A stretch of DNA of 32,568 bases from Plantactinospora alkalitolerans (GTDB lineage Bacteria; Actinomycetota; Actinomycetes; Mycobacteriales; Micromonosporaceae), in NCBI RefSeq assembly GCF_015690345.1, contig NZ_JADPUN010000272.1, positions 1 to 32,568 on the forward strand. The letters are read 5' to 3'. Positions 1 through 32,568 of this stretch are shown here, in pieces. Both the position numbers and the translations under genes were made by a program. How positions within the stretch are numbered: position 1 is the first letter of the stretch; every line of letters starts with the position of its first letter. Below the pieces are notes generated by a model. It did no database searches, had not been told where the DNA came from, and was given only the letters and a program-made list of their open reading frames with translations.

Positions 1-28
1 TAGGGTCGGAGATGAGTATAAGAGACAG
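1..28. other. Residual Nextera (Tn5 mosaic-end) adapter, not genomic
   Basis: Bases 10-28 match the 19-bp Tn5 mosaic end AGATGTGTATAAGAGACAG with one mismatch (A for T at the sixth base). The bases before it (gggtcgg) match the GGGCTCGG preceding the mosaic end in the Nextera read-2 adapter, with one base missing. This is library DNA left on a contig end. Genomic sequence probably starts at base 29. Confidence 0.93.
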
Positions 29-553
29 GGCGTGCTGGCCGCCGCGCCGCGCCGCCGCCTGGAAACCACCGGCCGTCCCCTGCTGGTACGCGCCTACTAC
101 GCGATCAACGGACGGCATCCGGCCTACCGCGACGCCCTGTTCGGTCGGGGCGCGATCGCGCTCGCCGAGGCGGGCCGACGGCGGTTCGGGCCGTTTCCCG
201 ACGTCATCGCCGACGATCTCTTCCTCGACTCGCTCTTCGGGAACGCCGAGAAACGGGAGGTGACCGAGGTGTCGACGCTGGTCGCCACGCCCCGGCGGAC
301 GGCCGACCTGCTGCGCCGGCTCGGCCGGGTCCGGGCCGGCAATGCCGCCCTGCGCGCCACCGACGAGCAGGTCCGCCGGGCCCGCCGGGCGTCCTGGCTG
401 GTCGACGTCGTGCTGCCCCGGCCGTGGCTGATCCCGGCCGGGATCTGTTACGCCGGGCTGACCGTGCTGGCCGCGACGGCGGCTCGGCGACCAGCCACCC
501 AGAACCGATGGGGGCGGGACGAGTCCAGCCGAACGACGGGAGCGGCGCCGTGA
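29..553 (+). CDS. Family 2 glycosyltransferase, C-terminal part (5' truncated)
   Basis: The reading frame is open from the adapter junction to a TGA at 551-553, so this is the last ~174 residues of a longer protein whose start is off the contig. The remaining part reads like the C-terminal half of a membrane-associated GT2 enzyme: an acceptor-side segment (RPLLVRAYYAINGRHPAYRDALFGRGA), an acidic ADDLFLDSLF motif in the place of the usual ED catalytic pair, a basic helix rich in R, and a final hydrophobic segment (about WLIPAGICYAGLTVLAATAA). The stop overlaps the start of the next glycosyltransferase by four bases (GTGA), so the two are translationally coupled and probably act in the same cell-surface glycan pathway. 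Donor and acceptor cannot be told from this fragment. An upstream GTG at 32 is not a genuine start. Confidence 0.7.
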   Translation, partial: GVLAAAPRRRLETTGRPLLVRAYYAINGRHPAYRDALFGRGAIALAEAGRRRFGPFPDVIADDLFLDSLFGNAEKREVTEVSTLVATPRRTADLLRRLGRVRAGNAALRATDEQVRRARRASWLVDVVLPRPWLIPAGICYAGLTVLAATAARRPATQNRWGRDESSRTTGAAP

Positions 554-1545
554 ATCCGCTGGTGAGCGTGGTCGTCGTCTCCTACGAGACCCGCGAGTTG
601 ATCCTCACCGCCCTGGCCACCCTGCGAGCGGCCTGCCCGGCCGAGCCGTACGAGGTCATCGTGGTCGACAACGCGTCGACGGACGACTCGGCGGCCGCGG
701 TGGCGGCGCAGTTTCCGGATGCCCGGGTCGTACGGCTGGCCGACAACGTCGGCTTCGGCCGGGCCGTCAACGTCGGCGCGGCCCGGGCCCGGGGCGACTG
801 GCTGTTGTTGCTGAATCCGGACACCGAGCCGGTCGGCAACGTCATCGGGGAGTTGCTGGAGTTCACCCGTGCCCATCCGGGGCACGGCATCTACGCCGGC
901 CGTACCCTCGGGGTCGACGGCACCGACGACGGCCACTCGGTGTTCGGGCCACCCTCGTTGTGGACGCTCACCTGTTTCGCCACTGGCCTGTCCAAGCTGT
1001 TTCCGCGGTCCCGGCGGTTCAACCGGGAGGCGCTGCCCTGGCTGGACCGGGCGACCCCGGTCCGGGTGCCGGCCGCGTCCGGCTGCCTGCTGCTGGTCCG
1101 GCGCTCGCTCTTCGCCCAACTCGACGGCTTCACCCCGGACTACTTCATGTACAACGAGGACCTCGACCTCTGCCTGCGGGCCACGGCGATCGGCGCCAGT
1201 CCCATGCTGGTGCCGACGGCCCGGGTGGTGCACGTGGGCGGCGCCGCGTCGACCAGCGCCGGCAAGCGGGTCATGCTGCTGCGTGGCCAGGTCACTTTCC
1301 TCCGGCTGCGCTGGTCCCCCGCCCGGGCTGCGGCAGGCCGGACACTGCTGCTGGTCGGGATCGCGGTCCGGGCGGTGGGCGCCCGGCTGACCGGTCGGGC
1401 CGGCTACTGGCGCGAGGTGTGGCGGCAGCGGCGTACCTGGCTGGCCGGTTGGCCACCGGCCGGCGGCCTGGCCCCGATCGAGGTCGTCGACCCGGTTCCG
1501 CCCAACCCGAGGGGGACCCCGCAACCCTCGGCCGACAGCCACTGA
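550..1545 (+). CDS. Family 2 glycosyltransferase, rhamnosyltransferase-like
   Basis: This 331-residue protein would transfer a sugar from a nucleotide donor in cell-wall or exopolysaccharide assembly, as the WbbL-type GT2 enzymes do. The GT-A fold is clear: N-terminal strand VSVVVVSYE, then VDNASTDDS near residue 40, GFGRAVNVGA, the metal-binding region LLLNPDTEP, and the acceptor motif YFMYNEDLDLCLR. A hydrophobic stretch (GRTLLLVGIAVRAVGARL) near the C terminus may attach it to the membrane. The frame is open upstream to 424, but the GTG at 550 starts directly before the conserved first strand and gives the usual GTGA overlap with the preceding gene. The C-terminal 30 residues are Pro-rich and not conserved-looking. 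The exact sugar is unknown. It ends 29 bp from the convergent hydrolase gene. Confidence 0.85.
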   Translation: MNPLVSVVVVSYETRELILTALATLRAACPAEPYEVIVVDNASTDDSAAAVAAQFPDARVVRLADNVGFGRAVNVGAARARGDWLLLLNPDTEPVGNVIGELLEFTRAHPGHGIYAGRTLGVDGTDDGHSVFGPPSLWTLTCFATGLSKLFPRSRRFNREALPWLDRATPVRVPAASGCLLLVRRSLFAQLDGFTPDYFMYNEDLDLCLRATAIGASPMLVPTARVVHVGGAASTSAGKRVMLLRGQVTFLRLRWSPARAAAGRTLLLVGIAVRAVGARLTGRAGYWREVWRQRRTWLAGWPPAGGLAPIEVVDPVPPNPRGTPQPSADSH

Positions 1546-1574
1546 CCCTGGCGGCGGCACCTGCGGCGGTGGCG

Positions 1575-2396
1575 TCAGCCCGGATCGGCCGGGCCACCTC
1601 CCGGCGTGGCGCCCGGCGTCGGCTGATCGGCGAACGCCGCCACGGTCCGGTCGGCGTACGCGCTGGCGTCGCCGGTCTCCATCGGACCGTCCCAGACCGT
1701 GGGCAGCGGTAAGGACACCGCCGGGTTGACCCGCCGGACCACCTCATCCAGCACGGTCTCGGCGTCGCCGACCCAGAGGTGCTTCGCACCCGGTACGCCG
1801 ACCACCTCGGCCTGGGGCACGGCCGCGAACCGGCGGCGGGCCTCGTCCGGTCGAAGGTAGTCGTCGAACTCGGGTACCAGTGCGGTCAGTGGCCTGCCGG
1901 ACTCGGCCCACCGGGCCAGGTCGTCCTCGGTGGTGGTCCGCAGCGGCGGGGAGAGCAGGATCGCGCCGACGATTCCGGGGTCACAGCCGTGTCGCAGGGT
2001 CAGGTCGGTGCCGAAGGACCAGCCGAGCAGCCAGATGTCCGGCAGTTCGGCGAACTCGGCGTACTCGATCGCCGCCGCGACGTCGAACCGTTCGGCCTCT
2101 CCGGCGTCGAAGGTCCCCTCGCTGGTGCCGCGCACGCTGGTGGTGCCCCTGGTGTTGAACCGCAGCACCGCCAGATCGGCCAGGGCGGGCAACCGCCAGG
2201 CCGCCTTGCGGAACACGTGACTGTCCATCATCCCGCCGTGGGTGGGCAGCGGGTGCAGGCAGACCAGGGTGGCGACCGGATCCCGGTCGGCGGGTGTCGC
2301 CAGCTCGCCGACCAGCCGGAGGCCGTCGGCGGTGTGCAGTTCGATGTCCTCCCGGCGGCCGGGCAGGATGCTGGAGGCACGGATCGCTGGGCTCAC
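1575..2396 (-). CDS. Alpha/beta hydrolase
   Basis: A 273-residue cytosolic alpha/beta hydrolase with no signal peptide. It shows an oxyanion-hole region (VCLHPLPTHGG), a nucleophile elbow GWSFG, and a late histidine in VGVPGAKHLWVGD. These resemble the dienelactone-hydrolase-like proteins in which the substrate is usually unknown. The frame extends to 2696 without a stop, but that extension is Arg/Pro-rich low-complexity sequence that overlaps the next gene. The GTG at 2396 (VSPAIRASSILPGRREDIEL...) precedes the first conserved strand. Only a weak ribosome-binding site is visible. It is convergent with the glycosyltransferase and probably separate from the gene at 2474-2800, which runs in the same direction 77 bp upstream. 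Confidence 0.75.
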   Translation of the reverse strand: MSPAIRASSILPGRREDIELHTADGLRLVGELATPADRDPVATLVCLHPLPTHGGMMDSHVFRKAAWRLPALADLAVLRFNTRGTTSVRGTSEGTFDAGEAERFDVAAAIEYAEFAELPDIWLLGWSFGTDLTLRHGCDPGIVGAILLSPPLRTTTEDDLARWAESGRPLTALVPEFDDYLRPDEARRRFAAVPQAEVVGVPGAKHLWVGDAETVLDEVVRRVNPAVSLPLPTVWDGPMETGDASAYADRTVAAFADQPTPGATPGGGPADPG

Positions 2397-2473
2397 GGGA
2401 ATCAGTCTTACCCGCGACGGCCGGTCGGAACAGCCGACCTGGAACACCGTGACGAAGATCCCTGAAGAATTGG

Positions 2474-2800
2474 TCAGCCGTACCGGGGGGCGCTGCGGGA
2501 GCGCTCCACGCCGGGTGACCGTCGGTCCCGGGCCCGCCAGCAGCCGGTGTGCCAGTGCCGGCGGTCGGTCAGGTCGCCCCGGCCGTCGGCGGGCCAGGCG
2601 ACCAGGTGGGCCACCCCGGGGCGGATCTCCTGGGCGCAGCCGGGGCAGCGGTACGTCTTGACGGCGCCGGAGCCGGAAATGCTCCGTACCTGCCACTCGC
2701 CGTCCCGCCAGCTCTGCACGGACTCGACGCCGCGCCGCATCCGCTCGTCCTCCAGCGGGGCGGCGCCCTCGGGGCGAGGACGGTTACGACGCGGACTCAC
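2474..2800 (-). CDS. Small conserved actinobacterial Cys/His protein
   Basis: A 108-residue basic protein. It begins MSPRRNRPRPEG from a GTG at 2800, and the earlier start at 2857 would add a low-complexity leader. The middle contains YRCPGCAQEIRPGVAHLV followed by RRHWHTGCWRARDR, so a CxxC pair and a later H-x-H/Cys cluster could bind one zinc ion. I recognise it as a small protein conserved in actinobacteria that is often labelled 'ATP/GTP-binding protein' in databases, although no nucleotide-binding motif is visible and that label should not be trusted. Function unknown. It is divergent from the PAS-domain gene, sharing a ~180-bp intergenic region that holds two inverted repeats. Confidence 0.75.
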   Translation of the reverse strand: MSPRRNRPRPEGAAPLEDERMRRGVESVQSWRDGEWQVRSISGSGAVKTYRCPGCAQEIRPGVAHLVAWPADGRGDLTDRRHWHTGCWRARDRRSPGVERSRSAPRYG

Positions 2801-2857
2801 GTTCTCCAGCGTACGACGCAGATGTCCGGGCCACCCGCGGCACCACACCGCGCCCAT

Positions 2858-2876
2858 CCGTCACTCAAAGTGACGG
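2858..2876. promoter_or_regulatory. Inverted repeat in divergent intergenic region
   Basis: An 8-bp perfect inverted repeat with a 3-nt spacer (ccgtcact-caa-agtgacgg) lies between the divergent genes at 2800 and 2984. It could be an operator for a dimeric regulator or a short hairpin at the 5' end of the minus-strand transcript. No experiment is implied; only the symmetry is visible. Confidence 0.45.
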
Positions 2877-2908
2877 TTTGACGACTGTTCGGCAAGGTGA
2901 ATCACGTC

Positions 2909-2914
2909 TAGCGT
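2909..2914 (+). promoter_or_regulatory. Putative -10 element TAGCGT upstream of the PAS gene
   Basis: TAGCGT fits the actinobacterial TANNNT -10 pattern and lies 69 bp before the start of the PAS gene. It would place the transcription start at about 2920-2922, where the 20-bp palindrome begins. The same hexamer in the same local context (gtctagcgt) occurs at 7229-7234 before the third FG-GAP gene. No good -35 box is visible. Confidence 0.4.
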
Positions 2915-2920
2915 TTCCCA

Positions 2921-2940
2921 CACTGGCAGTACTGCCAGTG
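2921..2940. promoter_or_regulatory. Perfect 20-bp palindrome, candidate operator
   Basis: cactggcagt followed directly by actgccagtg is a perfect palindrome with no spacer. It starts about seven bases after the putative -10 at 2909, so a bound repressor would cover the transcription start of the PAS/membrane-protein pair. In RNA it could instead form a hairpin at the extreme 5' end of the message. Confidence 0.55.
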
Positions 2941-2983
2941 GTGCTCGCCGGTGGCCCACTACCGGCGCAGACGAGGGAACACC

Positions 2984-3388
2984 ATGAACAGCGACGACGC
3001 TCTGCGGATGGCCGCCGAGGAACTCGAACTCACCTCCGAACTCGCCATCACCATGTTCGAGTTCAATCCCGACGCGATCGTCATCGTCGACGAGGACGGC
3101 CGGATCAAGCGCAGTAACCGGCAGGCGACCTTCCTGTTCGGCTACAGCAAGCAGGAACTGCGGGGGATGAAGGTCGACAATCTGTTGCCGGAGCCGCTCC
3201 GCGACGCGCACGAGACGCACCGGGCCGGATTCATGGCCGATCCGCGGATGCGGAGCATGGGTGTCGACCTCGACCTGCGGGCCCGGAAGAAGAACGGTGT
3301 CGAGGTGCCGGTGCTGATCAACCTCTCACCGGTGGCCACCGCGCAGGGGCTGTTCACCATCGCCTCGATCCGGCGGCGTGGCGGGTGA
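2984..3388 (+). CDS. Single PAS-domain protein
   Basis: A 134-residue protein that is essentially one PAS sensor domain. The core reads FEFNPDAIVIVDEDGRIKRSNRQATFLFGYSKQELRGMKVDNLLPE, followed by the PAC-like end (DLDLRARKKNGVEVPVLINLSPV.....LFTIASIRRR). No kinase, cyclase or HTH output domain is present, so it must act through a partner. The ATG at 2984 has GAGGG seven bases upstream and is preferred over the GTG at 2951. Its stop overlaps the start of the next gene by four bases (GTGA), so the two are translationally coupled and the small membrane protein at 3385 is the obvious candidate partner. The ligand or cofactor is unknown; no heme- or flavin-binding signature is obvious. Confidence 0.85.
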   Translation: MNSDDALRMAAEELELTSELAITMFEFNPDAIVIVDEDGRIKRSNRQATFLFGYSKQELRGMKVDNLLPEPLRDAHETHRAGFMADPRMRSMGVDLDLRARKKNGVEVPVLINLSPVATAQGLFTIASIRRRGG

Positions 3389-3774
3389 CTCCCGAACTGG
3401 CGATCTCCGCGGTGTCGACGCTGGTGGCGATCGTCGCGTTCGTTCTCACGGTGACCCGGAGGCGGCATTCGGAGACGGCGGCACTGGCCGAGCGGCTGGC
3501 CAAGCTGGAGACCAAGGTCGACGTGTTCTGGCGGGGGGTGTCGTTCGACGCGGCCCGGCTGCTGCATTCACCGCATCCCGAGTTCGCCCGCCGGGACGAA
3601 CTGCTGGAGCGGTTTCAGGCACAGGAGCTGACCGGCGCCGAGGCGCGGGAACTGGGGACGATGATGTCGGCGGTCCTCAAGGACAAGAAGGCGGAGCCGG
3701 GCCAGCAGATGGCGGCCTCGGTGATCCTGCGGTATCTGAGCGCCTGGTACGAGGCCACGGAGGCCGGCTGGTAG
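3385..3774 (+). CDS. Small membrane-anchored protein coupled to the PAS protein
   Basis: A 129-residue protein of unknown function. Residues ~4-23 (ELAISAVSTLVAIVAFVLTVT) form one membrane segment followed by RRR, so the remainder is probably cytoplasmic. The next part (AALAERLAKLETKVDVFWRGVSF) has heptad-like spacing and could be a short coiled coil. The rest is helical and charged. It begins with a GTG inside the stop of the PAS gene, so both should be made in fixed ratio. The pair could be a membrane-tethered sensor complex; that is inference from coupling only. It converges on the beta-helix gene 41 bp downstream. Confidence 0.75.
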   Translation: MTPELAISAVSTLVAIVAFVLTVTRRRHSETAALAERLAKLETKVDVFWRGVSFDAARLLHSPHPEFARRDELLERFQAQELTGAEARELGTMMSAVLKDKKAEPGQQMAASVILRYLSAWYEATEAGW

Positions 3775-3815
3775 GGGGTGACCTTCCCCGACCCGCCGGC
3801 CCCCGGGCGCGCCCC

Positions 3816-4574
3816 TCAGATCACCACCTGCCGTCGGCTGTCGTGCCACAGGTTGGTGTTCTCCCAACTGAGGCCGAGCTGGCGCGGCCGGGCGATGACC
3901 CCGTACCGGTGGTTGCGCCCGAAGGTGTTGTTCCGGAACACGATGTTCGAGCCGACCGCGTCGGCGCGTACGGAGACGGTGTAGTCGCCGCCGTCGCAGT
4001 AGTTGTCCTCGAACAGCAGGTCGGACACCAACCGCCCGCCCGTGGACGTGATCGTGAGGCAGGCGCTCATCGGGTCCCCACTCGCCCGGTACGCGTCCAG
4101 GCGGTTGTGCCGGACGAGGATCCCGCTGCCGCCGGCGGTCTGCAGGAGATCGTTGTGCCCGCCGCCGGACCGGACCAGGTCGTGGATCCAGCAGTCCAGG
4201 ATGCTGGTCCGGTTGCCCAGCCGGGGCCCGTCCACCACGTCGTGGATGTCGACCCGGCGCAGCGTGTAGTCGCCGGGCGAGACGGCCGGACCGGCAATTC
4301 CCCTGCCGTCGATCTCCACGTCCTCGACGAGCAGGCCACGGGCCTGACCGAAGGTGCGGATCGGGCACGAGGCGTCCGGAGCGACGATTCTCGACTTCCG
4401 GATCACGACGTTCTTGGCGTAGACGTTGACCCGTCCACTGATATGCAGGTTGGTGAGGACCTGGCCGTCGGTCTTCAGTTCCAGTGAACCCGTGGAACCG
4501 AGTACGGCTCCGACCGGAACACCTGTTGTCATCGGCCCGGGCCAGTCGGTGAGCGGGATCTGTGGTGTCGACAT
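3816..4574 (-). CDS. Right-handed parallel beta-helix repeat protein
   Basis: A 252-residue protein with short regular strand repeats typical of parallel beta-helices: LTNLHISGRVNVYAKNVVIRKSRIV, GLLVEDVEIDG, YTLRRVDIHDVVDG, SILDCWIHDL, GILVRHNRLDAY, DLLFEDNYCDGG, NIVFRNNTFG. Such folds occur in polysaccharide lyases and in carbohydrate-binding surface proteins. I see no lyase active-site signature and no signal peptide from the start chosen. The ATG at 4574 is preceded by a GGGGGG-type ribosome-binding site, which favours it over the start at 4601. It is divergent from the six-gene FG-GAP array and shares its AT-rich upstream region, so co-regulation is possible. Confidence 0.8.
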   Translation of the reverse strand: MSTPQIPLTDWPGPMTTGVPVGAVLGSTGSLELKTDGQVLTNLHISGRVNVYAKNVVIRKSRIVAPDASCPIRTFGQARGLLVEDVEIDGRGIAGPAVSPGDYTLRRVDIHDVVDGPRLGNRTSILDCWIHDLVRSGGGHNDLLQTAGGSGILVRHNRLDAYRASGDPMSACLTITSTGGRLVSDLLFEDNYCDGGDYTVSVRADAVGSNIVFRNNTFGRNHRYGVIARPRQLGLSWENTNLWHDSRRQVVI

Positions 4575-4879
4575 TTTCCCCCCTGGAGCAATCGGCGCCA
4601 CACTGCACCGAATACGACCAGGCTACAAGTAGGAACAGATCTGTACATGTACGAATTAGACAGATCGAGGACAATGTAATCTAGCTTATTCAGAAATATA
4701 CGGCGAACGATTCAGAGCCCGGACGAAGTGATCAAATAGCCCTTGAGCTGCGATAAGTCCCAGCCGTCGGGGCTGTCGGATCACGGTCAACATGCTATTT
4801 ATCTCCACAAACACGGTTACCGTCCGCAAACAGGCATCAGTCGGAGCGGACTGACCGATCCGGCTCGTAGGAGGGCGTC
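4575..4879. promoter_or_regulatory. AT-rich divergent control region with overlapping palindromes
   Basis: This ~305-bp stretch between the beta-helix gene and the FG-GAP array contains no gene. It is strikingly AT-rich for the window, especially 4620-4720. It holds two overlapping 10-bp palindromes, acagatctgt (4635-4644) and gtacatgtac (4643-4652), and a further cagatc at 4661. The 16-bp element shared with 7185-7200 lies at 4774-4789. A GGAGGG ribosome-binding site precedes the ATG at 4880. Confidence 0.6.
4774..4789 (+). promoter_or_regulatory. 16-bp element shared by two FG-GAP genes, copy 1
   Basis: tgtcggatcacggtca is identical to 7185-7200 and lies 106 bp before the ATG of the first paralog; the match continues with one mismatch for three more bases. 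Because the two surrounding intergenic regions are otherwise different, the conserved block is a candidate binding site for a shared regulator. Confidence 0.5.
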
Positions 4880-5977
4880 ATGTGGAAGAGGCGTATCGCG
4901 GCAGCGGCCGGATTGGCGATCCTGGCCACGATGGCGGCGAACCCCACCCCGGGCCAGGCGGCTGGTCCGGGCGACTCCATCACCGGTGACTTCAACGTCG
5001 ACGGGCTTCCCGACATCGTGGTGCTCGGTTCCGTCGAGCCCGACCTCTGTTCGGTCGTCGTCCGGTACGGCAGCAGCCCCGGCGTCTACCTGCCGCCGAT
5101 GGCCACCGTCTATGCCCGGCCCGGCGACAGCAGGGGCACCTCGTGCCCGGACATCGGGGTCGGTTTCGACGCCGACACCGATCCCGGAGACGAACTCTGG
5201 ATCGGCTGGAGCGCGGGACCCCCACCGTCGCTGTCCTACAACCGGTTGGTGATCGACGACAACCTACGGACGATCCTGACGTTCAGCTCGCCGATCACCC
5301 CGACCTTCCTCGGCACCGCGGACTTCAGCGGCACGGGACGCCACACGGCCTTCTCGGTGGGTCACGGCGGCTTCGCCACCTACATCATCGAGAACGGCGT
5401 GGGCCGGCTCGGCCCGGAGCAGTGGTGCTCGACGGATCCCCCGGGTTACCAGCTACGGGATTTCGACCGGAACCGGGCGACCGACGCCGTGCTGTCGTAC
5501 ACGCGGGGCTGCGACAACGGCGGCAACGGGGTCGTGGCGGTGCTCGACGACGGCACCATCCACCACCTGGAGACCGATCTGACCGGACGGTACACCTGGA
5601 CGGCCAGGGTGCTGGACACCAGCGGCGACCGGTTCCCGGACGTACGCACCGTGAACCAGGTGACCGGCGAGACCAACTACTTCATCGGTCGCGGCGACGG
5701 CGGTTTCGTCAAGGGGCCCGACGCGAACACCGACACCGTCTACCTGACCACGGTCAAGCCGCTGGCGATCGACGTACTGGCCAACGACTACGTCGCCGCC
5801 GAGACCGAGGTGATGATCACTGTGCCACCCCGGTACGGGACGGCGCGGGTGCTCTCCGACCGCCGGATCCTCTACACCCCCCGCGAGCACCACGGGCGGA
5901 CCGACAGCCTCAGCTACCAACTGCGTCGACAGGGCAAGAGGAGTACCGCCGCGGTCAACATCAAGTTTCCCGACTGA
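4880..5977 (+). CDS. Secreted FG-GAP/VCBS-like protein, paralog 1 of 6
   Basis: This 365-residue protein opens the array. Residues 1-27 are a Sec signal peptide (MWKRR, hydrophobic core, cleavage near GQA/AGPGD). The body has five spaced Asp-rich loops of the FG-GAP/VCBS type, which in known families bind calcium within beta-propeller blades: DFNVDGLPD, FDADTDPGDE, DFSGTGRHT, DFDRNRATD and DTSGDRFPD. The third and fourth are partly degenerate. Cysteines lie at 57, 89, 183 and 211, the same four places as in all paralogs. Residues ~292-364 form a cadherin/Ig-like domain (VLANDY...VPPRYGTARV...ILYTPREHHGRTDSLSYQL). There is no sortase signal or C-terminal membrane anchor, so it is probably released or held by its folded domains. 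GGAGGG precedes the ATG. Function unknown. Confidence 0.9.
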   Translation: MWKRRIAAAAGLAILATMAANPTPGQAAGPGDSITGDFNVDGLPDIVVLGSVEPDLCSVVVRYGSSPGVYLPPMATVYARPGDSRGTSCPDIGVGFDADTDPGDELWIGWSAGPPPSLSYNRLVIDDNLRTILTFSSPITPTFLGTADFSGTGRHTAFSVGHGGFATYIIENGVGRLGPEQWCSTDPPGYQLRDFDRNRATDAVLSYTRGCDNGGNGVVAVLDDGTIHHLETDLTGRYTWTARVLDTSGDRFPDVRTVNQVTGETNYFIGRGDGGFVKGPDANTDTVYLTTVKPLAIDVLANDYVAAETEVMITVPPRYGTARVLSDRRILYTPREHHGRTDSLSYQLRRQGKRSTAAVNIKFPD

Positions 5978-6023
5978 TCCTCGAAAGACGCCCTGATACC
6001 CCCAGCACCCACAAGGGGACACA

Positions 6024-7139
6024 ATGCGGAACAGACGCGCAGCCCTGGCCGTAACGATGCTCACCGTGCTCGCGATCGGCGCGGTGTCCCCCACCGCCGA
6101 AGCCGGCGTGCCCGGAGAAACGCTGTACGGCGACTTCAACTCCGACGGCGTCGTCGACGCGGCCGTACTCGGCTCGATCTCACCGAACCTCTGCTCGACG
6201 GTCGTCGAGTACGGCAGCGCGCCCGGCGTCTACCTGCCACCGATCGCGTACACCTATCTCCAGCCCAACGGCGGCGGCACCCCCAACTGCCCCGACATCG
6301 GCGTCGCGCTCAACGTGGACGGCGATCCGGCCGACGAACTGTGGCTCGGCTGGAGCCTCGGCGCGCCCGCCACCGTCTCGTTCAACCGACTGGTGCTCCA
6401 GCCACCGACGTTCGCGCCCTCGGCGTTCCACACGTCGATGATCGCCCGACCGAGCCTCATGGGAAAGGGCATGTTCGCCGCCGGAGGACGGTTCAGTCCG
6501 TACGACGTGGGTCCGGGCGGCGTGCAGAACTTCGTCATCCACGGCGCCGACGTGGCACCCGGTCCGGTCGCGCACTGCACCGTCGACACCCCGTCGATGA
6601 TCCCGAGCGACTTCAACCGGGACGGCATCGACGGGCTCCTCCTCACCTACCAGCACGACTGTGCCGACAACAGCAGCGGGGTGCTCCGGATCCGTCACGA
6701 GGGCAGCGTCGCCCAGATCCTCCAGAACGACCCGACCGGCCGTACGACCTGGGTTTCCCGGGTGGTCAACGCCAACGACGACCGCTGGTTCGACGTCCGG
6801 ACCGTCAACCAGGCCACCAGCGAGGTCGACTACTTCATCAACGAGACCGTCGGTACGGACACCCTCCTGGTGAGGGCGCCGGACGCGAACAGTGACCGGG
6901 TCGCGCTCGCCAGCGTCAAGCCACTCGCCATCGACGTACTCGACAACGACTTCGCGAGCCGGTACGTCGAGGTGAGCATCGCGACCCCACCCCGGTACGG
7001 CACCGTCCAGGTACAGGGCGACGACCGCATCGTCTACCGGCCGAACCCCCGGCACGGTCGTACCGACCGCTTCACCTACCAGTTGACCGAAGAGGGCAAG
7101 AAGAGCCTCGCCACCGTGAGTCTCACCTTCCCGACCTGA
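6024..7139 (+). CDS. Secreted FG-GAP-like protein, paralog 2 of 6 (degenerate repeats)
   Basis: 371 residues, 46 bp after paralog 1 and probably co-transcribed with it. The signal peptide ends near AEA/GVPGE. The first loop (DFNSDGVVD) and fourth loop (DFNRDGIDG) are recognisable. The third loop, found as TADFNGDGR in others, has become KGMFAAGGRFSPYDV, so calcium binding there is lost. The fifth is NANDDRWFD. Cys57, Cys89, Cys185 and Cys213 are all kept although the loops decay, which suggests that the disulfide scaffold matters more than this calcium site. The C-terminal Ig-like domain (VLDNDF...TPPRYGTVQV...IVYRPNPRHGRTDRFTYQL) is intact. It is closest to paralogs 1 and 3 through the shared VKPLAIDVL-type entry to the last domain. 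Confidence 0.9.
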   Translation: MRNRRAALAVTMLTVLAIGAVSPTAEAGVPGETLYGDFNSDGVVDAAVLGSISPNLCSTVVEYGSAPGVYLPPIAYTYLQPNGGGTPNCPDIGVALNVDGDPADELWLGWSLGAPATVSFNRLVLQPPTFAPSAFHTSMIARPSLMGKGMFAAGGRFSPYDVGPGGVQNFVIHGADVAPGPVAHCTVDTPSMIPSDFNRDGIDGLLLTYQHDCADNSSGVLRIRHEGSVAQILQNDPTGRTTWVSRVVNANDDRWFDVRTVNQATSEVDYFINETVGTDTLLVRAPDANSDRVALASVKPLAIDVLDNDFASRYVEVSIATPPRYGTVQVQGDDRIVYRPNPRHGRTDRFTYQLTEEGKKSLATVSLTFPT

Positions 7140-7184
7140 GTCCGGAACCATGCCTTGACCTGCGGTTACATCGTGCCAGCCCGG

Positions 7185-7200
7185 TGTCGGATCACGGTCA
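7185..7200 (+). promoter_or_regulatory. 16-bp element shared by two FG-GAP genes, copy 2
   Basis: Identical to 4774-4789 (tgtcggatcacggtca). It lies 129 bp before the ATG of paralog 3 and about 29 bp before the putative -10 hexamer at 7229, in the region where an activator or an upstream promoter contact could sit. Confidence 0.5.
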
Positions 7201-7228
7201 GCACCGGATAATAACGGCAGAAGCGGTC

Positions 7229-7234
7229 TAGCGT
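7229..7234 (+). promoter_or_regulatory. Putative -10 element TAGCGT for paralog 3
   Basis: TAGCGT in the context gtctagcgtcccc matches the context before the PAS gene at 2909. It would start a transcript with a leader of ~73 nt before the ATG at 7314 and implies that paralogs 3-5 have their own promoter, consistent with the 174-bp gap after paralog 2. Confidence 0.4.
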
Positions 7235-7313
7235 CCCCAATACCCGACCAGACCGTCACACTCCGGTTTCCGGTCAAGCCAGCCAGCACACGTCGACGTA
7301 CCAGGGAGGCGCC

Positions 7314-8441
7314 ATGTGGCGCAGGCGTACCGCCATGGTGGTGGTGATCGTGATCATGGCCGCGATCGGCGGCGCCGCAGGCCCGGGGCCGACCCTCGCC
7401 TGGGCCGCCGGCCGGGGCGAACAGATTCGCGGCGACGTGAACGGCGACGGCTTCTCGGATCTGATCACGCTCGGACTGGTCCAGCCCGACTTCTGCTCGG
7501 TCATCGTGGAGTACGGCACCGCCTCCGGCGAGTACGGCCCGCCCGCGGCATCGGTCTACCTCCGGCCCGGCGGGTCCGGGCTGGGCACCCGCTGCCCGGA
7601 ACTCGGCGTGACGGTGGACCTGGACACCGACCGCACCGAGGAACTGGTGGTGGCCTGGTACCCCGGCCCACCGCCGACCGTCCCGTACAACCTGATGGTG
7701 CTGAACACGGCGTTCCAGCCGTCGTTCGGGCTGGTCTCGGCGATCTTCGCGCCCAACTACCTGGGCACCGCCGACTTCAACGGCGACGGACGCGAGGACG
7801 TCTACGCGGTGACCGACCAGGGTCAGGGCATCGAGACGTACCTGGCTCCCGGGAACGGCACCCTGGTCCCGGGCCCGGAGAAGTGGTGTGCCCGCCCGCT
7901 CCAGTACGAGCTGCGGGACTTCGACCTGGACGGCCGGACCGACCTGGTCAACAGCTACATCGAACGCTGCCTGTCGATCACGCCGGTCAGCGGGGTCGCG
8001 GTGGTGCTGGACGACGGGACCACGCAGGAACTCCAACGTGACCCGATCGGTGTGGAGACCTGGACCACCCGGGTGGTCGACACCAACGGCGACCGGATCC
8101 CGGACATCCGCACCGTGTCCCAGTTGACCGGCGTAACCGAGTACTTCATCGGCGTCGGCGGCGGCCAGTTCGTCCGGTCACCGAAGGCCAACGCCGACAC
8201 GGTCCAGCTCACCGGAACCAAGGCGGTGACGCTGAACGTACGCGCGAACGACCAGGCCACCACGCAGGCCACGGTCACCGTGACCGTCCCGCCACGCTAC
8301 GGCACCGCCCGGGTCATCAGCGGCGGCCGGATCATCTACACGCCTCGGGCGAGCCACGGCCTGACCGATCGGTTCACGTACCAGCTCGCCGAGGGCGGCC
8401 GCCGGAGCAGCGCAACCGTAAACATCCGCTGGACCGGATAG
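7314..8441 (+). CDS. Secreted FG-GAP/VCBS-like protein, paralog 3 of 6
   Basis: 375 residues. The signal peptide is longer than in its relatives (MWRRR, then a strongly hydrophobic core, cleavage near AWA/AGRGE). The Asp-rich loops are well kept: DVNGDGFSD, VDLDTDRTEE, DFNGDGRED, DFDLDGRTD and DTNGDRIPD, so this may be the member closest to the ancestral calcium-binding form. After the third loop it has VTDQGQGIETYLAPGNGTLVPGP, a segment shared with paralogs 4-6 but not 1-2. Cys61, Cys94, Cys192 and Cys219 correspond to the invariant four. The C-terminal Ig-like domain reads VRANDQ...VPPRYGTARV...IIYTPRASHGLTDRFTYQL. GGGAGG precedes the ATG. It heads a likely unit with paralogs 4 and 5. Confidence 0.9.
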   Translation: MWRRRTAMVVVIVIMAAIGGAAGPGPTLAWAAGRGEQIRGDVNGDGFSDLITLGLVQPDFCSVIVEYGTASGEYGPPAASVYLRPGGSGLGTRCPELGVTVDLDTDRTEELVVAWYPGPPPTVPYNLMVLNTAFQPSFGLVSAIFAPNYLGTADFNGDGREDVYAVTDQGQGIETYLAPGNGTLVPGPEKWCARPLQYELRDFDLDGRTDLVNSYIERCLSITPVSGVAVVLDDGTTQELQRDPIGVETWTTRVVDTNGDRIPDIRTVSQLTGVTEYFIGVGGGQFVRSPKANADTVQLTGTKAVTLNVRANDQATTQATVTVTVPPRYGTARVISGGRIIYTPRASHGLTDRFTYQLAEGGRRSSATVNIRWTG

Positions 8442-8442
8442 C

Positions 8443-8460
8443 CCAACCCGACAGGGTTGG
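8443..8460 (+). promoter_or_regulatory. Hairpin between paralogs 3 and 4
   Basis: A 7-bp perfect stem with a four-base loop (ccaaccc-gaca-gggttgg) starts two bases after the stop of paralog 3. It ends seven bases before the GAGGAGG ribosome-binding site (8468-8474) of paralog 4. It has no T-run, so a factor-independent terminator is unlikely; it could protect the upstream message or tune translation of paralog 4. Confidence 0.4.
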
Positions 8461-8480
8461 TGAGCCTGAGGAGGCAAGCC

Positions 8481-9593
8481 ATGAGGGGTAGGCGGATCGC
8501 CGCCGTCGCCATGGCGGTAACCATCGCGGCAGTCGGTTGGGTGGTCACGGGAGCATCCCCAGCCGCCGCGGGCGGGCCCGGTGAAAGCATCGTCGCCGAC
8601 GTGAACGGAGACGCCCGGCCGGACCGGGTGGTGCTCGACATCGTGGTGGCGGCCACCGCCTCCTGCCGGGTGGTGGTCAGCCTGGGGCTGGTCGGCGGCG
8701 GGTTCGGGGCGCCGCAGCCGTACACCTACCTGACGCTGCCGGCCAGCGAACCAAACTGCCCGGACATGGGCGTGGGCCTGAACCTCGATGCGGACGTCGC
8801 GGCCGAACTCGCGGTGACCTGGTTCGCCGGCCCACCGACGACGATCTCCAACACCCTGCTGGTGCTGGACAACTTCCGGACCACCCGCGGGTTCAACACC
8901 GTCTACCAGCCGAGCTACATCGGAACCGCCGACTTCGACGGCGACCGCAGGCAGGACATCTACGAGTGGACCGACCAGGGCGAGGGTTTCGTCAGCTATC
9001 TCGCCACCGCCAGCGGGACGCTGGTGCCCGGTCCGGTACGACACTGCTCCGGTCCGCTCACCCACCGGCTCGCCGACTTCGACCAGAACGGCGCGATGGA
9101 CGTGGTGATCGCGTACATCGAGGGATGTGGCGACTACTTCAGTGGTGTGGTCGTGGTCCGCGACAACGGCGCCATGGTCCACCTGCACGCCGACGTGGCG
9201 GGGCTGGCGAGCTGGACGGTCGAGGTCGGCGACGCCAACCACGACGGCCGCACCGACATCACCACCTACAACCAGATGAACGGCGCCATCGCCACCTTCA
9301 TCAGCCTCGGCAACGGCAACTTCATCCGATCGCCGACGGCGATCCGGGACTACCCGACGGTCAGTGGCGTCAAGGCGACCGGTATCCAGGTCCTCGCCAA
9401 CGACTACGCCACCGACCGGGCCAGGGTGACCATCTGGACGCCGCCGCAGCACGGCACGGTGAAGGTCACCACCAACGGGACCGTCATCTACACGCCGAAC
9501 CCCGTCCACGGCACGACCGACAGCTTCGTCTACCGGCTCACCGAGGACGGCAGAACCAGCAACGCCGCGGTCAGTCTGAAGATCATCGGCTGA
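8481..9593 (+). CDS. Secreted FG-GAP/VCBS-like protein, paralog 4 of 6
   Basis: 370 residues from the ATG at 8481, which has GAGGAGG six bases upstream; the earlier GTG at 8457 lies inside the hairpin and is rejected. The signal peptide ends near PAAA/GGPGE. Loops are DVNGDARPD, LNLDADVAAE, DFDGDRRQD, DFDQNGAMD and DANHDGRTD. The block IYEWTDQGEGFVSYL after the third loop and the entry to the last domain (AIRDYPTVSGVKATGIQVLANDYAT) are nearly the same in paralog 6, so 4 and 6 form a sub-pair. All four conserved cysteines are present (TASC, PNCPD, RHCSG, EGCGD). The Ig-like end is TPPQHGTVKV...VIYTPNPVHGTTDSFVYRLTEDG, very close to the bacterial cadherin-like consensus. Confidence 0.9.
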   Translation: MRGRRIAAVAMAVTIAAVGWVVTGASPAAAGGPGESIVADVNGDARPDRVVLDIVVAATASCRVVVSLGLVGGGFGAPQPYTYLTLPASEPNCPDMGVGLNLDADVAAELAVTWFAGPPTTISNTLLVLDNFRTTRGFNTVYQPSYIGTADFDGDRRQDIYEWTDQGEGFVSYLATASGTLVPGPVRHCSGPLTHRLADFDQNGAMDVVIAYIEGCGDYFSGVVVVRDNGAMVHLHADVAGLASWTVEVGDANHDGRTDITTYNQMNGAIATFISLGNGNFIRSPTAIRDYPTVSGVKATGIQVLANDYATDRARVTIWTPPQHGTVKVTTNGTVIYTPNPVHGTTDSFVYRLTEDGRTSNAAVSLKIIG

Positions 9594-9645
9594 GCGGGCG
9601 GGGCGTTTCCCGTCCATCCGGCCCGCGCCCATCCGGAGGAGCGCC

Positions 9646-10758
9646 ATGTGGAGAAGATCGATCGCGGCGACCGCCGCCACGGCAGCGGTCATCGCCCTGG
9701 GGGCGGTTGCGCCGGCCGCCAGGGCCGCCGGACCGGGCGAGGCGTTCTACGGCGATCTCGACGGCGACGGGTTGCTCGATCGCGCCCGGCTCGGCGCCGC
9801 GGTCCGCTACTGCCTCGTCCTCGTGGAGATCGGCCAGGCACAGGGGGGTTACCTGTCCCCGGAGGAGCACCGCTACCGGGTGCCCGGCAGGGCCTCTTCG
9901 GCCGTGTGTCCGGGCCTGGGCGTTGCCGTCGACCTGGACCCCGTCGCCACCGGGGATCCGGGTACGGCCGAACTGGTGGTCGGCTGGTTCAGCGGTAACC
10001 CTGGCCAGCCTCGGCAGGATCTGCTGGTACTCAGGAACTTCACCGTGTCGACCACACTGGACGCGCTCCGCCGGCCCAACATGGTCGGGCTCGCCGACTT
10101 CGACGGCGACCGGCGGCTGGACGTCTACGCCTGGACCGACCAGGGTGAGGGGTTCGCCACGTACCTGAATCCCGGCATCGGAACGCTGCTGCCGGGCCCG
10201 GTCCGCTTCTGTGCCCGGCAGCAGCAGTACCGGCTCGCCGACTTCGACCAGAACGGAGCGACGGACCTGGTCCTCGCCTACGTCGGCCGGTGTGACGACG
10301 GGACGCACGGGGTCGCGGTGGTGCTCGACGACGGCACCGTGACCGAACTCCGCAGCGCCCCCGACGGCGGGCCGGGCTGGACGATCAACGTCCTCTACGC
10401 GAACCGCGACCGGGTGCCGGACATCGTCGTGTATCACCAGCAGGGCGGCGGACTGCGCACCTTCCTCGGCGTCGGGAACGGGACCTTTGTCGAATCGCCA
10501 CTGGCCGTCCGGGACACCGCCACGGTCGCCCTTGCCGGCTCCGTCCGCATCCCGGTGCTCGTCAACGACTCGGCCAGCCGGCGTGCGGCGGTCAGCATCG
10601 TCGTTCCGCCGGTCTACGGGACGGTCGAGGTCACCGATGGCCGGACCGTCGAGTACCGGCCCGGCCCGGTGCCCGACCTGACCGACCAGTTCGTGTACCG
10701 GGTCACCCAGGACGGCCACACCAGTGACGCCACGGTGGTAGTAAAGATCACTTCCTGA
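9646..10758 (+). CDS. Secreted FG-GAP/VCBS-like protein, paralog 5 of 6
   Basis: 370 residues, 52 bp after paralog 4, with GGAGGAG before the ATG. The signal peptide ends near ARA/AGPGE. Loops are DLDGDGLLD, a longer second loop (VDLDPVATGDPGTAE, with an insertion compared with the others), DFDGDRRLD, DFDQNGATD and ANRDRVPD. Four cysteines are conserved (VRYC, AVCPG, RFCAR, GRCDD). The Ig-like domain is the most divergent of the six (VLVNDS...VPPVYGTVEV...VEYRPGPVPDLTDQFVYRVTQDG). It is intermediate between the 1-3 and 4/6 subgroups. The 148-bp gap to paralog 6 suggests that the transcription unit ends or restarts after it. Confidence 0.9.
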   Translation: MWRRSIAATAATAAVIALGAVAPAARAAGPGEAFYGDLDGDGLLDRARLGAAVRYCLVLVEIGQAQGGYLSPEEHRYRVPGRASSAVCPGLGVAVDLDPVATGDPGTAELVVGWFSGNPGQPRQDLLVLRNFTVSTTLDALRRPNMVGLADFDGDRRLDVYAWTDQGEGFATYLNPGIGTLLPGPVRFCARQQQYRLADFDQNGATDLVLAYVGRCDDGTHGVAVVLDDGTVTELRSAPDGGPGWTINVLYANRDRVPDIVVYHQQGGGLRTFLGVGNGTFVESPLAVRDTATVALAGSVRIPVLVNDSASRRAAVSIVVPPVYGTVEVTDGRTVEYRPGPVPDLTDQFVYRVTQDGHTSDATVVVKITS

Positions 10759-10906
10759 GCCGCAGCGCCGGACCCGTACCCCCGATTGACCTGCTCAAAC
10801 ACCTTGTCAGATGACCGTCAGCGCACGTCACGGCACCCTGCGTGCAACTAATCTCCACCAGAGAGCCAGCCCGGACGAAATCGGGCGGCACAGCCGAGGA
10901 GGCACC

Positions 10907-12001
10907 ATGTGGAGTCGGCGCATCGCGATGGTCACCGCAGCGGTGACCATCGCCACCGTCGGCGCGGCGGCGCCCGCCGCCCGGGCCGGCTGGCAGGACG
11001 AGCCGATCATCGCCGACGTGAACGGGGACGGGCTCGCGGACCGGAACATCCTCGGCCTGGTGCCCGGCACGTCCGACTGCACGGTGCTGGTCGAGCTGGG
11101 CCGCCCCGGGGGCGGCTACGCCACGGCGCGGTCGTACCCGTACCTGTCGTCGGCGGTCTACTGCCCGGACATGGGAGTGGGCCTCAACTTCGACAGCGAC
11201 GCCCCGGCGGAACTGGCGCTCACCTGGTTCTCCGGTCCGCCGCCCTCGGTCAGCAGCACCCTGCTGGTGTTGGACGACTTCGCCGTCTCGGGCGGTTTCG
11301 ACACCATCTTCCAGCCCAGCTACATCGGCACCGCCGACTTCAACGGCGACGGACGCCAGGACATCTACGAGTGGACCGACCAGGGCAACGGCTTCACCAC
11401 CTACCTCAACACCGGCACCGGCACGCTCACCCCCGGCCCGCTCCGGTACTGCTCCGGCCGACCGCAGTACGAACTCGCCGACTTCGACCGCGACGGCGCG
11501 ATGGACGTGACGATCGCGTACGCCGAGGGCTGCGGCACCTACTTCACCGGCGTGGTCGTGGTGCTCGACGACGGCACGGTGGTGGATCTGCAGGGTGACC
11601 CCTACGGCGACGAGTCCTGGACCGTGGCCACGGCGGACGTGAACGGCGACGGCATGCTGGACGTGGTCACCACCAACGGGTCGCGCGGCGCACAGAGTGT
11701 CTTCATCGGCACCGGCACGGGCCGCTTCGTCCCGGCCCCGAGGGCGGTCCGGGACAACCCGAGGGTCAGCGGGGCCAAAGCCACCGGCATCCGGGTACTG
11801 GCCAACGACTTCGCCACCAGTGGCACCAAACTCACCATCGTCACCGCGCCCGTGCACGGCACCGTACAGGTCACCACGGGCCGGACCGTCATCTACCGGC
11901 CGCACCGCAACGACACGGCCCGGTCCGACCGGTTCGTCTACCGGCTGACCCAGGACGGCCGAAGCAGCAACGCCACGGTCAGCCTCCGGATCGCCCGCTG
12001 A
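10907..12001 (+). CDS. Secreted FG-GAP/VCBS-like protein, paralog 6 of 6
   Basis: 364 residues from the ATG at 10907 (GAGGAGG upstream); the in-frame GTG/ATG at 10811 would add a leader without signal-peptide character. The signal peptide ends near ARA/GWQDE, the only member without the GPGE-type mature start. Loops are close to consensus: DVNGDGLAD, LNFDSDAPAE, DFNGDGRQD, DFDRDGAMD and DVNGDGMLD. Conserved cysteines occur in SDCTV, VYCPD, RYCSG and EGCGT. The Ig-like end is APVHGTVQV...VIYRPHRNDTARSDRFVYRLTQDG, with a small insertion. The coding end overlaps the convergent dehydrogenase gene by 23 bp. It has a 148-bp upstream region and may be transcribed on its own. Confidence 0.9.
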   Translation: MWSRRIAMVTAAVTIATVGAAAPAARAGWQDEPIIADVNGDGLADRNILGLVPGTSDCTVLVELGRPGGGYATARSYPYLSSAVYCPDMGVGLNFDSDAPAELALTWFSGPPPSVSSTLLVLDDFAVSGGFDTIFQPSYIGTADFNGDGRQDIYEWTDQGNGFTTYLNTGTGTLTPGPLRYCSGRPQYELADFDRDGAMDVTIAYAEGCGTYFTGVVVVLDDGTVVDLQGDPYGDESWTVATADVNGDGMLDVVTTNGSRGAQSVFIGTGTGRFVPAPRAVRDNPRVSGAKATGIRVLANDFATSGTKLTIVTAPVHGTVQVTTGRTVIYRPHRNDTARSDRFVYRLTQDGRSSNATVSLRIAR

Positions 12002-13802
12002 ACGGCTGGGCCGTCGGCTCCCGGAACCCGCGACCGGTTCCGCGCCCCAGGAATCCGGCGGTCACCAGCTTCTCCAGCAGCGGCGCCGGGGCGAGCGAAG
12101 GCTCCCGAAGCTCCCGGTAGAGACTCCGCTGGACCGCCAGGGCGATGTCCAGGCCGACCAGATCCAACATCTCGAACGGGCCCGCCGGATATCCGCAGCC
12201 CAGCTTCATCGCGTGGTCGATGTCGTCCACCGTCGAGTACGACGCCTCCAGCATCCGTACGGCGTCGTTCAGGTACGGAAAGAGCAGTGCGTTGACCACG
12301 AATCCGGCCCGGTCACGGCAGACCACCCCGGTCCCGCCCAGCGCGGCGCAGACCGCCCGCGCGGTGGCGACGGCCTCCGTCGAGGAGCGGATCGTTTCGA
12401 CGATCTCCACCACCGGCCTGACCTCCGCCGACAATCCGGCGGGGCCGGCGGGGCCGGCGAAGTGCAGCCCGAGTACGTCCGCCGGCCGGCGGGTGGCCAT
12501 CGCGATGTCGATGACGGGCAGCGTGCCGGTCGTGGTGGCGAGCAGTGCGCCCGGCCGGCAGACCTCGTCCAACTCGGCGAAGAGGGCCCGAACCGTTTCC
12601 AGGTCTCCGCCGTCCACCGCCGCCACCACCAGGTCGACGTCGGCCAGTCCCTCGAGCCCGGCGGACTTCTCCGAGCCTCCGGTGCCGGCTGACTTCTCCA
12701 GACCTCCGGTGCCGACGGACTTCTCCCGGCCACCGGGGCCGGCGGACTTCTCCGGCTCCCAGGGCAGCACGACGACGTCGTAGCCGGCTCCGGCGAAGAC
12801 CTCGCCGAGCCCGGCGATCGCGGCGTCGGACCCGATCACCCCGACCCGGGCGACCGGACGAGCGCCGTCGACCGGTATCGCCGACGGGGTCTGGTCGTCG
12901 GGTACGACGGTCGACGAGCCCGGCCCGGCGTACCGGTAGAAGCCCTGGCCGGACTTTCGGCCGAGCAGTCCCGCCGTGACCATTTGCCGGAGCAGCGGCA
13001 CCGGGGCGTGCCGACGGTCCCGGCCGCCCCGCCGGTACATGGTCTCCAGGATCTCGTACGCCGTGTCCAGACCGATCAGGTCCAGCAGTGCCAGGGGCCC
13101 CATCGGCAGCCCGCAGCCCAGCTTCATCGCCGCGTCGATGTCCTCGCGGCCGACGTACCGCGACTCGAACATCGCGACCGCCTGGTTGAGGTAGCCGAAC
13201 AGCAGTGCGTTGGCGATGAATCCGGCCCGGTCGGTGATGGTCACGTCGACTTTGCCCAGCCGGCCGCAGAGCGCCTCGACCGCCTCGACCACCTCGGTCG
13301 AGGTCGTCACCGTCCGGATCACCTCGACCAGCTTCATCACCGGGGCGGGATTGAAGAAGTGCATCCCGATCACCTGGCTCGGCCGCTCGGTGGCGACGGC
13401 GATCTCGGTGACGCTCAACGACGAGGTGTTGGTCGCCAGGATGGCGCCCGGCTTGCAGATCCGGTCCAGCTCACCGAAGAGCCGCCGCTTGAGGCCGAGC
13501 TGTTCGGGCACCGCCTCGATCACCAGGTCCACCTCGCCGAGCGCCGCCAGCCCGACGGCGAAGGTGACCCGGCCGAGCAGCGCATCCCGGTCGGCGGCGG
13601 TCAGCCGGCCACGGGTCACGGCCCGGTCGGTGGAACGGGTGAGCGTCGCCCGACCACGTTCCAGGGCGGCCGGGGTGATCTCGACGGCGACCACGTCCAC
13701 CCCACCGCGGGCGAACACCTCGACAATCCCCGCCCCCATCGTGCCCAGCCCGACCACGCCGACCTGCCGTACGCCGTCCCCGTCGGTGAACTCGCCCACC
13801 AC
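11979..13802 (-). CDS. Tandem-fused 3-hydroxyacyl-CoA dehydrogenase
   Basis: 607 residues containing two 3-hydroxyacyl/3-hydroxybutyryl-CoA dehydrogenase units in a row. The family oxidises the 3-hydroxy group with NAD in fatty-acid or hydroxybutyrate metabolism. The first unit is complete: VGVVGLGTMGAGI dinucleotide site, VIEAVPE, ATNTSSLS, the catalytic MHFFNPAPVMKLVEVI, and the helical domain DRAGFIANALLFGYLNQAV...MKLGCGLPMGPLALLDLIGLD. The second has a good helical domain (DRAGFVVNALLFPYLNDAV...MKLGCGYPAGPFEMLDLVGLD), but its nucleotide site is VGVIGSDAAIAGLGE and HFFNP has become HFAGPAGPAGLSAE, so it is probably inactive in catalysis. The GTG at 13802 is six bases after GGAGG. Such fusions occur in other actinobacteria; the repeat insert at 12645-12752 is the unusual part. 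Confidence 0.9.
   Translation of the reverse strand: MVGEFTDGDGVRQVGVVGLGTMGAGIVEVFARGGVDVVAVEITPAALERGRATLTRSTDRAVTRGRLTAADRDALLGRVTFAVGLAALGEVDLVIEAVPEQLGLKRRLFGELDRICKPGAILATNTSSLSVTEIAVATERPSQVIGMHFFNPAPVMKLVEVIRTVTTSTEVVEAVEALCGRLGKVDVTITDRAGFIANALLFGYLNQAVAMFESRYVGREDIDAAMKLGCGLPMGPLALLDLIGLDTAYEILETMYRRGGRDRRHAPVPLLRQMVTAGLLGRKSGQGFYRYAGPGSSTVVPDDQTPSAIPVDGARPVARVGVIGSDAAIAGLGEVFAGAGYDVVVLPWEPEKSAGPGGREKSVGTGGLEKSAGTGGSEKSAGLEGLADVDLVVAAVDGGDLETVRALFAELDEVCRPGALLATTTGTLPVIDIAMATRRPADVLGLHFAGPAGPAGLSAEVRPVVEIVETIRSSTEAVATARAVCAALGGTGVVCRDRAGFVVNALLFPYLNDAVRMLEASYSTVDDIDHAMKLGCGYPAGPFEMLDLVGLDIALAVQRSLYRELREPSLAPAPLLEKLVTAGFLGRGTGRGFREPTAQPFSGRSGG
12645..12752 (-). repeat. Four 27-bp repeats coding 9-residue units inside the dehydrogenase
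   Basis: On the minus strand the coding units read EKSAGPGGR, EKSVGTGGL, EKSAGTGGS and EKSAGLEGL. They replace the helices that follow the second strand of the second Rossmann domain (compare the first unit: EITPAALERGRATLTR...). The repeats stay in frame and would give a flexible, Gly/Lys/Glu-rich loop. Copy number probably varies between strains. Confidence 0.85.
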
Positions 13803-13886
13803 TGCTGACCTCCGACTTCGTCGCGGACGGCCGACCGAACGACCGCTAAGCAAACTGTGGCGAGTCTGCCACCCGGCTCAGGCCCG

Positions 13887-13941
13887 GTTAGGAAGGGGCC
13901 CTTCTTATGCAGAAAACGATAAGAAGGGGCCCTTCCTTACA
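13887..13941 (-). repeat. Dispersed hairpin element, copy 1
   Basis: Two 19-bp arms (13890-13908 and 13919-13937) are perfect inverted repeats around a 10-nt loop, making a very stable GC-rich hairpin with the core gaaggggcccttc. The TAA stop of the minus-strand hydrolase (13937-13939) is part of the element, which therefore sits in sense orientation at the end of that gene. Related copies lie at 18304, 19244 and 21889. This copy lacks the ttgtagcg segment of the other three. It may act as a transcription terminator or message-end protector. Confidence 0.85.
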
Positions 13942-14998
13942 GTAATTCGAGCAGGGCGGCGGCGAACTCGGCGGGGCGTTCGATGTTCGGCGAATGCCCG
14001 CAGCCGGGCAGGATGACCTCCTGGTAGCTGCCGCCGGCCGCCGCGTACCGGTCCAGGACGGCGCGGGTCTGTCCGACCATCGGCTGCGGGGGGCACGCCT
14101 CGGCACCCGGCCAGCCCGGTACGACGCCGAGCTGGCCGAGGTACGCCAGGTCGAAGAGGGAGGTGTCCGAGACGATCACGTCGGCGTCGCCACGGATCCA
14201 GGTGATCGGCGGCTTGGTCGGGACGGCGACCAGTTCGTCGGCGATCCGGAAGTACTTCGGGGCCAGAGTGTTGAGCACGCCCCGGTCTCCGGGCGCGACG
14301 CCTGGCCAGTTGTCGGTCTGTTCCATCGTGCCCGGGTAGTTGTCGTCGCCGGTCGCGGTGGAGAGCACGGAGTCGAGCAGCAGTTCCTCGTCCCCGCCGA
14401 GCGCGGCCGGATCGGCCACATAGGCCGTACGCAGCACGCTGCGCGGGCTGGTCCGTCCATCGCTGCCCCGGTCGGCGGCGGCCAGCCTGCGGACGAAGTC
14501 CGCGCCCGCCGTTCCGCCCCCGGTGCCGGCGAAGTCGGGCGTGGTCGGGGTGCCGGTCAGATCGCGGGTGCCGCCGAACCCGTACGGCGAGACGGGCGCC
14601 GCCAGCAGCAGACCAGCCACCCGATCGGGGTGGTCGACGAGCAGACACATCGCCACTCCCGCGCCGAGCGAGTGCCCGACCACCACCGGACGGGCGTCCG
14701 CCGTCCCGAACAGCGCCGGCTCGTCGAGCAGCGCCGCGACGTCGTCGGCGAAGGCGCGCAGCCCTCGGGTGGCGTCCACCGGCGCGACCTCGGTGCCGCC
14801 GTACCCGCGCAGGTCGGGTGCGACCAGGCGCAGGGTCGCCGGCAGCCGGCGGATCAGGGGCTGCCAGAAGTCGGCGGACGAGCAGTTCCCGTGGATCAAC
14901 AGCACCGGAGCAGCGTCGTCGGCGCCGGCAACCAGCACCCGCTGCCTGATGCCATTCGCCAGAATCTCGTGTCGCTGGATCTCCATCGAAGCGATCAT
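13937..14998 (-). CDS. Alpha/beta hydrolase with large lid
   Basis: 353 residues from the ATG at 14998 (MIASMEIQRHEI); an ATG four codons later is equally possible because neither has a clear ribosome-binding site. Motifs are the oxyanion HGNCSSADFW, nucleophile GHSLGAG, acid in TWIRGDADVIV and histidine in GCGHSPNIERP, so the triad is complete. A long insert between the nucleophile and the acid (about 110 residues, including the Gly/Thr-rich PDFAGTGGGTAGADF) forms the lid. No signal peptide. Substrate unknown; epoxide-hydrolase- or haloperoxidase-like folds have the same layout. The upstream extension to 15151 encodes translated tandem repeats and is not credible as protein. The stop codon is supplied by the hairpin element. 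Confidence 0.85.
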   Translation of the reverse strand: MIASMEIQRHEILANGIRQRVLVAGADDAAPVLLIHGNCSSADFWQPLIRRLPATLRLVAPDLRGYGGTEVAPVDATRGLRAFADDVAALLDEPALFGTADARPVVVGHSLGAGVAMCLLVDHPDRVAGLLLAAPVSPYGFGGTRDLTGTPTTPDFAGTGGGTAGADFVRRLAAADRGSDGRTSPRSVLRTAYVADPAALGGDEELLLDSVLSTATGDDNYPGTMEQTDNWPGVAPGDRGVLNTLAPKYFRIADELVAVPTKPPITWIRGDADVIVSDTSLFDLAYLGQLGVVPGWPGAEACPPQPMVGQTRAVLDRYAAAGGSYQEVILPGCGHSPNIERPAEFAAALLELL

Positions 14999-15074
14999 GC
15001 CAGCCGGGCCGAGGCGGCCCCATGTGGCGCGCAGCCATATCTGCGGCCCACTTGTCGGGCCGGGGCACCACCAG

Positions 15075-15202
15075 CGGCCCACACCACCGGCAGTCCGGAT
15101 CACCGGCGGCCCACACCACCGGCAGTCCGGATCACCGACGGTCCGGATCACCGGCGGTCCGGATCACCGGCGGTCCGGATCACCGGCGGTCCGGATCACC
15201 GG
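15075..15202. repeat. Tandem array of eight 16-bp units
   Basis: Eight contiguous 16-bp units fill 128 bp between the hydrolase and FHA genes. The order is X-Y-X-Y'-Z-Z-Z-Z, where X is cggcccacaccaccgg, Y is cagtccggatcaccgg (Y' ends in a) and Z is cggtccggatcaccgg. The X-Y pairs indicate an earlier 32-bp duplication and the four identical Z units a recent expansion. There are no spacers, so it is not CRISPR. Each Z unit contains the near-palindrome ccggatcaccgg. The role is unknown; it probably varies in length. Confidence 0.9.
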
Positions 15203-15228
15203 CAGCGGGCGCCGAAGGGGCGGCCGGG

Positions 15229-15798
15229 TTACTGGAGCACGAGATAGGCCCAGGCCATCGAGCCGGCGAGGGCCACACAACCGCCGATCACCAGCAGCAG
15301 TCGATGGGACCGCCGGGGCGTACCCATCAACTGGGTCGGCGCGGTGAGCGCGCCGACCGCGACCGCCAGCGGCACCGGGACGTCGGCTCCGATGGCCGGA
15401 ACCGCAACCGGACGCGGGGGCGGAGCCGGAGCCGGTGGAAGCAACGCCCGGTGACTCAGCGTGGTCAACTGGTCGGTCACGGCGGCGCCGGGATCGAAGA
15501 AACGCAACTCGACGTGCCCCAGCCGGAGCCGGTCCCCGTCCCGCAACTCGGTGCGGCCGGACAGCCGCCGGTTGTTGAGCCAGGTCCCGTTGGTCGACCC
15601 GGCATCGGCCAGCAGTACCCGGCCGTCGACGTGTTCGACCGTGGCATGCCGGCGGCTGACCTTGGGATCGTCCAACAGCACGTCGACGCCGTCCTCCCGG
15701 CCGATCCGGCGCAGTCCCGGCCGGAGCCGGAAACTCGCGCCCTGCAACGGCCCGCTGGTCACGGTCAGCAGCGGTAACAGATCCAGCTCGTCGGACAT
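15229..15798 (-). CDS. FHA-domain protein with C-terminal membrane anchor
   Basis: 189 residues. The forkhead-associated domain, which binds phosphothreonine peptides, spans about 24-102: LRRIGREDGVDVLLDDPKVSRRHATVE, then LADAGSTNGTWLNNRRL, with the phosphate-contact residues (GR, SRRH, STNGT) all present. A Pro/Ala/Val linker follows (LLPPAPAPPPRPVAVPA), then a single C-terminal membrane segment (LLLVIGGCVALAGSMAWAYLVL). This is a tail-anchored topology with the FHA domain in the cytosol. It would recruit proteins phosphorylated by Ser/Thr kinases, but no kinase or phosphatase lies nearby. A GGGGGC sequence precedes the ATG. The tandem array follows its stop within 30 bp. Confidence 0.85.
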   Translation of the reverse strand: MSDELDLLPLLTVTSGPLQGASFRLRPGLRRIGREDGVDVLLDDPKVSRRHATVEHVDGRVLLADAGSTNGTWLNNRRLSGRTELRDGDRLRLGHVELRFFDPGAAVTDQLTTLSHRALLPPAPAPPPRPVAVPAIGADVPVPLAVAVGALTAPTQLMGTPRRSHRLLLVIGGCVALAGSMAWAYLVLQ

Positions 15799-15826
15799 GG
15801 ATAGCCCCCATCGGCCTTGCTCCGGG

Positions 15827-15900
15827 CCGACGCGGCAACGCCGACCCCAGCCGACGCGGCAACGCCGGCTCCAAGCCGACGTGGCAACGCCGGCCCCCCC
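15827..15900. repeat. Three 24-25-bp tandem repeats upstream of the FHA gene
   Basis: Three units begin ccgacgcggcaacgccg (15827, 15851, 15876; the third has gtggc) in the divergent region between the FHA and aldehyde dehydrogenase genes. A run of eight C ends the third unit. The rest of this 267-bp gap holds the -10 at 16054 and no gene that I can support. Confidence 0.7.
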
Positions 15901-16053
15901 GCAGGTCAGCTTCCCATCCGGTCCCGGTCCCGCTCCACGTCCTGCCGGACCGTGTCGGCGTGGCCGGGGAGGGGATCCAGCCTCGCCGATTCGGCGGATG
16001 AACCGCGCCGATCATGCTCATTCACGCGTCTACCCGCGAGTAATATTCGGGCC

Positions 16054-16059
16054 TAGACT
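16054..16059 (+). promoter_or_regulatory. -10 element TAGACT of a leaderless transcript
   Basis: TAGACT fits TANNNT and ends seven bases before the ATG of the aldehyde dehydrogenase, which has no ribosome-binding site. This spacing puts the transcription start on or next to the ATG, the usual arrangement of leaderless actinobacterial messages. Confidence 0.65.
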
Positions 16060-16065
16060 CGCGTC

Positions 16066-17562
16066 ATGACGACCGTGAGCGTTCCCGGCGTACCCGCGAT
16101 CGAGGACCGCGAGCTGATCTCCACGAATCCGGCGACCGGCGAACTGGCGGGCCGGTTCCCGGTCGCCGACGCCGACGACGTCGCCCAAGCGGTCGGGCAG
16201 GCCCGGATGGCGGCGAAATGGTGGGCCGGACTCGGCTTCGCCGGCCGCCGGACCCGGCTGCTGCGGTGGCGGTCCCTGCTCGCCAACCGGATCCCCGAAC
16301 TCGCCGCGCTGTCCCGGCTGGAGACCGGGAAGCCGATCGCCGACGGCGTCGTCGAGGCCGTGAGCGCGATCGACCACCTCGACTGGGCGGCCCGGAACGC
16401 GAAGCGGGTGCTCGGCCCCCGCCGGGTACGCGGCCGGCTCGTCATCGCCGAGTTCTCCGCCCACCTCGAATACCAGCCCTACGGTGTCGTCGCGATGATC
16501 GCGCCCTGGAACTATCCCGTACTGACCCCGATCGGCGCGTTCGGGTACGCCCTGGCCGCCGGGAACGCGGTGGTCCTCAAGCCCAGCGAGTACACCCCGG
16601 CCATCGGGCAGTGGCTGGTCGACACCTTCGCCGAGGTGGTACCCGAACATCCGGTGCTTCAGGTCGTACACGGTCTCGGCGACGTCGGCGCGACACTCTG
16701 CCGTTCCGGCGTCGACAAGGTCGCCTTCACCGGCTCCACCGCCACGGCCAAGAAGGTGATGGCCGCCTGCGCCGAGACGCTCACCCCGGTCGTCCTGGAG
16801 GCCGGCGGCAAGGACGCGATGATCGTCGACTCCGACGCCGACCTGGACGCCGCCGCCGAGGCCTGCGTCTGGGGCGCCCTCACCAACGCCGGGCAGACCT
16901 GCATCGGCATCGAACGCGCGTACGTGGTCGAGCCCGTCTACGACGCCTTCGTGGCGAAGGTGGTGGAGAGGGCGTCCCGGCTGACCGTCGGGTCCGAGGA
17001 CACCGACCTCGGCCCGATCACCATGCCCGGCCAGATCGAGGTGATCCGACGGCACATCGAGGACGCGATCTCGCGCGGCGGACGCGCCGTACTCGGTGGG
17101 CCCGACGCCGTGGCGCCGCCGTACGTCAGGCCGACCATCCTGGTGGACGTACCCGAGGACTCCGCCGCCGTACGCGAGGAGACCTTCGGACCCACCCTCA
17201 CGATCGCCCGGGTCGCCGACGCGGACGAGGCCGTCGCCCGGACCAACGCGGTGTCGTACGGCCTGGGCGCGTCCGTCTTCGGCCGGCGCCGCGCCGTCGA
17301 GATCGCCGGCCGGATCCGGTCCGGAATGGCCGCTGTCAACTCCAGCCTCACCTTCGTCGGAATGTCGACACTTCCGTTCGGCGGAATCGGCGACTCCGGC
17401 TTCGGCCGCATCCACGGCGCGGACGGACTGCGCGAATTCGGGCGGTCCAAGGCCGTGACCAGACGGCGCGGGCCCTCGCTGTTGCCCTCGATGACGTTCG
17501 AACGGACGTCCGCGCAGGTCGAGCGCATCATCAAGGCAGCCAAAATAATGTACGGGCGGTGA
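16066..17562 (+). CDS. NAD(P)-dependent aldehyde dehydrogenase
   Basis: 498 residues, full length for the superfamily. It oxidises an aldehyde to the acid. Key positions are the catalytic Cys279 (NAGQTCIGIERAYV), the general base Glu245 (VLEAGGKDAMIV), Asn149 (APWNYP), the nucleotide site KPSEYTP and FTGSTATAKK, and EETFGPTL near the C-terminal part. The signature GQTCIGIER and the tail FERTSAQVERIIKAAKIMYGR resemble the succinate-semialdehyde-dehydrogenase-like enzymes of actinobacteria (GabD2 group), but the substrate cannot be fixed from sequence alone. It seems to be a single-gene leaderless unit; the next gene has its own leaderless promoter signal. Confidence 0.9.
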   Translation: MTTVSVPGVPAIEDRELISTNPATGELAGRFPVADADDVAQAVGQARMAAKWWAGLGFAGRRTRLLRWRSLLANRIPELAALSRLETGKPIADGVVEAVSAIDHLDWAARNAKRVLGPRRVRGRLVIAEFSAHLEYQPYGVVAMIAPWNYPVLTPIGAFGYALAAGNAVVLKPSEYTPAIGQWLVDTFAEVVPEHPVLQVVHGLGDVGATLCRSGVDKVAFTGSTATAKKVMAACAETLTPVVLEAGGKDAMIVDSDADLDAAAEACVWGALTNAGQTCIGIERAYVVEPVYDAFVAKVVERASRLTVGSEDTDLGPITMPGQIEVIRRHIEDAISRGGRAVLGGPDAVAPPYVRPTILVDVPEDSAAVREETFGPTLTIARVADADEAVARTNAVSYGLGASVFGRRRAVEIAGRIRSGMAAVNSSLTFVGMSTLPFGGIGDSGFGRIHGADGLREFGRSKAVTRRRGPSLLPSMTFERTSAQVERIIKAAKIMYGR

Positions 17563-17628
17563 GCGTGGACTGACCGATCGTAGGGACAAAAGGACGACTA
17601 AGACATCCCTGGTCGCCCTCCGCATCGG

Positions 17629-17634
17629 TAGCGT
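17629..17634 (+). promoter_or_regulatory. -10 element TAGCGT of a leaderless transcript
   Basis: TAGCGT ends seven bases before the ATG at 17642 and no ribosome-binding site lies between. This is the same geometry as at 16054 and 20675. Confidence 0.6.
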
Positions 17635-17641
17635 TCGCCAA

Positions 17642-18304
17642 ATGGGGCTGCACGCGTTGCGATTCCGCCTGGTTGACAGCGAGAACTCCTGGGGCGCCAA
17701 GCGGCGGCAGCGCCGAGCCGGCTGGCTCGCCGAGACATTTCCAGATCTGGCGCAGATGTCCGTGATCGACCTCGGCGGCCGGGTGAGCACCTGGGCGCAG
17801 AGCGCGGTACGGCCGAAGCACGTACACGTGGTGAACCTGGAGGACGCCCCGGCCGACGTACCGGGATGGGCAGAGGTCGATCGCGGCGACGCCTGCGCGT
17901 TGCCCCGGCACATCGCCAGCCGCCGCTACGACCTGGTCTTCTCCAACTCCGTGCTGGAACACGTGGGCGGGCACGAGCGCCGGCTACGGTTCGCCGAGAC
18001 GGTGCACGCGCTCGCCGACGCGCACTGGGTGCAGACGCCGTACCGCTACTTTCCGATCGAGCCACACTGGATCGCCCCCGGGATGCAGTTCACCCCGATC
18101 CGGCTGCGGGTGGCGCTGGCCCGCCGATGGCCGCTGGCGCACACCCGCCCCGACTCCCGCGAGACGGCGATGCAGCAGGTCCTCTGGACCGAACTCGTGG
18201 ACCGGTCCCAGATGCGGCACTACTTCCCGCACTCGCAGATCCGGGCCGAGCGGCTGGCCGGACTGATCAAGTCCCTGATCGCGGTCCAGACGGGCCGTAC
18301 CTGA
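17642..18304 (+). CDS. Class I SAM-dependent methyltransferase-like protein
   Basis: 220 residues. The SAM-binding first strand is SVIDLGGRVSTWAQ, a variant of the usual DxGxGxG with only two glycines. Then follow the acidic end of strand 2 (HVVNLEDAPAD), RGDACALPRHI and the strand-4 motif YDLVFSNSVLEHVGGHERRLRFAETV, which is typical of methyltransferase fold family 11. The C-terminal part (WVQTPYRYFPIEPHWIAPGMQF) is seen in methyltransferases of sugar and glycolipid clusters. The start is set by the leaderless promoter. It stands alone, converging on the MauE-like gene with a hairpin element in between. The acceptor is unknown, and loss of a glycine in motif I leaves open a non-catalytic role. 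Confidence 0.8.
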   Translation: MGLHALRFRLVDSENSWGAKRRQRRAGWLAETFPDLAQMSVIDLGGRVSTWAQSAVRPKHVHVVNLEDAPADVPGWAEVDRGDACALPRHIASRRYDLVFSNSVLEHVGGHERRLRFAETVHALADAHWVQTPYRYFPIEPHWIAPGMQFTPIRLRVALARRWPLAHTRPDSRETAMQQVLWTELVDRSQMRHYFPHSQIRAERLAGLIKSLIAVQTGRT

Positions 18305-18357
18305 AGGAAGGGCCCCTTCTTATCGTTTTCTGTTGTAGCGGGGACCCTTCCTAACAC
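18304..18357 (+). repeat. Dispersed hairpin element, copy 2
   Basis: The element starts at the last base of the methyltransferase stop codon. It runs aaggaagggccccttct, a T-rich loop (tatcgttttctgttgtag), then cggggacccttcctaac. The orientation is the sense strand of the gene it follows. It separates two convergent genes, so it could terminate from both sides. It is nearly the reverse complement of copy 3. Confidence 0.85.
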
Positions 18358-18374
18358 CTCAGGTTCGGGGGCGG

Positions 18375-19220
18375 TCAGCTGGCGTACGCCGGATCTGTCA
18401 GGCTCAGCAGGGTGGCGCCGGTCGAGTCGTCCACCAGGGCGACCCGGACCCGCTCCGGGGCCGCGTCGGCCGCCGGCACGGCGAAGATCGCGGTCGCCGG
18501 TCGGCCCTGGTAGCGGGCCGAGTAGCAGACCATCCGCCACGGCTGTTCCAGCCAGTGTTCCCGGACGTCCGAGGTGAGCAGCGCGGCAACCTGCCGGTAC
18601 GCCCCACTGAGCTGGAGCTGTTGGACGCTGGCCAGCAACGGGATGCCGGACCCGCCCCGCAGCGGATGGGTGAGCCGGGCCCGGAGCCGGCGCAGCGGCA
18701 GCAGCCAGGCGGCGTCGAACTCGGGCGACAGGGCGACCAGCGCCGCCACCTCGGCGAGCAACAGCGCGACCGAGGCGGCCGGCTGGTCGACCACGGCCGA
18801 CAGCCAGTACCCGCCACCGGCGGCGACGGCACCGAGCAGACCGGCAAGCGCCAGCCCTCCGGCACGAGCGATGCTCCGCCCGGTGACGGGGGTGGCCTTG
18901 GCGCTCAGGCAGCCGCACGAGGAGCCGGGCGCGGCGCGGCGGGCGTACCAGAGGTAGCCGACGAAGCCGGCGGCGAGCGTGCTGGCCGCGACCGGCTCGG
19001 CGACCGGAGCCGGCGGGACCACCAGCAGGATCCCGAGCACCAGTTCCACACCGCCGAGAAGCCGGTACGCCGGCACCGCCCGCCCGCTGCCGAGCAGTGT
19101 GCCGAGCGCGGACGTGCCGACCTGGTCGGCCGCCCGCCGGTCGAGCAGCTTGATCCGGGCGGACCAGATCAGCACGACGCCGATCAGCAGGGACTGGAGT
19201 GCCGCCATCGACTGGAGCAT
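18375..19220 (-). CDS. MauE/DoxX-family redox-associated membrane protein
   Basis: 281 residues. The N-terminal ~165 residues carry four to five hydrophobic helices (about 9-22, 53-69, 76-92, 121-143, 149-165) and the Cys motif SSCGCLS between the third and fourth. This matches the MauE/DoxX group, in which MauE is needed to form disulfides in the methylamine dehydrogenase small subunit. The last ~100 residues are soluble (VQQLQLSGAYRQVAALLTSDVREHWLEQPW...) and unusual for the family. It is the last gene of a three-gene minus-strand operon with a Cys-rich DPBB-like protein and a Tat-exported protein, so disulfide formation in the Cys-rich partner is the likely job. It begins 85 bp after the preceding gene, across hairpin copy 3, so some readthrough or a separate promoter is needed. 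Confidence 0.8.
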   Translation of the reverse strand: MLQSMAALQSLLIGVVLIWSARIKLLDRRAADQVGTSALGTLLGSGRAVPAYRLLGGVELVLGILLVVPPAPVAEPVAASTLAAGFVGYLWYARRAAPGSSCGCLSAKATPVTGRSIARAGGLALAGLLGAVAAGGGYWLSAVVDQPAASVALLLAEVAALVALSPEFDAAWLLPLRRLRARLTHPLRGGSGIPLLASVQQLQLSGAYRQVAALLTSDVREHWLEQPWRMVCYSARYQGRPATAIFAVPAADAAPERVRVALVDDSTGATLLSLTDPAYAS

Positions 19221-19243
19221 TGTGCCCTCCTCTCTCTACGGAA

Positions 19244-19307
19244 GAGGTGTTAGGAAGGGCCCCCGCTACAACAGAAAACGATAAGAAGGGGCCCTTCCTT
19301 ACACCTC
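19244..19307 (-). repeat. Dispersed hairpin element, copy 3
   Basis: This 64-bp copy is bounded by an extra 7-bp inverted pair (gaggtgt ... acacctc). It overlaps the stop codon of the minus-strand Tat-protein gene (19306-19308) and is in that gene's sense orientation. It lies between two genes of one operon, so it may partly terminate or set a ratio of the Tat protein to the MauE protein. Confidence 0.85.
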
Positions 19308-19908
19308 AGTTGGCGGCGTAGACCGTGGCGATGCTGATCTCGTTGGTGTCGGGATGCCAGGCACCGATGATCTGTACGTGCCCGCCGACCCGGAGGAGAG
19401 AGATGTCGGAGATGGCCGGGGTGCCGTTGTAGACGGCGGCGGTGGTGCCGGGTACGACGTGTCCGATCAGGCGCCTGCCGTGGTGGTCGAGGTGCAGCAC
19501 GTTGCGGCCGACCGATGCGATGTGCGCGGTCAGGTTGACGATGTTGGCCCAGAGCGAGTCGGCGGCGAGGGTGCCGTCGGGGAGCCGTACGCCCCGGACG
19601 TACATGCCGTCGCCCTTTTCGAGCCGGTCGAAGGTGGTCGGCTGGAACTTCCAGATGCTCGTACCGTTGGTGACCTGGATGCGGTACAGCGCGCCGTCGG
19701 AGCCGGCGAGCAGCACCACGCTGCCGTTGATCGTGGTGACCCGGCCCTCGGCGAAGTTCGGGTCGGGTTGGCCGGGGACGACCTTGACCGGTTCGGCGGC
19801 GAAGGCGGCCTCCGGGGCGAGTGAGCCGAGTGCGGTCGCGCCGGCGATGCCGGCCCCACCGAGTACGGCGGTGCTGAGCAGTCGGCGCCGGTCCATGGTG
19901 TTCGCCAT
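19306..19908 (-). CDS. Tat-exported protein with two OB-like repeats
   Basis: 200 residues. The N terminus MANTMDRRRLLSTAVLGGAGIAGATALGSLAPEAAFA is a twin-arginine signal with cleavage near AFA/AEP, so it crosses the membrane folded. The mature part seems to be two similar small beta domains: GRVTTINGSVVLLAGSDGALYRIQV...LEKGDGMYVRGVRLPDGTLAADSLWA, and SVGRNVLHLDHHGRRLIGHVVPG...LRVGGHVQIIGAWHPDTNEISIATV. They resemble the OB-like DUF5666 domains. It has no cysteine, unlike its neighbour. GGGAGGG lies seven bases before the ATG. It starts 13 bp after the stop of the Cys-rich gene and is surely co-transcribed with it. The role may be to carry or chaperone that signal-less partner; this is inference. 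Confidence 0.85.
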   Translation of the reverse strand: MANTMDRRRLLSTAVLGGAGIAGATALGSLAPEAAFAAEPVKVVPGQPDPNFAEGRVTTINGSVVLLAGSDGALYRIQVTNGTSIWKFQPTTFDRLEKGDGMYVRGVRLPDGTLAADSLWANIVNLTAHIASVGRNVLHLDHHGRRLIGHVVPGTTAAVYNGTPAISDISLLRVGGHVQIIGAWHPDTNEISIATVYAAN

Positions 19909-19921
19909 CGTGGAGCCCTCC

Positions 19922-20332
19922 CTACACCGTGTTGACCGAGCAGGGCCGCAGCCCCGTGGACAGGCTGGCGATCGCGCTGTACGCCGCCGGGGTCAGGTCG
20001 ATGATCCGGTTCGTTCCGCAGGACGAGCCGCAGCAGGCGCGTTCGCCGCAGAAGAGGTCGGTCTGCGGTCCACAGTCGGCGATCGAGGTGCCGACCCGTG
20101 CGCCGTTGCACAGGTTCGTGGTGTAGTGCACGAATCCGCAGGTCCGCCGGCTGAGGCTGGTGCCGCAGGTGTCCGGTCGGGTGATGGCGAGACAGGCTGC
20201 CGAGGCGTTCGGCCAGGCGTGCTGGAAGTTGCCGGAGGTGCAGGTTCCGCAGGCGCCTCGGCCGGTCGACGCGCAGGGGCCCCAGGCGCTGCCGCAACAG
20301 AACCAGGACACCTCTCCGGTCACAGCTGCCAT
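19922..20332 (-). CDS. Cys-rich RlpA/expansin-like double-psi beta-barrel protein
   Basis: 136 residues with 15 cysteines (12, 13, 20, 28, 31, 47, 56, 65, 75, 87, 95, 100, 101, 105, 131). The C-terminal half follows the double-psi beta-barrel pattern of RlpA and expansins: SIADCGP (86-89, matching the DRGP of RlpA with the acid kept), then RIIDLTPAAYSAIASLSTGLRPCSV (matching RIIDLS.AAA..L....G...V). The first half (ACGTC, ...AACLAI, DTCG) fits the barrel's start. This domain binds or cleaves wall glycans in known proteins. Oddly, no signal peptide is present, although GGGAGG seven bases upstream fixes the ATG at 20332. So many cysteines only make sense in an oxidising place, and the operon partners supply a Tat signal and a MauE-type membrane protein. 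The family call is by eye and needs a profile search. Confidence 0.7.
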   Translation of the reverse strand: MAAVTGEVSWFCCGSAWGPCASTGRGACGTCTSGNFQHAWPNASAACLAITRPDTCGTSLSRRTCGFVHYTTNLCNGARVGTSIADCGPQTDLFCGERACCGSSCGTNRIIDLTPAAYSAIASLSTGLRPCSVNTV

Positions 20333-20387
20333 GATCGGTCCTCCCTTCGGGGGTTAAGGGAAACGACGTTGATCAATATTGACGACA

Positions 20388-20416
20388 ATTATTGCGACAG
20401 AAAACCACGGAGTCAA
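20388..20416 (-). promoter_or_regulatory. Sigma-70-like promoter of the Cys-rich/Tat/MauE operon
   Basis: On the minus strand TTGACT (20416-20411) and AATAAT (20393-20388) are separated by 17 bases, close to the vegetative consensus and rare for this GC-rich window. The surrounding ~70 bases are AT-rich. The predicted leader is about 45-50 nt, ending in the GGGAGG of the first gene. Confidence 0.6.
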
Positions 20417-20472
20417 TTACGACCCTGAAAGTTTTCTTCAACTGTCTGGCTCGGCGCCGAGGACCCCGGAGG

Positions 20473-20631
20473 TCACGATGACCTGGTATCGGTGGCCCCG
20501 ATGACCCGGGCCCCCAACGCGCGGAGGTAGTCGATCAGCTTCGGCGGCTCGTGCACCTCGAACTCGCAACCGAGGGTGGCCAGCCTCGGCGCCAGCCACT
20601 TCAACGTCTCGTCGAGCACCAGGCGCGGCAT
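20473..20631 (-). pseudogene. C-terminal remnant of a WYL-type regulator
   Basis: A 52-codon minus-strand frame reads MPRLVLDETLKWLAPRLATLG, then CEFEVHEPPKLIDYLRALGARV, and ends in TGA at 20475-20473. The segment W-LAPRLATLGCEFEVHEPPKLIDYLRALGA resembles the C-terminal end of WYL-domain transcription regulators of actinobacteria. In-frame codons continue upstream only about 15 residues before a stop, so the HTH and WYL domains are absent. It is likely a decayed gene end left by a deletion next to the AlkZ-like gene. A short functional protein cannot be excluded. Confidence 0.5.
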
Positions 20632-20674
20632 CGCGGCGCCCGCATGTGTGACAGGATCTGGCCTATTTGGGTTC

Positions 20675-20680
20675 TAACGT
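20675..20680 (+). promoter_or_regulatory. -10 element TAACGT of a leaderless transcript
   Basis: TAACGT ends seven bases before the ATG of the short leader ORF at 20688, the same geometry as at 16054 and 17629. This makes the short ORF, not the AlkZ-like gene, the first cistron. Confidence 0.55.
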
Positions 20681-20687
20681 TTTCGGC

Positions 20688-20753
20688 ATGACGCCATCTC
20701 CCATCGACGTACCCCAGCCGGACCTCAGTACCTGCTTCGCCAAGGTCCGCTGA
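20688..20753 (+). CDS. Leader peptide ORF coupled to the AlkZ-like gene
   Basis: A 21-codon ORF (MTPSPIDVPQPDL...CFAKVR) ends in TGA at 20751-20753, sharing its last base with the ATG of the next gene (TGATG). The next gene has only a weak ribosome-binding site (aaggtccgctg), so ribosomes finishing the leader could restart there. The sequence is Pro-rich (five Pro in the first 11 codons), not a classic amino-acid attenuator. It could alternatively be the old N terminus separated by a frame change. Confidence 0.5.
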   Translation: MTPSPIDVPQPDLSTCFAKVR

Positions 20754-21883
20754 TGCGGCATCTGTCGTTCGCGCAGGTCTGCGCCCGGCGGCTGGACCGG
20801 CAGGGGCTGATCTCGCCACTGCCCGGGGCCGCGGCGGTCGCGGCCCGGCTCGGCGGGGTGCACGCCCAGGTGCTGTCCGCCGCCGAACTCTCGATCGGGC
20901 TACGCGCCCGCGACACCACCCGGGCCGACGTACGGAAGGCGCTGTGGACCGAGCGCAGCCTGGTCAAGACGCGCGGCCCCCGCTTCACCGTGCACCTGCT
21001 GGCCACCGAGGACCTGCCGATGTGGACCGGCGCGCTGTCGGCCCTGCCGGTCCAGCCGCACAAGCTGCTCACCGAGAAGCAGGCCGGGCAGGTCGTCGAG
21101 GCGATCGCGGACGCGCTCCGGGACGCCGAGCTGACCACCGACGAGTTGACCGAGGCGGTCGTGACGCGTACCGGACCGTGGGCCGGTGACCGGGTGATGG
21201 ACGCATTCCAGGGGAAGTGGCCCCGCTGGATCGAGGCGATGTCGCTGTCCGGCCGGCGTGGTGCGATGTGCTTCGGCCCGAACCGGGGCCGCCAGACGAC
21301 GTACACGAACCCGGCCCGTTGGCTGCCGGGGTTCCAGCCCGCCGAGGCCCGACCGGCACTCACCGAGGTGGTCCGGCGCTACCTGTACGCGTACGGCCCG
21401 GCCACCCCGGCACACTTCGCGCAGTGGCTGGCGGCACCGAAGCGCTGGGCGGCGGAACTGTTCGACTCGCTCGGGGCGGAACTGGAGCAGGTGTCGGTGG
21501 CCGGCACCTCCGCCTGGGTGGTGGCCGGCGACACCGCCGTCCCGAGCGGGTTGCCGGACGGGGTACGGCTGTTGCCGTACTTCGACGCGTACCCGGTCGG
21601 CTGCTTTCCCCGCGAGCACCTCTTCCCCGGCCGGGCCGCCGAACGGGCACTGGCAGGCGGACAGGCCGGCAACTTTCCGGTACTGCTCGTCGACGGTGTG
21701 GTGGCCGGGGTGTGGCACCAGCGCCGCTCCGGCCGACGGATCCACGTCACGGTGGAGCCCCTGAACGGGCTCACCGCCGGGCAGCGCCGCGACCTCGACG
21801 ACCAGGTGCAGCGAATCGGCGAGATCCTCGAAGGCACCCCCGAACTGACCATCGGCGAAGTCTCCGTCGGCCCACACGCCTAA
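20753..21883 (+). CDS. Winged-helix AlkZ/YcaQ-like DNA-binding protein
   Basis: 376 residues of the HTH_42 (winged helix DNA-binding) family, which includes the AlkZ and YcaQ DNA glycosylases that excise alkylated bases or unhook crosslinks. The N-terminal region RRLDRQGLISPLPGAAAVAARLGGVHAQVLSAAELSIGLRAR carries HAQ where AlkZ-group enzymes have a Gln-x-Gln type motif, so one Gln is kept and the first is replaced by His. Further family blocks are KTRGPRFTVHLLATEDLPMW, RYLYAYGPATPAHFAQWLA and LLPYFDAYPVGCFPREHLFP. Whether it is an active glycosylase is uncertain because of the altered motif; many actinobacterial relatives are uncharacterised. It follows the leader ORF with a TGATG overlap and ends before hairpin copy 4. 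Confidence 0.8.
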   Translation: MRHLSFAQVCARRLDRQGLISPLPGAAAVAARLGGVHAQVLSAAELSIGLRARDTTRADVRKALWTERSLVKTRGPRFTVHLLATEDLPMWTGALSALPVQPHKLLTEKQAGQVVEAIADALRDAELTTDELTEAVVTRTGPWAGDRVMDAFQGKWPRWIEAMSLSGRRGAMCFGPNRGRQTTYTNPARWLPGFQPAEARPALTEVVRRYLYAYGPATPAHFAQWLAAPKRWAAELFDSLGAELEQVSVAGTSAWVVAGDTAVPSGLPDGVRLLPYFDAYPVGCFPREHLFPGRAAERALAGGQAGNFPVLLVDGVVAGVWHQRRSGRRIHVTVEPLNGLTAGQRRDLDDQVQRIGEILEGTPELTIGEVSVGPHA

Positions 21884-21888
21884 CCGAT

Positions 21889-21943
21889 GTAAGGAAGGGG
21901 CCCTTCTTATCGCTTTCTGTTGTAGCGGGGGCCCTTCCTAACA
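21889..21943 (+). repeat. Dispersed hairpin element, copy 4
   Basis: Sequence gtaaggaaggggcccttct, loop tatcgctttctgttgtag, then cgggggcccttcctaacac, five bases after the stop of the AlkZ-like gene and in its sense orientation. It differs from copy 2 by few bases, mostly in the arms. It separates convergent genes. Confidence 0.85.
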
Positions 21944-21960
21944 CTTCCTGTCTCCCGGGG

Positions 21961-23481
21961 TCAGGGACGTGGCGGGCGGCTGAAGCGGTGGCCGAGCCAA
22001 CCGGCGGCGGCGATTCCGGCGAGCGCACACGTCGCGCCGACGAGTGCCGCGTTCCGGTAGCCGATCGCGCCGTTCGCCCAGGCGACGAACGGCGCGAGCC
22101 AGCCGACGCCGCTCGACAGTCCGATCAGGATGATCAGCAGTAGCCAGCGGACCGGCAGTACCCGTCCGGCGAAGACCAGGAGTCCGACCGCACCGGTCAG
22201 CGCCATCAGCGGCCCCAGCATGACCAGGAGTCGGCCGAGGATGGCGAGAGGCCCGTCGCTGCCCATCGACAGGACGCCGAGGAGCCCACCCGCACACCCC
22301 AGAACCAGCGGAACCACGAACCAGACGACAGTGATCCTCCCCCGCCGGGCCGCAAGCCAGCCACCCAGACCCAACGCCGCCAGCCCGACCAGCAGCGCGA
22401 GCGCGATCTCCCGGGCGAGTGCACCGGGATCGACGCCCGACGCGTCCGCCGGTCTGGCCGACCCGCCGTAGCCGTTGAACTCGACCCGGGTCCAACGCCC
22501 GTCCGGCTCGCGGACGGCGACACCGTCCCGGCCGTTGGCCACCACCACGACGTGACCGGCACGCGTCGGTTGCACGACCAACGCCAGGGAGGAGAGGTAG
22601 ACCTCCGGGTCGCCGAGATCGTCGTACGACCGGATCAGATAGCGGCGCGCCTCGTCCGACACCGCCCAACCCGTTCGCCAGGTGGTACCGGAATCGGTGG
22701 TTTCCTCGACCCGCAGTTTGCCCGGCACCACGCGGTAGCAGTGCGCCGGTTCCCCCGGCACGCAGCCCTGCTCGGCCCCGGCCGGTAGCCCGGACCGCTC
22801 GGCCTCGAAGGCCGTCTCCTCCGCCGGATCCAGGTTCCGCCAGCCCCGCCCGTCGCGTTCGCTGAGCCACCACGTCTCCGGCTGTCGGTCACCCGGGTGG
22901 TAGGCGTTGGCCTGGCCCACCACGACCTGGTCCCGCCAGACCGTCACCGCGACCGCGTCCGGATAGTACGGCGCACTGGTGGCCGCCACCGCGAGTACGG
23001 CGCAGGGCAGCAGGACGAGTACGCCGAACCGACGTACCGCCCGGCGCGTCGCCGGACGTCGCCGGGCCCGGACCCAGACCCAGCTGGCGACGCCGAGCAC
23101 CGGCAGGGCGGCGAGGTCGGTACGGTCGGCCAGGATCACCGATGGCCCGGTGAGCCCGCTCCAGAGCGCGGAGGCGGCGGCCGCCCCGCCGTCGGTCGCC
23201 TTGACCACGGTGAAGGCGAGTCCGGTGACGCCGAGGCTGGCGAGCGCCAGCGGGGTTCCGGGCAGCCTCGGAACGAGCCCGGCGACCACGGTGGCGAGCA
23301 ACGGCGCCGCGACGAGCAGGCCGGCGACGTCACTGAGCTTCCCGGTGACCAGCCCCGGGTACGCCGCCTTGAGGAGATGGTCGTTGACCACGAGCGCGAC
23401 GATCGCCAGCACGGTCACCGGATGACCGAGCCAGGCGAGCATCACCGGTGGGGTGTTCCGGGTGCGGCTGTCGTCGTCCAT
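21961..23481 (-). CDS. Polytopic membrane protein with extracytoplasmic BNR-like domain
   Basis: 506 residues, function unknown. Five hydrophobic segments come first (about 13-155), including the motif VNDHLLKAAYPGLVTGKLSDVAGLLVAAP, which I have seen in uncharacterised membrane proteins. A soluble stretch of ~180 residues follows: it contains the BNR-like TTDSGTTWRTGWAV and a similar VVVANGRDGVAVREPDGRWTRVEF, plus a cysteine pair (GCVPGEPAHCYRV) that could form a disulfide outside the membrane. Five more segments complete a 10-helix protein ending in GHRFSRPPRP. The ATG at 23481 has no good ribosome-binding site. It converges on the AlkZ-like gene. The soluble domain may be a small beta-propeller-like sensor or ligand binder; that is a guess. 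Confidence 0.8.
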   Translation of the reverse strand: MDDDSRTRNTPPVMLAWLGHPVTVLAIVALVVNDHLLKAAYPGLVTGKLSDVAGLLVAAPLLATVVAGLVPRLPGTPLALASLGVTGLAFTVVKATDGGAAAASALWSGLTGPSVILADRTDLAALPVLGVASWVWVRARRRPATRRAVRRFGVLVLLPCAVLAVAATSAPYYPDAVAVTVWRDQVVVGQANAYHPGDRQPETWWLSERDGRGWRNLDPAEETAFEAERSGLPAGAEQGCVPGEPAHCYRVVPGKLRVEETTDSGTTWRTGWAVSDEARRYLIRSYDDLGDPEVYLSSLALVVQPTRAGHVVVVANGRDGVAVREPDGRWTRVEFNGYGGSARPADASGVDPGALAREIALALLVGLAALGLGGWLAARRGRITVVWFVVPLVLGCAGGLLGVLSMGSDGPLAILGRLLVMLGPLMALTGAVGLLVFAGRVLPVRWLLLIILIGLSSGVGWLAPFVAWANGAIGYRNAALVGATCALAGIAAAGWLGHRFSRPPRP

Positions 23482-23634
23482 GTTGACGACGATTCCGACC
23501 CGGCATCACGATCCCGGCACCACCGCGTCGCGATCTTGCGCCGATCCGGACACCCTCAGGTCGCGAAAGGGCGGCAATCCGGTACGTCGCCCCGCCCGAC
23601 AACCATCCACACCCGGCGGAGCGTCAGCCGTACC

Positions 23635-23731
23635 GGACGATGCCCCTGAATGCCAGGACGCCCCTCCCTGGATGCCAGGACGATGCCACGGCAGGCCAGG
23701 ACGATGCGCCGACGGCCGGACGATGCCGCTA
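23635..23731. repeat. Five degenerate ~21-bp tandem repeats at the nucS stop
   Basis: Units start ggacgatgcc or a variant at 23635, 23656, 23678, 23699 and 23718, and most end in ggcca or tgcca. The last unit contains the nucS stop codon (TAG on the minus strand). The rest of the 247-bp space between nucS and the membrane-protein gene shows no gene. Confidence 0.7.
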
Positions 23732-24388
23732 GAAGAGGGTCATCTCGTCCCGGACGATGCCACGCAGCCGGTCGTAGTTCACCGCCACGCACCGGATTCC
23801 CCGGTCGGCGGCGAGCACCCGGGCCTGCGGCTTGATCTCCTGCGCCGCGAAGATGCCGTGAACCGGCGCGAGCAGCGGATCGCGGTTGAGCAACTCCAGG
23901 TAGCGGGTGAGCTGTTCCACCCCGTCGATCTCGCCGCGCCGCTTGATCTCCACCGCTACCGCCGCCCCGGCACCGTCCCGGCAGAGCAGGTCGACCGGCC
24001 CGATAGCGGTGGGGTACTCCCGGCGGACCAGCGTGAAGCCGGCGCCGAACTCGGTGGGGTTCGCGGCCAGCAATTCCTGGAGGTGCGCCTCCACGCCGTC
24101 CTTACGCAACCCGGGATCGACACCCAACTCGTACGACGAATCCTGGAAGATCTCCTCCAGGGTGATCCGCAGTTCCTCACCGGCCTTGTTGACCACCCGC
24201 CACACGCCGGGAGCCTCCTCCAGCCGGCACGGCGGGCTCATCCAGTTGAGTGGCTTGTAGGCCCGGTCGTCGGCATGGATCGAGACCGATCCGTCGGCCT
24301 TGACCATCAGCAACCGGGTCGCCAGCGGCAGGTGTGCCGAAAGCCGTCCGACATAGTCCACGGAGCACCGCGCTATCACCAACCGCAC
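23729..24388 (-). CDS. nucS: NucS (EndoMS) mismatch-specific endonuclease
   Basis: 219 residues, the family length. NucS cuts double-stranded DNA at mismatches and provides mismatch repair in actinobacteria, which lack MutS and MutL. The N-terminal DNA-binding half starts [54 protein letters not shown]. The nuclease half has the PD-(D/E)XK core: [35 protein letters not shown], then [34 protein letters not shown], all typical. The C terminus DEMTLF fits the sliding-clamp-binding tail of the family. The GTG at 24388 matches the conserved first residues and lies six bases after the -10-like TACCCT, so the message is probably leaderless. It is divergent from the DUF4126 gene. Confidence 0.95.
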
Positions 24389-24394
24389 CCGACG

Positions 24395-24400
24395 AGGGTA
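24395..24400 (-). promoter_or_regulatory. -10 element TACCCT of leaderless nucS
   Basis: TACCCT (minus strand) fits TANNNT and ends six bases before the GTG of nucS; there is no ribosome-binding site between them. Confidence 0.5.
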
Positions 24401-24461
24401 GCGGAGCGGGCGGAGCACGTCCGACGGGCCATGCTGGCGAGTTGGTGCCATCCTGGAAGCT

Positions 24462-25094
24462 GTGCTGGAAGCCCTCACCGGAACCGGTCTCGCCGCATCG
24501 GCGGGACTGAACGCATACATTCCCCTGCTCACCATGGCCCTGCTCGCCCGGTTCACCGAACTCGTCAACCTGCCGAGCGGTTGGCAGTGGCTCTCCAACG
24601 GTTGGACGATCGCGATTCTGGCGGTGCTGCTGGCCGTCGAGGTGGTCGCCGACAAGGTGCCGGTGGTCGACCACGTCAACGACGTCGTGCAGACGGTCGT
24701 CCGTCCGACGGCGGGCGGACTCGCGTTCGGCGCGGGGTCCGGCTCGGAGACGGCCACCGTCAGTGACCCGGGGCAGTTCTTCGGATCCCACCAGTGGGTA
24801 CCGGTCGCCATCGGGGTGATCATCGCGCTCGGCGTACACGGGGTGAAGGCCGCCGCTCGGCCCGTGATCAACGCCGGCACGGCCGGATTCGGCGCTCCGG
24901 TGGCGAGCACCGCCGAGGATGCGACGAGCGTGTTCGTCTCGCTGGCCGCGATCCTGCTTCCGGTGCTGGTACTGGTGTTCCTGCTCGGGGTGCCGTTCCT
25001 GGTGATGTGGGTCGTCCGTCGGCGTCGGCGCCGCCGGCAGCAGCGGCGGGCCGCCCGGCTCGCCCGGACCGAGACCATGGTGGACCACTACTGA
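24462..25094 (+). CDS. DUF4126 membrane protein
   Basis: 210 residues with four hydrophobic segments (about 5-29, 47-63, 108-126, 155-190). The N terminus [27 protein letters not shown] is the DUF4126 signature; the family has no known activity. A Gly/Ala-rich part ([28 protein letters not shown]) lies between segments two and three. The C-terminal helix ends in a strongly basic run ([17 protein letters not shown]), which should sit on the cytoplasmic side. The GTG at 24462 is the only plausible start; no clear ribosome-binding site. It is divergent from nucS; a functional link is not implied. Confidence 0.85.
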
Positions 25095-25118
25095 CCGCCG
25101 GACGCCGGACGCCCCGCT

Positions 25119-25246
25119 CCGGGACGCCGGGTAACCGGGACGCCGGGTAACCGGGACGCCGGGTAACGGGGACGCCGGGTAACCGGGACGCCGGGTAACC
25201 GGGACGCCGGGTAACCGGGACGCCGGGTAACCGGGACGCCGGATCC
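25119..25246. repeat. Tandem array of eight 16-bp units
   Basis: Seven full units ccgggacgccgggtaa (the fourth begins cggg) and an eighth with a changed end (ggatcc) span 128 bp directly after the DUF4126 gene. There are no spacers. The size and copy number are identical to the array at 15075-15202, although the unit sequence is unrelated. The rest of this ~247-bp gap shows no gene. Confidence 0.9.
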
Positions 25247-25341
25247 GGCGACCGGCCGTGCCGGCTCATCCCATCGGCGTCAGCCACTGGCCCGGACGGG
25301 TTCCGGCCCCTCCGGGACCACGGCAGTGGACCGGGACTGGC

Positions 25342-26325
25342 ATGCTCGGCCGGGTGTTCGCGAAGATATTTCGGATCGGCCTGATCTCCGTCTCCGCCGC
25401 CGCGCTCGTAGGTGCCCTCGTCCTGGTGGTGGCCGTGGCGCGCGGCGGCGACACCTCGGCGACGCCGAAGGCGGGATTCGAGCCGTCGTGGGCCGGCGGC
25501 CCGGCCGGACCGGCGGATGGCACCCCGCAGGCTGGTACGGCGACGGCCAGCGCACCACACCCGACCCGACCTGCGACGACCCCGACCGCCCCGACCTCGA
25601 CGCGCCAGCCGACAGCCGCCGAGCGGCCCGGGGCGACCCGGCCGGGCACCCGTCCACCGGTCGTCGGGCACGGTCCCCGCTCCGGCAACCTGGTCGCACT
25701 CACTTTCGACGCCGACATGACCGACGCGATGCTCGCCAACCTGCGCGGCGGGCGGGTGCGGTCGTACGCCAACATGCGGATCATCGAACTGTTGGAACGG
25801 GAGCGGATCCCGGCGACGTTCTTCCTGACCGGCAAGTGGGTGGAGCGCTATCCGGAGTTGACCCGACGCCTGGCCGGCAATTCGCGCTTCGAACTGGCCA
25901 ACCACACGTACGGGCACCTGGCGTTCACCCCGAACTGCTACGGCCTGCCCCGGGTGTCGAACAGTCGGATGACCGAGGACGTGGCCCGGACCTTCCGGCT
26001 GATCGAGCCGTACGGGGGCCGGCAGACCCGCTACTTCCGCTTCCCGGGACTGTGCCACGACGGTGCCGCACTTGCCGCCCTCGCGCCACTCGGAGTGACA
26101 GTGGTCGACGGCGACGTGGTCAGCGGGGACCCGTTCGCCACCGCCTGGCGGCCGATCGTCAACGCGGTGCTGTCGAAGGTCAAGCCGGGCTCGGTCGTCG
26201 TACTGCACGTGACCGAGGCGAACGCGGCGATGACCGACGAGGCGCTGCCGCACATCCTGCGCGGGCTGCGTGAGCGCGGACTCTCCCCGGCACCGCTGTC
26301 CGAGGTACTGGCCGGCGGCAGGTGA
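25342..26325 (+). CDS. Polysaccharide deacetylase (NodB homology)
   Basis: 327 residues. A basic N terminus and a single membrane segment (about 12-33, LISVSAAALVGALVLVVAVA) anchor it outside the membrane. A ~75-residue Pro/Thr/Ala linker follows, then the NodB domain. Metal and catalytic motifs are LVALTFDADMTDAML (Asp pair), TFFLTGKWVERYP, FELANHTYGHL (the two metal-binding His), TRYFRFPGLCHD and VVVLHVTEAN. It would remove acetyl groups from a wall or extracellular polysaccharide with a bound zinc ion. The ATG at 25342 begins the membrane anchor; the frame upstream to 25258 lacks sense. No clear ribosome-binding site. It is a likely single gene. Confidence 0.85.
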   Translation: MLGRVFAKIFRIGLISVSAAALVGALVLVVAVARGGDTSATPKAGFEPSWAGGPAGPADGTPQAGTATASAPHPTRPATTPTAPTSTRQPTAAERPGATRPGTRPPVVGHGPRSGNLVALTFDADMTDAMLANLRGGRVRSYANMRIIELLERERIPATFFLTGKWVERYPELTRRLAGNSRFELANHTYGHLAFTPNCYGLPRVSNSRMTEDVARTFRLIEPYGGRQTRYFRFPGLCHDGAALAALAPLGVTVVDGDVVSGDPFATAWRPIVNAVLSKVKPGSVVVLHVTEANAAMTDEALPHILRGLRERGLSPAPLSEVLAGGR

Positions 26326-26381
26326 CTTCCGTGGTTGCGTGAATTCGCCGCGAGTGCGACGCGGCGAACGATGAAGATGAG

Positions 26382-27614
26382 GTGATGGGGCAGGTCTTCC
26401 GCTCGCGGGCGGTGGTGACGGCGGAGACACATCGAACGACCCGGTTCGAGATCTTCTTCGATCTGGTGTTCGTCTTCGCTCTGATCAGGGTCACCGAGTT
26501 CATGAGTGCGCGGCCCGCGCCGGTGACCCTGGCCCAGGGGCTCCTCATCCTCATGATGTTGTGGCTCTCCTGGTTGGTCTACTCCTCGCTCGGAAACTAT
26601 GCCCGAGCCGATGTCGGGCTGAGCCGTGCCGGTACCACCGCCGCCATGGCAGCCGTCTTCCTCGCCGCGCTCGTCATCCCCGATGTCTGGAAATCCGGTC
26701 CGGGAACGTTGGAACCTCGGCTGATCCTGGTGCTGGCCTACATCGTGCTGAGGCTGATCCATCTGGCCCTCTTCCGCTGGGCGGCGGCGGACGACCGGCG
26801 GCTGCGCAGGACCATTCGCATCTACGCCCTCGCTACCGTGCCGTCCTGGATTCCACTCGTTCTCGGTGCGGTGTTCGGCGGCAGGACGCAGATCCTGCTC
26901 TGGACCGCAGCGCTCGTCATCGACATGGCCGGCGGGGTGATCGCCTCTGTTCGAAGCGGTTGGTCGATACGCAGCCCGGGTCACTTCACGGAGCGGCACA
27001 GCCTCGTGGTGATCATCGCGCTCGGTGAGTCCCTGGTCTCGGTCGGCACCGGGGTCGGCGTGGAGATGATCCGTCGACCGGTCCTGCTGGCCGCGCTCCT
27101 CACCCTCACCATCACGGTGTGCCTGTACCGGTTGTACTCCGAGAATGCGGCCATTGCCGGGGAGGTGCTGAAGGCCGAGTCCGGCGTACGACGCGGCAGG
27201 CTGGCCACCAACGCCTACGGCCGGGCCCATTTCCCGCTGATCGCCGGAACCATATACACGGCGCTGGGGGTCGAGCAGGTGATCGCCGACCTGTCACACG
27301 GGCATTCCCACGACATCGCCGAACTACGCCTGGGCTGGCCCTCGGCCGCCGCACTGTTCGGCGGGACCGCTCTGTACCTCACGGGCAGGGCAGCGTTCCT
27401 GGGTCTCAGTGTCCGGTCCGTGCCACCGGAACAACTCCTCGCTCCCGGTGTGGTGCTGCTGTTACTTCCCGCCGGCCGGTTCCTACCTGGTTTGGCCGCT
27501 CTCGGCCTGCTCGCCACGTTCCTCGTCGTCCTGGTCAGCTACGAGGCGCTGTGCAGACGCAGGCGGGATTCCGGGGGACCCGCGGTCGACCCGGCGACCT
27601 CCGGACCGTCGTGA
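26382..27614 (+). CDS. Low temperature requirement protein A (LtrA) family membrane protein
   Basis: 410 residues, about 11 membrane segments. The N-terminal HRTTRFEIFFDLVFVFALIRVTEFM and the middle HFTERHSLVVIIALGESLVSVGTGV are hallmarks of the LtrA family, named from a Listeria cold-growth gene; the biochemical role is unknown. The start is either the GTG at 26382 or the ATG at 26385; GATGAG just upstream offers a weak ribosome-binding site. The C-terminal tail (RRRRDSGGPAVDPATSGPS) is polar. The next gene has its own promoter signal, so this is probably a single-gene unit. Confidence 0.85.
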   Translation: MMGQVFRSRAVVTAETHRTTRFEIFFDLVFVFALIRVTEFMSARPAPVTLAQGLLILMMLWLSWLVYSSLGNYARADVGLSRAGTTAAMAAVFLAALVIPDVWKSGPGTLEPRLILVLAYIVLRLIHLALFRWAAADDRRLRRTIRIYALATVPSWIPLVLGAVFGGRTQILLWTAALVIDMAGGVIASVRSGWSIRSPGHFTERHSLVVIIALGESLVSVGTGVGVEMIRRPVLLAALLTLTITVCLYRLYSENAAIAGEVLKAESGVRRGRLATNAYGRAHFPLIAGTIYTALGVEQVIADLSHGHSHDIAELRLGWPSAAALFGGTALYLTGRAAFLGLSVRSVPPEQLLAPGVVLLLLPAGRFLPGLAALGLLATFLVVLVSYEALCRRRRDSGGPAVDPATSGPS

Positions 27615-27671
27615 CGACCTTCGCGCTCGCGCGGCAGCCGACCCGGCGATCACCGCCGCCGGACCGTCACG

Positions 27672-27677
27672 CATAGT
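27672..27677 (+). promoter_or_regulatory. Possible -10 element CATAGT of a leaderless ABC operon
   Basis: CATAGT ends six bases before the ATG at 27684, and no ribosome-binding site is present. The match to TANNNT is partial, so confidence is low. Confidence 0.35.
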
Positions 27678-27683
27678 GGTCCC

Positions 27684-28532
27684 ATGGATGACCAGCTCGC
27701 GATCTCCGTCCGGGGGTTGCGCAAGGCGTACGGCGACACCACAGCCGTGGACGGCGTCGACCTGACGGTGTCCCGGGGTGAGGTTTTCGCCCTGCTGGGC
27801 CCGAACGGAGCGGGCAAGACCACCACGGTGGAGATCCTGGAGGGCTACCGCCGCCGGGACGCGGGCGAGGTCAGCGTGCTCGGCATCGATCCGGACCACG
27901 CGGACGACCAGTGGCGGACCCGGGTCGGCATCGTGCTCCAGGGCACCGGTGAGTTCGACGATCTCACCGTCGCCGAGGTGGTGCACCACTTCGCCGGCTT
28001 CTATCCGGCACCGGACGATCCGGACAAGGTCATCGACCGGGTCGGCCTGGTCGACAAGGCGAAGTCCCGGACCCATGCCCTCTCCGGGGGACAGAAGCGG
28101 CGGCTGGACGTCGCGTTGGGCATCATCGGCCGCCCCGAGCTGCTGTTCCTGGACGAGCCGACCACCGGCTTCGACCCGGAGGCCCGTCGCGAGTTCTGGG
28201 AACTCATCCGCGACCTGGCCGCCGCTGGTACCACCATCGTGCTGACCACGCACTACCTGGACGAGGCCGAGGCGCTCGCCGACCGGGTCGGTGTGATCAC
28301 CGGCGGCCGGCTGGTCGAGGTGGCCGCCCCGGCCCGACTCGGCAACCGGGAGAACGCGCTGACCACGGTCTCCTGGCGTACCCCGACCGGCGAGGTGGAA
28401 CGCGCGGAGAGCGCGACGCCGACGGCCCTGGTCGGCGAGCTGGCCGCGCGGTTCGGCGGCGAGGTGCCGGGACTGACCGTGACCCGGCCCAGCCTGGAAG
28501 ACATCTACCTGCGGATGATCGGGCACCGATGA
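27684..28532 (+). CDS. ABC transporter ATP-binding protein (DrrA-like)
   Basis: 282 residues. Walker A is GPNGAGKTT (39-47), the signature is LSGGQKRRLD, Walker B is ELLFLDEPTTGFDP, followed by the switch histidine in VLTTHYLDEAEAL. The layout, with a C-terminal extension of ~75 residues after the nucleotide domain, is that of the DrrA/NatA group that powers export of drugs, antibiotics or lipids. It pairs with the permease that follows with a four-base ATGA overlap. The substrate is unknown. No regulator lies beside it. Confidence 0.9.
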   Translation: MDDQLAISVRGLRKAYGDTTAVDGVDLTVSRGEVFALLGPNGAGKTTTVEILEGYRRRDAGEVSVLGIDPDHADDQWRTRVGIVLQGTGEFDDLTVAEVVHHFAGFYPAPDDPDKVIDRVGLVDKAKSRTHALSGGQKRRLDVALGIIGRPELLFLDEPTTGFDPEARREFWELIRDLAAAGTTIVLTTHYLDEAEALADRVGVITGGRLVEVAAPARLGNRENALTTVSWRTPTGEVERAESATPTALVGELAARFGGEVPGLTVTRPSLEDIYLRMIGHR

Positions 28533-29377
28533 CCACCACATCACGCACTTCCGCCACCCCGGCGACGACGGTCCCCGGTCGGCGCCTCGGCCCGGTCGCC
28601 CTCGGCCTCCGCCAGGGCCGCCTCGAACTCCGGCAGTTCCTCCGCAGCCGCGAGTCGGTGGTCTTCACCATGGCCTTCCCGGTCGTCCTACTCCTGATCT
28701 TCGCCTCGGTCTTCGGGGACGAGATCGGCGGCGGGGTACGGTTCACCCAGTATTTCGTGACCGGGATGATCGCCTCCGGGCTGGTGGCGGTGGGCTTCCA
28801 GAACCTGGCGATCCAGATTCCGGGCGAGCGGGACCGGGGCATCCTCAAGCGGCTGCGTGGTACCCCGATGCCGCAGTGGGTCTACTTCGCCGGCAAGGTG
28901 ATCATGGTCGGGGTGATCGCCCTGGTAGAGACCGCCCTCCTGCTCGGCACCGCGACCCTCTTCTTCGATCTCCAGCTGCCGGCGACCGCGGCCAGGTGGT
29001 TCACCTTCGGCTGGGTCTCGCTGCTCGGCATCACCGCCTGCACGCTCCTCGGCATCGCCTTCTCGTCCCTCGCCCAGACCGGTCGAGGCGCCTCGGCGAC
29101 CGCCACCCCGGTCGCCCTGATCCTCCAGTTCATCTCCGGCGTCTTCATCGTCTTCACCGAACTTCCGTCCTGGATGCAGCAGGTGGCGGCCCTCTTCCCC
29201 CTCAAGTGGATGTGCCAGGGCCTCCGCAGCGTCTTCCTACCCGCCTCCTTCGCCGCACAGGAACCCGCCGGCTCCTTCGAACTGGGCCGGGTCGCCCTCG
29301 TCCTGTCCATCTGGTGCGTCCTCGGCCTCGTCCTCTGCCTGACCACCTTCCGCTGGACCACCCGCCGCGACGGCTGA
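28529..29377 (+). CDS. ABC-2 type transporter permease (DrrB-like)
   Basis: 282 residues with six membrane segments. After a Thr/Ala-rich cytoplasmic N terminus of ~30 residues comes LELRQFLRSRESVVFTMAFPVVLLLIFASVF, and the ABC-2 elements IPGERDRGILKRLRGTPMPQWVYFAGK and FISGVFIVFTELPSWMQQVAALFPLKWMCQGLRSVFLP. It forms the membrane channel with the ATPase encoded just upstream; two copies of each usually assemble. It is the last gene of the unit; a 7-bp hairpin follows at 29401. Confidence 0.9.
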   Translation: MTTTSRTSATPATTVPGRRLGPVALGLRQGRLELRQFLRSRESVVFTMAFPVVLLLIFASVFGDEIGGGVRFTQYFVTGMIASGLVAVGFQNLAIQIPGERDRGILKRLRGTPMPQWVYFAGKVIMVGVIALVETALLLGTATLFFDLQLPATAARWFTFGWVSLLGITACTLLGIAFSSLAQTGRGASATATPVALILQFISGVFIVFTELPSWMQQVAALFPLKWMCQGLRSVFLPASFAAQEPAGSFELGRVALVLSIWCVLGLVLCLTTFRWTTRRDG

Positions 29378-29400
29378 TCAGGTGCACCAGGAGACGGCGA

Positions 29401-29417
29401 ACTCACCCAAGGTGAGT
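29401..29417 (+). terminator. Short hairpin after the ABC operon
   Basis: actcacc-caa-ggtgagt forms a 7-bp stem with a 3-nt loop, 24 bases after the permease stop. No T-run follows, so it may be a weak or factor-dependent terminator. Confidence 0.35.
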
Positions 29418-29484
29418 GGGATGAGGCGGTCCCGGGCGGGCTGAGCCCCCTTGGCCGCCGGTCGCTGAGGTCGCGCCGGCCGTT

Positions 29485-29505
29485 CACGCCTCGACGGGAG
29501 GCGTG
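29485..29505 (-). terminator. Hairpin at the end of the secreted-protein fragment
   Basis: cacgcctc-gacgg-gaggcgtg is an 8-bp perfect stem that directly abuts the TGA of the minus-strand ORF at 29506. Its position supports this ORF as the true 3' end of a gene. Confidence 0.5.
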
Positions 29506-29844
29506 TCATACGACGGAGAAGGCCACTGTTCCGGTGTACTCACCGGCGACGGCGGCCAGAGGCAGTTGAACGGCAACGACTGGATCCCAGGTGGAGGAGT
29601 TCGTGCCACGACCGTCGGTGCGGGCGTAGGCGGTGCGTGCCACGTCGATGGTCTGCGCGTCCCGGGAGACCCACATCTTCGAGACCGCAGATCGCGCACC
29701 GTTACCGGCCCAGGTCGGCGGAGACGGTACGGTCGGGACGGGCGCCGGGCAGAAGACATTGCACGACTGGGCACCGTTGATCAGGTTCACCGTGCTGTCA
29801 GCTCCGCCGCTACCAGATCGATCAGGCGCGGCCGGGTGTCTCAT
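29506..29844 (-). pseudogene. C-terminal fragment of a secreted beta-rich protein
   Basis: 112 codons from an ATG at 29844 without a ribosome-binding site. The end (ARTAYARTDGRGTNSSTWDPVVAVQLPLAAVAGEYTGTVAFSVV) matches the typical last domain of actinobacterial secreted proteins that end in WNP...VP..AVAGTYTGTV..SV. The preceding part (SKMWVSRDAQTIDVARTAY) also fits this domain. No signal peptide or N-terminal domain is present, and the start reads MRHPAAPDRSGSGG, which is unlike the family. It is probably a truncated gene; a late, small product of the upstream operon (34 bp after the GT-MT stop) remains possible. Confidence 0.5.
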
Positions 29845-29878
29845 AGAACCGGGACGCTGGCTGCACCGTGTCCGATAG

Positions 29879-31144
29879 TCATATGTTCAACAGGCCGCCG
29901 TTGCGTAGGGCGTCGTCCTTGATCGCGATAAGATTCGCGGAGACGTACGGGATGTTGTGCGTCTGGTGCCATTCGCTCGGAAAGTACGTGACCAACCGGG
30001 ACGCCTGGAATCGGCAATTGATTCCAGGCACAAATCGAGAATAGTTGGCGTCCGTGAAATACCAGAACGAGTTTTCGTTGTAGAACGCCACATGCGTCGG
30101 ATCCTGGTACGCACCCCGACCGTCGGTGCTAGGCGTCAGCGACAACAGCATCCCGTTCGGCGCAAGCAGTCGGTACAACTCGCTGAACAGTGCGACTTTG
30201 TCCGGAATGTGTTCCAGGAAATCCACAGCTCGAATGACTCCGACGCTGCCGTCCGGCAGATCGACGCCCTTCGTTATGTCGCATACCATGTCGACGCCCG
30301 GCCCGTCGCGGTAGTCCAGACCGAGATATCCTTCCGGCTTGTTGTGGGCCGCGCCCAGATCGAGCGCCAGGAGTCCCTGCCGCCGTGACCAGGTCAGCAC
30401 ATTCTGTTGAATGTTCCGATCGTAGATCTCCACCGTACGCTGTTGGATACGGGCGTTGAGATCCGGAATGCGCTGCGTGTTCTTGGCATGCATGCGCTGC
30501 AGGTACAGGCACTTCTGAATGTGATGGAACTCGCTCACCTGGTAGATCCGAGCCATGAGATCGGCGTCGTCCGCGACGTCGAACGACTCGTCGTATCCGC
30601 CGACCTTCTCGTAGATATCCCGGCGGAAGGCCCGCACATGGTTCGGTGCGTACCAGATGTAGCTCACATTGTGCGGCGTGGGCGGCAATGCCCGGCAGAC
30701 AAGCACCTCGCGGCCGTCCACCTTCTCATCGTAGTGACGCCAGCCGAATGAACTCGCGAAACGGTCTTCGCAGCGGCTGCCGTCCTCCTGGATCTGCGCG
30801 GTGTCGCTGTAGACGAACCCCACCTCCGGATTGGAGTCGAAGGCGTCGACGATTTCTTGCAGACAGTCGCTGCTGAGCAGATCGTCGTCGTCAAGCTCGA
30901 CCAGGATGTCCCCGGCAGCCTCGGCACAGGCGTACCCCTTCACGGCGCCAACGCCGTTCAGGTTGTCCTGGACAATGAGCCGGATCCGATCGTCGTGCCT
31001 CTCGGGCCGCCAACGAGACCCCTGGTTGAGAACGACCACCCATTCCCAGTCGGTGAAAGTCTGCGCGACCAGTGATCGGAAACATTCGTCGATGAAACGG
31101 GTGCGGTTGCTCCCTGTGAAGACCGTTACGCGCGGTGTATGCAT
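29879..31144 (-). CDS. Glycosyltransferase family 2 - methyltransferase fusion
   Basis: 421 residues in two enzymes. Residues ~1-225 are a GT2 domain: RVTVFTGSNRTRFIDECFRSLVAQTFTDWEWVVVLNQGS, the DxD-like LVELDDDDLLSSDCLQEIV, and the acceptor region RDIYEKVGGYDESFDVADDADLMARI. Residues ~255-415 are a class I methyltransferase: LLALDLGAAHNKPEGYLGLDYRDG, CDITKGVDLPDGSVGVIRAVDFLEHIPDKVALFSELYRLLAPNGMLLSLTPS. One polypeptide may add and then methylate a sugar. The ATG at 31144 is fixed by a seven-base ribosome-binding site AGGTGAT at 31158-31152; the GTG at 31156 is less likely. Base composition is visibly less GC-rich than neighbouring genes. It is the third gene of the collagen-like operon. Confidence 0.88.
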   Translation of the reverse strand: MHTPRVTVFTGSNRTRFIDECFRSLVAQTFTDWEWVVVLNQGSRWRPERHDDRIRLIVQDNLNGVGAVKGYACAEAAGDILVELDDDDLLSSDCLQEIVDAFDSNPEVGFVYSDTAQIQEDGSRCEDRFASSFGWRHYDEKVDGREVLVCRALPPTPHNVSYIWYAPNHVRAFRRDIYEKVGGYDESFDVADDADLMARIYQVSEFHHIQKCLYLQRMHAKNTQRIPDLNARIQQRTVEIYDRNIQQNVLTWSRRQGLLALDLGAAHNKPEGYLGLDYRDGPGVDMVCDITKGVDLPDGSVGVIRAVDFLEHIPDKVALFSELYRLLAPNGMLLSLTPSTDGRGAYQDPTHVAFYNENSFWYFTDANYSRFVPGINCRFQASRLVTYFPSEWHQTHNIPYVSANLIAIKDDALRNGGLLNI

Positions 31145-31151
31145 TGAGTCA

Positions 31152-31158
31152 ATCACCT
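31152..31158 (-). promoter_or_regulatory. Strong ribosome-binding site overlapping the TPR stop codon
   Basis: AGGTGAT on the minus strand is a perfect seven-base complement to the 16S rRNA 3' end, with seven bases to the ATG at 31144. It contains the TGA stop of the TPR lipoprotein gene, so ribosomes ending there are placed to start the GT-MT gene. Confidence 0.7.
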
Positions 31159-31773
31159 ACCCGCCGGAGCCGAGGACCGAGTAGTCGGGCGGTACTTCGC
31201 CGGAACGGCCGAGGTGAGCCCCTTGTCCAGCCGGATCGCCGCCCTGAAGGCGTCCCGCGCTGCCGCGTTGTCACCGGATTGGGACAGCAGCATGCCCAGC
31301 CGGAGGTAGGCGGTTGACGACTTGTTGTCGATCGACACGACCTTGCGGTAGATGTCCATCGACGTCGTCGGGGCCGTACCTTCCAGTGCAATGGCCTTGT
31401 TGTAAAGGGCCGGCTTGTAGTTGGCGTCAGCCGCCAATGCCTTGTCGTAGTTGCTGATCGCCTCGTCGGCCTTGTTGCGCGACTGGGCGATGAAGCCCAG
31501 GTTGAACCAGGCGAACTTGTTGTTGACCTCGGCGGCCAGCAGCTTCTCGAAGGTGGCCTTCGCCGCGTCCAAGTTGCCAGCCTGGCCCTGCTCGACACCA
31601 AGCTTCAGCAGATCCGCCGGCGCGGTCCCGGTGTTGGCGCCGCCATTTGCCTTGTCGCTGTTGCCGGAATTGCTCGTCTGTGGCCTTTCGGCAGGCTTCT
31701 CGCTGCATGCTGCGACTCCGGCTAGCAGGACCGCACCACAGGCGAGTAACCCGAATATCTGACGCGTGCTCAT
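31153..31773 (-). CDS. TPR-repeat lipoprotein
   Basis: 206 residues. The lipobox LLAGVAAC (Cys23) marks a lipoprotein attached to the outer face of the membrane. After a Ser/Asn/Gly-rich linker come about four tetratricopeptide-type helix pairs: LLKLGVEQGQAGNLDAAKATFEKLLA, KFAWFNLGFIAQSRNKADEAISNYDKALAADANYKPALYNKAIAL, SMDIYRKVVSIDNKSSTAYLRLGMLLSQSGDNAAARDAFRAAIRLD. TPR domains hold proteins together. AAGGAGGAG precedes the ATG, which overlaps the stop of the collagen-like gene by four bases (ATGA). The gene is therefore coupled to both neighbours and may recruit the collagen-like protein or its modifying enzyme. Confidence 0.88.
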   Translation of the reverse strand: MSTRQIFGLLACGAVLLAGVAACSEKPAERPQTSNSGNSDKANGGANTGTAPADLLKLGVEQGQAGNLDAAKATFEKLLAAEVNNKFAWFNLGFIAQSRNKADEAISNYDKALAADANYKPALYNKAIALEGTAPTTSMDIYRKVVSIDNKSSTAYLRLGMLLSQSGDNAAARDAFRAAIRLDKGLTSAVPAKYRPTTRSSAPAGR

Positions 31774-32568
31774 TTCTCCTCCTTGACGGTAACGGGGCGG
31801 TCGGACTTGCTCTTCGGCAGGCTGGGCTTGCTATTGTTGGCCTTCTCCCGGCCCGACGTGTTGGCCGGAGCCCTTAACGCCACCGGTGTGGCGGGCGAGA
31901 TACAGGACACCCAGATGTCGGCGCCTCCGCCGGTAAAGGTGAACTGGTAGCCACTGATCGAGAGCGGCTGGATCAGCACAGGGTTGACGCCCGCACCCGA
32001 GAGTTGGTATCCAGTTCCGACAGCAATGTCTCCGGGCACGCACCCGAAATTGACGGGGGTGTCCGCGATCACGGTCAGCGGGCCCTGAATGTAGGCGGAC
32101 TGGATTCCGTTGCCCGCCACGCCCTGCGCGCCCTGCGCGCCCGCGTCGCCCTGCGGTCCTTGTACGCCCTGCAAACCCAGCGCACCTTGAGCGCCCAGCG
32201 CACCTTGAGCGCCCTGGGCACCTTGAGCGCCCGCGTCGCCCTGGGCACCCTGGAAACCTTGAGCACCCTGAGTTCCCTGGGCGCCTAGGTCACCTTGAGC
32301 ACCTTGACTTCCCACGTCGCCCTGGACGCCTTGGAGACCTTGAGGACCTTGGAAACCTTGAGCACCTTGAAGACCCTCGCCGCCCACAGCGCCCTGAGCG
32401 CCCTGGAACCCCTGGGCACCTTGGACCCCCACCGCACCCTGGACACCTTGAGCACCTTGAACGCCCACGTCGCCCTGAGCACCTTGAGCGCCCTCAGCGC
32501 CCACAACACCCTGGAACCCCTGGGCACCTTGAGCACCCACCGCACCCTCGGCACCTTGAGCGCCCTCA
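31770..32568 (-). CDS. Collagen-like Gly-X-Gln repeat protein (5' end missing)
   Basis: The frame is open to the window end, so the N terminus is lost. About 55 Gly-X-Y triplets remain, with units GAQ, GFQ, GVQ, GDV, GAE; Gln dominates the third position and proline is nearly absent (two GPQ). A C-terminal globular domain of ~110 residues follows: GNGIQSAYIQGPLTVIADTPVNFGCVPGDIAVGTGYQLSG, then SISGYQFTFTGGGADIWVSCISPA, with two cysteines likely bonded. A basic tail (SKPSLPKSKSDRPVTVKEEK) ends the protein. Bacterial collagen-like proteins are usually surface filaments and often glycosylated. The stop overlaps the TPR lipoprotein start (ATGA). The start given by a mid-repeat GTG at 32540 is not real. 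Confidence 0.9.
   Translation of the reverse strand, partial: EGAQGAEGAVGAQGAQGFQGVVGAEGAQGAQGDVGVQGAQGVQGAVGVQGAQGFQGAQGAVGGEGLQGAQGFQGPQGLQGVQGDVGSQGAQGDLGAQGTQGAQGFQGAQGDAGAQGAQGAQGALGAQGALGLQGVQGPQGDAGAQGAQGVAGNGIQSAYIQGPLTVIADTPVNFGCVPGDIAVGTGYQLSGAGVNPVLIQPLSISGYQFTFTGGGADIWVSCISPATPVALRAPANTSGREKANNSKPSLPKSKSDRPVTVKEEK

What the first reader, a model, noticed from the sequence alone, without database searches (positions are those of the whole stretch)
4880..12001. Tandem array of six secreted FG-GAP/cadherin-like paralogs
Six adjacent genes of 364-375 residues share one architecture: signal peptide, about five calcium-loop repeats, and a C-terminal cadherin/Ig-like domain. They are clearly diverged (1-3 versus 4 and 6, with 5 intermediate), so the array was kept and diversified. 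Short integrin-like secreted proteins in such a local family suggest an adhesion, ligand-binding or self-recognition system that I do not recognise as described.
Basis: partly seen in the sequence, partly recalled or inferred. Interest (0 to 1): 0.8.

Follow-up and report, generated by a model that had tools for sequence, protein, structure and literature searches.

The report
Six tandem secreted beta-propeller proteins
A filamentous bacterium of the genus Plantactinospora carries six side-by-side genes for small secreted proteins, each predicted as a five-bladed propeller plus an immunoglobulin-like domain; they look like sugar-binding surface proteins, sit near a surface-polysaccharide gene cluster and share a promoter that seems largely reserved for this family.

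Summary
Window 4880-12001 holds six paralogs (36-59% identity): signal peptide, five blades with calcium loops (some lost in genes 1-2), C-terminal Big_9 Ig-like domain. AlphaFold2 gives a confident five-bladed propeller (pLDDT 94.5). The genus is Plantactinospora; the genome has 11 members. Relatives show six ordered orthologous groups; 14 genomes carry 1-6 copies at one locus (near abh2/sm3, beside HCDH), and in nine genomes that site is empty. Selection is purifying; no positive selection was found, so diversifying self-recognition is not supported.

(1) A composite promoter, TGTCRGATNACNGTCA-N28/29-TAnnnT: all 19 exact elements in seven Plantactinospora genomes, and 26 of 30 in all 19 family-positive genomes, precede family genes or a remnant; in the window it marks three transcription units. 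(2) A Wzx/Wzy exopolysaccharide locus lies nearby; its Wzy ortholog occurs in 18 of 19 family-positive and 1 of 281 family-negative genomes, though this is mostly one clade.

The nearest solved structures are lectins: ligand-bound Streptomyces UmbA4 and fungal PVL. Best reading: calcium-dependent lectins for a bacterial surface polysaccharide, working like Vibrio Bap1/RbmC. The ligand is inferred, not shown.

The parts
4774..4789 (+). Promoter element TGTCGGATCACGGTCA of unit 1 (genes 1-2); TAnnnT -10-like box at 4818-4823 (28 nt further)
4880..5977 (+). Gene 1 (group A), 365 aa: signal peptide, 5-blade propeller, Big_9; blade-3 loop degenerate
6024..7139 (+). Gene 2 (group B), 371 aa; most degenerate calcium loops of the six (one pattern match)
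7185..7200 (+). Promoter element of unit 2 (genes 3-4-5); TAnnnT box at 7229-7234
7314..8441 (+). Gene 3 (group C), 375 aa; five intact calcium loops; AlphaFold2 full-length model
8481..9593 (+). Gene 4 (group D), 370 aa
9646..10758 (+). Gene 5 (group E), 370 aa
10805..10820 (+). Promoter element TGTCAGATGACCGTCA of unit 3 (gene 6); TAnnnT box at 10849-10854
10907..12001 (+). Gene 6 (group F), 364 aa; propeller folded alone (window 10985-11737), pLDDT 94.5
32..1545 (+). GT0 (label mine, not scanned) and GT1 (glycosyltransferase family 2), matching the array-side end of the Wzx/Wzy locus of relatives; the contig starts here, so the rest is not in this contig
1575..2740 (-). Conserved left flank, labelled abh2 and sm3 by me (no Pfam hit at E 0.001)
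11979..13853 (-). Conserved right flank HCDH: 3-hydroxyacyl-CoA dehydrogenase

Best explanation
The six genes encode secreted, calcium-dependent, lectin-like proteins. Each is a five-bladed FG-GAP/VCBS propeller (two disulfides likely in most members) that binds a bacterial surface polysaccharide, most likely the producer's own Wzx/Wzy exopolysaccharide or a related cell-wall glycan, with an Ig-like domain beside it for a second partner. They would act as extracellular cross-linkers or matrix adhesins, each paralog with its own fixed specificity, expressed together from a shared promoter type. Shown: the genes, fold prediction, orthology, fixed locus, shared promoter element and purifying selection. 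Inferred: carbohydrate binding (from relatives), the ligand (from the neighbourhood), the role, and the activator.
For: Propeller model pLDDT 94.5, pTM 0.89, 20 strands = 5 blades x 4; full length 87.3 with a C-terminal beta domain. Best solved relative by sequence profile (E 1.3e-9 and 1.7e-10) and by Foldseek (E 4.1e-6, probability 1.00) is 9oee, 'S. griseus TUA bound UmbA4 complexes'; second by Foldseek is the lectin PVL (4up4, E 9.2e-6), solved with a GlcNAc-containing sugar. [quoted passage not shown] In relatives the locus adjoins a polysaccharide cluster with Wzz-like, Wzy and Wzx proteins and glycosyltransferases. A close Wzy ortholog (64% identity or more; next best 50%) is in 18 of 19 family-positive and 1 of 281 family-negative genomes. 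In Vibrio the propeller of Bap1/RbmC binds the matrix exopolysaccharide directly (PMC10102183, abstract and passages).
Against: Nothing measures binding. Co-occurrence with Wzy is nearly one clade on an rpoB tree (support 74) with one joint loss, which could be a single deletion, so it is weak as independent evidence; Wzy-like proteins in the wider sense (E 1e-20) occur in 126 of 300 genomes. Polysaccharide genes in the regions scanned do not carry the family promoter, so no co-regulation was seen. In the Asanoa-type genus the family gene lies away from the polysaccharide locus, and G008 has that locus without the family. Genes 1 and 2 have lost calcium loops. Foldseek TM-scores are modest (0.51, 0.54), probably because blade numbers differ. 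A single-sequence search with gene 6 did not find 9oee at E 1.
Confidence: 0.45

Rival explanations
1. Lectins for foreign glycans: they bind cell-wall or surface polysaccharide of competing actinobacteria, or plant glycans, for antagonism, defence or attachment, as UmbA lectin domains are proposed to select umbrella-toxin targets.
For: Closest solved relative is UmbA4 of an antibacterial Streptomyces particle; several paralogs with fixed differences would suit several ligands.
Against: No trypsin-like domain that would dock into an umbrella particle; stable orthologs and no positive selection rather than an arms-race pattern; persistent place near the cell's own polysaccharide locus.
Confidence: 0.22
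2. Protein-protein adhesins: integrin-like propeller and cadherin-like domain bind protein partners on hyphae or hosts.
For: Integrin alpha chains are among the Foldseek hits; the C-terminal domain also has weak matches to cadherin-like families and to a large-adhesin model, below their cut-offs.
Against: The two best structural matches are lectins; only one Ig-like domain; no cell-wall anchor seen.
Confidence: 0.2
3. Structural coat proteins of the hyphal or spore surface, made at one developmental stage by a dedicated activator, with no specific soluble ligand.
For: The composite promoter without a clear -35 box suggests a dedicated activator; lineage restricted to 19 of 300 sampled Micromonosporaceae genomes.
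Against: The fold class argues for binding; genera lacking the family presumably still sporulate (recalled).
Confidence: 0.1

Closest known systems
UmbA4 lectin region (PDB 9oee, Streptomyces umbrella toxin particles)
   Same: FG-GAP type propeller, actinobacterial, secreted; best profile and Foldseek match, 21% identity
   Different: UmbA4 has a trypsin-like docking domain and several lectin domains in a chain of about 700 residues; here one five-bladed propeller plus one Ig-like domain, in tandem paralogs
Bap1 / RbmC of Vibrio cholerae
   Same: Secreted FG-GAP propeller protein tied to an exopolysaccharide; works-like model
   Different: Eight blades plus beta-prism or mucin-binding domains; two paralogs, not an array of six; homology beyond the superfamily was not tested
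PVL, fungal lectin (4up4)
   Same: Propeller lectin, Foldseek rank 2
   Different: Fungal; larger chain (400 residues; seven blades recalled); no Ig-like domain (recalled)
Integrin alpha head
   Same: FG-GAP calcium-loop propeller followed by Ig-like domains (recalled)
   Different: Seven blades and a heterodimeric membrane receptor (recalled); 12-17% identity in the Foldseek rows
Tachylectin-2
   Same: Five blades, carbohydrate binding (recalled; listed with 'five-bladed'; a VCBS-like lectin family)
   Different: Not among the 50 Foldseek rows shown; no Ig-like domain (recalled)

Membership tests
FG-GAP/VCBS beta-propeller superfamily | DxDxDG-type calcium loops in repeated blades | tested here: met
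   FG-GAP_3 above cut-off in genes 3-6, below in genes 1-2; FG-GAP_3 at E 0.01 or better in 22 of 25 propellers
FG-GAP/VCBS beta-propeller superfamily | Closed ring of four-stranded blades | tested here: inconclusive
   Prediction with 20 strands in five sets of four, pLDDT 94.5, and Foldseek matches to propellers; ring closure not inspected, no coordinates at hand
Big_9 bacterial Ig domain (PF17963) | Profile score over curated cut-off | tested here: met
   6 of 6 proteins
Carbohydrate-binding lectin | Binds a defined glycan | not testable with these tools
   Only relatives and neighbourhood
UmbA proteins | N-terminal trypsin-like domain | tested here: not met
   No trypsin family among Pfam hits to E 1 in six proteins; signal peptide runs straight into the propeller
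Integrin alpha | Seven-bladed propeller (recalled) | tested here: not met
   Five blades predicted
Bap1/RbmC matrix adhesins | Eight-bladed propeller with beta-prism | tested here: not met
   Five blades, Big_9, no beta-prism family hit
Bap1/RbmC matrix adhesins | Propeller binds own exopolysaccharide | not testable with these tools
   Inferred from locus only

The most novel reading that the evidence does not exclude
A lineage-specific extracellular glycan-reading set: five-bladed lectins in a fixed, ordered array, each paralog reading a different epitope of the cell's own Wzx/Wzy polysaccharide, all switched on together by one activator that serves this family through a TGTCRGATNACNGTCA-N28/29-TAnnnT promoter.
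Probability: 0.2. Interest if true: 0.72.

Novelty: new variant of a known kind. Interest (0 to 1): 0.5.

Why it matters
FG-GAP/VCBS propellers are common, but a compact five-bladed secreted form with one Ig-like domain, kept as ordered orthologous paralogs near an exopolysaccharide locus and driven by what looks like a one-family promoter, gives a small tractable system for asking how bacteria pair matrix proteins with their own polysaccharide. If the ligand is an actinobacterial cell-wall polysaccharide, it would also connect to the target choice of umbrella toxins.

Tried and rejected
Positive selection / self-recognition. Counting-based dN/dS gave group medians of 0.37-0.63, which looked high; a codon model with F3x4 frequencies gave omega 0.097-0.178 for the six groups and 0.045-0.129 for eight flanking genes, so I take the first values as a composition artefact. 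Adding a positive class to M1a (a grid with the other parameters fixed, branch lengths fixed up to one scale; M1a fits stopped at their evaluation limit) improved lnL by at most 0.31 in any of six groups. An earlier M2a run on A and E had not converged, and one run timed out.

Co-regulation with the polysaccharide cluster. Not seen: composite sites (up to 3 mismatches) were found only upstream of family genes or remnants in the 16 regions scanned.

Wzy co-occurrence as independent evidence. Weakened: the rpoB tree (30 genomes chosen by me, 19 family-positive and 11 negative) puts the positives in one clade with one negative genus nested. Two earlier rpoB trees were wrong because minus-strand loci had been read on the wrong strand; they are not used.

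Other regulon members. Four one-mismatch sites elsewhere in the own genome gave no convincing composite promoter: one lies in an ORF; one lies about 95 nt before a gene that reads like a membrane protein but lacks the -10 spacing; the other two are outside predicted genes.

Full-length Foldseek searches against the PDB and viral libraries gave mostly Ig-like or loose alignments, many with rmsd over 15; the propeller alone gave the informative result. PHROGs and PADLOC were not searched.

Full report
WHAT IS THERE. The window is one whole contig of a 9.2 Mb genome. Relatives in the same genus place it in Plantactinospora: contig lengths of G002, G006 and G005 equal those of P. mayteni, P. endophytica and Micromonospora sp. 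HM5-17. Six intact paralogs lie at 4880-12001, 36-59% identical. Each has a signal-peptide-like start, about 250 residues of FG-GAP repeats and a C-terminal Big_9 domain. Big_9 passes its cut-off in 6 of 6 proteins; FG-GAP_3 passes in 4 of 6, being below in genes 1 and 2. Five more members lie elsewhere in the genome. A four-cysteine pattern is kept in 56 of the 61 members compiled; the other five lack the second pair or one of its cysteines.

FOLD. AlphaFold2 with 25 sequences from the window and named relatives gives pLDDT 87.3 for full-length gene 3 and 94.5, pTM 0.89, for the propeller of gene 6 alone, with 20 strands, that is five blades of four. Five calcium loops are intact in gene 3; genes 1 and 2 have lost some. 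By profile, the best solved relative is 9oee (E 1.3e-9; 1.7e-10). By Foldseek with the propeller alone, it is again 9oee, titled 'S. griseus TUA bound UmbA4 complexes' (E 4.1e-6, TM 0.51), then the lectin PVL (E 9.2e-6, TM 0.54), then integrin alpha chains and KICSTOR chains. I take TUA to mean teichuronic acid; that is an inference, not in any text I saw. A single-sequence search with gene 6 did not find 9oee at E 1; it found cartilage acidic protein 1 at E 0.001.

EVOLUTION. A tree of 61 members gives six orthologous groups that follow the array order A-B-C-D-E-F, some being absent in some genomes. Copies at the shared locus by genome: G000 6, G001 6, G002 3, G003 5, G004 5, G005 4, G006 6, G007 3 (one short), G016 2, G026 4, G065 1, G066 1, G077 2, G096 2. 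In 13 of these 14 genomes the copies lie directly beside HCDH by my simple gene caller; in G066 one further predicted gene lies between. In 11 they lie directly between abh2/sm3 and HCDH; the window itself has three extra predicted genes between sm3 and gene 1 (a PAS protein, an unlabelled one and a beta-helix protein), and G004 and G066 also have extra predicted genes. In nine genomes without a copy there (G008, G009, G015, G022, G028, and four of the Asanoa-type genus) HCDH directly adjoins sm3 or abh2; in G012 other genes lie between. G003 keeps a promoter and a short start remnant of a B gene (read by eye against G006), and G001 the 3' remnant of another, so copies are also lost. Omega is 0.107, 0.129, 0.097, 0.111, 0.178, 0.110 for A-F, and 0.045-0.129 for eight flanking genes; no positive class was supported. 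The family occurs in 19 of 300 sampled Micromonosporaceae genomes at E 1e-30, in 7 of 44 genera.

PROMOTER. Upstream of genes 1, 3 and 6 lies TGTCRGATNACNGTCA followed, 28 nt on, by TAnnnTC. Of 63 upstream regions of up to 250 nt examined (one locus counted twice), 21 had an exact element, and all 21 had TAnnnT at 28 or 29 nt; 3 of 12,600 shuffled upstream regions had the element within two mismatches. In seven whole Plantactinospora genomes the element occurs exactly 19 times: 18 lie 69-113 nt before an intact family gene and one before the B remnant in G003, with none for the reversed pattern. In the 12 other family-positive genomes there are 11 exact hits: seven precede family genes, again with spacing 28 or 29, and four read TGTCGGATGACGGTCA. 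I looked at one of those four (G024): it lies inside a coding frame. So 26 of 30 exact hits in family-positive genomes are family promoters or a remnant's; G096 and G115 have none. In family-negative genomes the element occurs in 127 of 281; the match list was cut, most listed hits read TGTCGGATGACGGTCA, and I looked at four: one is coding and three are outside predicted genes. One of these, in G315, has TAnnnT 29 nt on (counted by eye) and lies about 200 nt before a different secreted protein, so the promoter may not be private outside the family-positive genomes. No -35 hexamer is evident at the expected place; the element at about -56 to -41 suggests an activator (inference). A further TGASSTG element lies 26-31 nt upstream in 12 of 22 sites.

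NEIGHBOURHOOD. In relatives the other side of abh2 holds a polysaccharide locus: Wzz-like (u17, 26.0 bits against a cut-off of 25.5), Wzy (u18), Wzx (k11), at least four glycosyltransferases (GT1, u16, u19, k10), an epimerase, methyltransferases, and two large GSDH-PKD proteins (Pfam was run on copies from the window, P. mayteni and G016). The window's contig begins inside it. Wzy orthologs of 64% identity or more are in 19 of 300 genomes, 18 of them family-positive; the exceptions are G000, whose contig is cut, and G008, which has Wzy but no family gene. In the Asanoa-type genus both occur but apart. On rpoB the positives form one clade (support 74) with one negative genus nested, so the link is suggestive only. 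The polysaccharide genes in the regions scanned lack the family promoter.

MECHANISM AND COMPARISON. VCBS-like propellers are typically tied to carbohydrate recognition, but also to protein binding (PMC9218822, passages read). UmbA lectin domains tip the spokes of Streptomyces umbrella particles and are proposed to bind target cells (PMC11062931, passages). The propeller of Vibrio Bap1/RbmC binds the matrix polysaccharide in gel shifts (PMC10102183, abstract and passages; domain accounts in PMC3161981 and PMC4551309, passages). The array most likely works like Bap1/RbmC: the propeller holds polysaccharide and the Ig-like domain holds something else. It is not a member of either system: no trypsin-like domain, no eight blades, no beta-prism. 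Literature searches for this family showed no description of it in their listings, in the open-licence library only.

Noticed in passing
window 31770-32567 (-): Open-ended collagen-like protein with GAQ-rich Gly-X-Y repeats, running off the contig end.
   Followed up: no
window 3816-4601 (-); L051 10911-11870; L054 4299-5729: Right-handed beta-helix proteins (Beta_helix scores just below the cut-off in the two scanned; the one in L054 with CBM2) sit next to family genes at three separate loci; chance not excluded.
   Followed up: partly
L107 7419-15427: Two large tandem GSDH-PKD-nidogen-like proteins beside the Wzx/Wzy locus; homologous pairs recur beside that locus in other family-positive genomes.
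   Followed up: partly
L072 1792-2877 (-): Two proteins rich in tandem DTDGDGK-type calcium-loop repeats without an evident signal peptide.
   Followed up: no
L089 935-950 (-): G315, a genome without the family, has an element outside predicted genes with TAnnnT 29 nt on, before a different secreted protein.
   Followed up: partly
window 29879-31156 (-): Reads as a glycosyltransferase fused to a methyltransferase (translation; identification recalled, not searched).
   Followed up: no
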